Source: Deltaproteobacteria bacterium
GTDB taxonomy: Bacteria; Myxococcota_A; Bradymonadia; REDH01
NCBI GenBank assembly: GCA_007693585.1
Contig: REDH01000090.1
Location: forward strand, 1 to 55,857
Reading direction: 5' to 3'
DNA: 55,857 nt
The notes under the pieces are model-generated. The model saw only the letters and a list, made by a program, of their open reading frames with translations. It had not been told where the DNA came from and made no database searches. The position numbers and the translations under genes were made by a program. Shown piece after piece: positions 1 through 55,857 of the stretch (positions within the stretch are counted from its first letter, which is position 1; every line of letters starts with the position of its first letter).

Positions 1-1945
1 CTTCTTCCGTGGCGTCATCTTCCGTGGCGTCGTCGTCCGTGTGGGCAGCAGCGTCCGCGTTGGTTCCGTCCGTGGTCGATTCGTCCGTGTGGGGAGCGTT
101 CACCGGGCTCACGACGCTGGAGGATTCGGCACTTTCGTCATCGCCCGGTGCGGCTGCTGCTTCGGCTTGCTGCGAGGCGGCCACTTCCGGTTCGCCGAGC
201 TCATCACCGGCGATGGCGGACGCGCGCAACGCTACCGCGAGCGGGTTGAGTCCTTCCGAATCATCCGTGTGGCTTCGTGGCGCGCTGCGCTCTTCGGCTT
301 CGATCAGGGCCCTGACGGAGAGGTCGATTCGTCTGCTGGCCCGGTCCGCCCTCGTGAGCATGACCGTGAGCTCCTGTCCGATCCGCAGTGCGGAACGGAT
401 GTGTTCGACGCGTTCGGTGGAGATCTGCGAGATATGCAATCGTCCCTCCAGCCCGGGGGCGATCTCGCACCATGCGGCCTGTTCGTCGAAGCGGGTCACC
501 CGGACCTGGATTCGCTGCCCTTCCTTGAGGGAGTCGGCAGCATCATCCCACGGGTCGCCCTCGACATGCTTGAGCCCCAGTCGCAAACGTCGACGCTCGA
601 GGTCGCACTCGAGCAGGCGGACCTGCATGGTCTCGCCGATCTCGAAGGGGCGGACGTCCTGGGGTGACTCCGGGCGGCCCTCCCACGTGAGATCGGAGAC
701 ATGGCACAGCCCTTCCACGCCTTCGGCGACCTCGAGGAAGATTCCGTAGTTCTCGATCCTGGCGATTCGACCATCGATGAGGCTGCCCACGGGGGAGTCC
801 TCGATGAACCGTGCCCAGGGATCCTCCTGTCCGGCCCGGAGGCTCAGGCTGATGCGCCCTTCTTCGGGCCTGACCTCGAGGACGCGGACCTCGACCTCCT
901 CGTCGACGTCGAGAATGTCGGATGGATGCTGCGGGCGTTCGGTCCAGCTCAGCTCGGAGATGTGGCAGAGTCCCTCGACGCCGTCGGCGATTTCGATGAA
1001 CGCCCCGAAGTCCGTGATTCGGCGAACGGTCCCGCGGACGTCGGTTCCGACCTCGATGCCCTCGAGGCGGTCCCGCTGGGCCTGCTCGGCAAAGTCGCGC
1101 ATCGAGAGTCCGATGCGCCCCCGCTCCTGCTCGACGCGGATGATCTTCACCTTCACCCGCTGGCCTTGCTGTACGAACCGGGCGGGGTCTTCGACGCGGT
1201 GCAACGCCATCTCGCTGACGTGAAGCAGCCCCTCGACTCCTTCGCCGATGTCCACGAATGCGCCGAAGGGAGCGATGCGCGTCACCGTGCCCGTCTTGAC
1301 CTCGCCTTCGGTCAGGCTCTCCAGCATGGCGGTGCGCTGCTCTGCCGCCTGGTGCTCGGCGAGTCGCTTGCGGGACAGGACGGGACGGCCTTCGGACGGG
1401 TCCAGTCGGAGGACTTCGAACTCGAATGTCTTGCCCAGAGCGGAGAATGCACTGCGGAGCGGGATGCCGGAGTGTCGTCCTGGAACGAAGCAGCGCAGCC
1501 CGTCCGCCTCCACGGTGAATCCGCCGCGCAGGACCTGCGTGATGGTGCCCTTGACCCGGTCCTTTGCCTTGATGCGGGCGGTCCAGCGGTCGAAGTCCTC
1601 GACGAGCCGTGCCCTCGATATGGACACCTGTCGTTCGCCCCGGGCGCGACGGCCGAGAAGGAGAACGCGGACCGCGTCTCCGGGCCGCAGGAGCGGATCT
1701 CCGGGCAGCGATGCGTCCTCGATGTCACACCAGGCGTCTTCGCCGGAAGCGAGCTGGAGCGTGACTCCATCGTCATCGACGTCACTCACGGTGGCCGTGC
1801 AGACGGTGCCGTCATCAATGCGGTCGACGTCGTGGGGCTCCACTTCGGCGAACAGCGACTCCCAGTCCTCGGGTGCCGGAGGCAGGGTCCAGACGGGCGC
1901 GCTCGTGTCGTCGTGCTCGGCAGCAATGGGTTCTTCGGTCTGCAT
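1..1945 (-). CDS. rpsA: 30S ribosomal protein S1 / multi-S1-domain RNA-binding protein (3' end beyond window)
   Basis: Open from an ATG at 1945 to the window edge, giving 648 residues without a stop. Six OB-fold S1 repeats can be read: two divergent N-terminal ones (about residues 38-100 and 118-185), then four with the classic pattern, for example FGAFVDIGEGVEGLLHVSEM, DFGAFIEIADGVEGLCHISE and NYGIFLEVAEGVEGLCHVSD. This matches the six-domain bacterial S1, which helps the 30S subunit bind mRNA leaders. After about residue 540 comes an acidic Ser/Thr/Ala/Asp/Glu-rich tail absent from Escherichia coli S1 (557 residues), ending in an ATEDD repeat at the edge. The plus-strand frames here are mirror readings. 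It could be an S1 paralogue rather than the ribosomal protein itself. The gene is divergent from the next one. Confidence 0.85.
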   Translation of the reverse strand, partial: MQTEEPIAAEHDDTSAPVWTLPPAPEDWESLFAEVEPHDVDRIDDGTVCTATVSDVDDDGVTLQLASGEDAWCDIEDASLPGDPLLRPGDAVRVLLLGRRARGERQVSISRARLVEDFDRWTARIKAKDRVKGTITQVLRGGFTVEADGLRCFVPGRHSGIPLRSAFSALGKTFEFEVLRLDPSEGRPVLSRKRLAEHQAAEQRTAMLESLTEGEVKTGTVTRIAPFGAFVDIGEGVEGLLHVSEMALHRVEDPARFVQQGQRVKVKIIRVEQERGRIGLSMRDFAEQAQRDRLEGIEVGTDVRGTVRRITDFGAFIEIADGVEGLCHISELSWTERPQHPSDILDVDEEVEVRVLEVRPEEGRISLSLRAGQEDPWARFIEDSPVGSLIDGRIARIENYGIFLEVAEGVEGLCHVSDLTWEGRPESPQDVRPFEIGETMQVRLLECDLERRRLRLGLKHVEGDPWDDAADSLKEGQRIQVRVTRFDEQAAWCEIAPGLEGRLHISQISTERVEHIRSALRIGQELTVMLTRADRASRRIDLSVRALIEAEERSAPRSHTDDSEGLNPLAVALRASAIAGDELGEPEVAASQQAEAAAAPGDDESAESSSVVSPVNAPHTDESTTDGTNADAAAHTDDDATEDDATEE

Positions 1946-2164
1946 GCGGGTCGATCTCGTGACGTTGCGATGATTTCAGGGCCCGTGCAGCCACGGTGCC
2001 GTGATGCGGGCGTCGCATCCCAGCATCCGGCATCGCCGTCAAGGGGGGAGCGGTACCCGGCCTTGAATTCGTGACGTGGCGGGGGTAGTCGTGCGCGCCA
2101 CGTGCCCCCGGGCGTGTTCCGTCCTTGCGATGGATTCCGGAGGGAGAGGTTCCGGGGCGCCCAC

Positions 2165-2171
2165 AGGGAGG
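2165..2171 (+). promoter_or_regulatory. Shine-Dalgarno that decides the start at 2181
   Basis: AGGGAGG directly abuts an in-frame ATG at 2172 (zero spacing, unusable) but lies 9 nt before a second ATG at 2181, so translation most likely begins at 2181. Confidence 0.55.
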
Positions 2172-2180
2172 ATGTCCATC

Positions 2181-2645
2181 ATGTTCAAGGTCGGTCGACT
2201 GCAATTGCTCACGTCTCCGGGTGGACGTCCGGGGGATCTCGGATTCAAGCTTACGGGCCATGCGCGCGAGGGGGACGGGCTGATCCGGGTCTGGCTGCGA
2301 CGTATCGGCCCCTGGGAACGCTATCTCGACCCGCGAGGCGCTTCCTCGGTCTGGGATGTGCGGGTGTCCATCCGGCGCGACAGCGCGTTCGAGCTGCAGG
2401 GTGATCTGAGCGTACGCGACCTTCCGGGGCTCGAGGACGCCTGGGACTTCCGGGCGGGCGGAGGCATGATCGCCCAGATGGTTCCGAACGGTGATTTCGT
2501 CCACGATGCGGCACTTGCCTGGGCGCGCTCGGCCACGCGGCCGGCCGCGGCGGGTGCGAGCGACGACGCGGACGACGACTGGGAACAGGCCGAGGAGCTC
2601 GCCCGGCTGACCGGAGAGCAGCTCGCGGTGCAGCAGGATGGTTGA
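2181..2645 (+). CDS. Hypothetical protein, 154 aa
   Basis: Not a family I recognise. The product is soluble with no signal peptide or membrane segment. It begins MFKVGRLQLL and has an N-terminal part rich in alternating polar/hydrophobic strands (WERYLDP, VWDVRVSIRRD), followed by an Ala/Asp-rich linker (SDDADDDWEQ) and a short C-terminal helix. GC3 is high and the frame is clean. Longer upstream starts exist (2076, 2172) but the ribosome binding site favours 2181. Its stop overlaps the ATG of the OmpA-domain gene by 8 nt, so the two are probably cotranslated and may share an envelope role; that link is inference. Confidence 0.7.
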   Translation: MFKVGRLQLLTSPGGRPGDLGFKLTGHAREGDGLIRVWLRRIGPWERYLDPRGASSVWDVRVSIRRDSAFELQGDLSVRDLPGLEDAWDFRAGGGMIAQMVPNGDFVHDAALAWARSATRPAAAGASDDADDDWEQAEELARLTGEQLAVQQDG

Positions 2646-3693
2646 AGCACTCCATCGGCAGATGAGCCGATGGAGCGTGGGGGTCGTCGGCCTGATGCTG
2701 TTCGCGCTGCCGGCCCATGGGGCGGATCTGCCGATTCGCTGGTCTCTTGCCGAGGACGCGGGTCAGGTCGTTCTCGAGATCGAGACCTTGCATGACATCG
2801 AGCAGTTCGAGGTCATGATCCTTCAGTCGGGCACCGGCTCGAACGAGCTGCTGGGGCGGATGGCTCGGGGAGCGGTGCGCGAGGGCGAGAGATTGCGCGT
2901 TCTCGGGGTTCGTGGCCGAGCGGATGCCGATCTGGAGGTTCGGGCCAGCGGTCATGTGGCCGGGGAGCGACTGACCCTCACGGCCACGGTGCCCGGGCAG
3001 GCCGCCCCGGCATCGCCGGTGACCCTCGGGCTTGACGCCAGCGTGTGGGATGAGGAAGCGCCCAGACTTCGTCTTCTGCCATCCCCTGACGTGGACCGTA
3101 TCGTTGTGGTGGTCACGGGCGAGGATGGGACGACGCTGCTGACCCGCGAGCATCGCGGGGAGGACGTTCACGGCGGAGTACTCGATGTCACGTGGGACAC
3201 CACCGCGGTCAGACCCCTTCTCATTCGTGCGGAGGCCCATGCGTCGGACGGCCGGTATGTGTGGCAGGAGCTCGTGCCGTGGCGTCATGATGTCGTCGTG
3301 GACGATGTTCACTTCGCCTCCGGGAGCCACGAACTGCCGAGCGACTCTGCGGAGCGTGTGGCCGAGGTGGCTCGCGACCTTCGTGAGATGACGGATCGAG
3401 TGTCCCCGTATGTCGACATTCAGCTCTGGGTCGGGGGCTACACGGACACCGTCGGCAGCGCGGGGACCAACCGACGGCTCTCGCTGGAGCGGGCACGATC
3501 GCTGGCCCTCGCGCTGAGGAGGGAGGGGCTCGACGTTCCCATCCACGTGCGTGGTTTCGGTCAGGAGGTCCTCGCGGTGTCCACGGACGACGAGGTCGAT
3601 GAGCCACGGAACCGCCGCGCCATCTTCGTCCTGTCCGCCGAGCCTCCGGCCGGGAGGGACTTCCCTGAGGGAAGGTGGGAGAGACTCCGCTGA
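2638..3693 (+). CDS. OmpA-family C-terminal domain protein, secreted
   Basis: 351 aa. An N-terminal signal peptide (hydrophobic VGVVGLMLFALPAHG, cleavage near AHG-AD) precedes about 190 residues of beta-rich sequence I do not recognise. The C-terminal 120 residues are an OmpA-like peptidoglycan-binding domain: FASGSHELPSDSAERV, then GGYTDTVGSAGTNRRLSLER with the usual Asp and Arg contacts, then GFGQE and EPRNRRAIFVLS. This domain binds diaminopimelate in peptidoglycan from the periplasm. No beta-barrel or lipobox is visible, so the protein is likely periplasmic. The start at 2638 overlaps the upstream stop; an internal ATG at 2662 (MSRWSVG) would give a more standard signal peptide length. 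Confidence 0.85.
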   Translation: MVEALHRQMSRWSVGVVGLMLFALPAHGADLPIRWSLAEDAGQVVLEIETLHDIEQFEVMILQSGTGSNELLGRMARGAVREGERLRVLGVRGRADADLEVRASGHVAGERLTLTATVPGQAAPASPVTLGLDASVWDEEAPRLRLLPSPDVDRIVVVVTGEDGTTLLTREHRGEDVHGGVLDVTWDTTAVRPLLIRAEAHASDGRYVWQELVPWRHDVVVDDVHFASGSHELPSDSAERVAEVARDLREMTDRVSPYVDIQLWVGGYTDTVGSAGTNRRLSLERARSLALALRREGLDVPIHVRGFGQEVLAVSTDDEVDEPRNRRAIFVLSAEPPAGRDFPEGRWERLR

Positions 3694-3699
3694 GCGGCG

Positions 3700-3712
3700 G
3701 CCCGGCACGGGC
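3700..3712. terminator. Possible bidirectional hairpin between convergent genes
   Basis: GCCCG-GCA-CGGGC, a 5-bp GC stem with a 3-nt loop in the 22-nt gap between two convergent stops. There is no U tract, so it is weak evidence for termination. Confidence 0.3.
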
Positions 3713-3715
3713 GCC

Positions 3716-4387
3716 TCAGTCGAGCCCCGAGACCCGGCGCCGGATCTCCCGGAGCGAGCCTTCCCCGTCCTGCGTGGTGCGAACCTCCTCGATGATCCCG
3801 AGATCGGCGCACAGGGTGATGCTGTCGTGCACCCGGAGCGTGCCGGACGCGAGGTCGCGTTCGACACGCAGACAGTCCCCCGGTCGTTCGGTCGCGGCGT
3901 GAACGCTGAGGGTCCACTGGAGCGGCGGCTGCTGGCCCTGGGCCGTATAGGGGGGGGGATCCTCGTCGGTCCGGGTACTCGGAATCGGTGCATTGGCAGG
4001 GAGTACGGGGATCCAGTGCCGCCCCTCCAGCGAATGCAGGCCGTCGGCGTCCGCCCTGAGTCGCAGGACCCGCTCGTCATCCACCAGTCGGAAGAGGCCC
4101 TGACGATCGGCGACGACCTCCGTGGCCAGTGTCTGTTCGAGCAATCTTCGGGTCGTGCGCTCCTCGCCTGACCTGTCCACGCTCGTCCGGATCAGCGCGA
4201 TGCGGGTGCGTGCGTCGGCGCCGGGAAACAGGGAGGAGAGGTCGCTCGAGTCGGAGGCTACGGACTGCTGGTCATCCGGTGTTCCGTTGGTGGCCCGGCA
4301 GGCCGGAGCGGCGACGAGCGTGAGCAGGAGCGCGGCGAGCACGAGCGCACGAGGGTGCAATGGCTCACGCTCGCGTACGACTCGCAC
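3716..4387 (-). CDS. Putative lipoprotein, about 223 aa
   Basis: A basic n-region (VVREREPLHPR), hydrophobic core (ALVLAALLLTLVA) and lipobox LVAAPAC predict a lipoprotein, lipidated on the Cys. The mature part is Asp/Ser-rich at first and then contains mixed alpha/beta sequence with a motif RTTRRLLEQTLATEVVADRQ and a C-terminal RVSGLD. I recognise no family. An ATG at 4468 is in frame but puts the lipobox at residue 57, too deep for a signal peptide; GTG 4387 or TTG 4360 fit better, and GTG 4387 is used here. It converges on the OmpA-domain gene. Confidence 0.65.
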   Translation of the reverse strand: MRVVREREPLHPRALVLAALLLTLVAAPACRATNGTPDDQQSVASDSSDLSSLFPGADARTRIALIRTSVDRSGEERTTRRLLEQTLATEVVADRQGLFRLVDDERVLRLRADADGLHSLEGRHWIPVLPANAPIPSTRTDEDPPPYTAQGQQPPLQWTLSVHAATERPGDCLRVERDLASGTLRVHDSITLCADLGIIEEVRTTQDGEGSLREIRRRVSGLD

Positions 4388-4832
4388 GTCCGCGGAAGCG
4401 AACGGTGGGGCCGGGGCGCGGGAGCGCCACGTTCGGTTCAGTTCCTGGGCGATTCGGAGGATGGCCATGAGAAGGACGGACGGGATGGAGAGCGTGAACA
4501 GGTGTCTGGCGGGGGTGGTTGCTGCGGCCGCCCTGGCCTGCGGGGTGGGGGAAGCCGGGTCGATGTCGCTTCCGGCGGGCTGTTGCCTGCTGGACCGGGT
4601 GGAGGAGGAGCAGGCGGTCTGGGTATGCGGCGAGGAGGGGCGCGAGTGGGTGCGTCCTCTCCCGCGTGGGACTCGTGGGGCCGAAGGAAGCTGGTGGTGC
4701 GACGGTGAGCGGCACCCCGCCATGGAGCAGCAACTCGGTGAGGCAGTGCGGAACCGGCTCGATCGGATCGCCGCTCGCGATTCGCGCGCACCGCTCGATC
4801 TCGGCGACGATTCCGCTGCGGCGGGCAACCAT
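4365..4832 (-). CDS. Doubtful reading frame, 155 aa
   Basis: Begins 7 nt after the CPBP protease stop on the same strand. The first 40 codons (MVARRSGIVAEIERCARIAS and on) have coding-like GC3 in the same phase as the protease, but from about 4712 downward the frame turns into Pro/His/Arg-rich sequence typical of a mirror frame, and its end overlaps the lipoprotein gene in another frame. Either a small real gene, a decayed C-terminus, or chance. It competes with the opposite-strand frame at 4467-5015. Confidence 0.25.
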   Translation of the reverse strand: MVARRSGIVAEIERCARIASGDPIEPVPHCLTELLLHGGVPLTVAPPASFGPTSPTRERTHPLAPLLAAYPDRLLLLHPVQQATARRKRHRPGFPHPAGQGGRSNHPRQTPVHALHPVRPSHGHPPNRPGTEPNVALPRPGPTVRFRGRASRTRA

Positions 4833-5015
4833 GCGGGCTCACGGCCACGGGACATAGTGGGGAATCGTGAAGACGACCATCAGGTTGAAGAGGGCGTGGG
4901 CGACGACGCAGGCGGCCAGTCCTTCGCTGCGTTCGCGAAGCAGACCGAAGAGGAGGGACGGGAAGAAGACGAACAGCCTCATCGGATCCCAACCGATCAC
5001 CAGGTGGGCGATTGA
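4467..5015 (+). CDS. Doubtful small secreted protein, opposite strand
   Basis: GGAGG lies 6 nt before ATG 4467, and the reading gives a hydrophobic N-terminus (CLAGVVAAAALACGVGEAG) followed by a Cys-containing, charged region (CCLLDRVEEEQAVWVC, SWWCDGERHP). This looks protein-like for about 120 residues. However the last 59 codons run antisense through the conserved end of the CPBP protease gene, which is unlikely for a real gene unless there is a frameshift before 4839. Kept because of the strong ribosome binding site and because it otherwise leaves 450 bases unexplained. Confidence 0.3.
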   Translation: MRRTDGMESVNRCLAGVVAAAALACGVGEAGSMSLPAGCCLLDRVEEEQAVWVCGEEGREWVRPLPRGTRGAEGSWWCDGERHPAMEQQLGEAVRNRLDRIAARDSRAPLDLGDDSAAAGNHAGSRPRDIVGNREDDHQVEEGVGDDAGGQSFAAFAKQTEEEGREEDEQPHRIPTDHQVGD

Positions 5016-5888
5016 GAAGACTGTGGACGTCAGGAGGTTGGCGCGGGTGAGCAGGAGCCCCCCGGGCAGTCGCAGCCCTCCGGTGTGGCCCGCTTCCCGG
5101 AGACGCGTCTGGAGGAACCCCCGGAAGAAGAACTCTTCCGGGAGTGCGACGACCAGAAGGTGTCCGAGCACGACGAGCAGGATCCACGAGAAGGAGATCG
5201 GAACGCGCAGGCTGTGGTCCGTCTGGATCCAGCGTTGGGGCGGGGCGCGATCCATGCCGACCGTGAATCGTGTGGGCGGGATCGGCTCGCCGTCCAGGGT
5301 GCCCTGGATTCGGAGTTCCGTTGCACCGCGCGGCAGCATGACGATGCGGACGTCCTGACCCGGTTGACCCTCGCGGTGCACGACGTGTCGGGGGTAGGGG
5401 TTCCCGGAGGGTGCGAGCAGGGTATCGTCGGCCTGGACGGTGATCGTCCACTCCGCCTGCGGCGCCCAGAACAGCACGACGCGCGAGCCCACCCGCTGGA
5501 TGGCCGGGAACTCGCCGCCACCCGGTTCCGGGTGTCCGACCGTTCGCTCCGGGGCCATCCTGTAGGCGTGCCAGGTCGGGTCGAAGTGCTGTCCCTGCGC
5601 GAGGGTCATCCAGGCGTGGTGACCGAGCAGGAAGAGCGGGAGAATCACGAGCGCAACCATCACTCCCCGGGCGGCCTCGGCGATGACGCGGCGTCCGTGG
5701 AGCCCGTAGTGATCGAGGCCCGGACCGCTTCGGCTCAGGACCAGTGCCGGAAGGTAGAGGAAGACCGCGGCCACGAGTGCAGGCAGGTGAGGGGCCAGGG
5801 GCGGGATGGCTCTTGCAGCGAGGTCGAGTCCGGCGAGCAGGCCGAGCACGAGGAGAGCGGCCCGCCGGGCATCCCGGCGCGCGGTCAT
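4839..5888 (-). CDS. CPBP-family intramembrane protease with internal soluble insert
   Basis: 349 aa. The CPBP (Abi/CAAX-protease type) catalytic signature is complete: EEFFFRG with Glu251-Glu252 and Arg256, then FSIAH with His295, then HALFN with His331 and Asn335. These glutamate/histidine intramembrane proteases cleave substrates within the membrane; in Myxococcota, members of the family have been proposed as sorting proteases for MYXO-CTERM proteins. Membrane segments lie at about 10-28, 36-50, 72-90, 232-250, 280-298 and 320-340. Between the third and fourth is a soluble stretch of about 135 residues (95-230) with beta strands (SRVVLFW, EWTITVQADD, RIVMLPRGATELRIQGTL), much longer than a usual loop. 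ATG 5888 is chosen because upstream in-frame sequence is not protein-like. Confidence 0.85.
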   Translation of the reverse strand: MTARRDARRAALLVLGLLAGLDLAARAIPPLAPHLPALVAAVFLYLPALVLSRSGPGLDHYGLHGRRVIAEAARGVMVALVILPLFLLGHHAWMTLAQGQHFDPTWHAYRMAPERTVGHPEPGGGEFPAIQRVGSRVVLFWAPQAEWTITVQADDTLLAPSGNPYPRHVVHREGQPGQDVRIVMLPRGATELRIQGTLDGEPIPPTRFTVGMDRAPPQRWIQTDHSLRVPISFSWILLVVLGHLLVVALPEEFFFRGFLQTRLREAGHTGGLRLPGGLLLTRANLLTSTVFSIAHLVIGWDPMRLFVFFPSLLFGLLRERSEGLAACVVAHALFNLMVVFTIPHYVPWP

Positions 5889-6077
5889 GGGTTCATTCGC
5901 GGACACGTCGGGCAGCGGCGGTAGAAGATTGAAATGGCGTGAATGGCGGGGTATGCGAGGGGACAGGCCCATGGTCGACCCGGGCCAGGGGGTCGTCCTG
6001 CGGGCGCTTCCGCCGGGCGCATCCGCTCGGCGAACTGGGCGGAGTCTCCACGACAGTCGCGTGTACCCGGATAGGTG

Positions 6078-9000
6078 ATGGCGAGCAACACAGATGGCAA
6101 TCAGCCGGGTGGCGCAGGTGGCAGGCCGCCGCGCCCGAAGTCCTTCCACGTTCGTCGGGCGAGCGGGCACATCCTCGGCCCCTTCAGCGCGGCGCTGATT
6201 CAGCAGATGATCCGGTCGGGAAAACTGACCGGCGAGGAAGGGATCAGCCAGGACAAGGAGCAGTGGGTCCCTATCGTTGCGGCTCCCGAGTTTGCGACGG
6301 TCTTCGAGGAGAGCGGTGCACCGGTGCCTGGAATGGCGACGGCCGATTCCAGCGGCGCGCGCTCGATTCCGGAGGCGGCGGCGGAGGCTCCAGGCCGTGA
6401 GGACGACTTCGAGTCCTTCTTTGCCGATGACGACGAAGCACCCGCCGAGCAGGATGCGGACGACGCGGCGTTCCCGGGGTTCTGGCAGGCCGGGGGCGCG
6501 GAAGGGGGGAGCGGTCCGGAACTACGACTCGCGGAGAACACCGGAGACGTTCCGGCCGTGAGCGTAGATGACGTGGAGCCCGTCCCCCGGACCATGCTTC
6601 TGGGTGATCAGGCGAAGAAGGAGGAGGACATCCCGCTTCCTGCGCCGAGGAGCGGTATTCGCCGGACGAGCACCATCGCATTGACCGCCGTGAGCGGTGG
6701 GGCAGGTCCACCGGATCTGCCCGCACCCGCGAAGCCGCGGACGACAGGGATAGGCCAGCGGGGCGGGGCCACCATGGATCTGCCTGGAAGCCTGCTGGAT
6801 GAAGCGTCGGAGCTCCCTGCTCCGGTCGGTTCCACGGCGTCCGACCTCCCCGCACCCGTGACGTCGGATCTTCCGGCTGCCATCGGAGGCCGAGGTGGCG
6901 CGACGTCCGATCTGCCCGTGTCCACCACGGCATCTTCTCTTCCGGGTCGTCCCGGAACTGCGGATCTTCCAGCGAGCGGGCGGCCTCCGCAGCTCCCGCG
7001 CAGTGCGGGCACCGCTGATCTTCCGGCGCCCCGGGCCGCGACCGGTGCCTCCCCTTCCGGCGGCACGTCTCCTATCGAGGCCGATGGCGACGACCTGGAC
7101 GCGCTCGAGGAGTTCGACAGTTTCTTCGCGGACGATTCGCCATCGTCCACGGCTCCTCCCTCAATGCGCACCGAGGCCCTCCAGGTCGGAACCGACGTGC
7201 TCGCTCAGCCTGCCGTGGGGGCGGCGCCGCCCGCTCCGGAAGCGGACGATGAGGACGACCTTCTCCTGTTCGCTTCAGGTGACCATCCCGCTGCGGCGGA
7301 GGGGGCGCCTGACCTGCTCGACGAAGTGCTCGACCAGGGCGCGGGGACGGACGAGTTCGCCGAGTTCTTCGCCGAAGCATCCGCTGGCGCGGCGGCCGGG
7401 GCGGAGGCGCAGGCATCGGCATCCGCGCCGGCGTCTGGCGCTCGTCCTCGTGCGTCGGTATCGCCCAAGGTGATCGGGGCGGCGGCCGTGCTCCTGCTGC
7501 TTGTCATCATCGTCGTGGCCGTTCAGCTCTTCGAACGCACGCGCACGGAGGCGCCCGCGCCCGTCGCAGCGGCGGAGCCGGCGCCGGCTGCACCCACCGT
7601 GGAGCTGGGAGATCTCGCCGACCTGCGCGACGGAAGCTTCCGCGCGCTGACCGCCTTCATGGATGATGCGGAGGCGGTCGGGAACTCCCTGACGGCGGAC
7701 GAGCGAGCTCGCACGCTGGTGGCCGGAAGCTGGCTTCTCGTCGAGTATCCGGAACTCCAGGAGCGCTACGCGGAGTTCGTGGACCGGCAATTCGAACTGC
7801 TCTCCACCGAGGAACCGTCCGACGACATCCAGATGGGTCGAGGCGCGTGGCTTGCGCTTCACGCGGACGAGGATGCGTTGACTGTCCTCGGCCTGCTTCG
7901 CGACGGCGAGCACGCCGCGATGGCCGAGCTGCTCCGGGGCTTCTACGCCGTGCAGCGGGCCCGCGGGGTGACGCCTCCGGTCCGGGTGGAGGAGCCGACC
8001 GCAGCGCCCGATGCGAACGATGGTTCAGACGAGGCCGACGAGGAAGGAGGCCCGGAGGCCGATTCGAGCGAGCAGGTTGCTTCGGCTTCCGCCGCGACCG
8101 GAGAGCCGGGCCGGCTGGATCCATTGACGGCAGAGGAGCGTGAAACCCTGCTTCGTCAGGCAGAACGTGCCTTCCAGGCCGCGGCCCGGGCTGACGACAC
8201 CTGGGTCGTGCCCGTGTACTGGCGCGCTCGATCCTTGCTGGAGCGCGGGGATGTCGAGGGCGCATATTCGGCTGCGGCCGAAGCGCTCGCGCTCCGCCCG
8301 GAGCACGCCGGAAACGCACTGCTCGCCGCTTCGATCGACCTGCGACGCGGGAACATCGATCTCGCTGAGGACAAGGCCCTGGGTCTCGTGGAGAGTGCCG
8401 ACAGCGGCGCATCGAGTCGTCAGGAGAGCGAAGCGTTCGGTGTCGTGGCGGATGCGGCCAGCGCTCGGTTCCAGCGGGAGACGGCACAGGAGAATCTCGC
8501 CGCCTCCCTGCGGGTCGATCCCACGAACACCGTCCGCCTCCGCCAGGCGGATGACCTCTTCACGCGTGCACAGGACTGGAGCGGTGGGCTCCTGTTCGCC
8601 GACGAGGTCGCCGAGCACGGGGTTCCGGAGCTCGCCCTGCGGGAGAGTCGTACCCGCATGCTGGCCGGAATGGGGAGACTGGACGAAGCTGCGGATGAAG
8701 TGGAGGCCGCCAGGCGGCAGGAGCCCGAGGATTCGCGTTTCATTCTGCTGGAGGGGCTGGTGGCCGAGGGAAGGACCCAGTTCGACCGTGCAGCCGAGCG
8801 GTATCGTCAGGCGCTGCAGATCGAGCCGGAGCTGATCGAGGCCGAGCTCCGGCTGGCCGACCTCGAACGCCGTGGTGCGCGTCGGGGCGAAGCGCTGGCA
8901 CGCCTCGAACGCGTCTCCAGAGCCGCCCACATCACCAGCCGGGACTTCACGGAGATCGGAGAGCGATACCTCGCTCTCGGCGACACCAATGCCGCCATCG

Positions 9001-10037
9001 GCCGATTCAACCGGGCCGTCGAGCTCGACCGCAGCAACGCGCAGGCATGGCTCAACCTGATCGAGTTCTTCGTCGATGGTGCCCAGTATCGCCGAGCACT
9101 GGACCGGATCGACCAGATGCGCCGCGCCGGCATCGAGCATCCCGTGCTGACCCATGCGCGCGCGAAGAGCCTGCTCGGGCTCGGGGAGTACGACGGGGCC
9201 ATCGAGGCCATGCTCGGACTCATCGCCGCGGTTCCCGAGGACGCCGAGTACTTGAGACTGCTCGGCGAAATCCATCTGAGGGCGGGCAACCACTCGGCGG
9301 CACGCGAAGTGCTCGGTCGCGCGCGGGATCTCGCCCCTTCCCGGGCCGAAATCCTCTTCTGGTTTGCCCGTCTCGACATCGAGTCCGGCCGCTACAGCGA
9401 GGCGATCTCCCGACTGAGCAGCATCGACGGTCGGGGAGACCCGGGCGAAGTCCGGTTCTGGCTCGGTGTGGCGCTTCAATCGAGCGGCCAGGTGAACTCG
9501 GCCCAGATGGAGTTCACAAGGGCCATCAACACCGATCCGAAGTGGTCCCTGCGCCATCCCGATGTCTTCTATCGACGTGCCAGACTGTTCTCTGATGTCG
9601 GGAACACCGGCGCGGCCTACGCCGACGCACGCACGGTACTCACACTCGAACCGCGGCATGCGGGAGCGAGAGCCGTGCTCGGCTGGGCCTACAGGGACAT
9701 GGGTCGATACGCGCAGGCGGTGGAAGAACTCGAGGAGAGTCTGCGTCTGGAGCCGCAGGTGCCCAAGGTTCATCACGAGCTTGCCGTCGCCTACGCGAGG
9801 CTGCGACCTGCCAACAACCAGGCGGCAGCACGGCACTTCGAAGCGGCACGGGAGGCTGGCCTCGGAAACGAGCGCCCACGTCTTCACCAGCAGCTCGGGG
9901 CCGTGTACGAGGCGCTCGGTCGACGCTCGCAGGCCGTCGGTGAGTATCGGCGCTACCTCGAGCTGTTGCCGGACCTCTCCTACGAGGAGCGTCGCGTCGT
10001 GGAGAACACCATCAGTCGTCTTGGCGGTGGCCGGTGA
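6078..10037 (+). CDS. GYF-domain / DLPAP-motif / transmembrane / TPR protein, 1319 aa
   Basis: Residues about 14-75 form a GYF-2-like domain (HVRRASGHILGPFSAALIQQ, then a conserved Trp in KEQWVPI). Then follow acidic linkers and, at about 210-320, roughly ten Leu-Pro motifs of type DLPAP/ADLPA/SDLPV. A single transmembrane helix (VIGAAAVLLLLVIIVVAV) lies near residue 465-485. The remaining 800 residues are alpha-helical with many TPR-like repeats, for example GDTNAAIGRFNRAVELDRSN and YAQAVEELEESLRLEPQ. GYF domains bind Pro-rich peptides; similar GYF plus DLPAP architecture is known to me from Myxococcus gliding and zinc-ribbon proteins. The orientation is probably cytoplasmic N-terminus and periplasmic TPR array. 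A GTG at 6075 is an alternative start. It is followed by a J-domain gene and an Hsp70 on the same strand. Confidence 0.8.
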   Translation: MASNTDGNQPGGAGGRPPRPKSFHVRRASGHILGPFSAALIQQMIRSGKLTGEEGISQDKEQWVPIVAAPEFATVFEESGAPVPGMATADSSGARSIPEAAAEAPGREDDFESFFADDDEAPAEQDADDAAFPGFWQAGGAEGGSGPELRLAENTGDVPAVSVDDVEPVPRTMLLGDQAKKEEDIPLPAPRSGIRRTSTIALTAVSGGAGPPDLPAPAKPRTTGIGQRGGATMDLPGSLLDEASELPAPVGSTASDLPAPVTSDLPAAIGGRGGATSDLPVSTTASSLPGRPGTADLPASGRPPQLPRSAGTADLPAPRAATGASPSGGTSPIEADGDDLDALEEFDSFFADDSPSSTAPPSMRTEALQVGTDVLAQPAVGAAPPAPEADDEDDLLLFASGDHPAAAEGAPDLLDEVLDQGAGTDEFAEFFAEASAGAAAGAEAQASASAPASGARPRASVSPKVIGAAAVLLLLVIIVVAVQLFERTRTEAPAPVAAAEPAPAAPTVELGDLADLRDGSFRALTAFMDDAEAVGNSLTADERARTLVAGSWLLVEYPELQERYAEFVDRQFELLSTEEPSDDIQMGRGAWLALHADEDALTVLGLLRDGEHAAMAELLRGFYAVQRARGVTPPVRVEEPTAAPDANDGSDEADEEGGPEADSSEQVASASAATGEPGRLDPLTAEERETLLRQAERAFQAAARADDTWVVPVYWRARSLLERGDVEGAYSAAAEALALRPEHAGNALLAASIDLRRGNIDLAEDKALGLVESADSGASSRQESEAFGVVADAASARFQRETAQENLAASLRVDPTNTVRLRQADDLFTRAQDWSGGLLFADEVAEHGVPELALRESRTRMLAGMGRLDEAADEVEAARRQEPEDSRFILLEGLVAEGRTQFDRAAERYRQALQIEPELIEAELRLADLERRGARRGEALARLERVSRAAHITSRDFTEIGERYLALGDTNAAIGRFNRAVELDRSNAQAWLNLIEFFVDGAQYRRALDRIDQMRRAGIEHPVLTHARAKSLLGLGEYDGAIEAMLGLIAAVPEDAEYLRLLGEIHLRAGNHSAAREVLGRARDLAPSRAEILFWFARLDIESGRYSEAISRLSSIDGRGDPGEVRFWLGVALQSSGQVNSAQMEFTRAINTDPKWSLRHPDVFYRRARLFSDVGNTGAAYADARTVLTLEPRHAGARAVLGWAYRDMGRYAQAVEELEESLRLEPQVPKVHHELAVAYARLRPANNQAAARHFEAAREAGLGNERPRLHQQLGAVYEALGRRSQAVGEYRRYLELLPDLSYEERRVVENTISRLGGGR

Positions 10038-10216
10038 CACATCTGCGCGGCTGCGTTTCGCGGGGTGTCGTGCCCATGTGCGCTCCGCGGCGGTCTCCCC
10101 GCAGTGCCGGAGTGAGCCCACCCGTGAACGAGCAGCGCAGTCCGTGCGCCGGCGATGCGTGACGTCACCGCTCCGTGTCCGCTGAATGGTTGGTTGTACG
10201 CGCATTCTCAAGCTGG

Positions 10217-11797
10217 ATGTTGCTTCTCGTTCACGAGCAGCTACACTCGGCCCTGACGGAATGTCACCCGAACCCGACCTGCTCGAAAACCAACTTGAAG
10301 TTCTATCGATACGGTGAATCGGTCGCGGTGAAGCGGCTCCGGGACGCGTTCGGACTCGACGTGGCCGCCGTCGATGACCTGCAGGCCATGAAGGACGCTC
10401 TCGAGGAGGAAGGCGCGGATGGACTGATGCTGTTCGTCTCCTTTGCTGCCCTTGGCGAGGATATGCTCGATGGGTTGTTTCTGTGCTCGGATATCCATCG
10501 TCCTCCGTCGGTCCGAGTGGTCGTGGTGCTCACGCAGGAGGAGCGAAGCGAGGCCGGGATGATTTCGGCGATGACGCGACTGAGGCTCTTCTGGCACGAG
10601 CCATGGGACAGCGTGGCGTTGCCGGAGGACATCCAGCACCTCCTGGTCGGAGCCCATCAGGACAGGGAGTCGGCGCGTGGCCCGGAGCAGGCGGGGGTGG
10701 GCAGGCAGGCAGCGACCACGATCGAGGTGCAGGCGGTGGGCTCGGAGCCTTCCGTGGATGGCGGCGACACGGCGGGCCCCGGCATCGCCGAGGAGAGGGT
10801 CTCGCTTCGACTCGACGCCGTGACACGGGCGGAGGATGCGCCGGATGACGAGCTGATCCAGCAGATGCGGAGCGATCTGAAGTCCACCCTGGTCCGGCTG
10901 CGCAACGTCTCGCCGAGAGTCATCCTCGGCCTGCCCCCGGGAGCATCGGAGAGTTTCGTCGACCAGGCCTACTACCGGTTGCTGCGGGACCATCATCCGG
11001 ATGTTCACGCGCATGTGAACGATGGAGAGGTCTCCAGGTTGGCGGAGGAAGTGTTCATCGAGATCCGCAAGCTCAGGCAGCGTGCTCTCGACGAAAGGGC
11101 GTCCACCCACCCCGGGCTGTATCCGGAGCCCGAGGATTCGTCTGCCCGGGTGCCTGCCTCGAACGCCCCGACGGGCCCCCAGCGCCGCCACTCCACCGAG
11201 CGCATGAAGGCCATCGCGGAGTCGGCCCGTGCGATGCGCGAGGAGCGCCTTGTGGCTCGGGCTCGCCAGGAAGGTCAGGCCCGAGCGCATCGTCGCCAGG
11301 TGACGGAGCGGCTGCGGAAGGTCCGTGGCTCGGGTGACGAGCCCCCGATGAGCGTCGACCAGATTCACCGGACGGCACTCGCTGCCGTGGAGGCCGGATC
11401 GAACGACCGGGCGCTGGAGTTGTTCGAACAGCTGGACGCTCGCAAGGCAAACGTTCCCGGTGTCAGCGCGTGGTTGAGCTGGCTCCGCTGGCAGGATGGT
11501 GCGCTGGATGACGAGCAGGTGATCGGCGACCTCGATCAGCTGGAAGCGGAGTACGCCGACGACAAGCGCTCGAACTCGGTCCGGCTGACGCTGCTGGGTC
11601 ATGTGCACCGTTTCGGTGGACAGTTCCTGAAGGCAGAAGGGGTGTACAAGGAGGCCACTCGGCTGGATCGGAACAACGAGCAGGCCTATCGGTGGTGGAA
11701 GTACTGCAGCCAGCGACTCGAGATGAAGCGTGCCACGAGTCGAGCGGAGAAGGAGCGGGAGGGGGGGCTGCTGTCCCGGTTGTTCGGCAAGAGGTGA
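10217..11797 (+). CDS. Receiver-like / J-domain / TPR-like protein
   Basis: Three parts are visible. The N-terminal 130 residues resemble a degenerate response-regulator receiver fold (ADGLMLFVSFAALGEDMLDG, SVRVVVVLTQ), without a clear phospho-Asp triad. In the middle is a J domain with the diagnostic His-Pro-Asp in LLRDHHPDVHAH, preceded by LGLPPGASESFVDQAYYRLL; J domains stimulate Hsp70 ATPase. A charged Arg-rich linker leads to a C-terminal helical repeat region (AVEAGSNDRALELFEQLDAR, FLKAEGVYKEATRLDRNNEQ). The neighbouring dnaK-like gene is the obvious partner. The start is uncertain: GTG 10175, ATG 10217 and TTG 10291 are all in frame, none with a good ribosome binding site. ATG 10217 is used because MLLLVHEQ fits receiver strand beta-1. 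Confidence 0.75.
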   Translation: MLLLVHEQLHSALTECHPNPTCSKTNLKFYRYGESVAVKRLRDAFGLDVAAVDDLQAMKDALEEEGADGLMLFVSFAALGEDMLDGLFLCSDIHRPPSVRVVVVLTQEERSEAGMISAMTRLRLFWHEPWDSVALPEDIQHLLVGAHQDRESARGPEQAGVGRQAATTIEVQAVGSEPSVDGGDTAGPGIAEERVSLRLDAVTRAEDAPDDELIQQMRSDLKSTLVRLRNVSPRVILGLPPGASESFVDQAYYRLLRDHHPDVHAHVNDGEVSRLAEEVFIEIRKLRQRALDERASTHPGLYPEPEDSSARVPASNAPTGPQRRHSTERMKAIAESARAMREERLVARARQEGQARAHRRQVTERLRKVRGSGDEPPMSVDQIHRTALAAVEAGSNDRALELFEQLDARKANVPGVSAWLSWLRWQDGALDDEQVIGDLDQLEAEYADDKRSNSVRLTLLGHVHRFGGQFLKAEGVYKEATRLDRNNEQAYRWWKYCSQRLEMKRATSRAEKEREGGLLSRLFGKR

Positions 11798-11925
11798 ACG
11801 AGTGTTCCGTGGGCGGGGGCAGTGATGCGGGCCTTTCCGAGCGAACAGGTTGACGCGGTCATGCAGATCGGTGATCCCTCAGCGAGGTGTTAGTATCTGT
11901 TTGGTGAACGCGCGGAGCAGGACGG

Positions 11926-13479
11926 ATGTCAACGATCATCGGAATCGATTTGGGAACGACGAACTCCTGCGTCGTCGTCATGGAGGGCGAAACCCCCGTG
12001 GTGCTGCCCAACGCGGAGGGCAGCCGCACCACCCCGAGCATCGTGGCGTTCGTGGAGGATGCGCAAGTGCTCGTCGGTCATCAGGCGAAGCGGCAGTCGG
12101 TGATCAATCCAGATCGGACCATCACTCACGCGAAGCGCCTGATGGGGCGGCAGACCGCCGACCCCGCGATCGAGGAGTTTCGCCGCTACTGCGGCTATGA
12201 CACCTTTTCCGCGCCCAACGGGGACTGCTGGGTGCGCGCCGGGGGAGCGGACCGGTCTCCGCAGGAGATCTCCGCGCTGATTCTTCGGAAGCTCAAGCAG
12301 ACCGCCGAGGACTACCTCGGGCACGAGGTGACCGAGGCGGTGGTGACCGTTCCCGCCTACTTCACGGACGCGCAGCGTCAGGCCACGCGGGAGGCCGGTA
12401 CGCTGGCCGGGCTCAAGGTCCGCCGCATCCTGAACGAACCGACCGCGGCAGCGCTGGCCTATGGCATCCACAAGCCCGATGCCTGCCTCGCGGTGTTCGA
12501 CCTCGGCGGTGGAACGTTCGACGTGTCCATTCTCCGCGTTCGCAACGGTGTGTTCGAAGTCATCGCAACGGCGGGCGATGCGGATCTCGGAGGGGATGAC
12601 TTCGACCGGGTGCTGCTCGAGGCGCTGCTCGACGACTTCGAGTCCGAGAACGGGATCGATCTTCGCCAGGACCGGATGGCGGTGCAGCGCCTGAAGGAGG
12701 CCGCCGAGACGGCGAAGTGCGAGCTGTCCACCATCACCAGCACGACGATCAGTCTGCCGTTCCTCGCCGTCAACGAGTCCGGACCGAAGCACCTCAACAC
12801 CACCCTGGGTCGGGACAAGCTCGAGAACCTCGCCGACTCCCTGATCCGCCGCCTCGAAGCCCCGTGCAGACGAGCACTCTCCGATGCCGGGCTCAAGCCG
12901 TCGGACATCGACGAGGTACTGCTCGTGGGCGGGATGAGCCGTATGCCCGCCGTTCAGCGCAAGGTCGAGGAACTCTTCGGAAGGCGTCCCAGCAAGGGTG
13001 TCAATCCCGACGAGGCCGTGGCCATCGGGGCGTCCATTCAGGGGGGGGTACTGTCCGGTGAGGTCCAGGAGGTCATCCTGCTCGACGTGACGCCGCACTC
13101 CCTCGGCATCCGCGTTCAGGGCGGGCGAATGTCCACCGTCATCCCGCGAAACACGACGGTGCCCGTCCGGCACAAGAAGACGTTCGCGACCACCGAGGAC
13201 ATGCAGACAGAGGTCATCCTCCACGTCCTGCAGGGAGAGGATGCACAGGCCTCCAACAACGTGCGGCTCGGTACATTCTCCCTCGACCGGCTGGAGCCGC
13301 GCAAGGCCGGAGAGGTCAGGGTCGATGTCACCTTCGAGATCAATGCCGACGGAATCGTCAACGTGTCCGCCGTGGACTCCGTCTCCGGGAAGCAGGCGCA
13401 CATCACGATTCAGAACGCGCATGGCCTCAACGCCGCCGAGCGCGATACCGCGGCTGCGCGCGTGCAGGCCGTGGCCTGA
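11926..13479 (+). CDS. dnaK: Hsp70 (DnaK) paralogue lacking the C-terminal lid
   Basis: 517 aa. The nucleotide-binding domain is canonical: GIDLGTTNSCVVVMEG, VTVPAYFTDAQRQATREAG, ILNEPTAAALAYG, VFDLGGGTFDVSILRV and LVGGMSRMPAVQ. The substrate-binding beta domain follows (DVTPHSLGI, RNTTVPVRHKKTF, RLGTFSLDRLEP). The chain ends about 20 residues after the beta domain at NAHGLNAAERDTAAARVQAVA, so the roughly 100-residue helical lid and EEVD-like tail of a housekeeping DnaK (about 638 aa) are missing. It is therefore likely a specialised ATP-dependent chaperone rather than the main DnaK; no grpE or dnaJ lies here, but a J-domain protein is immediately upstream. AGGA precedes ATG 11926 at a workable distance. 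Confidence 0.9.
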   Translation: MSTIIGIDLGTTNSCVVVMEGETPVVLPNAEGSRTTPSIVAFVEDAQVLVGHQAKRQSVINPDRTITHAKRLMGRQTADPAIEEFRRYCGYDTFSAPNGDCWVRAGGADRSPQEISALILRKLKQTAEDYLGHEVTEAVVTVPAYFTDAQRQATREAGTLAGLKVRRILNEPTAAALAYGIHKPDACLAVFDLGGGTFDVSILRVRNGVFEVIATAGDADLGGDDFDRVLLEALLDDFESENGIDLRQDRMAVQRLKEAAETAKCELSTITSTTISLPFLAVNESGPKHLNTTLGRDKLENLADSLIRRLEAPCRRALSDAGLKPSDIDEVLLVGGMSRMPAVQRKVEELFGRRPSKGVNPDEAVAIGASIQGGVLSGEVQEVILLDVTPHSLGIRVQGGRMSTVIPRNTTVPVRHKKTFATTEDMQTEVILHVLQGEDAQASNNVRLGTFSLDRLEPRKAGEVRVDVTFEINADGIVNVSAVDSVSGKQAHITIQNAHGLNAAERDTAAARVQAVA

Positions 13480-13520
13480 GATCGGCCCGAGGCTCGCTTC
13501 CGCAGCAGTCGGGCAGCTGT

Positions 13521-13534
13521 GCTCCGGCCGGAGC
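13521..13534. terminator. Perfect palindrome between convergent genes
   Basis: GCTCCGGCCGGAGC, a 14-nt perfect palindrome in the 62-nt gap between the Hsp70 and TolC stops. It could form a short hairpin on either strand; no U tract. Confidence 0.4.
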
Positions 13535-13541
13535 CGGTGCG

Positions 13542-14975
13542 CTACTCCTCGAAGAGACGTCCCGCGGCATGATGTGCGCGGTAGATGGATTGCAGGACGG
13601 CCAGTTCCGCGGCGGTCTCGGCCAGTTCGCTAAGGTAGAGCTGGCTCTGCGCGAGCTGGACGTCGGCGCCCGTGGCCACGCCGAGTTGCCGCGCCTCCAG
13701 CGTCAGCTCGAGGTTCTCGCGGGCCAGTTCCGCCTCGGCGCGGGCGGCCTCCTCGCTCCGCCGCTCTGACTCGACGGCGAGCAATGCGCGACGCAACTCG
13801 CCCGTGCGTCGGACCTCCTGATCCTGTCGATCGAAGTCCACCTTGAGGGCTTCCAGCTCGGCCTCCTCCCGTTCCACCCGCCGGAGGCCACCGTCGTACA
13901 GATCCCAGGACGCCTGCAGGGTCAGGTTCCAGGAGAAGGGGCTGCCGCCGAACGCGGAGGACCTCTGCAGGAATGCCTGAAACTGGGCAAAGACTTCCGG
14001 AGCGAAGCGAGCTCGCGCCTCCCGTGCTCGCGCCTCCTCGAAGGAGCGGCGGGCGTCCAGCATGCGGAGCTCCGGAAGGACCACCCCGAGGTCGGCTTCC
14101 CACTCGCGGGTGGACTCAGGAAGGGAGAGTTCGTGTGGAGTCGATGTCTCGAACTCGGCCCCACGGTGCAGCAGGGTGGCCAGCGCCTCGCGCGCCATCT
14201 CATATCCGTGCGACGCCGCTTCGTACTCCCGTTCGGCGCGGACGCGAGCGACCTCCGATCGCGTCATCTCGAAGCGCGCTCCCACCCCTTCCTCGAAGGC
14301 AATCCGGGTCTGCTCCTCGACCATGCGGGCAAGCTCCAGGTTGCGCTCGGCGATCTCCGTCATTCGCCGCAGTCCCTCCGCCGTGAAATAGAGTTCGATG
14401 AGGGCTGCGTCGAGCTCGCGCGCCAGCACGTCCGAACCGATCTCCGCCTGGGACTGCGAGAGTTCGGCGAGCCGGAGCAGAGGAAAGGCACGGGCGTTGA
14501 AGAGCGTCTGGCGCACCGTACCAATTCCGCGCACCTCGTGGCGGTACTGAATCACCGACGGATCCCCGGTCTCACCAGCGAGCTGGCGCGGGTCGGGAAC
14601 ATCGGGATTGTCCGCGTAGAACTGCTGAAGTTCCGGCGAACCGTCGAACACCGTGTCCAGGTAGGGTGTCAACGGAGCGTACACATTCGGGAACTCGAAG
14701 CGCAGCTCCTCGTCGTTGAGCACGTACTGGCCCGTCACGTTCACGAAGGGGAGGAGGATCGCCCTGGCCTGACGCTCCAGAAGCGCCGTCTGCTCCAGGG
14801 TGCGCTGTGCGATCGAGAACGACGGGTTGTTTCGGACGAGCTCCTGGCGGGCCTCGTCCAGGGTCAGAATCGGTTGACTCCACGCCAGACCTGGCCACAC
14901 CGTGAGACCCGCGAAGGTCCAGAACACCATTCTGCAGATCCCGGTTGCGCGCTGGCGCGCCGCTGCCGCGTTCAT
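13542..14975 (-). CDS. TolC-family outer-membrane efflux protein
   Basis: 477 aa. A signal peptide (hydrophobic run VFWTFAGLTVWPGL, cleavage near AWS-QP) is followed by TolC-type architecture: an N-terminal LTLDEARQELVRNNPSFSIA, long heptad-rich helices, and two repeated halves ending in LETDVQLAQ-like text (ATGADVQLAQSQLYLSELAE). TolC trimers form the outer-membrane duct of efflux pumps and type I secretion. There is no inner-membrane pump or membrane-fusion gene beside it. Its ATG overlaps the tetR stop (ATGA), so the two are cotranscribed and the regulator probably controls it. There is also a 'YVLNDEELRF' strand segment typical of the barrel. Confidence 0.9.
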   Translation of the reverse strand: MNAAAARQRATGICRMVFWTFAGLTVWPGLAWSQPILTLDEARQELVRNNPSFSIAQRTLEQTALLERQARAILLPFVNVTGQYVLNDEELRFEFPNVYAPLTPYLDTVFDGSPELQQFYADNPDVPDPRQLAGETGDPSVIQYRHEVRGIGTVRQTLFNARAFPLLRLAELSQSQAEIGSDVLARELDAALIELYFTAEGLRRMTEIAERNLELARMVEEQTRIAFEEGVGARFEMTRSEVARVRAEREYEAASHGYEMAREALATLLHRGAEFETSTPHELSLPESTREWEADLGVVLPELRMLDARRSFEEARAREARARFAPEVFAQFQAFLQRSSAFGGSPFSWNLTLQASWDLYDGGLRRVEREEAELEALKVDFDRQDQEVRRTGELRRALLAVESERRSEEAARAEAELARENLELTLEARQLGVATGADVQLAQSQLYLSELAETAAELAVLQSIYRAHHAAGRLFEE

Positions 14976-15589
14976 GGCTCTCCGTGGTCATCGGGCCACT
15001 GGATGTTCAGCAGCCGTGTGAACTGGTGCGTGGACTGGAGGAACAGCTCGAGGCTCTCTTCCTGCTCCGAACCGGCCCGGGCGACATGGGCCAGCAATGC
15101 GCCGGCCAGGCCAAAATGGAAGAGCTGGACAACCTGGTCGACCGTCTCCGGATGAAGGGAGTCGTCGATTCGCATCAGGGCCCTTCCCAGGGCTGAACGG
15201 ACGAAGAGCCCATGCTCGGCGACTCGAGTGCGAACATCTCCCGCGTGATCCGTCAGCAGGAGAGCAAGGAGCAGGCGCACGGTTCCGCCGCGCTCGCGCG
15301 CATCCTCGACCATCCGCAGCGCAACGCACCTCATCACATCGGGGGCGCTCTGGCACCGGTCGAGCTCCCGTTCGAGAGAGCGCTCGGCTTCCTCACAGCG
15401 CACGGACACGAGCTCGCGGAGCAGCTCTTCCTTGCTGCCGAAATAGTAGTAGAGCATCGGATTGGTGACGTTCGCGCTCTGCACGATGTCTCGAACACTC
15501 GTACCCGAGAAGCCCTTCTCGGCGAAGTGTCGTTCCGCAGCATCGAGAATTCGGCGACGGGTGTCCGGTTCGCCTGTGTGATCGGTCAT
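14972..15589 (-). CDS. TetR-family transcriptional regulator
   Basis: 205 aa. The N-terminal helix-turn-helix is clear: RRRILDAAERHFAEKGFSGT, VRDIVQSANVT, then MLYYYFGSKEELLREL. The C-terminal helical ligand-binding half is typical in size. TetR regulators usually repress their own operon and an efflux gene. The ATG at 15589 is chosen because the domain begins 10 residues later; longer frames run back into flhB. The stop overlaps the tolC start by 4 nt. The gene lies 70 nt downstream of flhB on the same strand, with a candidate operator in that gap. Confidence 0.9.
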   Translation of the reverse strand: MTDHTGEPDTRRRILDAAERHFAEKGFSGTSVRDIVQSANVTNPMLYYYFGSKEELLRELVSVRCEEAERSLERELDRCQSAPDVMRCVALRMVEDARERGGTVRLLLALLLTDHAGDVRTRVAEHGLFVRSALGRALMRIDDSLHPETVDQVVQLFHFGLAGALLAHVARAGSEQEESLELFLQSTHQFTRLLNIQWPDDHGEP

Positions 15590-15638
15590 TGGCGTGAAGA
15601 TCGAGTGCGGGGGGAGGGGGCGAAACGCCGCCGCCCCT

Positions 15639-15652
15639 CTAATGAACGTTAG
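15639..15652 (-). promoter_or_regulatory. Candidate TetR operator
   Basis: CTAATGAACGTTAG, an imperfect palindrome (10 of 14 positions symmetric, with AACGTT at its core) 50 nt upstream of tetR, in the usual position for autorepression. Assignment is by position and symmetry only. Confidence 0.4.
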
Positions 15653-15659
15653 GTAGGTG

Positions 15660-16700
15660 TCAATGCCGTTTCGTCTCGGCGATGGCCCAACGGAGCACCT
15701 CGGCCACCGGCCCGTACCATCGCTCGGGGACAAGCGCGCCCGCGGGGAGTTGTACGAGGGATCGGGCCACGGGCCTGTGCACGATCTCGGGGACACCCCG
15801 TCGTCTCGCGTGGCGCAGGATGTACCGGGCGCGCGCACCCCGTCCGGATACGAGGACTCTGGGGGCGGTTCCGGACCCCGGTTCCCACTGCAGGGCCACG
15901 GCGATGTGGGTCGGGTTTCGGACGATGACGGCCGCATCGTCCAGAGCGACCGCGATCTCGCTGTCCAGCAGTTCCTGTCGCATGGCATCGCGGCGGGCCC
16001 GCATGTCGGGATCACCTTCACTCCGCTTGATTTCGTCGCGGATGTCCTTTCTCGACATTCGGTGTCGCCTTGTGAATTGCCTTTTCTGAAGAAGGAGATC
16101 TGCCGCCGCGTGTGCCGGGGACAGGAGCAGGAGCGCCAGCAGGAGCCATGCGATTGGTGCCGCGAAGGAACCGGTTGCGAGGGCGTGTTCGGCCAGGACT
16201 CCGGTGTCGAGTTCGGAGAGGGCCTCCAGGGAGAGTTGCAGGGCGCCGAGGACGAGTCCGCAGGAGACAGCCAGGACGGCGAGGGAGAGGCAGGCCTGCT
16301 CCAGGCTGTCCCTCTTCCACCGTTGCAGCAGCGTGCCGAGTCCATGGAACCGCTTCGCATCGGGAAGGAGACGCCTGGGCGCGAACAGTCCTCCGGTCTG
16401 CGAGATGCCTGCGATCAGGCCGCCGGAGGCCCCGAGCGCGACGGTCGTGCAGAGGATGGTCGCGGCCGCTCGCGCCTGGGTGAGTCCGACTTCGAGGAGC
16501 GTGTCTCGGCCGGAGATGGCGAGACTTGACCATGGGCGGGTCAATTCATCGAGCATGGTCGAGGACGACAGCAGCAGCCCTGCGAGCAGTCCGGGGATCG
16601 TCGCGACGCGCAGGATCTCTCGCCCGACCGGGACATCGCCACGTTTGCGCAGCTCGGCGAGTCGTTCGGGGGTAGGGGGCTCGGTCTTCTCTGTACTCAC
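15660..16700 (-). CDS. flhB: FlhB / SctU type III export switch protein
   Basis: 346 aa. It starts KTEPPTPERLAELRKRGDVP, the standard FlhB/SctU N-terminus, has four hydrophobic segments, and the cytoplasmic domain carries the autocleavage motif NPTH in VRNPTHIAVALQW. This protein sits at the export gate and switches substrate class after self-cleavage between Asn and Pro. The start is GTG 16700, overlapping the fliR stop by 4 nt. It is the last gene of the fliOPQR-flhB block; flhA, which normally follows, is not in the window. Whether the system is flagellar or a non-flagellar type III secretion apparatus cannot be decided from this gene. Confidence 0.9.
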   Translation of the reverse strand: MSTEKTEPPTPERLAELRKRGDVPVGREILRVATIPGLLAGLLLSSSTMLDELTRPWSSLAISGRDTLLEVGLTQARAAATILCTTVALGASGGLIAGISQTGGLFAPRRLLPDAKRFHGLGTLLQRWKRDSLEQACLSLAVLAVSCGLVLGALQLSLEALSELDTGVLAEHALATGSFAAPIAWLLLALLLLSPAHAAADLLLQKRQFTRRHRMSRKDIRDEIKRSEGDPDMRARRDAMRQELLDSEIAVALDDAAVIVRNPTHIAVALQWEPGSGTAPRVLVSGRGARARYILRHARRRGVPEIVHRPVARSLVQLPAGALVPERWYGPVAEVLRWAIAETKRH

Positions 16701-17458
16701 GGAAGCTGGGTGGGCAGCAGGTCGAACCAGTCGATGACGTGTTGCAGGAAGAGGGGAAGGAGTCGGTCGAGCGCGGCGGCCAGGAGGAGCCAGGCCACGG
16801 TGGCTCGAGCGGGCATGGCGAGGAGAAAGGCGGGCAGCCCGGGCAGTGTCCGCTGCGCCCAGCCGATTCCCAGTTCGACGACGAGCAGTGCGGACCAGAT
16901 GGGCAGCATCATTCCCGTGCCCACGAGCAGAAGCACGGACACCTGACGGACGGCGCTGGTGGCCACGGCATCGGGATCGAGCAGCGGAATTCCCAGCGGT
17001 ACGGCGCCGAGCGCGACATGGTGGGCCCTCACCACGGACTCGGCCCCGCCGAACGAGAGGAAGAGCGAGAGCCCGATCAGGCCCAGCACCGGACCGAGCC
17101 CGCCCCCTCCCGCTCCGGTGTCGCCTGCTCCGAAGCTGCCGCGTCCGGACGCCGTGTCCAGCAGCACGCCAGCCACGCGCAGCACCTCGATCGCGCACTG
17201 GACGGTGAGGGCGACGAAGAGGCCCCGGACGAGCTCCGTGCCCAACGCCGGAACGAGTGCGGTGCCAGCCTGTACGGATGCGTGCGGGAGGATCGCCAGC
17301 ACGAGCATGATCAGGAGAGGTACGCGGGCGGATGCCGGAACGACCCGGGAGAGGGGGGGCGGGAGGAGCACCAGGGCAGGCGCGATCCGTGCGCCGAGGA
17401 GCAGGACGGTCCACACGGTGTCGATCCAGTCCTGCGGCAGGGGTCCGCCCGTGCTCAT
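16697..17458 (-). CDS. fliR: FliR / SctT export gate protein
   Basis: 253 aa. Six to seven hydrophobic helices (for example VWTVLLLGARIAPALVLLPP, GLFVALTVQCAIEVLRVAG), with the conserved helical pattern of FliR. It forms the FliPQR helical pore complex through which unfolded substrates pass the inner membrane. A Gly-rich loop (GAGDTGAGGGGLGP) sits in the middle. Overlaps fliQ and flhB by 4 nt on either side, so translation is coupled. Confidence 0.85.
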   Translation of the reverse strand: MSTGGPLPQDWIDTVWTVLLLGARIAPALVLLPPPLSRVVPASARVPLLIMLVLAILPHASVQAGTALVPALGTELVRGLFVALTVQCAIEVLRVAGVLLDTASGRGSFGAGDTGAGGGGLGPVLGLIGLSLFLSFGGAESVVRAHHVALGAVPLGIPLLDPDAVATSAVRQVSVLLLVGTGMMLPIWSALLVVELGIGWAQRTLPGLPAFLLAMPARATVAWLLLAAALDRLLPLFLQHVIDWFDLLPTQLP

Positions 17459-17724
17459 CTCGGGCCCCCTGCAATGAGCAGGAGCACATGACCGCTCCAG
17501 TCGAGCAACTCCGTCACCATCCAGTCGCCAAGCAGGAGGAGAACCGCGCTGATCGCGAGGATTCTCGCGGCGAGTCCGATGGTCTGTTCCTGAACCTGGG
17601 TTGCGGTCTGGAGCACGGCGACCGCGAGACCGACGACGGTGGCAGCCACGACGGCCGGTGCGGCGAGGCGGACCGCCAGCACGAGCGCTTCGCGCAGGAG
17701 GATGGGCCAGTCGGGGTCGATCAT
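17455..17724 (-). CDS. fliQ: FliQ / SctS export gate protein
   Basis: 89 aa, the normal FliQ size. Two hydrophobic helices flank the conserved turn: APAVVAATVVGLAVAVLQTA, TQVQEQTIGLAARILAIS, then VLLLLGDWM. FliQ subunits wrap the FliP/FliR pore. The start is ATG 17724, whose ATGA overlaps the fliP stop. Confidence 0.9.
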   Translation of the reverse strand: MIDPDWPILLREALVLAVRLAAPAVVAATVVGLAVAVLQTATQVQEQTIGLAARILAISAVLLLLGDWMVTELLDWSGHVLLLIAGGPR

Positions 17725-18392
17725 GGGAGCACCGGGATCGTGTACGTGGCCATCACCCCCTCCGACAGGGTCAGCCATCCGCCGATTCCGAGGAAGAGGA
17801 GCAGCTTGAAGGGGAGGGAGACACTCGTGGGGTTGAGCATGTGCATTCCCAGGGACAGCAGAAGGGTACCCACCACGAGGTCCACCACGAGAAGTGGCAG
17901 AAGGATCAGGACACCGATGCGCAGCGCGTCCCCGAGTTCCGTGAGCATGAAGGCGGGGAGTGCTGCGGTCCACGGAACGCGGTCGGTGGCGGGATCGAGG
18001 CCGGGAGCGAGCCACGCAAGCTCGGCATCGCCACTGTTCGCCTGAAGGAAGGCTCGCCACGGCTCCATGGCGACCTTGAACAGGTCGAGCGTGCGCTCGG
18101 GTTCGGCCAGCCAGAGCGCCGGGTCGATGGGGATGTTCGCAAGGCCAGTGCCCACGCTGCCGAGCACCGGGTGCATCACCGCGGCGGTGAGGATCAGCGC
18201 CAGGGTCGTCAGCACCAGTGTCGGCGGAAGCTGGGGCAGCCCGAGCCCGTTGCGCAACAGCGCGAGCACCATGAGGAACTTGGTGAAGCAGGTGGCGCTG
18301 ATCACGACCAGCGGAATCAGCGCCAGCAGTGCGAGGCCGGCGGAGGTGACCAGGATCTGGGTCAGGCTCGGCAGCAGTTCGGTGCCTGTCAT
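17721..18392 (-). CDS. fliP: FliP / SctR export gate protein
   Basis: 223 aa. It has the conserved FliP blocks: IPLVVISATCFTKFLMVLAL LRNGLG near the N-terminus, then PAFMLTELGDALRIGVLILL and DLVVGTLLLSLGMHMLNP. Five FliP subunits form the core of the export pore. No long cleavable leader is present (unlike E. coli FliP), giving a length closer to SctR. Overlaps fliQ and fliO. Confidence 0.9.
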   Translation of the reverse strand: MTGTELLPSLTQILVTSAGLALLALIPLVVISATCFTKFLMVLALLRNGLGLPQLPPTLVLTTLALILTAAVMHPVLGSVGTGLANIPIDPALWLAEPERTLDLFKVAMEPWRAFLQANSGDAELAWLAPGLDPATDRVPWTAALPAFMLTELGDALRIGVLILLPLLVVDLVVGTLLLSLGMHMLNPTSVSLPFKLLLFLGIGGWLTLSEGVMATYTIPVLP

Positions 18393-18856
18393 GGCCCCTC
18401 CGGGGCGTTGTCCTCGAGCCGGAAGGAGCGATGGGCTTCAGGCGTCGTTGCGGTGAGCCGGTCCTGCGTCCTTCGGGTGGTCCGGTGTGCGCCTCGGCAG
18501 CCGCTGTCTGTGGGCAGGCCTGGCGTTGCCGGGATCCGGGTTTCGGGGGAGTCACCCGTGCGGTCGGCGGGCAGCAGGGTGGCTCCGGAACCCAGGACGA
18601 CGCAATGGACGCTGTCGCCACAGCGGAGCAGGACGACCTCGGCCTGTGGGCCGATCGAGAGTCGTTCGAGCAACTCGAGCTTCCGGCGTTCCGGCGGTTG
18701 ACGCCGTCGTGACCCGAGAACGAGAAGGGCTCCCGCCGCGGCGGTCAGAAGCGTGGCGATGGTCGCGAACGGGCCGAGCGGGCTGGCCGGAATCGCGACG
18801 AGTGCGAGCAGCGCGATGGCGGCGGTGGCTCCGGGTACGATGGCGGCATTGGGCAT
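18389..18856 (-). CDS. fliO: FliO-like export gate assembly protein
   Basis: 155 aa. Two hydrophobic segments (VPGATAAIALLALVAIPASP and FATIATLLTAAAGALLVLGS) are followed by a small beta domain LELLERLSIGPQAEVVLLRC, then HCVVLGSGATLL, which matches the FliO pattern. FliO acts as a scaffold for FliP assembly. Its presence ahead of fliPQR argues for a flagellar-type gate over a pathogenicity T3SS. The C-terminal 60 residues are Thr/Arg-rich and unconserved. The start is ATG 18856, with AGGA upstream. Confidence 0.75.
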   Translation of the reverse strand: MPNAAIVPGATAAIALLALVAIPASPLGPFATIATLLTAAAGALLVLGSRRRQPPERRKLELLERLSIGPQAEVVLLRCGDSVHCVVLGSGATLLPADRTGDSPETRIPATPGLPTDSGCRGAHRTTRRTQDRLTATTPEAHRSFRLEDNAPEGP

Positions 18857-18924
18857 GGGCGAGGTCCTGGTGGTGAGGAGACCTGTGCGGGAGTCGTCCC
18901 CGGACGGTCCGCGTTGCACTCATT

Positions 18925-19019
18925 CGCACCGCCGGTGCGACCTCGGGTTGACCGCTGGCGCGCGCTGTGGGTAGGCAGCGCGCGCACGCTCCCGGCCAAC
19001 CGGCACCCCTGCGGTGCCG
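18925..19019. repeat. Three perfect inverted repeats in the fliO-rdgC divergent region
   Basis: Three hairpin-capable sequences within 95 nt: CGCACCG-C-CGGTGCG at 18925-18939; a 10-bp stem GCGCGCGCTG / CAGCGCGCGC at 18958-18985 with an 8-nt loop; and CGGCACC-CCTGC-GGTGCCG at 19001-19019. They fill the gap between divergent fliO and rdgC. They could be operators, a structured 5' leader, or a small RNA. Confidence 0.55.
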
Positions 19020-19051
19020 GGGCGGGAACCCTCTCCCTGTTCATTCACCCC

Positions 19052-19056
19052 AGGAG
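19052..19056 (+). promoter_or_regulatory. Shine-Dalgarno that decides the TTG start of rdgC
   Basis: AGGAG lies 6 nt before TTG 19063. Upstream in-frame starts would read through the hairpin region. Confidence 0.6.
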
Positions 19057-19062
19057 CCAAGG

Positions 19063-19689
19063 TTGGGCGCTCTCAACGGGACCATTTCCTATACCCTTTT
19101 CCACGTGGAAGGGGACAGTCCGGAGCCGTTCCGGGACACCGTGACCGAGCGTCTCGGTGCTTTCGCGTTCGAGGAGCTTCGTCCGGATTCCGACGAGGAC
19201 TTCTCGGTGGGCTGGTGCGTGGTCGGGGATCTGCTCGACACGAAGTTCACGCGGGAGAGTCTCTTCTTTGAGCCTTACGTGTGCTTCAGCATGCGAACGG
19301 ATCGGTGGGCGCTTCCGGCCACGTTGCTCAAGGCCCTGACGAAGCGTCGTGAGGAGGAGCGCATGGCCGAGCGCCAGACGACGCGACTGAGCCGGGCAGA
19401 GAAGGAGCAGATCCGGGAGGAGGTGGCCCGGGGGTTGAAGGAGCAGATGCTGCCGAGCGCCGGTACGATCGATGTGGTCTGGAATCCGGATGCCCGTATG
19501 GTCCGCTTCTGGTCGCAGGCCACTGCGCGCGTCGAGGTCTTCCAGGAGCTCTTCGAGGCGACGTTCGGCCTGCGCCTCATCGAGTCGGGGGCCTATGTCG
19601 AGGCACTGCACGGCGATCTGGACCCTGACACGATCGGTCTGCTCGCCACCGCCGAGGTTTCGAGCTTCGGACAACCGGAGAGGTCCTGA
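19063..19689 (+). CDS. rdgC: RdgC-family recombination-associated protein
   Basis: 208 aa from a TTG start. The order of features matches RdgC: an N-terminal strand pattern (GTISYTLFHVEG), VGDLLDTKFT, a CFSMRTDRWALPATLLKAL block equivalent to the E. coli region with LPSPVIKQAL, then a highly charged helix (RLSRAEKEQIREEVARGLKE) and a strand-rich half (IDVVWNPDARMVRFWSQATA). RdgC forms a ring around DNA and limits RecA filaments in E. coli (303 aa); this version lacks about 90 residues. The next gene overlaps its stop. The call rests on motif order by eye. Confidence 0.7.
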   Translation: MGALNGTISYTLFHVEGDSPEPFRDTVTERLGAFAFEELRPDSDEDFSVGWCVVGDLLDTKFTRESLFFEPYVCFSMRTDRWALPATLLKALTKRREEERMAERQTTRLSRAEKEQIREEVARGLKEQMLPSAGTIDVVWNPDARMVRFWSQATARVEVFQELFEATFGLRLIESGAYVEALHGDLDPDTIGLLATAEVSSFGQPERS

Positions 19690-20231
19690 TGAGCGATCTG
19701 TACGAGCTCGCCAGAGCGAGCGCGTTTCTCGGCAACGAGTTCCTGCTCTGGCTCTGGTACCGAGAGGACCGGAACGACGGCGTCCACAGCGTCGGGGGAC
19801 AGTCCTGCGTGATTGCCTTCGATGATCAGCTTGTCCTGCGTGTGGAGCTTGGCGAGGCAGAGGAGAGCCGGCTGAAGGGAGGGGCGCCGAGCGCTGCTCC
19901 GGAGGCTCGGAAGGCGCTGCAGTTCGGCAAGCGGGTGACCCGCGCGCGTCTGCGACTGGAGCGGGGTGAGCGCGAGTGGCGGTTCAACGTGGATGCCGAG
20001 CGCTTTCGGCTCTCGTCGGTGCGGATTCCGGCGGTGCTCGGCGACTCTCCGGAGATGCAGTTCATCGAGAGAATGGATCTTGTCGAGGAGCTCGAAGCCT
20101 GCTTCTTCGGCGTGTACAGGGACTTTCTCCGGCTGAGACTCGGGCCGGACTGGGAGACCGAGCGCGTGGCCATCGCGCGATGGATTCATGAGCCCGTGGC
20201 TGGAGACGAGTGGTTTGACCGTCGTTCCTGA
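19689..20231 (+). CDS. Hypothetical protein coupled to rdgC, 180 aa
   Basis: No family recognised. The product is soluble with no signal peptide. It starts MSDLYELARASAFLGNEFLL and continues LWYREDRNDG, with alternating beta (VIAFDDQLVLRVEL) and charged helical stretches and ends FDRRS. The ATG overlaps the rdgC stop (TGATG), so the two are translated together; a role with the RdgC-like protein in DNA transactions is inference from that. Confidence 0.75.
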   Translation: MSDLYELARASAFLGNEFLLWLWYREDRNDGVHSVGGQSCVIAFDDQLVLRVELGEAEESRLKGGAPSAAPEARKALQFGKRVTRARLRLERGEREWRFNVDAERFRLSSVRIPAVLGDSPEMQFIERMDLVEELEACFFGVYRDFLRLRLGPDWETERVAIARWIHEPVAGDEWFDRRS

Positions 20232-20247
20232 TGCCGGCGTCGCCTCG

Positions 20248-21045
20248 ATGAGCCTGATGGACGCCATCGTGCTCGGGATCGTGCAGGGGGTCACGGAGTT
20301 TCTCCCGGTGTCGAGTTCGGGGCATCTCCTGCTCGCTCGGCACTTCATGGGGCTGCCGGCCGAGGCGATGCTCTTCGATGCGGTCGTCCACTTCGGGAGT
20401 CTTCTGGCGATCGTGGCTGTCTTTCGGCATGAGTTGGTGGACATGTTGCACGGGTTGCGCTTCTCGCGGGACGAGCGAGCCCGGGGCGGGCGTCGTCTGT
20501 TGATGCTCCTGGGTCTGGCCACGCTGCCCCTGGTCGCCGTGGGGCTTCTGGCACGCCACTGGGTCAAGGAGGTGTTCTCGAATCCGGTGGTGGTGCCCGT
20601 GATGCTCTTCGTGACGGCCGGCCTGCTGGTGTTGTCGGAGCGGTTTCACACGACCGGGCGCGGTGAGATCACGGTGCGGCGTGCCGTCCTGATCGGCCTG
20701 GCCCAGGTGCTCGCCGTCCTGCCTGGGCTTTCCCGATCGGGCACGACGATCGCCGGCGGGATGCTGTTGGGGCTGGATCGGGAGCGGGCCACCCGGTTTT
20801 CGTTTCTGCTGGCGATTCCGGCCATTCTGGGGGTGACGGTGCTCGAGTTGCGCCACGCCCTCACGGGCGGAGCCCCTGCGGTAGCGTCGCCCGCGAGCCT
20901 GGTGGTCGGGACCGCCGCCAGCGCGATCGCCACCTTTGTGGCGGTGGTGCTCTTCCTTCGCTTCGTCCGGGGCCGTCGGCTCACGCCGTTCGCGGTCTAC
21001 TGCGCGGGCGTGGGTGGGGTTCTGCTGCTGGTCCAGCCCTGGTAG
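20248..21045 (+). CDS. uppP: Undecaprenyl-diphosphatase (BacA/UppP)
   Basis: 265 aa, multi-pass membrane. Both UppP signatures are present: GIVQGVTEFLPVSSSGHLL (with the catalytic Glu and the Ser-rich loop) and LPGLSRSGTTIAGG. It removes a phosphate from undecaprenyl diphosphate at the periplasmic face to regenerate the lipid carrier for peptidoglycan and polysaccharide export. An upstream ATG at 20188 would overlap the preceding gene, so 20248 is chosen. It is followed by sugar-nucleotide genes, consistent with envelope glycan synthesis. Confidence 0.95.
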   Translation: MSLMDAIVLGIVQGVTEFLPVSSSGHLLLARHFMGLPAEAMLFDAVVHFGSLLAIVAVFRHELVDMLHGLRFSRDERARGGRRLLMLLGLATLPLVAVGLLARHWVKEVFSNPVVVPVMLFVTAGLLVLSERFHTTGRGEITVRRAVLIGLAQVLAVLPGLSRSGTTIAGGMLLGLDRERATRFSFLLAIPAILGVTVLELRHALTGGAPAVASPASLVVGTAASAIATFVAVVLFLRFVRGRRLTPFAVYCAGVGGVLLLVQPW

Positions 21046-21139
21046 GGGCACGCCGGGGGCCAACCCGCCTTGATTCCTCCTGCGGACCGTGGTTCTGTTG
21101 CGCGCCGGCCGGGCTGGGCCCGGCCAAGGAGCGAGGACC

Positions 21140-22195
21140 ATGCAAGCCGTCATCATCGCGGGTGGAGCCGGAACGCGCTTCTGGCCGCTCAGTCGTGCCC
21201 GCAGGCCGAAGCAGCTGCTGCCCATCGTGGGTGAGCGTCCGCTGATCGCGGACACGATCGATCGCCTGGACGGTCTGGTGCGGCCGGAGGACATTTGGGT
21301 CGTGACGCACGGGGGGCTTCGGGATTCGGTTTCTGCGGCCGCACCCATGCTGCGTTCGTCCCGGATTCTGACCGAGCCGGAGCCTCGAAACACGGCTGCG
21401 GCGATCGCCTTTGCCGCGAGTGTCATCCGGGAAGACAGGGGCGACGCCGAGGTCATCGCCATCCTGCCTGCGGACCACTTCATTCGCGATGGGGCGCGTT
21501 TTCGGGCGGCTGCCGAGAAGGCTGCGGGAGCGGCGGCGACCGGGAGCCTCGTCGTGCTCGGGGTCGAGCCCACACGACCGGAGACGGGATACGGCTACAT
21601 CCGCAGTGGCCTGCCGGCCGAGGACGGCCTGGCGGATGTCGAGGCGTTCGTCGAGAAGCCGGATCGTCAGCGTGCGCTCTCGTGGCTGGCCGACGGGCAG
21701 TATCTCTGGAACTCGGGAATGCTCTTCACCCGGGTGGACGCTCTGCTGGCTGCCGTGGCGCGCTATCTGCCTGATCTGTCGAGCGGGCTTCCCGATGTGC
21801 TGGCCGCGCACCGGGCCGGGGACGGGGAGGCGCTGGCGTCGGCATACGCGAGCCTGCCTGACATCTCGATCGACTACGGCGTTCTGGAGCGGTCGGAGGG
21901 TATCCGCGTGTTGCCGGTGTCCTTCGGGTGGAGTGATGTGGGCCACTGGGACGCACTGCCGGAGATCCGCGAGACGGATCGGGAGGGCAACGTGCGTCTG
22001 GGTGATGTCGTCGCGCTGGACTGCACGGACTGCGTACTGGTCGGACATGACCAGCGCGTTCTCGCCGCAGTGGGACTTCGCGGAATGGTGGTCGTGGACT
22101 CCGAGGACGCGTTGCTGGTGGCTCCACGGGACAGGGTCCAGGAGGTTCGGGCCGTGGTGGAGAGGCTGAAGTCCCGCAGGGACGCATTGACCTGA
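21140..22195 (+). CDS. manC: Mannose-1-phosphate guanylyltransferase
   Basis: 351 aa. The nucleotidyltransferase signature GGAGTRFWPLSRARRPKQLL is at the N-terminus, followed by EPEPRNTAAAI, ILPADHFI and FVEKPDRQRAL, all typical of GDP-mannose pyrophosphorylase. It converts mannose-1-phosphate and GTP to GDP-mannose. Length fits the single-domain form without the fused isomerase. A good ribosome binding site (GAGGACC) precedes ATG 21140. It lies next to the phosphohexomutase that supplies its substrate. Confidence 0.92.
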   Translation: MQAVIIAGGAGTRFWPLSRARRPKQLLPIVGERPLIADTIDRLDGLVRPEDIWVVTHGGLRDSVSAAAPMLRSSRILTEPEPRNTAAAIAFAASVIREDRGDAEVIAILPADHFIRDGARFRAAAEKAAGAAATGSLVVLGVEPTRPETGYGYIRSGLPAEDGLADVEAFVEKPDRQRALSWLADGQYLWNSGMLFTRVDALLAAVARYLPDLSSGLPDVLAAHRAGDGEALASAYASLPDISIDYGVLERSEGIRVLPVSFGWSDVGHWDALPEIRETDREGNVRLGDVVALDCTDCVLVGHDQRVLAAVGLRGMVVVDSEDALLVAPRDRVQEVRAVVERLKSRRDALT

Positions 22196-22257
22196 CCGAT
22201 CGCGATGCGCACCTGCAGCGGGCCCGCGCCACGTCGAACGCATCGAGGAGTCCTGCC

Positions 22258-23637
22258 ATGAAGACGAGTGTTGCCCTCAATCCCCACATCTTTCGAGCCT
22301 ACGACATTCGCGGCGTCGCCGAGAGCGATCTGGGGAATGAGGTGGCGACGGCGATCGGGCGTGCGCTCGGCACCATGGCGCGACGGCGGGGAGCCCGAAC
22401 GTTCGCCGTGGGCCGGGACTGCCGGCTCACCGGGCCTCGCCTTGCCGAGGCGATCACGGCCGGTCTCCGGTCCACCGGTCTGGATGTCGTCGACATGGGG
22501 GCCGTGCCGACTCCGCTGCTCTACTTCAGCGTGCACCATCGCGACCTCGGCGGCGGCGTTCAGGTGACGGGGTCGCACAATCCGCCGGAGTTCAATGGCT
22601 TCAAGATGATGATCGGGCGGGACACCCTGCATGGCGAGGAGATTGCGGAGTTGCACGAGATGATCGTCGCGGGGGACTTCGAGCAGGGGGAAGGAGCGCT
22701 GTCCACGGACAGCATCGAGGACGCGTACGTGGACTGGGTGGTGGACAACATCCGCATGGGCGAGCGCAGGCTCCGGGTGCTGGTCGATGGTGGCAACGGC
22801 ATCGGCGGCCCCGTGACGATGCGCCTGCTGAAGCGCCTGGGTGTGGATGTCGTGGGACACTGCATCGAGCCGGATGGGACGTTCCCGAACCATCATCCGG
22901 ATCCGACGATCGTCGAGACGCTCGACGAGATGCGTGAGGTGGGAGCGCGGCACGGCGTGGACCTCTCCATCGGGCTGGACGGCGATGGCGATCGCATCGG
23001 CGTGGTGGACGGCAATGGAGAGATCCTGTGGGGGGATCGGTTGCTGATCCTGTTCAGTCGCGCGATTCTCCAGACGCATCCTGGGGCAACGATCGTCAGT
23101 GAGGTCAAGTGCTCCCAGGCCCTGTTCGATGACATCGCCCGCCATGGGGGCAAGCCCATCATGTGGAAGGCGGGTCACAGCCTCATCAAGTCGAAGATGA
23201 AGGAGACCGGCGCTGCGCTGGCGGGCGAGATGAGCGGGCACATCTTCTTTGCGGATCGATTCTTCGGATTCGATGATGCCGTCTACTCGGCGGCCCGGCT
23301 GGTCGAGATCCTGAGCCGCGGGCCGGAGAGTCTCAGTGAACGGCTCGCTGACGTCCCCGAGACGTTCGCAACGCCCGAGATCAGGGTCGACTGTCCCGAA
23401 GAGACGAAGTTCCTGATCGCACCCCGGGTGGCAGCCCATGTCGGCGACCGATTTCCGGTAACCGACATCGATGGGGTGAGGGTGAATTTCGGCGACGGTT
23501 GGGGTCTGGTGCGCGCATCGAACACGCAGCCGGTGCTGGTCCTTCGGGCCGAAGCGACCTCGCCCGAGCGCAGGGACGAGATCCTCGCACAGCTCGAGGA
23601 GTGGGTGGCTCTGTTTTCGCGGCCCGACGCGCCATGA
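22258..23637 (+). CDS. Phosphomannomutase / phosphoglucomutase
   Basis: 459 aa, alpha-D-phosphohexomutase superfamily. The active-site phosphoserine loop is VQVTGSHNPPEFNGFKMM, the metal loop is LDGDGDRIGVVDG, the sugar loop GEMSGHIFF and the phosphate-binding loop in RASNTQPVLVLR. It interconverts hexose-6-phosphate and hexose-1-phosphate, feeding the guanylyltransferase. ATG 22258 has AGGAG 7 nt upstream. ManB/AlgC class is likely; sugar preference cannot be read from sequence. Confidence 0.93.
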   Translation: MKTSVALNPHIFRAYDIRGVAESDLGNEVATAIGRALGTMARRRGARTFAVGRDCRLTGPRLAEAITAGLRSTGLDVVDMGAVPTPLLYFSVHHRDLGGGVQVTGSHNPPEFNGFKMMIGRDTLHGEEIAELHEMIVAGDFEQGEGALSTDSIEDAYVDWVVDNIRMGERRLRVLVDGGNGIGGPVTMRLLKRLGVDVVGHCIEPDGTFPNHHPDPTIVETLDEMREVGARHGVDLSIGLDGDGDRIGVVDGNGEILWGDRLLILFSRAILQTHPGATIVSEVKCSQALFDDIARHGGKPIMWKAGHSLIKSKMKETGAALAGEMSGHIFFADRFFGFDDAVYSAARLVEILSRGPESLSERLADVPETFATPEIRVDCPEETKFLIAPRVAAHVGDRFPVTDIDGVRVNFGDGWGLVRASNTQPVLVLRAEATSPERRDEILAQLEEWVALFSRPDAP

Positions 23638-24560
23638 CGGCGATCGGGGTCGACGTCGGCGGAACGAGCCTGCGGATCTGCCTGTCGTCCTCCGAAGGCG
23701 TGTCGTCCCCGGAGCGCAGGGTCTGGTCCGGCGCCGGCGCTCAGAGTCCGCAGGTGCTGATCGAGGCGCTGCGGCCGTACGTGGATCGGGCCGTTCGTCG
23801 CCACGGCGGCCCCGTTCATCTCGCGCTGGGGGTAGCCGGTCAGGTGTCCGCGGACGGTGTGCTCGTTCGGAACGCGCCGAATCTCGGCTGGCGGGATGTC
23901 CCGCTCGCGTCGTTGATGATGGGCGCGCTCGGGAGCGATGTCGAGCGAGTCATCGTCCTCAATGACCTTGGGGCGGCAGCGTTGGCGGAGGTCCAGGACG
24001 GGGCGGCGGCGGGATGTTCGGACGCGCTTCTCGTGTTCGTCGGGACCGGCGTGGGCGCGGCGATTGTCCTGGGGGGCGAGTTGCAGCGGGGGGCAGGTGG
24101 GTTCGCGGGCGAGCTGGGGCATGTCAAGGTGAGGGGAAACGACCGGCCGTGCGGTTGTGGTGAGCGAGGGTGCGTGGAGTCCCTGGTGGGTGGGCGTGCG
24201 CTGGAACGCGAGCTGATCGGGCTGTTCGGGCCTTGCCCGCAGGGGCTTCACCCGCTGGAGGCATGGGAGCGCATGGTGGAGGCGGGGGATACGCGGGCGA
24301 CGGACTTGCTTCATGAACGCGCCGCGGTGCTGGGGGATGTCGTGGCTGGTGCGGTGACGCTCCTGAATCCGGAGCGTGTGGTGCTGGGCGGGGGTGTGCT
24401 GTTCGGGATGCGGCGGTTTCGCGACCTCGTCGTGGAGCGTGTGCGGGGGCGTGCGCTTGCGGTGGCTGCCCGGGATTGTGCCATCGTGATGGCCGCGCAT
24501 GGGGACGAGGCGGGTGTCCGCGGAGCGCTGGTTGCGGCGCGACGTGCCCGCGGCACTTGA
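23634..24560 (+). CDS. ROK-family sugar kinase (glucokinase-like)
   Basis: 308 aa. ROK features: GVDVGGTSLRI at the N-terminus (phosphate loop), LNDLGAAALAE, VGTGVGAAIVLGGELQRGAG, GELGHVKV and the zinc motif CGCGERGCVE, then ESLVGG. It phosphorylates a hexose, probably glucose, with ATP. The start overlaps the phosphomutase stop (ATGA), so the three sugar genes form one operon. Confidence 0.92.
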   Translation: MTAIGVDVGGTSLRICLSSSEGVSSPERRVWSGAGAQSPQVLIEALRPYVDRAVRRHGGPVHLALGVAGQVSADGVLVRNAPNLGWRDVPLASLMMGALGSDVERVIVLNDLGAAALAEVQDGAAAGCSDALLVFVGTGVGAAIVLGGELQRGAGGFAGELGHVKVRGNDRPCGCGERGCVESLVGGRALERELIGLFGPCPQGLHPLEAWERMVEAGDTRATDLLHERAAVLGDVVAGAVTLLNPERVVLGGGVLFGMRRFRDLVVERVRGRALAVAARDCAIVMAAHGDEAGVRGALVAARRARGT

Positions 24561-24688
24561 CGAGTCAACGGGATGGCGCAACGATGCGCCAGGACGGTGG
24601 CCTGCAGCCCTTGGAGCCTCAACCCATCGAGGGGTGGGTCTCCCTGTCAGGTCGTTGTGGACAACCCGAGCAGAGCGAGCCGCACCCC

Positions 24689-25585
24689 ATGATCGAACAG
24701 GAACGCAGTCCATTCGTCGTGCGCTTCGCTACCGCGTCCCACACGGGGCTCGTGCGGGAGCACAACGAGGACAAGCTGGTCGCCCTGCCGGAGCACGGTG
24801 TGTACGTCGTGGCGGATGGCATGGGGGGGCATGCGGCGGGCCGTGTGGCCTCGGACCTGTGCATCTCCGCCATCGAGGAGTTCTTTGCCGGTCAGGCCGA
24901 GCGGGACATCGAGGTGCGCGCGCGGGACGAGGCCGGTGAGCTGCAGCTCAACCGGGAGACGATCGACTTCGCGCAGTCGATTCTGCTTGCGAACCGGCGC
25001 ATCCATGAAGCGGCCCATGCGGATGCGGCGTTCGCCGGCATGGGCACGACCGTGGTCGGCCTTCGCTTCTTCGAGAACATCGTCGCGGTGGCACACGCGG
25101 GCGATTCGCGGGCCTATCTGCTTCGCGGCAACGATCTCGATCAGCTCACCGAGGACCACTCGCTCTCGAACTTTCTCCACGCTCTGGGGCGGGAAGCCGA
25201 AGCGCAGCTCGCCGAAGCGACGATGTCCAACGTGATCATGCGGGCGCTGGGGCTCGAGGCCGAGGTGGCGGTCGACACCCAGGAGCTGGAGGTCGAACCG
25301 GGCGACCGGTTTCTCCTGTGCTCGGACGGGCTCTCGGACCTGGTGCCGTACGAGGACATCAAGGGGCTGCTCGATGACCACACGCTGAGCCGGGAGGAGA
25401 TCGTGGAGAGCCTGTTGCAGCGTTCCCTCGCCGCCGGTGGGCGCGACAACATCTCCATCCTGCTCGTCGACGTCCTGCCGCGAGGCCTCTCCGAGGACAC
25501 GGCGGACATTCCGCCCGAGACGGCCACCAGCGCGGCCACCGTCCAGATGCAGGCCATTCCGGCCCGACCGCGGGGGGAGGACTGA
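24689..25585 (+). CDS. PP2C-type serine/threonine phosphatase
   Basis: 298 aa. PPM/PP2C motifs in order: HTGLVREHNEDKL, VVADGMGGHAAG, AVAHAGDSRAYL, LLCSDGLSDLV and GGRDNISILLV. The metal-binding aspartates are intact. It dephosphorylates Ser/Thr-phosphoproteins, opposing Hanks-type kinases common in Myxococcota; none is adjacent. The C-terminus has a short Thr/Ala-rich tail. An upstream in-frame ATG at 24584 gives an extra 35 residues of non-conserved sequence. Confidence 0.93.
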   Translation: MIEQERSPFVVRFATASHTGLVREHNEDKLVALPEHGVYVVADGMGGHAAGRVASDLCISAIEEFFAGQAERDIEVRARDEAGELQLNRETIDFAQSILLANRRIHEAAHADAAFAGMGTTVVGLRFFENIVAVAHAGDSRAYLLRGNDLDQLTEDHSLSNFLHALGREAEAQLAEATMSNVIMRALGLEAEVAVDTQELEVEPGDRFLLCSDGLSDLVPYEDIKGLLDDHTLSREEIVESLLQRSLAAGGRDNISILLVDVLPRGLSEDTADIPPETATSAATVQMQAIPARPRGED

Positions 25586-25776
25586 GCTTCGGCCTGACGG
25601 TCCAGCCCGGGGCGGGGGCGTCGCGGTCGTCGCTCGGACGGGTATCGCGCGCGGGCTCACGGAGGACCTGGCCCTCGGGGCGCGTTGCGCTTGCATGCAG
25701 CCGGGCAGCGAGACTACCACACCCGGCGACGGCGTGCGCCGTGTGACCCACCCGTTCCGAACCATGCAGAGCGAAC

Positions 25777-26652
25777 ATGCGTGACCTCGCCGAAGGACTG
25801 CTCGACCCCATTCCCGTTCTCGATCACGGCTTCGTCCGGCTGGTCGACTGCATGCCGCGGGCGGTCGAGGAAGACGGCGAGACTGCGGACCATGCCATCG
25901 CGAGGGCGGCGCGCGTGTCCTACCAGGCGGGAACCCGGACCTCGCGCTCCGACCGTGGGCTCATCCGCTACCTGATGCGCCACTGGCACACCTCGCCGTT
26001 CGAGATGGTCGAGCTGAAGTTTCATGCCAAGATGCCGATGTTCGTGGCGCGGCAGTGGGTACGGCACCGGACGGCCTCGATCAACGAGATCAGCGCGCGT
26101 TACTCCGTCCTGCCCGAGGAGGTCTACCGCCCGGAGCCCGGGGACATCCGCCCGCAGTCGACGACCAACCGGCAGGGACGAGGCGACGAAGCACTGGATG
26201 CCGAGTGCACCGAGCGCAGTCTCGCGTCGATGGATCGGGTCGCGGAGGGCGCATTCGGCGCGTACCGGTCGATGCTCGAGGACAACGTTGCGCGCGAGAC
26301 CGCCCGTGGTGTCCTGCCCGTGAACACCTACACCGAGTGGTACTGGAAGGCGAACCTGCTCAACGTGATGCGCTTCCTGCAGCTGCGGCTGGACCCGCAT
26401 GCGCAGATGGAGATTCGGGTCTATGCGGAGGCCATGGGCTCTCTCGTCGCGCGGCTCGCGCCCTGGACGTGGGAGGCCTTCGAGGAGTACTGGCGGCATG
26501 GGCAGCGGTTCAGTGCGCCGGAGTGGGCTGCCATTGTCGCGGAGTTGGACGAGGATGCGCTGAAGCGCATCGAGGGGCGTCTGGTCGACGTCCAGTCCCC
26601 CGGTGAGCTGCGCGAGTTCTCGGTCCGCCTGCGTGCGGCGAAACCTGAATAG
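25777..26652 (+). CDS. thyX: FAD-dependent thymidylate synthase
   Basis: 291 aa. The ThyX motif RHRTASINEISARYS is exact, with HTSPFEMVELKFH upstream and NLLNVMRFLQLRLDPHAQ (flavin and dUMP contacts) downstream. It makes dTMP from dUMP using FAD, NADPH and methylene-tetrahydrofolate. The ORF stands alone with 190 nt upstream, in which I see no clear promoter. Confidence 0.95.
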   Translation: MRDLAEGLLDPIPVLDHGFVRLVDCMPRAVEEDGETADHAIARAARVSYQAGTRTSRSDRGLIRYLMRHWHTSPFEMVELKFHAKMPMFVARQWVRHRTASINEISARYSVLPEEVYRPEPGDIRPQSTTNRQGRGDEALDAECTERSLASMDRVAEGAFGAYRSMLEDNVARETARGVLPVNTYTEWYWKANLLNVMRFLQLRLDPHAQMEIRVYAEAMGSLVARLAPWTWEAFEEYWRHGQRFSAPEWAAIVAELDEDALKRIEGRLVDVQSPGELREFSVRLRAAKPE

Positions 26653-26722
26653 TGCCGGATGCCCGGCCGTCCCACGCAGTGGACGCCCGCCCCCTCCCGC
26701 CCGGTATCGTCCGGAGGACCCC

Positions 26723-27331
26723 ATGCCATCATGCCGCCGACTTCTCCTGCTCTCCAGCCTGCTGCTCGCGCTTCCCGTGGCGGCCGAGGGACCGCTTCAT
26801 GGGGACCATCCCCCGCAGGTTCCCCCCGGGGCTGTGGCCCCAGGGCCGGCGGAGCCTGACGGGATGAACGGGCTGGATCGACTGCTCGTGCTGTTGAGCG
26901 GGCACCACGGGATTCCGTCTCGGGACGAGCTCGAGGCTGCGGTCCCGGACGTGCGCTCGTTGCTGTGGCAGGTCGCCATGGAACGCGAGCAGCACCCCAT
27001 CCAGCGCGATCGCGCCATCGCCGCCCTCGCGTGGTGGGGAGACGAGGAAGTGCAGGAGCTCTATCGTGATCTGATTCGGAGTGCCGACACGAGCACCATG
27101 CTTCGCCACCGCGTGGTGGGTCTGGCCGCCCGCTACTTCGGCGAGGCGTCCATCGAGGACATCTCGCCGCTGCTGGATCATCCGGATCTGCAGCTTCGCC
27201 TCACCGCGGCCGACGCGCTGGGCCAGATCGACACGGCCACGTCCCGCGCGCTCCTGCGGGAGGCGCTGCATGAGGGCACGCCGGCCCTCCTGCGCGAGCG
27301 AATCGAGGCCGCTCTCGACGACGCCCGCTGA
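26723..27331 (+). CDS. Secreted HEAT-like repeat protein, 202 aa
   Basis: Signal peptide RRLLLLSSLLLALPVAAEG. Then a Pro-rich linker and helical pairs of HEAT type (RDRAIAALAWWGDEEVQELY, HRVVGLAARYFGEASIED, LLDHPDLQLRLTAADALGQI, TSRALLREALHEGTPALL). HEAT repeats form binding scaffolds; periplasmic function unknown. GGAGG with 6-nt spacing fixes ATG 26723. Confidence 0.8.
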   Translation: MPSCRRLLLLSSLLLALPVAAEGPLHGDHPPQVPPGAVAPGPAEPDGMNGLDRLLVLLSGHHGIPSRDELEAAVPDVRSLLWQVAMEREQHPIQRDRAIAALAWWGDEEVQELYRDLIRSADTSTMLRHRVVGLAARYFGEASIEDISPLLDHPDLQLRLTAADALGQIDTATSRALLREALHEGTPALLRERIEAALDDAR

Positions 27332-27356
27332 CCCTGCTCCAGCCCGGAATTCCGTC

Positions 27357-28379
27357 ATGTTTCAGTGTTCCCTGTTGACGCGGTGCCTGCCCACTGCCCT
27401 CGCCCTGTGTCTGCTGGTGGCGTGCGGTTCGCCTCAGGTGGCGGATCCGCCGCAGGCGGCGGAGCGGCCGGTCATCGCACCCCCGGCGACCCCCGATGGC
27501 GATGCGGTTGTGGAGCCACCGTCTCCCGGCGCTCTCGAGGTGAGCGCCCTCGTTTCGGCCGACTGGCTGGAGGCGCACCTCGCGCATCCCGAAGTGTTGG
27601 TGATCCACATCGGGGGGGAGGAGGGCGGGAGCGCGTCGACCGGGCTCATCCCGGGCCAGGTCAGGATGGCGTTCGAGGACATCGTGGTGCGCGATCGCCA
27701 TGGCATCGGGTTCGTGCTGCCCGAGATCGCGGTCCTTCGGGAGGCGTTCGAGTCCGCGGGGGTATCGGACGATCGCGTGGTGGTGCTCACCGGGGATCGC
27801 GAGGGGCTGTTCGCGGCCCGGGGCTTCTTCTCGCTTCATGTGCTCGGGCTTGGGGATCGCGTGGGCCTCCTCGATGGGGGGCTGGAGCAGTGGGTGGAGG
27901 ATGGCCGTCCGACCGCTGATGCGCCGGCCGATGCCATCCGGGGCTCGATCTCCGCGGAGCCCCGGCTGGATCTGGTCGTCGATGCGCAGTTCGTGCTCGA
28001 TCATCTGGAGCACCCGGGGCTTCAGCTCCTCGATGCGCGTCCGCCGATGGAGTATCGCGGCGCGGTGTCCGGCGACGATGTCCTGATCCCGGGGCACATT
28101 CCCGGAGCGGCCAACGTGTTCTGGATGGACACCCTGCGCGCGGAGGACCGTCCGCTGATGCGATCCCGGGAGGAGCTGGAGGAGCTGTTCCTCGGGAAGG
28201 AGATCGACTCGGCAGATGAGCTCATCGTGTACTGCCGGCTGGGCCTGATGGCGAGCTTCGCGTTCTTCGTGGCGGAGTGGCTCGATCGGGAGGTTCGGGT
28301 GTACGACGAGAGCTACGTGGACTGGACGCGCCAGGACGACTACCCGGTGGTTCGCATCGTGCCTGCTGCTTCGGAGTGA
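27357..28379 (+). CDS. Double-rhodanese sulfurtransferase lipoprotein
   Basis: 340 aa. Lipobox LVACGS follows a hydrophobic leader (ALALCLLVAC). There are two rhodanese modules, at about residues 60-190 and 200-335. The first lacks the catalytic Cys (VVLTGDREGLFAARGFF at its loop) and is likely structural. The second keeps LIVYCRLGLMASFAFF with Cys at the active-site loop, and LQLLDARPPMEYRG is the CH2A motif. It likely transfers sulfur in the periplasm. Its last codons lie in the first copy of a 90-bp imperfect tandem duplication. Confidence 0.88.
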   Translation: MFQCSLLTRCLPTALALCLLVACGSPQVADPPQAAERPVIAPPATPDGDAVVEPPSPGALEVSALVSADWLEAHLAHPEVLVIHIGGEEGGSASTGLIPGQVRMAFEDIVVRDRHGIGFVLPEIAVLREAFESAGVSDDRVVVLTGDREGLFAARGFFSLHVLGLGDRVGLLDGGLEQWVEDGRPTADAPADAIRGSISAEPRLDLVVDAQFVLDHLEHPGLQLLDARPPMEYRGAVSGDDVLIPGHIPGAANVFWMDTLRAEDRPLMRSREELEELFLGKEIDSADELIVYCRLGLMASFAFFVAEWLDREVRVYDESYVDWTRQDDYPVVRIVPAASE

Positions 28380-28525
28380 GCGCTGCGCGGCTGACCGGTC
28401 GGTGCCGCACCCGGGAGCGGCGGGAGCGGAGCAGCGGTGGTTCGCATTGTGCAGACTGTTTCGGGGTGAGCGCTGCGCGGCCGGCTGGTCGGCGCCGAGG
28501 CTAGGAACGGAGGGAGCGGGGGAGG
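28346..28525. repeat. 90-bp imperfect tandem duplication
   Basis: Copy 1 at 28346-28435 and copy 2 at 28436-28525 align without gaps at about 70 of 90 positions; the block TGAGCGCTGCGCGG is identical in both. Copy 1 holds the last codons of the rhodanese gene; copy 2 repeats a decayed version of them with a stop in the same place, then reaches the last codons of the opposing gene. Confidence 0.7.
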
Positions 28526-30042
28526 GGGCCACCGGTGAGGGCTGCGATGGCGCTGGCCACGGAGGCCCGGGTCCAGCCTGCCTCGGCGAGGCGTTCGAGG
28601 CAGGCCTTGTCGACCTCGATCTCGTCCACGTGCTCGTCGAGCCCGAGGGCGTCGAGCAGGTCCCGGGCGGCGATGGGGAGTCCGGCCCATTCGAGTCCGA
28701 TCGCGTTTCCGCGGATGGTGGCGAGGGGTTCCTCGGCCGGGTAGCGGAAGCCCTCGGTGGGCGCTCCGCCGAGGAGCTGGCACAGGGCTGCCCAGCGGGT
28801 CCAGGGGACGAGCACGAGCGTGTCGTGGAGGACGGTGAAGCCGTGTTCGCGGAGTGTTGCGGCCTGTGCCCGGGCGACTTCCTCGGGCAGTTCGAGGGCG
28901 GTGAGTCCGCGGACGATGCTGCAGTCGTCGAGGGCCCGAAGCGCATCGTCGAAGAGCGCTGCGAGGGTGTCGGGGACGGGTGTCCGGGCTCGGTCGAGCA
29001 CCCTCGCCCGGAAGAGTTCCGGGTCCATGCCGTTGTCGAGGGCACGCGCGACGCTGTCCTTGTCGAGGCGGTAGGTGATCGCCGGTTCGGACCAGTCCAT
29101 GGGGGGGGACTGGGCGACGCGCCGGGCGAGGTACTCGTCGCCGAAGTCGGCTTCGTGCCGGAAGAGGGTGATGTCGCGGCTTGCGTCCAGGATGAAGGGC
29201 CTGCGTTCGTCCGGGGGTGGGGGCACGTTCGGGTCGTCTGCTCGCCCATCGAGGACCGCCCTTCCGAGTGCGGTGAGCCGGAAGATCCGGGCCTCTTCGG
29301 CGGGTGCCTCCTCGTCGTGGCGCCGGGCGAGCTCCACCCAGCCGAAGCGGACGGCAAGGAAGAGGGCGTAGTCGGCGAGGCGGGCGATTTCCGGGTCGAT
29401 CCGACCCGGTCGGTGATCGGGCTTCGGGTGGTCCTCGGGGTGGAGGAGCGCGGGGTCGAGTGCGGTCAGGGAGGCGGCGAGCCCGGTGCCGGTGAGCCAG
29501 GTGTCGTCGGGCGCGGCGGCGAGGCCGGCGATGAGGGCTTCGCGGAGTTCGGCGGGGCTGCGCAGGAAGTCGCGTCGGAAGAAGCGGCCGAAGTTGTGGC
29601 GGTAGCCTTCCTGGTCGCGCGCATCGCAGCGCTCGTCCCACTCGATCATGTCCACCCAGGCGTTCCGCAGGAGGAGTCCGCGGGAGAGGGGATCGGCGGT
29701 GAAGAAGGGGTCGGCGCCTCCCCCGACGCGGAGGACCTGTTCGTCGTCCTTCTCGATGAGGCGGAGTTCCCAGGCGAGGGCGTAGGCGAACCGGACCTGG
29801 TCGCACTCGTCCCAGTCGTGGAGGAGGGTCTCGGGGTCCTGCCAGTGGAGGCGTTCGTTGATGGCGGTCCACAGGGGTTTGGGCGGGATTCCCGTTCTTG
29901 TGAGGGGATAGTCCCGTTCCTGGACCGCCTCGACCACGCCGCAGAGTTCCTCGAGCAGCTCTCTGGGCGAGGGGGGGAGGGGTCGAAGCACCGGGCCTTC
30001 GTGGATCTCGTGGTACATGCCCATGTCCGGCTCCGGGTTCAT
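28501..30042 (-). CDS. Helicase-associated (XPB/Ssl2-like) domain protein without helicase motifs
   Basis: 513 aa. The central-to-C-terminal part resembles the helicase C-terminal DNA-binding-type domain seen in actinobacterial helicase-associated proteins: PFILDASRDITLFRHEADFG, then AITYRLDKDSVARALDNGMD and TPVPDTLAALFDDALRAL. The N-terminal part is Trp/Asp-rich (WTAINERLHWQDPETLLHDW). No P-loop, DEAD box or other ATPase motif is seen. DNA binding is inferred. ATG 30042 overlaps the upstream small gene by 4 nt. Confidence 0.75.
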   Translation of the reverse strand: MNPEPDMGMYHEIHEGPVLRPLPPSPRELLEELCGVVEAVQERDYPLTRTGIPPKPLWTAINERLHWQDPETLLHDWDECDQVRFAYALAWELRLIEKDDEQVLRVGGGADPFFTADPLSRGLLLRNAWVDMIEWDERCDARDQEGYRHNFGRFFRRDFLRSPAELREALIAGLAAAPDDTWLTGTGLAASLTALDPALLHPEDHPKPDHRPGRIDPEIARLADYALFLAVRFGWVELARRHDEEAPAEEARIFRLTALGRAVLDGRADDPNVPPPPDERRPFILDASRDITLFRHEADFGDEYLARRVAQSPPMDWSEPAITYRLDKDSVARALDNGMDPELFRARVLDRARTPVPDTLAALFDDALRALDDCSIVRGLTALELPEEVARAQAATLREHGFTVLHDTLVLVPWTRWAALCQLLGGAPTEGFRYPAEEPLATIRGNAIGLEWAGLPIAARDLLDALGLDEHVDEIEVDKACLERLAEAGWTRASVASAIAALTGGPLPRSLRS

Positions 30043-30284
30043 GCGTCGTCCAGACGTTCCGAGAAGTAGGGGTGCAGCCCGAGCTTGAGGAGGCGCCTGC
30101 GGAGGCGTCCGATGCGCTCGGGATCGACGAGGGCGCGGCGGTCATCGAGTCGCATCCAGACGATGCCGCGGATCTCGGGGTCGGCGAGGATCGCGTCCAC
30201 GCCGCCGGGTTCTCTCGTGCGGAGCAGGGCGACGTTGTGGTGCGCGATGATCGGGGGGGTCCCCCCGTTGTCGGCTCTGTTCAT
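30039..30284 (-). CDS. Small hypothetical protein, 81 aa
   Basis: GGAGG lies 7 nt before ATG 30284, and the stop overlaps the next gene (ATGA), so it is a real cotranslated partner. Sequence MNRADNGGTPPIIAHHNVAL, then VDAILADPEIRGIVWMRLDD and RIGRLRRRLLKLGLHPYFSE: mostly helical and basic, no known family. Confidence 0.7.
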   Translation of the reverse strand: MNRADNGGTPPIIAHHNVALLRTREPGGVDAILADPEIRGIVWMRLDDRRALVDPERIGRLRRRLLKLGLHPYFSERLDDA

Positions 30285-30433
30285 CCAGGTTCCTCCGGGA
30301 CCGCCGGCGAGTCGGACGGTGCGTACCCCTTGCCAGCGCGTATCGAACGGGCTTACCGCTGCCCGGCGCCCTGGGCGGCCTCCAGCGGTGGCCACCACAC
30401 CCGGGCGCTGCGCCGACAACGCTTCCCTGCCAG

Positions 30434-31489
30434 ATGCGATCCACCATGTCCACGCCTTCGCGGTCCCGGCTCCAGCGCTTCCGTGAGTTGCTGCTGCCCG
30501 GTCGGGCGCCGGTCACCACCCTGATGATGCTCTTCTGTCTGGGGTGGTGGATGCTGCTCGCTCTCCAGACGGGCGACATCGGGCGGTTCGGGGTGTCCAG
30601 CCTGCTGCGGGCCGGCGCCAACTACACCCCGTTCTCGCTGCACGGCGAGCCGTGGCGCCTCCTCGCCTACGCCTGGCTCCACGGGGGCATCCTCCACCTG
30701 GCCATGAACCTCTATGCCCTGCACGTGGTCGGGGGCATGGTGGAGGGGCGTTTCGGCAGCGCACGGTACGCGGTCCTCTACATCGTCGCTGCGCTCGGGG
30801 CCGGTCTCGCGTCCGCGCTCGGCACGCCGCTCGCTCCTTCCGTCGGGGCCAGCGGCGCGATCCTCGGCGTCGTCGGAGCCGGGGCCGTGGCCGGTCACCT
30901 CATGGGCAACCGAATCGGGGAGCACATCCGCAACCAGCTGCTCGTCTGGTTCCTCATCATCATGGGGATCGGCATCGTCGGCGACTCCGCCGGCCTGCGC
31001 TTCGACAATTGGGCCCATGCGGGCGGATTCGTCACGGGCGCGCTGCTCGGTGGGCTCTTCCATCTCGTCGAGCGCCGTTGGCGCCACGCGTCCCTGGCCG
31101 AGGGAGTTCTCGCGGTGGTCATCGTGGGGTCCGGCCTCGTCTCTGCGATCACGCCGTGGGTGCTCTACCGGGACCTTCCGGTGGTGTCCGACCAGGACGG
31201 GGTTCGTGCGGCGGCCGCGCAGGCGCGGGCATGGAACGCCTGCAGCGAGGCGCTGCGCCAGCATGACCTCGACGCGGCCCTCACCCCGTGCCGCAACTAT
31301 CGGCTCGTCGACTTCGGGCGCTACCGGGGCTACGTGGTCATGGCGCTCCTGCAGGACGCGCTGGAACGGCCGCTGGCCTCCCGGCATGCCCACGGGGCGC
31401 TCCGCACGGTGCACGCCACCGGGGCGGGCCTCGAGCCCTCTCCCCCCGAGGAGGCTCGGCGCATGCTCCTCGAACTCCTCGAACGCTGA
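30434..31489 (+). CDS. Rhomboid-family intramembrane serine protease
   Basis: 351 aa. The catalytic Ser is in GASGAILGVVG and the catalytic His in WAHAGGFVTG, with the classic WRLLAYAWLHGGILHLAMNL strand and loop of the N-terminal helices. It cleaves helices within the membrane. About 130 residues follow the six-helix core, including one further hydrophobic segment (GVLAVVIVGSGLVSAITPWV) and a soluble tail. ATG 30446 is an alternative start. The neighbouring minus genes diverge. Confidence 0.9.
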   Translation: MRSTMSTPSRSRLQRFRELLLPGRAPVTTLMMLFCLGWWMLLALQTGDIGRFGVSSLLRAGANYTPFSLHGEPWRLLAYAWLHGGILHLAMNLYALHVVGGMVEGRFGSARYAVLYIVAALGAGLASALGTPLAPSVGASGAILGVVGAGAVAGHLMGNRIGEHIRNQLLVWFLIIMGIGIVGDSAGLRFDNWAHAGGFVTGALLGGLFHLVERRWRHASLAEGVLAVVIVGSGLVSAITPWVLYRDLPVVSDQDGVRAAAAQARAWNACSEALRQHDLDAALTPCRNYRLVDFGRYRGYVVMALLQDALERPLASRHAHGALRTVHATGAGLEPSPPEEARRMLLELLER

Positions 31490-31503
31490 ACCCCGGAACC
31501 GCC

Positions 31504-32874
31504 ATGACCCGTCCCTTCTCCGAGGCCCAGTGGCAGCAGATCGGCGACGAGGCGGTCGATGATCTCCGTGCCCTGCTGCGCATCCCCACGGTCAACCCGC
31601 CGGGCGACGAGGGCCCCGCAGCGGACTGGGTGGAGGAGAAGCTCCGCGCGGACGGGCTCGAACCCGTGCGCCTGGACGACGGGGCCCGGCCCAACGTGGT
31701 CGCCCGCCTGCGCGGAGACGGCACCGGCGGTGGGCCGCTGCTCCTCGCCGGGCACCTCGACGTCGTGCCGGTCGAGCCGGAGCACTGGTCGGTACCGCCC
31801 TTCGACGGGGTCATTCGCGACGGCTACCTCTACGGGCGAGGGGCCATCGACATGAAGAACATGGTCGTGATGTGCATGCACGTGCTCAAGCTGGCCCGGC
31901 GTGCCGGTCTGGTGCCGACCCGGGACATCCTCTTCGCCGCCGTCGCCGACGAGGAGGAGGGATGCACCCACGGCTCGCGCTTCCTGGTGGAGCAGCATCC
32001 GGAGCACGTCCGGGCCGAGTACATGATCGGTGAGGTGGGTGGTTTCTCCCAGGACATCGGCGATCACCGCTACTACCCCATCCAGGTCGCCGAGAAGGGG
32101 ATGTGCCGGATCCGCATCACCGCGCGCGGCGAGCCCGGCCACGGCTCCATCCCTCATGGCCACAACGCGCTGACCCGTCTCAGCCTGGCACTCCTCCTGC
32201 TCGGCGAGACACGCCTCCCGGTTCACCGCACGGAGACCGTCGACACCACGCTCACCATCCTGGGCGAGACCCAGGGCGGGCCGATTCGCCACGTCCTCTC
32301 GCTCCTCCCACGCCGCGGCTTCACCGGTCTCGTGCTCGACCGTCTCCTCCCGGATCGCGCCCTCGCCAATGTGTTCGGCGCATGGCTGTCCAACACGGTG
32401 ACCGCGACGATGCTCGACGCCGGCATCAAGGCGAACGCCATCCCCAGCTCCGCATCGGCGATCCTCGACGGCCGTCTGGTCCCGGGGCAGACCGCGGAGG
32501 ATCTCCTGCGCGAGATCCATGCGCTCGTCGGACCCGACTACGAGCTTCAGGTGCTCGCCGCTTTCGAGGGCCGAGAGGATCCCGTCGACGACCCGCTCTA
32601 TCGCGCGATCTGCGACAACGTCCGCAGGCACGACCCCGGCAGCATCCCCATGCCCGTGCTCACCCCCGGCTTCACCGACGCCCAGTTCTTCGGGCGGCTC
32701 GGCGCGCGCTGCTATGGCTACAGCCCCGTCCGGTTTCCACGCGAGGACGGCGTGGTCTTCTCCCGCCTCTTTCACGGCCACGACGAGCGCATCCACGTCG
32801 ACGGATTCCGGTGGGGTCTTCGCGCTCTCTGGGACCTCGTGCATCGCTTCGCCTTCGCACCGGCAGGTCGCTGA
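31504..32874 (+). CDS. M20-family metallopeptidase
   Basis: 456 aa. Metal-ligand blocks: LLLAGHLDVVPVE, GRGAIDMKNMVV, AAVADEEEGCTHG, and a C-terminal FHGHDERIHVDG. A dimerisation lid domain (VAEKGMCRIRITARGEPGHG) is present, so it is a full-length dipeptidase or acylase-type enzyme with two metal ions; the substrate cannot be inferred. It starts 14 nt after the rhomboid stop. Confidence 0.9.
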   Translation: MTRPFSEAQWQQIGDEAVDDLRALLRIPTVNPPGDEGPAADWVEEKLRADGLEPVRLDDGARPNVVARLRGDGTGGGPLLLAGHLDVVPVEPEHWSVPPFDGVIRDGYLYGRGAIDMKNMVVMCMHVLKLARRAGLVPTRDILFAAVADEEEGCTHGSRFLVEQHPEHVRAEYMIGEVGGFSQDIGDHRYYPIQVAEKGMCRIRITARGEPGHGSIPHGHNALTRLSLALLLLGETRLPVHRTETVDTTLTILGETQGGPIRHVLSLLPRRGFTGLVLDRLLPDRALANVFGAWLSNTVTATMLDAGIKANAIPSSASAILDGRLVPGQTAEDLLREIHALVGPDYELQVLAAFEGREDPVDDPLYRAICDNVRRHDPGSIPMPVLTPGFTDAQFFGRLGARCYGYSPVRFPREDGVVFSRLFHGHDERIHVDGFRWGLRALWDLVHRFAFAPAGR

Positions 32875-33005
32875 CCTGCGGGAATGACCCCGCCCGGCCC
32901 GTCGTTCCACGGGACGACCGCCGGCGCCTTCGCTGCCTTCCGCTTCCCCGCTCGATGTCGCCTCCGGCCAGCCGAGCGCACGACTTCTCCCCGGTCTCCA
33001 CACCC

Positions 33006-34031
33006 ATGCAGCGCATCGCCATCCCCGTCCTCCTCGCCGTGGCGCTCTGCGTCCCGGCCCTCGCCCACGGGTTCCTCGTCCCGCTCCGTCAGCAGGATGC
33101 GCACGTCTTCCCCGCCCGGACCGACGACGTTCACATCACGTCGCTGCGTCTGGACGTGCGCCAGGGCAGCGCCATCGACCGGCCGGACGCCGAGGCCCAG
33201 CGCTGGGACGTCGACCTCGAGCTGGCCGTTCGCAACCGCCGCTCCCGCCCCGTCGAGCAGCGTCTCGGCGTCGTCATCGAGCCGCAGCGGTCGGCCCACA
33301 CCTCGGTCCTCGCCCGCGGCGCCGTCGTGCCCACCGCTCCCGAGACCCCGCGCCACGACGGTCACCTCCGCGATCACCACTATCCCGACGTCCTCGGCTT
33401 CTCCCTCTCCCTCGCGCCGCACGAGCTCGTGCTGCTGCGGATCCGCACTCGCGTCACCGCCCGCACCGACGAGCTCGGTCAGACCTGGATCGAGCTTCCC
33501 CTCCAGCCCCTTGGCCTCTTCGACGATGACATCGGCACCGCCTGGATCCGGGTCGACTCGCGCGAGCGCATGATCGGCCTGCGGGCGAGCCTCACCGGGT
33601 GGACCCGTCATGACGGACCCGCCCCCGGGGCCTCCTGGTACATCCGGGACTGGAGCATCACCCGCCCGCTGCGCATCGGCTGGATCGCCCCCTGGCCCAT
33701 GCTCGTCCGCGCGGCGCTCGTCGAATCCTGCCCTGCCCCCTGGGACCTCCTGCAGCAGGTGGCGAGCGGTCAGCCCGACAGCCTCCGGGCCTTCCTCGAC
33801 GAGGTCGACGAGGATGCGCGCCGCTTCTGTGCCAGCCTGCCCCTGATCGTGAACGGCTACCGGTTCTCGAGCGCCGAGATGCGCGAGCGGCTCTCCGACA
33901 TCCCGCTCGGCCGCTACCTGCCGGGCGCCCCCGACGAGGCCCGGCTCTACCTCCCCGACGCCACCTTCGAACGCGATCGGCTCAGCGAGGTCGAGCGCCT
34001 CTACATGGACACCCTCCAGCGCTTCCGCTGA
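33006..34031 (+). CDS. Secreted protein of unknown function, 341 aa
   Basis: Signal peptide IPVLLAVALCVPALAHG, then beta-rich sequence (VHITSLRLDVRQG, WDVDLELAVRNRR, LGVVIEPQRSAH, LVLLRIRTRVTA) that could be an Ig-like sandwich. The C-terminus has FCASLPLIVNGYRFSSAEMR and YLPGAPDEARLYLPDATFER, vaguely like a YARHG-type module; too weak to name. It is in the same orientation as the M20 gene, 131 nt downstream. Confidence 0.75.
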   Translation: MQRIAIPVLLAVALCVPALAHGFLVPLRQQDAHVFPARTDDVHITSLRLDVRQGSAIDRPDAEAQRWDVDLELAVRNRRSRPVEQRLGVVIEPQRSAHTSVLARGAVVPTAPETPRHDGHLRDHHYPDVLGFSLSLAPHELVLLRIRTRVTARTDELGQTWIELPLQPLGLFDDDIGTAWIRVDSRERMIGLRASLTGWTRHDGPAPGASWYIRDWSITRPLRIGWIAPWPMLVRAALVESCPAPWDLLQQVASGQPDSLRAFLDEVDEDARRFCASLPLIVNGYRFSSAEMRERLSDIPLGRYLPGAPDEARLYLPDATFERDRLSEVERLYMDTLQRFR

Positions 34032-34037
34032 ACCGGC

Positions 34038-34799
34038 TCAGGGTGTCGCGCCCTCGAGCAGCCGCCGCCGCTCCTCGAGCAGGTCGAGCCGCTCGCGCAT
34101 CCGCAGCTCCGCCCGCGCGAGCAGGAAGGCGTCGTCGCCATCGCGCACCATGTCGCAGCCGAAGTCCTCCACCCAGTGCACCGTCCCCAGCGCCGACTCG
34201 GGGGCGGGGTGCCGGGGACGCACGACCGTCTGCGCCTCCACGACGAACAGCCGCTCGTCCTCCATGACCCGCGCGTGTACCCGCATTTCCCCACCCTGCC
34301 CGCCGTAGAGCGCCGTGAGGTCGAAGATCACGAGGCACGTCGCGCCGAGCACGTTGTAGAAGATCGGGCCGGTAGCGCGAATCGACAGGGACTCCACCAC
34401 CTCGCCGGTCTCCGTGTTCCGCGCGACCACGTCCAGCGGCCCCGTCAGCGCGGTCGTCGTGTCGAGGTGTCCCGGGAGTACGGTGACCGGACGCGCGAAG
34501 GACACCTCGACCTCCACGGGCACCTCGCTGCGGTTGATGACGTGGACGATGACATCGGTCGAGGACAGCAGCCGCGCGGCGAAGGGGCCGAAGCCGAGCG
34601 CCCACGGGATGCCGCCGATGGCGACGACGCCGGCCAGCACGACGAGGGCGATGGTCAGCCCCTGGCGACGCCGGGCGCGCTCGAAGCCGTCCTCCTCGAG
34701 GTCGTCGACGCCGACGGGAGCACTGGCCGCGGTCTCCGCGGCCGGTTGCTCGTCGACCGGTGCTCCCTCGGGTGTCGGATCGGCTGGGCTGGGGCTCAT
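34038..34799 (-). CDS. Single-pass membrane protein of unknown function, 253 aa
   Basis: Acidic/Pro-rich N-terminus of about 45 residues, one transmembrane helix (GLTIALVVLAGVVAIGG), then a beta-rich extracytoplasmic domain (DVIVHVINRSEVPVEVEVSF, HARVMEDERLFVVEAQTVVR) ending in a coiled-coil (LRMRERLDLLEERRRLLEGA). No family recognised. It converges on the previous gene with a 6-nt gap. Confidence 0.75.
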   Translation of the reverse strand: MSPSPADPTPEGAPVDEQPAAETAASAPVGVDDLEEDGFERARRRQGLTIALVVLAGVVAIGGIPWALGFGPFAARLLSSTDVIVHVINRSEVPVEVEVSFARPVTVLPGHLDTTTALTGPLDVVARNTETGEVVESLSIRATGPIFYNVLGATCLVIFDLTALYGGQGGEMRVHARVMEDERLFVVEAQTVVRPRHPAPESALGTVHWVEDFGCDMVRDGDDAFLLARAELRMRERLDLLEERRRLLEGATP

Positions 34800-35063
34800 G
34801 GTCGGTGGTTCCGCGGGAGGGGGAGGGGATTCGGCCAGGCCATGCGGGCCCGACCGCGCCGGTATAGCGCAGTCGTCCGGGGGTGCAACGGTGCGCTTCC
34901 GGAGGGGCGGTGGGGCGAGCGGGTCGTGCCGAGCGGGTCGGGCGAGAGAGTCATGGGCAGTGCCGCGGGTTGTCGTGGCTGCCCGCGGACGCTAGGGAAG
35001 GCCCGGGTGCGTTCCCCCGGGATGGCGGGGCGCACCGTCCCCCCGAAAAGGCGAGGTCGGTCG

Positions 35064-36596
35064 ATGTCCAGGTCCTGGGCGCTGCGCCAGCAGATCGAGG
35101 CAGTGCTGAGCGACGAGCGCGGAACCCTCCGCAAGGAGGCGCCCGTTCGTGTGGCGATGCTGTACCCGAGCCCGTACCGGGCCGGGATGAGCAGCCTGGG
35201 GTTCCAGCTTCTGTACCGGGAGATCAACGCTCGGCCGGACTGTGTGGCGGAGCGGAGCTTCCTTCCGGACGACCCGGCGGCGTGGCGGAGTTCCCGAACG
35301 CCGCTGATGACCTGGGAGTCGTGGACGCCGGTGAGCCATCACGCGGTGGTGGCGGTGTCCCTGGCGTACGAGCTGGAGCTTCCGGGGCTGCTCGAATGCC
35401 TTGATCTGGCGGGGATTCCGCTGCGGGCGTCGGACCGTGGGGAGGCCGATCCGCTGGTGGTGCTGGGGGGGCCGCTGACCTTCTCGAACCCGCTCCCGGC
35501 GGCGCCGTTCGCGGACGTGGTGGTGATGGGCGAGGGCGAGGAGGTGATCCACGCGATTCTCGATGCGGTGGAGGCCGGGGGGTCGCGATCCGCGATCCTC
35601 GACCGTCTGGTCGACGTTCCCGGGCTCTACGTGCCGGCGGTGCACGGTGAGCGGCTGCTGCCCGTCATCGCTGCGGACAACGTGCGCCTGCCGGGCCATG
35701 GCGTGATCGTCACCCCCCACACGGAGCTGGCGGACATGCACCTGGTCGAGGCGGAGCGCGGGTGCCACCGGCGCTGCAGTTTCTGCGTGATGCGTCGGAG
35801 CACGAACGGGGGAATGCGGCTGGCCGAGCCCGACGCCATCCTGGGTGGAATCCCGGACCACGCGCGGCGGGTGGGGCTCGTGGGCGCCGCCGTGAGCGAT
35901 CACCCGAAGCTCGTGGAGATTCTGGATCGGATTGTCGCCGGAGGCCGTGAGGTGGGGCTGTCCAGCCTCCGCGCCGATCGGCTGTCCCCCGAGCTGATGG
36001 AGCTGCTGCGGGCGGGTGGATACCGCACCCTCACGGTGGCCTCGGACGGGGCGTCCGAGCGGCTGCGCGTCGTGCTGCAGAAGGTCATCCGGGAGCAGCA
36101 CCTGCTGCAGGCGGCGCACTACGCCGCGACCTACGGGATGCGCACGCTGAAGGTGTACATGATGGTGGGCGTTCCGGGGGAGACCGACGAGGACATCGAC
36201 GAGCTGATCGCCTTCTGCCGCGAGCTGTCGCGGATCACGCCGACGGCGCTGGGCGTGGCGCCGTTCGTGGCGAAGCGGAACACGCCGCTCGACCGCACGC
36301 CGTTCGCGGGCATTCGGGAGGTGGAGGGGACCCTGCGTCGGCTGCAGCGCGAGCTTCGCGGGCGGGTGGATGTGCGGAGCACGTCGGCGCGCTGGGCGTG
36401 GGTGGAGTACGCTCTCGCGCAGGGCGGGTTCGACATGGCGGATGCGGCGGAGGCGGCGTGGCGTGCGGGCGGTGGATTCGCCGCGTGGAAGCGGGCGATC
36501 CGGGCGCACGCGCGGGACGTGCAGCCACCCGACGAGGCGCTGCGCATGGGCCGCCCGACCGGCCGCTTCGCCCACGAGGCCCATCCCCGGGCCTGA
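35064..36596 (+). CDS. Radical SAM protein with B12-binding-type N-terminus
   Basis: 510 aa. N-terminal MLYPSPYRAGMSSLGFQLLY and LVVLGGPLTFSNPLPAAPFA resemble the B12-binding-like domain of this radical SAM group; the iron-sulfur motif CHRRCSFC (CxxxCxxC) is at about residue 235. Downstream are MMVGVPGETDEDIDELI and SADRL-type SAM contacts. It most likely performs a radical SAM modification; TIGR03960-like proteins are the nearest I can recall. ATG 35064 has GAGG 7 nt upstream. The next gene is an MBL hydrolase. Confidence 0.88.
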   Translation: MSRSWALRQQIEAVLSDERGTLRKEAPVRVAMLYPSPYRAGMSSLGFQLLYREINARPDCVAERSFLPDDPAAWRSSRTPLMTWESWTPVSHHAVVAVSLAYELELPGLLECLDLAGIPLRASDRGEADPLVVLGGPLTFSNPLPAAPFADVVVMGEGEEVIHAILDAVEAGGSRSAILDRLVDVPGLYVPAVHGERLLPVIAADNVRLPGHGVIVTPHTELADMHLVEAERGCHRRCSFCVMRRSTNGGMRLAEPDAILGGIPDHARRVGLVGAAVSDHPKLVEILDRIVAGGREVGLSSLRADRLSPELMELLRAGGYRTLTVASDGASERLRVVLQKVIREQHLLQAAHYAATYGMRTLKVYMMVGVPGETDEDIDELIAFCRELSRITPTALGVAPFVAKRNTPLDRTPFAGIREVEGTLRRLQRELRGRVDVRSTSARWAWVEYALAQGGFDMADAAEAAWRAGGGFAAWKRAIRAHARDVQPPDEALRMGRPTGRFAHEAHPRA

Positions 36597-36609
36597 CGCG
36601 GAGGTCTCC

Positions 36610-37494
36610 ATGGAACGCTGGCCGGGCCGAGGCGAGGCGGATGCGGTCGCGCGACTGGGCGACGAGCTCGTCCGGATCCCGGTGCCCTCGCGCACCCTGC
36701 CGCCGGCGACCCACACGAACGTCTTTCTCGTCCGCGGGACGCGGGGCTGGTTCGTGGTGGACCCGGGAGGGCACCGGGACGAGGACAACGCGCTCGCTCT
36801 GGCGGTCCTGGAGCGCATCCCGCGGGAGGATGGCGGCGGCCCGGGGGTGCGGCCGCGGGGGCTCGTCCTCACGCACCATCATCGCGATCACATCGCTGGC
36901 GTGGCGTGGTGGTGCGCGCGGTTCCCGGGTCTGGAGCTGGTGGTTCACCCGCGGGGCCCTGCGCTGTTGCCCGGCTCGTGGAGCGGGCTGGATCTTCGGT
37001 GGCAGCTCGCGCGCGAGGTCGAGCACGAGGGGGTGGGCCTGCTCGACACGCCCGGTCATGCGTCCGATCACCTGAGTCTGCTGTTGCCCGGAGGCGATCT
37101 TCTCTGCGGCGACGTGGTGGCGGGGGTGGGGAGCATCCTGGTCAATCCGCCCGATGGCGACATGGCGGCGTACCTTCGCACCCTGGCGCGTCTGGAGTCG
37201 ATGGACGTCCGCGGGCTTCATCCTGCCCATGGTCCGTCGCCGCAGGAACCCGGGCGGCTGCTCGCCGACTACCGGGCGCACCGACTTGGGCGCGAGCGGC
37301 GGGTGGTCGAGGCGGTCCTGGGAGGCGGTGGGCTGGGGCTGGGGGAGATCGTGGCTCACGGCTGGCCGGAGGTGCCGGTGCTGGTCCGCCCGCTGGCGCG
37401 CAGAGCTGCGCTGGCGCATCTGGAGAAGCTTCGTTCGGAGGGTCGGGTGTGGCGGGACGGGCGGGGTCGTTGGCACGGCGGGTCGGGGTCGTGA
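36610..37494 (+). CDS. MBL-fold metallohydrolase (LACTB2-like)
   Basis: 294 aa. Metallo-beta-lactamase motif LVLTHHHRDHIAGVAWW supplies two His and the Asp; TPGHASDHLSLLL and CGDVVAG supply the remaining ligands, and GLHPAHG the last His. The C-terminus has the LACTB2-type helical winged segment (AHLEKLRSEGRVW). Such proteins are hydrolases or nucleases; substrate unknown. Ribosome binding site CGGAGGTCTCC precedes ATG 36610. Confidence 0.88.
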   Translation: MERWPGRGEADAVARLGDELVRIPVPSRTLPPATHTNVFLVRGTRGWFVVDPGGHRDEDNALALAVLERIPREDGGGPGVRPRGLVLTHHHRDHIAGVAWWCARFPGLELVVHPRGPALLPGSWSGLDLRWQLAREVEHEGVGLLDTPGHASDHLSLLLPGGDLLCGDVVAGVGSILVNPPDGDMAAYLRTLARLESMDVRGLHPAHGPSPQEPGRLLADYRAHRLGRERRVVEAVLGGGGLGLGEIVAHGWPEVPVLVRPLARRAALAHLEKLRSEGRVWRDGRGRWHGGSGS

Positions 37495-37546
37495 CCGGTG
37501 CGTGCGCATGTTGTGCGGGAACGACCGAAGGGGCCGACAGGTTGCC

Positions 37547-37575
37547 TTGACACGTCCCGGGGCCCGTGTTACCAA
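37547..37575 (+). promoter_or_regulatory. Candidate promoter of the atp operon
   Basis: TTGACA at 37547-37552, 17 nt, then TACCAA at 37570-37575. The -35 is perfect, the -10 is weak (3 of 6). It is the only such site in the 225-nt gap ahead of the atp operon. Confidence 0.45.
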
Positions 37576-37719
37576 CCGGCGCGCCTTGCGGGCGGCGCGA
37601 CTACCGCCCCCCAAAAGGCTGAAACATAAGGTGAATTCCAAACATGTCGCGTCGGCCGACGGCGTCCTTCCCCGGCAGGGGGCGGGGCCACGTTCCGGGG
37701 GCGAAGAGCGAGGATGGCG

Positions 37720-38193
37720 ATGCAATCGATCGAGAGCTGGCTCCCGGAGCCTGCGGCGATGGGCAGCATGGAGCTGGATGCCAGCTTCGTCGCCGCGCTG
37801 GTGCTCTTTCTGCTGGTGTACCTGTTTCTGTCGAACGTGCTGATCAAGCCGTACGTGGCGCTGGTGCAGAAGCGCGATGCGCTGACGAAGGGGACGAAGG
37901 ACGCCGCGGTGGGGATGCGGGCGGAAGCGGAACGTGTGGTGTCCGAGTACGAGGAGTCGATGAAGGCGGCCCGTCTGGAGGCTTCGGGTCTTCGCGAGGA
38001 GCTTCGTCGTTCCGGTCAGCAGGAGGAGCAGCGTCTGGTCGAGGGTGCGCGTCGCGATGCGACGACACGTTCGGCGGAGGCGCGGACCTCGCTCGAGGCG
38101 CAGATTGCGGAGGCCCGCACGGGTCTGGAGCAGCGCGCGGACGAGCTTGCGGACGAAATCGCATCGCGCGTGCTGATCGCGCGGCAGAGCTGA
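37720..38193 (+). CDS. atpF': ATP synthase F0 subunit b'
   Basis: 157 aa. One transmembrane helix (FVAALVLFLLVYLFLSNVLI) followed by a long coiled-coil stalk (ALVQKRDALTKGTKDAAVGM through EIASRVLIARQS). Pairs with subunit b as the peripheral stalk of the F-type ATP synthase. An ATG at 37714 abuts the AGG of the ribosome binding site; ATG 37720 with 6-nt spacing is preferred. First gene of the atp operon; subunits a and c are absent here and must lie elsewhere. Confidence 0.9.
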   Translation: MQSIESWLPEPAAMGSMELDASFVAALVLFLLVYLFLSNVLIKPYVALVQKRDALTKGTKDAAVGMRAEAERVVSEYEESMKAARLEASGLREELRRSGQQEEQRLVEGARRDATTRSAEARTSLEAQIAEARTGLEQRADELADEIASRVLIARQS

Positions 38194-38204
38194 GGGTGCG
38201 TCGA

Positions 38205-38819
38205 ATGAGCAACAGCTTGCGACAGGTGATGCGTCTTGTGATGGCCCTTGTGGTGGGTGCCGCGGTGATGCTGATGGCCGACTCGGCGTGGGCCGCGCCC
38301 GGGGATGGGCCTGCGGAGTTCCTGCTGGGCGAGTTCGTGTCGGCTTGGGTGAACTTCGCGATCTATCTGTCGATTATCATCGTCTTTGGTGGTGCGGCGA
38401 TCCAGCGTTACTTCCGCAACCGTCGGGACAAGCTGACGAGCGGGATCGAGGAGGCTGCGGAGCTTCGCCGTCGCGCGGAGGCGGAGCTTGCGGAGTACCG
38501 GTCGAAGCTCGAGGGGTTCGAGTCAGAGAAGGTACGGGTGCTCGAGGAGTTTCGTGCGATCGGCGAGCGCGAGCGCGATCGGCTGGTGGCGGAGGCGGAG
38601 GCGGAGGCGGAGCGGATCCGTCGGGACGCGGAGGCGGCGATCGAGGTGGAGATTCGTCAGGCGCGTGTGCGCCTGGAGGCCCAGCTCGTGGATCGTGCCC
38701 TGTCGATGGCACGGGAGCGGGTGGAGGCGCGGATGACGCCGGAGGAGCGTCGTCGGCTGGCGGATGCCGGGGTGCGCGACGTGGCGGAGGCTGCGGGTGA
38801 TTCACGGATCGTTCACTGA
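38205..38819 (+). CDS. atpF: ATP synthase F0 subunit b
   Basis: 204 aa. N-terminal leader-like segment (RLVMALVVGAAVMLMADSAW, AAPGD) resembling a cleavable signal peptide, then a second hydrophobic helix (WVNFAIYLSIIIVFGGAAIQ) and a long coiled-coil (ELRRRAEAELAEYRSKLEGF). Signal-like leaders on subunit b are seen in delta-proteobacterial lineages. Forms a heterodimer stalk with b'. Confidence 0.9.
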   Translation: MSNSLRQVMRLVMALVVGAAVMLMADSAWAAPGDGPAEFLLGEFVSAWVNFAIYLSIIIVFGGAAIQRYFRNRRDKLTSGIEEAAELRRRAEAELAEYRSKLEGFESEKVRVLEEFRAIGERERDRLVAEAEAEAERIRRDAEAAIEVEIRQARVRLEAQLVDRALSMARERVEARMTPEERRRLADAGVRDVAEAAGDSRIVH

Positions 38820-38828
38820 GGAGTTTCG

Positions 38829-39374
38829 ATGAGTGCCCACACCGTAGCCGTACGATACGCCAACGCGCTGCTGATGATCGCCGTCGAGAAGGGGACGGTG
38901 GAGCAGACGCGGACGGCGCTTCGGGTCTTCGCTGACCGGATGATGGAGAGCGCGGAGTTTCGGATTGTTCTGGAGAGTCCGGTGATCGACCTTCCGCAGC
39001 GGCATGCGGTGATTCGCGCCGTGGCGGAGAAGGGTGGGATGAGCGCGGACGTGCGCAACTTCCTTCTCTTGCTGGCGGACCGGAAGCGTCTCGCTGTGGT
39101 GCCGCAGATCGCGGAGCATCTGGATCGTCTGGCGGACGATCATCTCGGGATCCTGCGGGCCCGGGTGGACACGCCGCTGGCGATGACGGAGTCGCAGAAG
39201 GCCACGCTGCGCACGTTGCTGGAGAAGAAGTATGGCCGAAAGGTCCAGCTTTCGGAGCGGCTCGACGAGTCGATCCTGGGCGGGTTCCGCCTGGTGGTGG
39301 GGAACACCGTGATGGATGCCACGCTGGATGCTCGCCTTGCGCGGCTGCGGGAGACCATCGTCAACGAACTGTGA
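38829..39374 (+). CDS. atpH: ATP synthase F1 subunit delta
   Basis: 181 aa. OSCP/delta pattern: VAVRYANALLMIAVEKG at the N-terminus and ESILGGFRLVVGNTVMDATL then ARLARLRETIVNEL at the end. Binds the top of F1 to the peripheral stalk. GAGGAG precedes ATG 38829. Confidence 0.95.
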   Translation: MSAHTVAVRYANALLMIAVEKGTVEQTRTALRVFADRMMESAEFRIVLESPVIDLPQRHAVIRAVAEKGGMSADVRNFLLLLADRKRLAVVPQIAEHLDRLADDHLGILRARVDTPLAMTESQKATLRTLLEKKYGRKVQLSERLDESILGGFRLVVGNTVMDATLDARLARLRETIVNEL

Positions 39375-39407
39375 GCGTCGCAGCCGGGGAGCCCGGACGT
39401 CGCGTGA

Positions 39408-40946
<1,539 letters not shown>

Positions 40947-40986
40947 TTCCCCCTCGCGGGACCGTCTCGCGCGCGCAGGAGCGAAG

Positions 40987-41868
40987 ATGCCGAGCCTGAA
41001 GGAAATCCGGAATCGAATCCGGTCGGTGCAGAACACGCAGAAGATCACGCGGGCGATGAAGCTCGTGGCCGCGGCGAAGTTGCGGCGTGCCCAGGACAAC
41101 GTCGTGGCGGCGCGCCCGTACGCGCTGAAGCTTCGCCAGATGATGGCGACCCTCGCCCAGGTGGTGGATCCGGAGCAGGAGCCGCTGTTCGAGGCGCGGG
41201 AGATGCCGAGCAAGTGCCTCCTGATCCCGATCACGTCCGACCGCGGGCTGTGTGGGGGATTCAACTCGACGATCCTCCGCCAGCTCACCCGTTTCGTGCG
41301 GGAGAACAGGGACGCATGGGAGGGAATCGGTGTGGCGCCGGTGGGCCGCAAGGGACGTGAGGGTGTTCGTCGGCTGGACATGGACACCTGGCTCGACATG
41401 CAGGAGGTCCTGCCGGACCGGACGGCGCCGAGCGTCCGGCACGCGGTGGGCGTGCTGTGCGATCTCTTCGTCGCGGGCGAGGTGGATCGGGTCTACCTGG
41501 TGTACAACGAGTTCCAGAGCGCGCTGACCCAGGTGGTGCGCACCGAGCAGTTCCTTCCGCTGTCTGCGGACGCCTTCTCGGACGTGGAGCTGCCCGAGGT
41601 GAACGTGGCCGACATGATCTTCGAGCCGGCACGGGAGGAGCTGCTGGCCGAGATGATTCCCCGCTACCTCGAGAGCCAGCTCTACCGGGCGCTGCTCGAG
41701 TCCGAGGCCTCGGAGATGGGAGCCCGGATGACGGCGATGGACAATGCGACGAAGAACGCCGGCGATTTGATCGACCGGCTCACCCTCCAGATGAACCGCG
41801 CCCGTCAGGCCGCGATCACCACCGAACTCATGGAAATCACCTCCGGCGCGGAGTCCCTCAAGGGCTGA
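40987..41868 (+). CDS. atpG: ATP synthase F1 subunit gamma
   Basis: 293 aa. Terminal helices are typical: PSLKEIRNRIRSVQNTQKIT at the start and MTAMDNATKNAGDLIDRLTL then MNRARQAAITTELMEI at the end; TSDRGLCGGFNS is the Rossmann-like core. Rotor shaft of F1. Confidence 0.96.
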   Translation: MPSLKEIRNRIRSVQNTQKITRAMKLVAAAKLRRAQDNVVAARPYALKLRQMMATLAQVVDPEQEPLFEAREMPSKCLLIPITSDRGLCGGFNSTILRQLTRFVRENRDAWEGIGVAPVGRKGREGVRRLDMDTWLDMQEVLPDRTAPSVRHAVGVLCDLFVAGEVDRVYLVYNEFQSALTQVVRTEQFLPLSADAFSDVELPEVNVADMIFEPAREELLAEMIPRYLESQLYRALLESEASEMGARMTAMDNATKNAGDLIDRLTLQMNRARQAAITTELMEITSGAESLKG

Positions 41869-43530
<1,662 letters not shown>

Positions 43531-43535
43531 GACCC

Positions 43536-43961
43536 ATGAGTGAAGCCCTCCAGATCGAGGTCGTGACGCTCGAACGGGCGGTCTACAGCGGAGCGGCCGC
43601 GGAGATCGTCTTCACCGCGGATCGCGGCGAGCTCGACATTCTTCCCGGCCACCTGGCGCTCATGACGCGTGTGCACCCGGGCGAGCTGCGCATCCGCCGC
43701 GACGGATCCACGGAGTCGTTCGCCGTGGGCGGCGGCTTCGCCGAGGTGCTCGACAACCGGGTCACCCTGCTGGTCACGGCCGCGGAGGGTGTAGCGGACA
43801 TCGACGTCGAGCGGGCGCGGCGTGCCCTCGCGGACAGCGAGAAGCGGCTGGATCAGCGTCCCGGGGTCGACGACGCCGAGATGCGTGAGCAGGCCGAGCG
43901 GCGTGCGCGAGCGGTGGCTCGCCTGCGCGTCGCCGAACGTGCGACCGGCTCGGCGGACTGA
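43536..43961 (+). CDS. atpC: ATP synthase F1 subunit epsilon
   Basis: 141 aa. Beta-sandwich start (QIEVVTLERAVYSGAAAEIV), PGHLALMTRVHPGELRIR and a C-terminal two-helix region (RARRALADSEKRLDQR). Links gamma to the c-ring and can inhibit hydrolysis. Ends the operon; a palindrome follows. Confidence 0.95.
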   Translation: MSEALQIEVVTLERAVYSGAAAEIVFTADRGELDILPGHLALMTRVHPGELRIRRDGSTESFAVGGGFAEVLDNRVTLLVTAAEGVADIDVERARRALADSEKRLDQRPGVDDAEMREQAERRARAVARLRVAERATGSAD

Positions 43962-44042
43962 GCGATCCCGTTCCCGTCCACGGGGGGAGGCGGTAGGCCT
44001 GTGCTCCGGGGCTTTCCGGAGGCGGAGCCGTGATCGGTGTCT

Positions 44043-44058
44043 GGCTCCCGCGGGAGCC
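44043..44058. terminator. Perfect 16-nt palindrome between convergent genes
   Basis: GGCTCCCGCGGGAGCC between the atpC stop (43961) and the opposing lipoprotein stop (44061). Likely bidirectional terminator stem; no U tract seen. Confidence 0.45.
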
Positions 44059-44060
44059 GC

Positions 44061-44513
44061 TCAGGGCTCCGGCGGCAGGAATTCGAGCGGGATGATCTCG
44101 TCTTCCGTCACGGGGGAGACGGGTCCGATCTGCCAGGTGTCGATGACATCCTCGAGGCAGGTGCGGAACGGGTTGGAGAGTTCGATGCGCTCGTTCACGG
44201 TGGCAACACGCAGCCTTCCGTCCTGCCAGATGAGGCGAAGGTGGATGGCGCCTCCGGGGCCTTCGGTGCCGCGGGGGGCGGCCTCGTAGCAGGTGAGGGC
44301 CTCGCGGGCCTGCTCCTCGGAGGGCACGCGTTCGGCGGACACCGGCCCGATGCGGATGGTTCCTCCGGTTCCGCGCAGCTCGAAGGGAGCGGGCTCCGGC
44401 GCTTCGGAGGGTGGGGCGGCCACCGGGGTGGTCGGGGCGCCACAGGCGGCGACGAGAACGACCGACAGGAGTGGCCAGGCGTGTCGGAGCGGGGGGCGGC
44501 GATGGAAGGTCAT
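44061..44513 (-). CDS. Lipoprotein with AgmX/PglI-like (TonB-type) C-terminal domain
   Basis: 150 aa. Lipobox VAACGA after a hydrophobic leader (HAWPLLSVVLVAAC). The C-terminus has a Cys-Tyr pair (ALTCYEAAPR), strands IHLRLIWQDGRLRVATVNER, a second Cys in FRTCLEDVIDTWQIGP; this spacing resembles AgmX/PglI-type domains of Myxococcus gliding and energy-transduction proteins. Family call is by pattern. Its start overlaps the upstream gene's stop. Confidence 0.7.
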   Translation of the reverse strand: MTFHRRPPLRHAWPLLSVVLVAACGAPTTPVAAPPSEAPEPAPFELRGTGGTIRIGPVSAERVPSEEQAREALTCYEAAPRGTEGPGGAIHLRLIWQDGRLRVATVNERIELSNPFRTCLEDVIDTWQIGPVSPVTEDEIIPLEFLPPEP

Positions 44514-45073
44514 GGCGATGTGTGCTCGGGGAGTATCCAGCCGAAGCCCGGGGCATCCGGGGAACCGGCGAGGGCATGGTGCAGGATGGGTGCGTCGCGG
44601 TAGACGGCGTCGATGACGGCGACCCCGTGGGAGGTACCGTTCCATCCGAGGGCGTCGGGCGCAAGGAGCAGCGTCGCCACCGGAGGCGCGTCGGGCGGGG
44701 GGGTGGGGTCGTCGAATGCCTCGACGACGATGACGTGGGCGTCGCTCGCGCGGAGGGTCGCCAGGGCGAGGAGTCGGAGCAGGCTCCATGCGTCGTTGCG
44801 TGGTGGGTGCCCGTCGATGGCGATGCGCAGGACGCCGCGGGTTCGTGAAGCGGTGTTGAGGGTTTCGAGGGAGAGGAGTGTCCATGGGGGCAGGCCGGCT
44901 GCCAGGGTGCGGGCGATGCCTTCGACATCGAGCGCATTGGGGGGGATGAAGGCGTAGCCCGGGACGGGGCCGGTGCGAATGCCGCGACCACGGGTCCCGG
45001 AAGTCCGTCGGAGCAGGTGCACGAGGAGTCCTGTGGCGAGCAGGCTCAGGAGGATGATCAGGAACGGTTCGAT
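44510..45073 (-). CDS. Membrane-anchored hypothetical protein, probably starting at ATC
   Basis: 187 aa from ATC 45073. In this frame the N-terminus is a transmembrane helix (EPFLIILLSLLATGLLVHLL) followed by Arg-rich sequence. The only canonical start, GTG 45022, would delete that helix. GGAGG stands 5 nt before the ATC, in a context (GGAGGTCTCCATCGAAC) nearly identical to the ATG context of the MBL gene at 36610. The rest is a soluble domain with VIVVEAFDDP and AVATLLLAPD-like stretches of unknown function. The 3' end overlaps the lipoprotein gene by 4 nt. Confidence 0.65.
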   Translation of the reverse strand: MEPFLIILLSLLATGLLVHLLRRTSGTRGRGIRTGPVPGYAFIPPNALDVEGIARTLAAGLPPWTLLSLETLNTASRTRGVLRIAIDGHPPRNDAWSLLRLLALATLRASDAHVIVVEAFDDPTPPPDAPPVATLLLAPDALGWNGTSHGVAVIDAVYRDAPILHHALAGSPDAPGFGWILPEHTSP

Positions 45074-45078
45074 GGAGA

Positions 45079-45083
45079 CCTCC
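45079..45083 (-). promoter_or_regulatory. Shine-Dalgarno 5 nt before an ATC start
   Basis: GGAGG on the minus strand, then TCTCC, then ATC at 45073. It supports initiation at a near-cognate codon. Confidence 0.5.
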
Positions 45084-45284
45084 GGCCGCGGGCTGTGGGC
45101 TGCGGGCTGCGTCAGGGCGTGTGGCGCTCTTCGTCGGCCCGCAAGGGGGAAGGGGGAGTGCGTTGCGTGGTCGTGGAGGGCGGTGTAGTCAGGAGGGGAC
45201 GCAGGCCGTCGCGGAGGTGTGCTTTCGTTCCGCGGGATTCTTGCCGGTGTGGCCGCCGGCGATCAGAGTCATGGGCAAGACGCA

Positions 45285-46214
45285 ATGAGCAAGAGGATTG
45301 CAGGCAGGCGGACCCGGGTGGCCCCTGTGTCGGGGGCTTCGGTGTCGAGGGCTCCGGGCCCGGGTGTACTGGCGCTGTCGCTGACGCTGGTCTGGTTCTG
45401 CGCGCCCCTTCCGGCGATGGCCGGGAGCGACGGGGAGTCGTTGCTGGCGGAGGCGCAGGAGGAGGACGAGCGCGCGCGTCAGGAGCGGATTCGTCGGGAG
45501 GCGCAGCGCGAGGCCGACACGCTGCTGGACACGCGCTCGGCGACGGGGAGGGTGATCCAGATTTCGCCGCGTTTTCGGGTGGTGGGGACGCCGGGCTTCA
45601 TGATGGGCCTGTTTCTCGATCCGCACACGAGCCACTGGTCGGGCGGGGAGCGGAACATGGCGTTTGGCGCGGAGGTGCTGCTTCGGGATCCGGGTCGTCA
45701 GGAGCTGTCCTTCTCGCTCGACTGGGCCAATCTTTCGATGCCCGACGGGTACTGGTTGCAGCGGGGCGATCCCGTCCGGCGCGCCGAGTGGACGGAGCTG
45801 GACGCGAGTGTCCTGAACGCGGATGCTGGCATTCGCGGCGTTCGCGCCTTCGGTTCGGCGGGCGAGTGGCAGTGGTTCTATGGGGCGGCGCTGGGTCTGG
45901 GGGTCGTCTTCGGGAGCGCTCACGAGACCCTGGTCGATCGTTCGCGGTGCGATCCGATGCCGGAGCGTCGTTCGACGGACACGTCGGTCCTGCTGCCGGG
46001 CGGCGCGTGTTTCGACGAGGAGGGCAACCCGGTGCTTCAGGAGAACCAGCGTCAGGAGGCGAGCTGGCTGTGGCCGGTCCTGCCATCGGTGGAGCTTCTG
46101 ACGGGCTTGCGCTACGTGATCGCCGATCACTACGTGGTGAGCGTCGAGGCGGGTCTTCGGACCGTGTATCTCTTTGCCGGTCTGACGGTGGGCTATCAGT
46201 TCCAGCCCCGCTGA
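45285..46214 (+). CDS. Predicted outer-membrane beta-barrel protein, 309 aa
   Basis: Signal-peptide-like region (LALSLTLVWFCAPLPAMAG) after a basic N-terminus, a charged helical linker (EAQEEDERARQERIRREAQR), then amphipathic strands ending in aromatic residues (LSFSLDWANLSM, WQWFYGAALGLGVVFGSAHE, LAVGLTVGYQFQPR-type finish with a terminal aromatic). Two Cys in the loop (CDPMPER, GGACFDEEG) may pair. Probable porin-like or adhesin barrel; no family named. Confidence 0.7.
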   Translation: MSKRIAGRRTRVAPVSGASVSRAPGPGVLALSLTLVWFCAPLPAMAGSDGESLLAEAQEEDERARQERIRREAQREADTLLDTRSATGRVIQISPRFRVVGTPGFMMGLFLDPHTSHWSGGERNMAFGAEVLLRDPGRQELSFSLDWANLSMPDGYWLQRGDPVRRAEWTELDASVLNADAGIRGVRAFGSAGEWQWFYGAALGLGVVFGSAHETLVDRSRCDPMPERRSTDTSVLLPGGACFDEEGNPVLQENQRQEASWLWPVLPSVELLTGLRYVIADHYVVSVEAGLRTVYLFAGLTVGYQFQPR

Positions 46215-46255
46215 GGGGGTTCCGGGCGGGCGCGGCGACCAACGACAGGAGAAGG

Positions 46256-46960
46256 ATGAGCAAGGTAGTCGAGAGTGCGGATGCGGCGATCGCCGATGTC
46301 TTCGATGGGATGACGCTGCTCAGTGGGGGGTTCGGCCTGTGCGGGAATCCCGAGAACCTGATTCGCGCGCTTCATCGGAAGGGGACGCGTGATCTGACGA
46401 TCATCTCGAACAATTGCGGCACCGACGAGTACGGTCTCGGGGTCCTGCTTCAGAACGGGCAGGTGCGCAAGATGGTGTCGAGCTATGTCGGGGAGAACAA
46501 GGTGTTCGAGCGCCAGTTCCTGGACGGGACGCTCGAGGTGGAGCTCAACCCGCAGGGGACGCTCGCCGAGCGCGTTCGGGCGGGGGGCGCGGGGATTCCG
46601 GCGTTCTTCACGCCGACCGGGTACGGGACGAAGGCCGCGGAGGGCAAGGAGACCCGGGAGATCGGGGGCCGGATGTGCGTGCTGGAGCACGCCCTGACCG
46701 GGGACTTTGCGTTCGTGAAGGCGTGGAAGGGGGATGCGATGGGCAACCTCGTGTTCCGGATGACCGCCCGGAACTTCAATCCGGAGATGGCGATGGCGGG
46801 ACGGGTCACCATCGTGGAGGTGGAGGAGCTGGTGGAGGTGGGCGAGCTCGACCCGGATCAGGTGCATCTTCCCGGGGTGTACGTGCAGCGGATCTTCCAG
46901 GGTCAGGATTACGAGAAGTGGATCGAGCGGCGCACGGTGCGCAGCCGGGAGGAGGGTTGA
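46256..46960 (+). CDS. scoA: 3-oxoacid CoA-transferase subunit A
   Basis: 234 aa. [20 protein letters not shown] is the glycine loop, with [36 protein letters not shown] and FTPTGYGT following. Exchanges CoA between acetoacetate/other acyl-CoA and succinate together with subunit B. AGGAG precedes ATG 46256. Confidence 0.93.
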
Positions 46961-46962
46961 AC

Positions 46963-47622
46963 ATGGCACTGACACGCGACCAGCTGGCCCAGCGCGCCGC
47001 CCTGGAGCTCCGTGACGGCTTCACGGTGAACCTCGGCATCGGCATCCCGACCCTTGTGGCGAACTACATCCCGGATGGTGTGAAGGTGACGCTGCACTCG
47101 GAGAACGGACTCCTCGGGATGGGGCCGTTTCCGTTCGATGGCGAGGAGGATCCGGATCTCATCAATGCGGGCAAGCAGACCGTGACGGCGTTGCCCGGCG
47201 GGAGTTTCTTCTCGAGCGCCGAGTCCTTCGCGATGATCCGGGGAGGGCACATCGACCTGACGGTGCTCGGCGCGATGGAGGTGTCCGAGCGCGGGGATCT
47301 CGCGAACTGGATGATCCCGGGCAAGATGATCAAGGGCATGGGTGGGGCGATGGATCTCGTCGCGGGAGCGCGACGGGTGGTCGTGGTCATGACCCACGTC
47401 AGCCGAGACGGTGCGCCGAAGCTGCTTCGCGAGTGCGCGCTGCCTCTGACGGGGGTCGGCTGCGTGGACCTGGTCATCACCGACCTCGCCGTGTTCGAGG
47501 TGAGGGACGGTGCGCTGCACCTGATCGAGGTGGCTCCCGGGCACACCATGGAGGAGGTGCGCGAGCGCACCGAGGCCGGGTTCACGGTCGACGATGACCT
47601 GAGGGAGATCCGGCTGTCGTGA
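46963..47622 (+). CDS. scoB: 3-oxoacid CoA-transferase subunit B
   Basis: 219 aa. The catalytic Glu is in [28 protein letters not shown] and [20 protein letters not shown] are typical. Works with subunit A. Starts 2 nt after scoA and its stop overlaps the next gene. Confidence 0.93.
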
Positions 47623-49643
47623 TGCAGCGCGGTGATCTGGTCGAGGTCGACGACGGCGGGACCTTCGTTCCGGTGCTGGTCCTCGGCGTCAGTGGTCGGC
47701 GGGTCATTCTGCAGGAGGCCTCCGGGCGACGCTGGCAGGCGGAGCGACCCGTCGTCTCCTGGTCGATTCTGGAGCGGGACGGAACGGAGGAGGCACTTGC
47801 GCTGATCGAGCGGCTCGTGCCGGAGGCCGAGGGTGCGGTTGGCGCCCTGTGGGAGGGGGTGTGCTGCTCGCCTGAGCCCGTGGGCCTTGGCGAGCTGGTG
47901 GTGGCCAGCGGCCTGCAGGCTCCCGATGCCCTTGCGCGCTACGTGCTCCATCGGGCCCTTCGGGACGACAGCCTGTACTTCCGGTCGTCCGGAGGGTGCT
48001 GGGAGCCCCGCGGGCGCGAGGAGGTCGAGGCCCAGCTTGCGGCCCGGGAGTCCCGCCTGCGCGAGGCGGAGCTTCACGCACGGCTGGTTGAGGGTCTTGT
48101 GGAGGCGATGGAACGGAACGGGCCATCGTGTCCGGACGACCTGGAGGCGTGCCTGGATGCGCTCGGTGCGATGCGCGAGGAGCTGATCGATCTGGCGGCC
48201 TACGGTCCCAACGGGCGTTCGGGAACCCGGGCCATGCGGTTGCTGGAGGAGGTGTCGGAGCGGTCAGGACAGTCGGTTCATCGTGATGCCGCGGGGGTGG
48301 AGGTGCTGCTTCGTCGGGCGGGTGTGCTGGGTCGTCACGAGTTGCTGTCGCTGCATCGGGAGGGAGTGCGGATCGGCTTTCCGGAGCAGGTCCTTCGGGT
48401 GTCCATGGAGCTTGCTTCGGGGGTGCTGCTCGAGCCTTCAGGCGGATGCGCCGGACGGGCGATCGAGGCGTTCACGGTGGATGGCGAGGAGACGCGGGAC
48501 TACGACGATGCCTTCTCGGTCGAGCGGCAGGACGACGGCTGGCGCGTGGGTGTCCACATCACGCATCCGCCCGCGGTTCTCCCGATGGACAGCCCGGTGA
48601 CGCGGGAGGCGTTCGCCCGAGGCGTGTCGCTCTACCTGCCCGATCGCTTCATCCCGATGTTTCCCCGGAGTCTGGGTGAGGATGCGCTTTCGCTGCGGGA
48701 GGGCACGACGCGGCCGGTGTTGTCCTGGTTTTCGCATGTCGACGGCTCAGGGGCCATGCGGACGCAGGGGCTTGCTCTCGGTTGGGTCCGGATTGTGGGG
48801 AACCTGACGTTTTCACGAGCGGCGCGGTTGATCGGTGAAGCGGGGGAGCCGGAGGGGGAGTCGCTTCGGGTGTTGTACGAGGCGGCGCGGTGTTCGCGGA
48901 TGCACCGTCTGGGGGAGGGCGCGGTGGAGCTGGGGTTGCCGGAGGTGCGGTTTCGGGTGCGGGAAGGGGTCGGGGTGGTGTGCGAGCGGTATGCGTCGGA
49001 TGACGTGGCGCGCTTGATGGTGTCTGAGTGGATGGTTCGATTCAACGCGGCCCTTGGGGACTTCGCCAGCGCTCGCGGACTCCCTGTCCTGTATCGGGGG
49101 CAGGAGCTGATGCTGCACGGCGTCGAGGAGGGTGGGGGGGAGGCGGGCCTGTGGCGTGGCCTGAAGCTTCTGCGGCACATGCGTCGGGCGGTGTCTTCGC
49201 TGGAGCCGGTGCGCCACGATGGTCTTGCGATCGAGCGCTATGCGCAGGGGACGAGCCCGCTTCGTCGGGCAACGGATCTGCTGGCGCATCACGTCGTGGG
49301 TGCGGAGCTTCGTGGGGAGGCCAGCCCGATCGACCGAGAGGGCCTCGTGGCGCTCAGGGCGCGCCTGGATGCGGTGATGGCGGGCGCCGAGACGGTCAGT
49401 AGGGAGGCGCATGCGTACTGGGGGCTGCAGTACCTCCAGTCGCGGCGTGGGGAGGTCATGGAGGCCCTGGCGGTGGATGTCGAGCCCGGTCGTCGGAGGC
49501 ATGTGCGGTCCTGTCTGGTGGAGACGCTGCAGCGTCTGCAGCTCCCGGCCCGGCACGCGTCGCGTCTGGGGGAGCGGATCCTTGTGCGCATCGGAGCGGT
49601 GGACGTTGCCCGCGGGCGGATCGAGGTTCAGGTGGTCTCCTGA
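47622..49643 (+). CDS. RNase II/R-type exoribonuclease (RNB domain)
   Basis: 673 aa. The RNB catalytic Asp cluster is intact (TVDGEETRDYDDAFSVE) and the Arg-rich block GTSPLRRATDLLAHH is at the expected place, so it should degrade RNA 3' to 5'. The N-terminal 250 residues are not recognisable cold-shock domains but a divergent region (RGDLVEVDDGGTFVPVLVLG, VEAQLAARESRLREAELHAR). ATG 47622 overlaps the scoB stop; GTG 47619 is possible. Confidence 0.87.
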   Translation: MQRGDLVEVDDGGTFVPVLVLGVSGRRVILQEASGRRWQAERPVVSWSILERDGTEEALALIERLVPEAEGAVGALWEGVCCSPEPVGLGELVVASGLQAPDALARYVLHRALRDDSLYFRSSGGCWEPRGREEVEAQLAARESRLREAELHARLVEGLVEAMERNGPSCPDDLEACLDALGAMREELIDLAAYGPNGRSGTRAMRLLEEVSERSGQSVHRDAAGVEVLLRRAGVLGRHELLSLHREGVRIGFPEQVLRVSMELASGVLLEPSGGCAGRAIEAFTVDGEETRDYDDAFSVERQDDGWRVGVHITHPPAVLPMDSPVTREAFARGVSLYLPDRFIPMFPRSLGEDALSLREGTTRPVLSWFSHVDGSGAMRTQGLALGWVRIVGNLTFSRAARLIGEAGEPEGESLRVLYEAARCSRMHRLGEGAVELGLPEVRFRVREGVGVVCERYASDDVARLMVSEWMVRFNAALGDFASARGLPVLYRGQELMLHGVEEGGGEAGLWRGLKLLRHMRRAVSSLEPVRHDGLAIERYAQGTSPLRRATDLLAHHVVGAELRGEASPIDREGLVALRARLDAVMAGAETVSREAHAYWGLQYLQSRRGEVMEALAVDVEPGRRRHVRSCLVETLQRLQLPARHASRLGERILVRIGAVDVARGRIEVQVVS

Positions 49644-49732
49644 CGGGGGGGGCCGGTTGACAGCCACGCGGTGGCGTCTTTGGAACGGGCCGCGGCCCGA
49701 ATCGGGGCCATGAGTCAAGGAGGAGAGAGACG

Positions 49733-50767
49733 ATGACGGATCGGCGATGGACAGTGGCGGTGGTTGGTGCGACGGGTGCCGTTGGGCGAGAGATGCTTCG
49801 GATGCTGGAGGAGCGTTCCTTTCCGGTGTCGCGCGTTCGGGCGCTGGCCAGCCCGCGCTCGGTGGGCCGCCGGCTTCCCTTCGCGGGGGGCGAGGTGGAG
49901 GTGGAGGTGTTGTCGGAGGCGGCGTTCGAGGGGGTGGACATCGCGCTCTTCTCGGCGGGCGGCGCGCGCAGTCTCGAGTTTGCGCGGTCTGCGGTTCAGG
50001 CGGGCGCGGTGGTGATCGACAACTCGAGTGCGTGGCGGATGGATCCGGAGGTGCCACTGGTGGTGCCGGAGGTGAACGAGGACGCGCTCGATGCGCACCG
50101 CGGCATCATCGCGAACCCCAACTGTTCGACGATCCAGATGGTGCTGCCGTTGAAGGCGCTGGGCGATGCCTTCGGTCTTCGTCGGGTGATCGTGTCGACG
50201 TACCAGAGCGCTTCGGGGGCGGGTCAGGGGGGGATCGACGAGCTCTTCGCGGGGGTGGAGGCGCACCGGTCGGGGGAGGCGCTTCCGTCCGAGGTGTTTG
50301 CTCGGCCGCTGGCGTTCGACTGCCTTCCGCAGATCGGTGACTTCCTCGACACGGGATACACGAGCGAGGAGCAGAAGATGCTGGAGGAGACCCGGAAGAT
50401 TCTGTCGATGCCCGAGCTGCCGAGTTCGGCGACGTGCGTGCGGGTCCCGGTGGCGCGCGGCCATCTGGAGTCGGTCACGGTGGACCTCGAGCGTCGGGCT
50501 ACCGCGGCGGAGGCGCGGGAGGTGCTGTCGTCGTTTCCGGGGATCGTGGTCATGGACCGGCCCGGGGAGATGGTGTACCCGGTGGCCCGGGATTGCGTCG
50601 GGCGCACGGAGACGTTCGTCGGGCGAATTCGGGAAGACAATGCCCTGCCCGGGACGTTGCACTTCTGGGTCGTCAGCGACAACCTGCTGAAGGGGGCTGC
50701 GTGGAACGCGGTGCAGATCGCGGAGAGTCTCGTGGCCCGGGATCGGGTGAGCGTACCGAGAGGATGA
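49733..50767 (+). CDS. asd: Aspartate-semialdehyde dehydrogenase
   Basis: 344 aa. NADP fold GATGAVGREML, catalytic Cys in NPNCSTIQMVLP, STYQSASGAGQGGIDEL and a His-containing C-terminal block (PVARGHLESVTVD). Makes aspartate semialdehyde for lysine, diaminopimelate, threonine and methionine. AAGGAGG precedes ATG 49733. Confidence 0.95.
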   Translation: MTDRRWTVAVVGATGAVGREMLRMLEERSFPVSRVRALASPRSVGRRLPFAGGEVEVEVLSEAAFEGVDIALFSAGGARSLEFARSAVQAGAVVIDNSSAWRMDPEVPLVVPEVNEDALDAHRGIIANPNCSTIQMVLPLKALGDAFGLRRVIVSTYQSASGAGQGGIDELFAGVEAHRSGEALPSEVFARPLAFDCLPQIGDFLDTGYTSEEQKMLEETRKILSMPELPSSATCVRVPVARGHLESVTVDLERRATAAEAREVLSSFPGIVVMDRPGEMVYPVARDCVGRTETFVGRIREDNALPGTLHFWVVSDNLLKGAAWNAVQIAESLVARDRVSVPRG

Positions 50768-50774
50768 TACTTCG

Positions 50775-51797
50775 ATGATGCGAATCTCCTGCCTCCTGTC
50801 CGTCCGGGCGTCGTTCAGCTGTGCCGTGGTGGCCAGTCTGCTGGTCAGCGGTGTGGCGCTTGCGGACACCTCGCCGGCGATTGATCGTGACGGGACGGGT
50901 CTGACGATCGACGGCATGACCCTCGAGGCCACGAACGTGGATCGTTCGACCCGCACGTACACGGCCAACATCCGGGATTGCCGGCGAATGCTCGCGGACA
51001 ATCCGCGGCTCGAGTTTCGCTGGCAGCTTCGAAACAGTCCGTTGGCGGGTTCCGAGTACGCGATCAAGTATCGTCGTGGGTCGCAGGTCTGCGAGCTGAA
51101 CAACGTGACGGACGACGCGGACTCCGAGTGCGAGGTTCCTGTGGCCAGCGAGTCCCTGGACGGCAGTACGGTGTCGTGGACGATCCGGGCGCGCGACCTT
51201 CTGGACGTGGATGGGCCGGAGGCGTGCACCGCAGATGCGCGGACCGCGGATGTCTATTTCGTGTTCAGCCGTCAGACGGGTTCGACCACGGCGGAGGCGT
51301 TCGACTCGGATCGGATACGGCTTCGCCTGGCGACTTCCCGCCCGGATCCGCCGCAGGCGGTTGACGTTCGGCCCGGGGAGAATTCGCTTCGCATCGAGTG
51401 GGAGGAGCCGTCGAATGCGGACGGGCTCGAGGGCTACGTGATCTACTGGGACACTTCGCCCTTCGACATCTCGGGGGAGCCGGAGGAGCTGGAGGGCACC
51501 CGCCGTCGGACCGTGGGCACGGTGACGAGTGCGACGGTGACCGAGGGGGTATCGCTGGGCAACACCTACTGGGTGGCCGTGACGAGCCGGAGCCGCAATC
51601 TCAACGAGAGCTTCTTCTCGTCCCAGGTGGAGGCGACGACGGTGCCGGTGCAGGATTTCTGGCAGTTGTATCGAGAATCGGGCGGTGTCGAGGAGGGGGG
51701 GTACTGCTCGGTGGCGCCGGCGGCGACGTGGATCCCTGCGTGGCTGTTGCTCCTGGTGGGTCTGGTCCTGGCTCGTCGCCGAACGGAGGTCGCATGA
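50775..51797 (+). CDS. Secreted fibronectin-III protein with MYXO-CTERM-like C-terminal sorting signal
   Basis: 340 aa. Signal peptide (FSCAVVASLLVSGVALAD), a Cys-containing beta region (RDCRRM, QVCELNNV, CEVPVASE, EACTAD), then a fibronectin type III-like domain at about 200-295 (PPQAVDVRPGENSLRIEWEE, LEGYVIYWDTSP, YWVAVTSRSRN). The C-terminus is GYCSVAPAATW, a hydrophobic helix (IPAWLLLLVGLVLA) and RRRTEVA: a Cys followed by a membrane segment and Arg cluster, as in MYXO-CTERM. It probably becomes surface-anchored after processing. The next gene is a barrel; the pair matches my recollection of MXAN_2561/2562. Confidence 0.75.
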   Translation: MMRISCLLSVRASFSCAVVASLLVSGVALADTSPAIDRDGTGLTIDGMTLEATNVDRSTRTYTANIRDCRRMLADNPRLEFRWQLRNSPLAGSEYAIKYRRGSQVCELNNVTDDADSECEVPVASESLDGSTVSWTIRARDLLDVDGPEACTADARTADVYFVFSRQTGSTTAEAFDSDRIRLRLATSRPDPPQAVDVRPGENSLRIEWEEPSNADGLEGYVIYWDTSPFDISGEPEELEGTRRRTVGTVTSATVTEGVSLGNTYWVAVTSRSRNLNESFFSSQVEATTVPVQDFWQLYRESGGVEEGGYCSVAPAATWIPAWLLLLVGLVLARRRTEVA

Positions 51798-52528
51798 ACG
51801 GCTATCGCGTGGCGCTGCTTCTCGTCGCGTCCGTGCTGCTCGTCCCGGTTGTGCCGGGCGCGGCCCTTGCGCAGCAGGATCGGTTCTCGTCTCCGATCAA
51901 CTCGGCGTTCGAGCTGAAGCTCGGCCGGTATGTGCCGTCGATCGACGCCGAGTTCGAGTCTCCAGGCCCGTTCGAGACCACATTCGGGTCGCCCGGGCTG
52001 TACATCGAGGGGGAGTACAACCGTCAGTTCTACCGTGGATTCGGGTCCCTCGCAGTCGGCATGAACGTGGGGTATCTCGGCACCAGTGCGGGGTCGCTGA
52101 CCGAGGACGGTGAGCGCGCGGCGGACCGGACGCGCTTCACGATGCTCCCCCTCCGCCTCGGTGTGGTGTACCGCTTCGATGTCCTGCAGAACCAGTTCAA
52201 CGTTCCCCTCGTGCCGAGCTTCAAGCTGGGGCTCGACTACGCCTTCTGGTGGGTGGGGGACGGGGATGGCACGGCGAGCAGCGATGAGGACGGAGGCGTT
52301 CGGCGCGGGCGCGGCGGGACGGCCGGGTACCATGCTTCGATCGGCCTGCATCTGTGGCTGAACTGGTTCGCACCGGGCATGGCGAGGACATTCGACGTCA
52401 ACACCGGCGTCAACAACTCCTACCTTTTCGTGGAGTACCTCGTGAGCCGCCTCGACGACTTCGGGAGCAGCAGCTCCTGGGACCTGGGGGACAACGCCCT
52501 GCTCTTCGGCATCTCCTTCGAATTCTGA
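51794..52528 (+). CDS. Outer-membrane beta-barrel protein (MXAN_2562-like)
   Basis: 244 aa. Signal peptide (VALLLVASVLLVPVVPGAALAQ), then barrel strands with Gly/aromatic girdles (GLYIEGEYNRQFYRGFGSLA, VGMNVGYLGT, LPLRLGVVYRFDVL, FKLGLDYAFWWVGDGDG, SIGLHLWLNWFAP, ALLFGISFEF) ending in a terminal Phe. Overlaps the preceding gene by 4 nt, so the two are produced together. Confidence 0.8.
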   Translation: MNGYRVALLLVASVLLVPVVPGAALAQQDRFSSPINSAFELKLGRYVPSIDAEFESPGPFETTFGSPGLYIEGEYNRQFYRGFGSLAVGMNVGYLGTSAGSLTEDGERAADRTRFTMLPLRLGVVYRFDVLQNQFNVPLVPSFKLGLDYAFWWVGDGDGTASSDEDGGVRRGRGGTAGYHASIGLHLWLNWFAPGMARTFDVNTGVNNSYLFVEYLVSRLDDFGSSSSWDLGDNALLFGISFEF

Positions 52529-52529
52529 G

Positions 52530-53333
52530 ATGCGGTGGCGTCTCCGCGTGGCGTATGACGGGCGACCGTTTCACGGCTGGCAGGATCAGCCCGAGGTCCC
52601 GACGGTTCAGGGCACCTTGCGCGCAGCGTTGCGTCGCATGAACGCGGGTTCGGACGGCCGGCTCATCGGGACGAGCCGTACGGACGCTGGCGTTCATGCC
52701 CTCGGGCAGATGGCGGTGTTCGATGCGGCGATCGACCGCCCGGCAAAGGCTTGGTTTCACGGGCTCAATCAGGCGCTTCCGGATGAGATCTCCGTTCGGG
52801 AAGTGGTCCGGGTGGCCGATGATTTCCATCCGCGGAGACACACGTCCGGCAAGACGTACCACTATCATCTCTGGACGCACCCATGGCGCAATCCGCTGGT
52901 GTTGGGTCGTTGCGCCCCGGTTCGGGTCGAGCTTGACACCCTCGCGATGCGGGAGGCGGCGGGGGTCCTGATCGGGGAGCACGATTTCTCCGCGTTTCGG
53001 GCGGCCGGTTGCGATGCGCTGTCTCCAGTGAAGACCATCGATGGCATCGAGCTGGCCTGGCGCGAGGACGGCCGTCTTCGAATCGAGGTCCGTGGCTCCG
53101 GCTTTCTCAAGTACATGGTCCGGATTCTGGTCGGCACGCTGGTGGAGGTGGGGCGAGGACGTCTGAGTGCGGCCGACGTTTCCGCGATTCTGGGGGGGAG
53201 GGATCGCCGGAGGGCCGGACCGACGATGCCGCCCGAAGGTCTCGTGCTGGTCGAGGTCCATCTGCCGACGGTGGGCGAGTTGGTGACGGCGGAGCGGTGG
53301 CCGGTCGAGGCGAGCGGAAGGCTCCTGCCCTGA
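52530..53333 (+). CDS. truA: tRNA pseudouridine(38-40) synthase
   Basis: 267 aa. Starts WRLRVAYDGRPFHGWQDQPE, catalytic Asp in GTSRTDAGVHALGQMAV, FHPRRHTSGKTYHYHLW and GSGFLKYMVRILVGTLVEVG. Isomerises uridines 38-40 in tRNA anticodon stem-loops. Confidence 0.95.
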   Translation: MRWRLRVAYDGRPFHGWQDQPEVPTVQGTLRAALRRMNAGSDGRLIGTSRTDAGVHALGQMAVFDAAIDRPAKAWFHGLNQALPDEISVREVVRVADDFHPRRHTSGKTYHYHLWTHPWRNPLVLGRCAPVRVELDTLAMREAAGVLIGEHDFSAFRAAGCDALSPVKTIDGIELAWREDGRLRIEVRGSGFLKYMVRILVGTLVEVGRGRLSAADVSAILGGRDRRRAGPTMPPEGLVLVEVHLPTVGELVTAERWPVEASGRLLP

Positions 53334-53350
53334 AGCCGGGTCGTGTTCGC

Positions 53351-53378
53351 TTGTGTCGTTCGTGTGAATCACTATAGC
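53351..53378 (+). promoter_or_regulatory. Candidate promoter upstream of pssA
   Basis: TTGTGT at 53351-53356, 16 nt, then TATAGC at 53373-53378. About 6 nt beyond it, at 53384-53400, is CAATGC-TCAAG-GCATTG, a perfect 6-bp hairpin near the predicted start of the transcript. Confidence 0.4.
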
Positions 53379-53448
53379 CCCTGCAATGCTCAAGGCATTG
53401 GTCCGCGACGTGGTGTAACCGGACCGACGGCGCCCTTCGTCGAGCTCC

Positions 53449-54309
53449 ATGCGAATTCCCGAACGACGATACATCCTCCCGAACCTCTTTACCCTTGGTG
53501 CCACGTTCTGTGGGTTCACGGTGATCTGGATGAGCCACCAGGCAGCGACGGCCAGGGAGTTCTACCTGGCGGCGACCCTGCTGCCTCTCGCCGTGCTGCT
53601 GGACGGTTTCGATGGGCGAGTGGCACGGATGGTGGGAGGGGAGAGTCGCTTCGGCGTGCAGATGGACAGCCTGAGCGACTTTCTGGCGTTCGGTGTGGCG
53701 CCGGCGGTCCTCGTCTACTGCTGGGCGCTCCATGCGCTGGGGTTCGCGGGCCTTCTCCTCGCGTTCCTCTTCGCCGCCGGCGCCATGATTCGTCTGGCGC
53801 GATTCAACGTCCAGGCGGAGGAGGACGGAGGGTCGTCGGCCTATTTCACGGGCCTGCCTGCGCCCATGGCGGGTGTGTCCCTCGGGGGTCTGGTGGCGCT
53901 TGATACCGGGCTCCTTGGACGGGAGGCGGTGTCGCCGGAGGCCCTGCTGCCGATCAGCCTGTTCGTGGTGATCATGGCCTTCCTGATGGTGAGCGAGGTC
54001 CCGTTTCGCACCTACAAGGACCTCCGGCTCACTGCGGGGGTACGCCTCGTCCTTGCCACAGTGGTGACGGCCGTGGTGCTGATCGCGGCGGTGGCCGACT
54101 TCATGTTCGCGCTTAGTCTCGCGCTCTTCCTCTATGTTCTCGGTGGGGTGTATCGCTCTCTGCGGCTGCGACGCAAAAGGATACGCCTTGCTCGGCGGGC
54201 GGGGCCCGTCGACGATGATGACGAGCACGAGCTGGAGGAGGACCTCGCCCGTCTCTTCGACGTCGAGGTCGATCCGGAGCCCGAGCAGGGCAGGATCGAG
54301 ACGCCCTGA
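53449..54309 (+). CDS. pssA: CDP-diacylglycerol-serine O-phosphatidyltransferase
   Basis: 286 aa. CDP-alcohol phosphotransferase motif is complete: DGFDGRVARMVGGESRFGVQ, MDSLSD. N-terminal ILPNLFTLGATFCGFTVIWM and six to eight membrane segments. Makes phosphatidylserine for phosphatidylethanolamine. The C-terminal 40 residues are acidic and cytoplasmic. Start 53449 fits the conserved PNLFT block. Confidence 0.93.
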   Translation: MRIPERRYILPNLFTLGATFCGFTVIWMSHQAATAREFYLAATLLPLAVLLDGFDGRVARMVGGESRFGVQMDSLSDFLAFGVAPAVLVYCWALHALGFAGLLLAFLFAAGAMIRLARFNVQAEEDGGSSAYFTGLPAPMAGVSLGGLVALDTGLLGREAVSPEALLPISLFVVIMAFLMVSEVPFRTYKDLRLTAGVRLVLATVVTAVVLIAAVADFMFALSLALFLYVLGGVYRSLRLRRKRIRLARRAGPVDDDDEHELEEDLARLFDVEVDPEPEQGRIETP

Positions 54310-54337
54310 CGCATCGGCGCCCTCCCGTGTCACCGCC

Positions 54338-54366
54338 TTGACACGACCTTGCGCTTTCTCTAATCC
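54338..54366 (+). promoter_or_regulatory. Candidate promoter of the terminal lipoprotein gene
   Basis: TTGACA at 54338-54343, 17 nt, then TAATCC at 54361-54366. The flanking CTTGACACG matches that at the atp promoter. AAAGGAG lies further down at 54459-54465, 8 nt before ATG 54474. Confidence 0.5.
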
Positions 54367-54473
54367 ACGGGCGGCCTGGCCCGATTCCGAGCAACCGACC
54401 GGTGCGGGTCGAACCCCCCCGGGCGCCGAAGCTGGCCGGTCGGTCTCGTTCATCCTCCAAAGGAGTACTGCTC

Positions 54474-55857
54474 ATGTTCGAACGATGGAAGTTCATTACC
54501 CTTGCCGCGCTCTGTACGGCTACGCTGGCGTTCGCCAGCAGCTGCGGCAGCGACGGGCCGAGCGACGAGACCACGGACGGCACATCCGGCATCACGCCGC
54601 CCTCCAGTGACCCGAGTGGCCCCGGAAGCGTCACCAGTTCCACGCCCAGCACGGTCGATCCGTCGACCGGCGCGCCGGCTCCCTGTGCCGGACAGCTCCA
54701 GCAGTGCTCTTCCGAGGCACAGTCCACGAACACGTTCTTCTGCGACACCGCCGAAGGCGTCTGTCGTCTTCGCTGCAACGTGGAGCAGGCCGACGCGACC
54801 GACTCGGCCGACTGCCCGCGGCGGCACTGGTGTGTGGCGCTCGTCGAGAACGGCCAGCCTTCCGAGACAGACGGCGTCTGCCTCGAGGGGACCTGCACGG
54901 GGACGTTCTTCGACAACAACTGCGGTCCCGGGGAAAGCTGCTTCCCGGTGGGCAACGAGGCATCGTTCTGCGAAGCGGCCGGAACGCGCCAGGAAGGCCA
55001 GAGCTGCGGAGGCGACCAGACCTGTGGGCCGGGTCTCCTGTGCGGACCCGATGCGGAGTGCATCGTTCCCTGTGATGTGACGGGAACGGCGCCGAACGCC
55101 CAGCAGTGCGCGGGCGAGGAGTCCTGCATCGGCGTGTTCCGGGCCTCCGGCGCGAACCAGCCCGGCATCTGCGGCACCGCCTGTGAGCCCTTCGACATCG
55201 GCACGTGCCCCGAAGGCACGGCCTGCTTCCCCGGCATCTCCGGTGATCAGGTTCGGACGTGGTTCTGCCAGGAGGCGGGTGCGAACCCGGCCGGTCCCGG
55301 CCAGTCCTGCAACCAGGACGATGGCTGCACCGAGGGTTACATCTGTCTCAACGAAGGAACCGAGCAGGCTCCGGACCTCCGCTGCGTCCAGGCGTGTGAC
55401 CCGATGGGCACCGCGACGGGTGCCGGTGCACTCTGTGGCCCGAGTGGAGAGTCCACCGAGCTCATCCCCGCCACGGCCTTCGGTTTCGCCAGTGACTACG
55501 CGACGACAGGTGCCGGCGCCGCCGAGGTCGAGGCCCGTCTCGAGGACGGTTCCCTGCTCGCGCCGCTGAGCCTCGATCTCGCCGACGAGACCACCTACTC
55601 CTTCGTGGCGGCACGGGACGCCGATGGCGATCTCGCCGTTCTGCCCTTCGTCGACATCGCGCCCGCAGACGATGCGCTTCCCGCCACGTGGCTCCGGGGC
55701 ATGCACGCCGCCGGCGCCGCGGGGACTGTGCAGGCGTTCCTGATCATCGAAGGGAACTCCACGAAGAACGACCCGACGGAGACACCTGACCCGACGGAGA
55801 CGCCTGACCCGACGGAGACGCCTGACCCGACGGAGACGCCTGACCCGACGGAGACGC
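54474..55857 (+). CDS. Cys-rich lipoprotein with C-terminal DPTETP repeats (3' end beyond window)
   Basis: 461 residues within the window. Hydrophobic leader ITLAALCTATLAFASSCGS fits a lipobox (ASSC). A Ser/Thr/Pro linker leads to about 250 residues with over 20 Cys in repeating units (PGESCFPVGNEASFCEAAG, GGDQTCGPGLLCGPDAECIV, CAGEESCIGVF, EGTACFPGISGDQ), a pattern of secreted disulfide-rich modules of Myxococcota. After that comes a Cys-free beta-rich domain (FGFASDYATTGAGAAEVEAR, LADETTYSFVAARDADG, AVLPFVDIA), and then a DPTETP tract. The end and any anchor are outside the window. No family is named. Confidence 0.8.
   Translation, partial: MFERWKFITLAALCTATLAFASSCGSDGPSDETTDGTSGITPPSSDPSGPGSVTSSTPSTVDPSTGAPAPCAGQLQQCSSEAQSTNTFFCDTAEGVCRLRCNVEQADATDSADCPRRHWCVALVENGQPSETDGVCLEGTCTGTFFDNNCGPGESCFPVGNEASFCEAAGTRQEGQSCGGDQTCGPGLLCGPDAECIVPCDVTGTAPNAQQCAGEESCIGVFRASGANQPGICGTACEPFDIGTCPEGTACFPGISGDQVRTWFCQEAGANPAGPGQSCNQDDGCTEGYICLNEGTEQAPDLRCVQACDPMGTATGAGALCGPSGESTELIPATAFGFASDYATTGAGAAEVEARLEDGSLLAPLSLDLADETTYSFVAARDADGDLAVLPFVDIAPADDALPATWLRGMHAAGAAGTVQAFLIIEGNSTKNDPTETPDPTETPDPTETPDPTETPDPTET
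55770..55857 (+). repeat. 18-bp tandem repeat (DPTETP)
   Basis: Nearly five copies of GACCCGACGGAGACGCCT, the first differing by one base (gacaCct instead of gacgCct), running into the window edge. Encodes a Pro/Thr-rich spacer in the lipoprotein and is likely to vary in copy number. Confidence 0.85.

Follow-up and report, generated by a model that had tools for sequence, protein, structure and literature searches.

A Bd0075-like membrane TPR protein with a GYF-type domain has Leu-Pro motifs that are probably not its own ligand, and its gene adjoins those of a J-domain protein and a lidless Hsp70

A bacterial membrane protein joining a GYF domain to TPR repeats has already been published. According to the accessible part of PMC12034629, Bd0075 of Bdellovibrio bacteriovorus has an N-terminal cytoplasmic GYF-like domain, a membrane span and extracytoplasmic TPRs, and belongs to an attack-phase, predation-essential set. 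The same part of that paper gives the classical GYF signature as GP[YF]xxxx[MV]xxWxxx[GN]YF and describes Bd0075 as having Met where the signature has Trp, and Ile where it has [MV]. The GltJ (AgmX) protein of Myxococcus xanthus provides a second bacterial GYF domain (7z3c), with LCWRSG where the family studied here has a conserved VSxD. GltJ also has a zinc ribbon before GYF, as do many relatives of our protein, and its C-terminal end is TonB-like, in contrast to the TPRs found here. Eukaryotic GYF domains (GIGYF1/2, Smy2, CD2BP2) have the same fold in common.

We analyzed a stretch of 55,857 nucleotides (the window). One of its genes encodes a variant of the known GYF-TM-TPR layout of Bd0075, with a tail of Leu-Pro (LP) motifs and a J/Hsp70 operon. 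Neither addition is mentioned for Bd0075 in the accessible part of PMC12034629, and the likeness to Bd0075 is one of description. Our literature search found no paper on a TPR-J-Hsp70 operon or on GYF-independent LP motifs. The features of the locus are as follows.

4839..6170, - strand: divergent Rce1-like (CAAX) protease
6078..10037, + strand: bitopic protein of 1319 aa with a GYF-type domain, LP-motif linker, TM helix and TPR array
6141..6296, + strand: GYF-type domain, residues 22-73 (profile, AF2 model and Foldseek)
6633..7031, + strand: 11 Leu-Pro motifs (10 within 6714-7031; exact DLPAP three times)
7470..7526, + strand: transmembrane helix, residues 465-483
8751..9854, + strand: TPR-matching stretch (Pfam), residues 892-1259, predicted periplasmic from flanking charge
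10175..11797, + strand: J-domain protein with HPD and weak C-terminal TPR matches
11926..13479, + strand: Hsp70 of 517 aa, ending after the beta substrate-binding region, without the helical lid

The ORF at 6078-10037 was verified on the + strand. The long start of the protease ORF overlaps this gene, so the true start of the protease is probably further in.

The preliminary description had proposed a GYF-type N-terminus. With Pfam GYF_2 (PF14237; curated cut-off 25.8 bits), the window protein scored below the cut-off, both whole (17.2 bits) and as the excised domain (23.4 bits). At a loose limit (E<=1), GYF_2 matched 30 of 31 aligned family domains, and L120, a protein from outside the class, exceeded the cut-off with 27.6 bits. 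Searching solved structures with the family profile gave AgmX/GltJ (7z3c) as the best sequence match (E 0.0063); GYF entries were reached only in this way, and phmmer with the window domain alone returned nothing from the PDB up to E 10. A single-sequence AF2 model had a block pLDDT of 87-90 across residues 21-70. Foldseek searches of the PDB with this model placed GYF domains at all of ranks 1-9 (E 0.009-0.039, none below 0.001; VIA-align Z 4.3-5.3), and 7z3c was matched at E 0.023 with an rmsd of 2.2. Profile and model together bear out the proposed domain, though the Pfam score is sub-threshold, and we regard its predicted GYF fold as real. Compared with the classical signature, the window domain keeps GPF and the later G, has Ile at the [MV] position and Met for Trp, both as in Bd0075, and has Lys-Leu for Tyr-Phe. 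Three of the four aromatic positions are replaced, and sequence comparison did not find the full classical proline-binding signature in this domain.

The rest of the layout was predicted much as first proposed, running from the cytoplasm to the periplasm. A single TM helix was found, at residue 465, and Pfam TPR families were strongly matched behind it. From the flanking charge we infer an N-in/C-out topology; in 28 of 29 proteins, Lys plus Arg are more numerous on the N-terminal side of the TM helix than on its C-terminal side. This order of GYF domain, single TM helix and TPRs with the N-terminus inside is the Bd0075-type layout. The only match in a scan of genome contigs was a TPR in a Saprospiraceae contig.

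The linker had been credited with about ten DLPAP-like motifs, a fair count if every xLPxx is accepted, whereas exact DLPAP occurs only three times. LP occurs 11 times against 3.3 in the shuffled linker (none of 300 shuffles gets to 11), LPAP five times, and LPxP five times against 0.3. The copies differ in their codons and are therefore not a fresh DNA repeat. LP enrichment was seen in all 30 same-class GYF proteins, a biased sample since these were collected via the GYF domain, with the observed count reached by at most 4 of 300 shuffles. Given this enrichment throughout, the motifs look functional as judged from sequence. The count includes L056, which is cut by a contig end, and leaves out L065 (a weak match from the window's own genome, on C29, in a 628-aa frame) and the fusion protein L064, which, treated separately, has one LP against 2.4. 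Copy number and flanks are highly variable (PLPGLRQP, DLPGERG and DLPAPKG types), and some relatives, L036 among them, have repeats that were seemingly duplicated recently.

A search of the window's own genome for DLPAP, with a pattern that also accepts Phe at the Leu position, gave 42 matches, compared with 23 for the reversed control. The window linker accounts for three of the 42 and the opposite strand of the same gene for another, and no motif network emerged. When a looser triple-LP DNA pattern was run on ten genomes, unframed matches swamped the result, and in several of these genomes the controls gave higher counts.

Such variable repeats could serve as a spacer that evolves readily, forming a stiff and extended tail without a specific partner, and both the range of copy number and flanks and the apparent duplications would fit this. 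However, the Leu-Pro core is held despite diverging codons and flanks, a spacer would not need Leu, and the [DE]LPAPK form recurs across families f2, f5 and f7. We consider a plain spacer unlikely.

The gene order around the window protein is conserved. The next gene downstream is a J gene in 24 of the 29 usable loci (L056 was left out of this count), HPD is present in all 24 of these J-domain proteins, and an Hsp70 gene comes next in 19 of the 24. J genes were called with six J queries; with the window J protein as sole query, matches at E<=1e-8 were confined to 9 of 282 genomes, too weak a signal for mapping the pair. The window J protein has a J domain with HPD and matched DnaJ with E 2e-5, yet scored 25.1 bits against a cut-off of 27.8. 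The window Hsp70 matched the HSP70 profile with 686 bits over profile positions 1-510 of 599, covering the nucleotide-binding and beta substrate-binding regions. All 16 complete operon Hsp70s stop where the lid of the DnaK-like protein from the window's own genome begins, and none of the 16 has the C-terminal helical lid. A lidless Hsp70 is not an exclusive marker of this operon: three f3 genomes (G012, G026, G007) have an Hsp70 of 519-522 aa, and no TPR or J gene was recognised in the sequence examined there. In two relatives (L123 and L121), the GYF-type domain is fused directly to a DUF4388-J-TPR protein, and the chains of L121 and L064 also contain an Rce1-like protease; these fusions support a functional link among the GYF, J-TPR and Rce1-like parts.

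The LP motifs are also present at the five loci that lack adjacent J and Hsp70 genes (L041, L050, L057, L061 and L066, all f2), as they are in the GYF-less orthologues described below; the partner of the motifs may therefore be something other than the chaperone pair. The window's own genome also has other Hsp70s (eight matches), so the operon pair is not its sole chaperone. A Megablast search of window positions 10000-20000 against plasmids gave no match.

Alternatively, the protein might, like Bd0075 or Myxococcus GltJ, be part of a polar motility or predation complex, and the chaperone pair would then be incidental. The layout is that of Bd0075, itself of the predation-essential attack-phase set in the accessible part of PMC12034629, AgmX/GltJ is the closest solved GYF by family profile, and the genome is probably of the predatory class Bradymonadia. 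The operon genes, however, are chaperones and not motility genes, and this reading strikes us as rather improbable.

In relatives, domain and motif come apart. Five same-class orthologues (L131-L135) retain [DE]LPxP motifs even though a GYF domain could not be detected in them, and [DE]LP[AT]P was found in all five, although the LP counts of two were often reached by shuffles (57 and 73 of 300). This set omits L130 and L136, whose sequences are cut off ahead of the cytoplasmic part. The GYF-less orthologues have no recognised J or Hsp70 gene next to them. They nest among GYF-bearing ones, in a clade of ten with support 100/100, in a tree that omits L056, L064, L065, L112 and L120. Conversely, seven same-phylum GYF+TM proteins from outside the class (TPRs Pfam-checked in four) all lack LP enrichment, as do kinase-type and J-type GYF proteins; L110-L129 are 20 places picked from many matches listed. 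Since each occurs among relatives without the other, the motifs are unlikely to be the ligand of their own GYF domain.

The preliminary description had suggested that the GYF domain may bind LP motifs within its chain or in adjacent chains, giving a cross-linked, polymerising cytoplasmic platform. The GYF fold and the joint presence of motif and domain in the 30 same-class proteins speak for it, biased as that sample is. This decoupling, the replaced signature Trp and Tyr-Phe, and a window linker without the PPG ligand leave self-binding not supported by the comparison, and we hold it to be quite improbable.

Leu-Pro-Arg-Pro is the contact of proline-rich antimicrobial peptides with DnaK, which does not prefer an acidic residue before Leu. 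By analogy with these peptides, which target DnaK (PMC9146984), the lidless Hsp70 of the operon could use the motifs for docking or as pseudo-substrates. Its gene and the J gene are adjacent in most loci, and the protein keeps the beta substrate-binding region. This reading is very doubtful given the acidic residue before Leu, the f2 orthologues with motifs and no neighbouring pair, and the accessible part of PMC9146984, where an LPRP-containing consensus is linked with the exit tunnel of the ribosome and not with DnaK. A dedicated chaperone station is similarly hard to credit; there, the motifs would load the lidless Hsp70 and J protein at the inner membrane, cytoplasmic cycles would control periplasmic TPR assembly, and GYF domain and zinc ribbon would be interchangeable address tags.

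We tentatively favour an inner-membrane scaffold whose LP tail docks partners in trans and which is serviced by its own J/Hsp70 pair, a reading we give somewhat less than even chances. At the cytoplasmic end, a probably disordered tail would carry a small adaptor that can be exchanged, namely a zinc ribbon, a GYF-type domain or both. The tail's motifs, of the form [DEGN]-L-P-[AGRT]-[PSL]-[KRA] in several to more than 20 copies, would offer many similar docking sites to a partner other than the protein's own GYF domain. The single TM helix would lead to a large periplasmic TPR superhelix holding envelope proteins. The operon J protein and lidless Hsp70 may act on the scaffold or its cargo, and this action would control assembly and disassembly at the membrane.

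That receptor-like and ligand-like features evolve apart here is a warning for reading domain-motif pairs within one chain. The analysis also exposes a conserved operon of a membrane TPR scaffold, a J protein and a lidless Hsp70 in what are probably predatory Bradymonadia. If it is true that this truncated Hsp70 has a fixed membrane partner, it would make a tractable model for the purpose of the lid.

The ORF at 6078-10037 codes for a protein whose N-terminus matches GYF_2 weakly, with a single transmembrane (TM) helix at residue 465 and strong matches to TPR, an order of TM helix and TPR array that agrees with the preliminary description.

6078-10037, + strand: ORF, 1319-aa protein
6633, + strand: one Leu-Pro (LP) dipeptide in the linker between the GYF-type domain and the TM helix
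6714-7031, + strand: ten LP dipeptides of the same linker

The DLPAP-like motifs described earlier are a true excess: the linker holds 11 LP dipeptides versus 3.3 expected by shuffling and 5 LPxP versus 0.3 (0/300 shuffles reach either number). Exact DLPAP is present in 3 copies. Codons vary from copy to copy, which favours selection at the protein level over a fresh DNA repeat as the origin of these LP repeats.

The window protein scores under the curated GYF_2 cut-off of 25.8 bits, with 17.2 bits over its full length and 23.4 bits when the domain is excised. Yet the family profile and the predicted structure point to the GYF domain proposed before. Among 31 aligned family domains, in which G and S are invariant and G, P, D and W near-invariant, 30 match GYF_2 (E<=1) and 12 the classical GYF model. 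Against solved structures, the family profile matches M. xanthus AgmX/GltJ (7z3c, E 0.0063) and GIGYF2 (7rup, E 0.035). Residues 1-91 were modelled with AF2 from the single sequence (mean pLDDT 74.4; 87-90 in blocks 21-70), and Foldseek comparison of this model with the PDB places GYF domains at ranks 1-9 (E 0.009-0.039, none below 0.001), with an rmsd of 2.2 over 56 columns for GltJ. By VIA-align, GYF entries reach Z 4.3-5.3, and three chloroplast TIC entries stand alongside at 5.3-6.3. On these matches, the domain has a GYF-type fold with a divergent sequence. The classical signature is GP[YF]xxxx[MV]xxWxxx[GN]YF (PMC12034629). The window reads GPFSAALIQQMIRSGKL at this place, keeping GPF and the later G, with Trp replaced by Met and Tyr-Phe by Lys-Leu. 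The same paper describes Met for Trp in Bdellovibrio Bd0075, with Ile at the [MV] position (PMC12034629). A motif check of the window linker found no PPG.

Searching with the first 91 residues matched 39/57 genomes, own genome included (E<=0.001), and 31 regions were fetched. Among the GYF proteins of these regions, 30 (the window protein and 29 others) have the GYF-linker-TM-TPR layout, counting L056, which is truncated and shows the start of it. LP is enriched in all 30 (<=4/300 shuffles reach the observed number), a set recruited via GYF, from which the mutual dependence of motif and domain cannot be read. The pooled distinct motifs (n=413) favour D/E/G/N before LP, A/G/R/T then P/S/L after it and A/K/R at +3. 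Four linkers of family f5 (L040, L042, L049, L053) carry a second, [DE]DLFxAP-like repeat after the LP repeats, with 6-12 [DE]DLF copies; the window protein has 0.

For the case of motifs without GYF, an alignment of the periplasmic stretch C-terminal to the TM helix was searched over 25 genomes, 20 of them chosen since the GYF search gave none or only unlike proteins. Seven relatives were fetched, five of them N-terminally complete (L131-L135). None of the five has a GYF match (E<=10, filters off), and all have a zinc ribbon, a TM helix and [DE]LP[AT]P. LP enrichment is clear in three (13/4.1, 14/4.3 and 17/7.4 observed/shuffled, 0/300 shuffles each); in the other two, shuffles often reach the observed number (6/4.0, 57/300; 4/2.5, 73/300). 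In the periplasmic tree, these five and five GYF-bearing proteins form a ten-row clade (support 100/100), and in it one of the GYF-less proteins has a GYF-bearing protein as its partner (83/85).

The reverse case comes from a phylum search with the GYF alignment, which matched 125/282 genomes (E<=1e-5) and from which 20 places were fetched. Seven outside-class proteins (L110, L111, L112, L115, L116, L117, L120) have GYF followed by a TM helix, and none shows LP enrichment before or after GYF (after it, 0-3 versus shuffled means of 2.0-4.4, compared with means only). Pfam finds TPRs in the four scanned (L110, L111, L116, L120). LP is likewise not enriched in kinase-DUF4388 (L113, L119) or DUF4388-J-TPR (L121, L123) proteins with GYF. 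The same variant lies mid-protein in L113, L114, L118, L119, L122 and L124, where scanned (L113, L119) in Ser/Thr kinase plus DUF4388 proteins, and from this setting we conclude that it is a general adaptor in the phylum.

Thus, GYF and LP motifs evolve apart in both directions. The preliminary description had raised self-binding of GYF to the DLPAP-like motifs, or polymerisation, as a possibility; this decoupling in relatives weighs against a cis receptor-ligand pair and would be compatible with weak or lineage-specific binding.

A J-type gene (10175-11797, + strand, in the window) lies immediately 3' of the GYF-TPR gene in 24/29 usable loci, L056 being left out for too little sequence; HPD is present in 24/24 of these J proteins. 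The J-less loci (L041, L050, L057, L061, L066, the last with only 1.7 kb downstream) all belong to family f2. Hsp70 follows in 19/24 loci. Among the five loci without it, the sequence stops at the contig end in L037, L058 and L060, and L039 and L038 lack Hsp70 in the further ~2 kb and ~4 kb; the genome of L038 (G055) has a same-size Hsp70 on another contig. The window Hsp70 (11926-13479, + strand) misses the C-terminal lid, which is absent from all 16 complete operon copies in the alignment; these end where the lid helices of the own-genome DnaK-like protein start. It is one paralogue among several, since its genome has 8 HSP70 matches. A 519-522 aa Hsp70 is also present in three f3 loci (L075, L076 and the short contig L077), where the sequence covered shows no recognisable GYF-TPR or J gene.

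A divergent Rce1-like protease gene adjoins the window gene and is found in nine further loci. In two genomes of one family, GYF-type, DUF4388, TPR and Rce1-like CAAX protease parts are fused in one chain (L064:8216-11725; L121:2055-4796, the latter with a J domain as well). L055:10861-14955 is a J-type frame of 1365 aa with a protein kinase domain before DUF4388 and the J domain. An OmpA-domain protein (2638-3693) and its upstream neighbour (2076-2645) are conserved next to the locus in four genomes of the same family.

K+R are more frequent before the TM helix than after it in 28/29 proteins (exception L043), which places GYF inside and the TPRs outside by prediction. The GYF-TM-TPR layout is already described for Bd0075 (PMC12034629); our literature search, with most subscription journals outside its scope, found nothing on the LP tail, the lidless Hsp70 or the GYF-TPR/J/Hsp70 operon. 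Docking of Hsp70 on the LP motifs is attractive but weakened, because f2 proteins retain the motifs without a neighbouring J/Hsp70 pair. We tentatively favour, at somewhat short of even chances, a bitopic scaffold whose multivalent LP motifs would engage a partner in trans and which would be serviced by its own J/Hsp70 pair.
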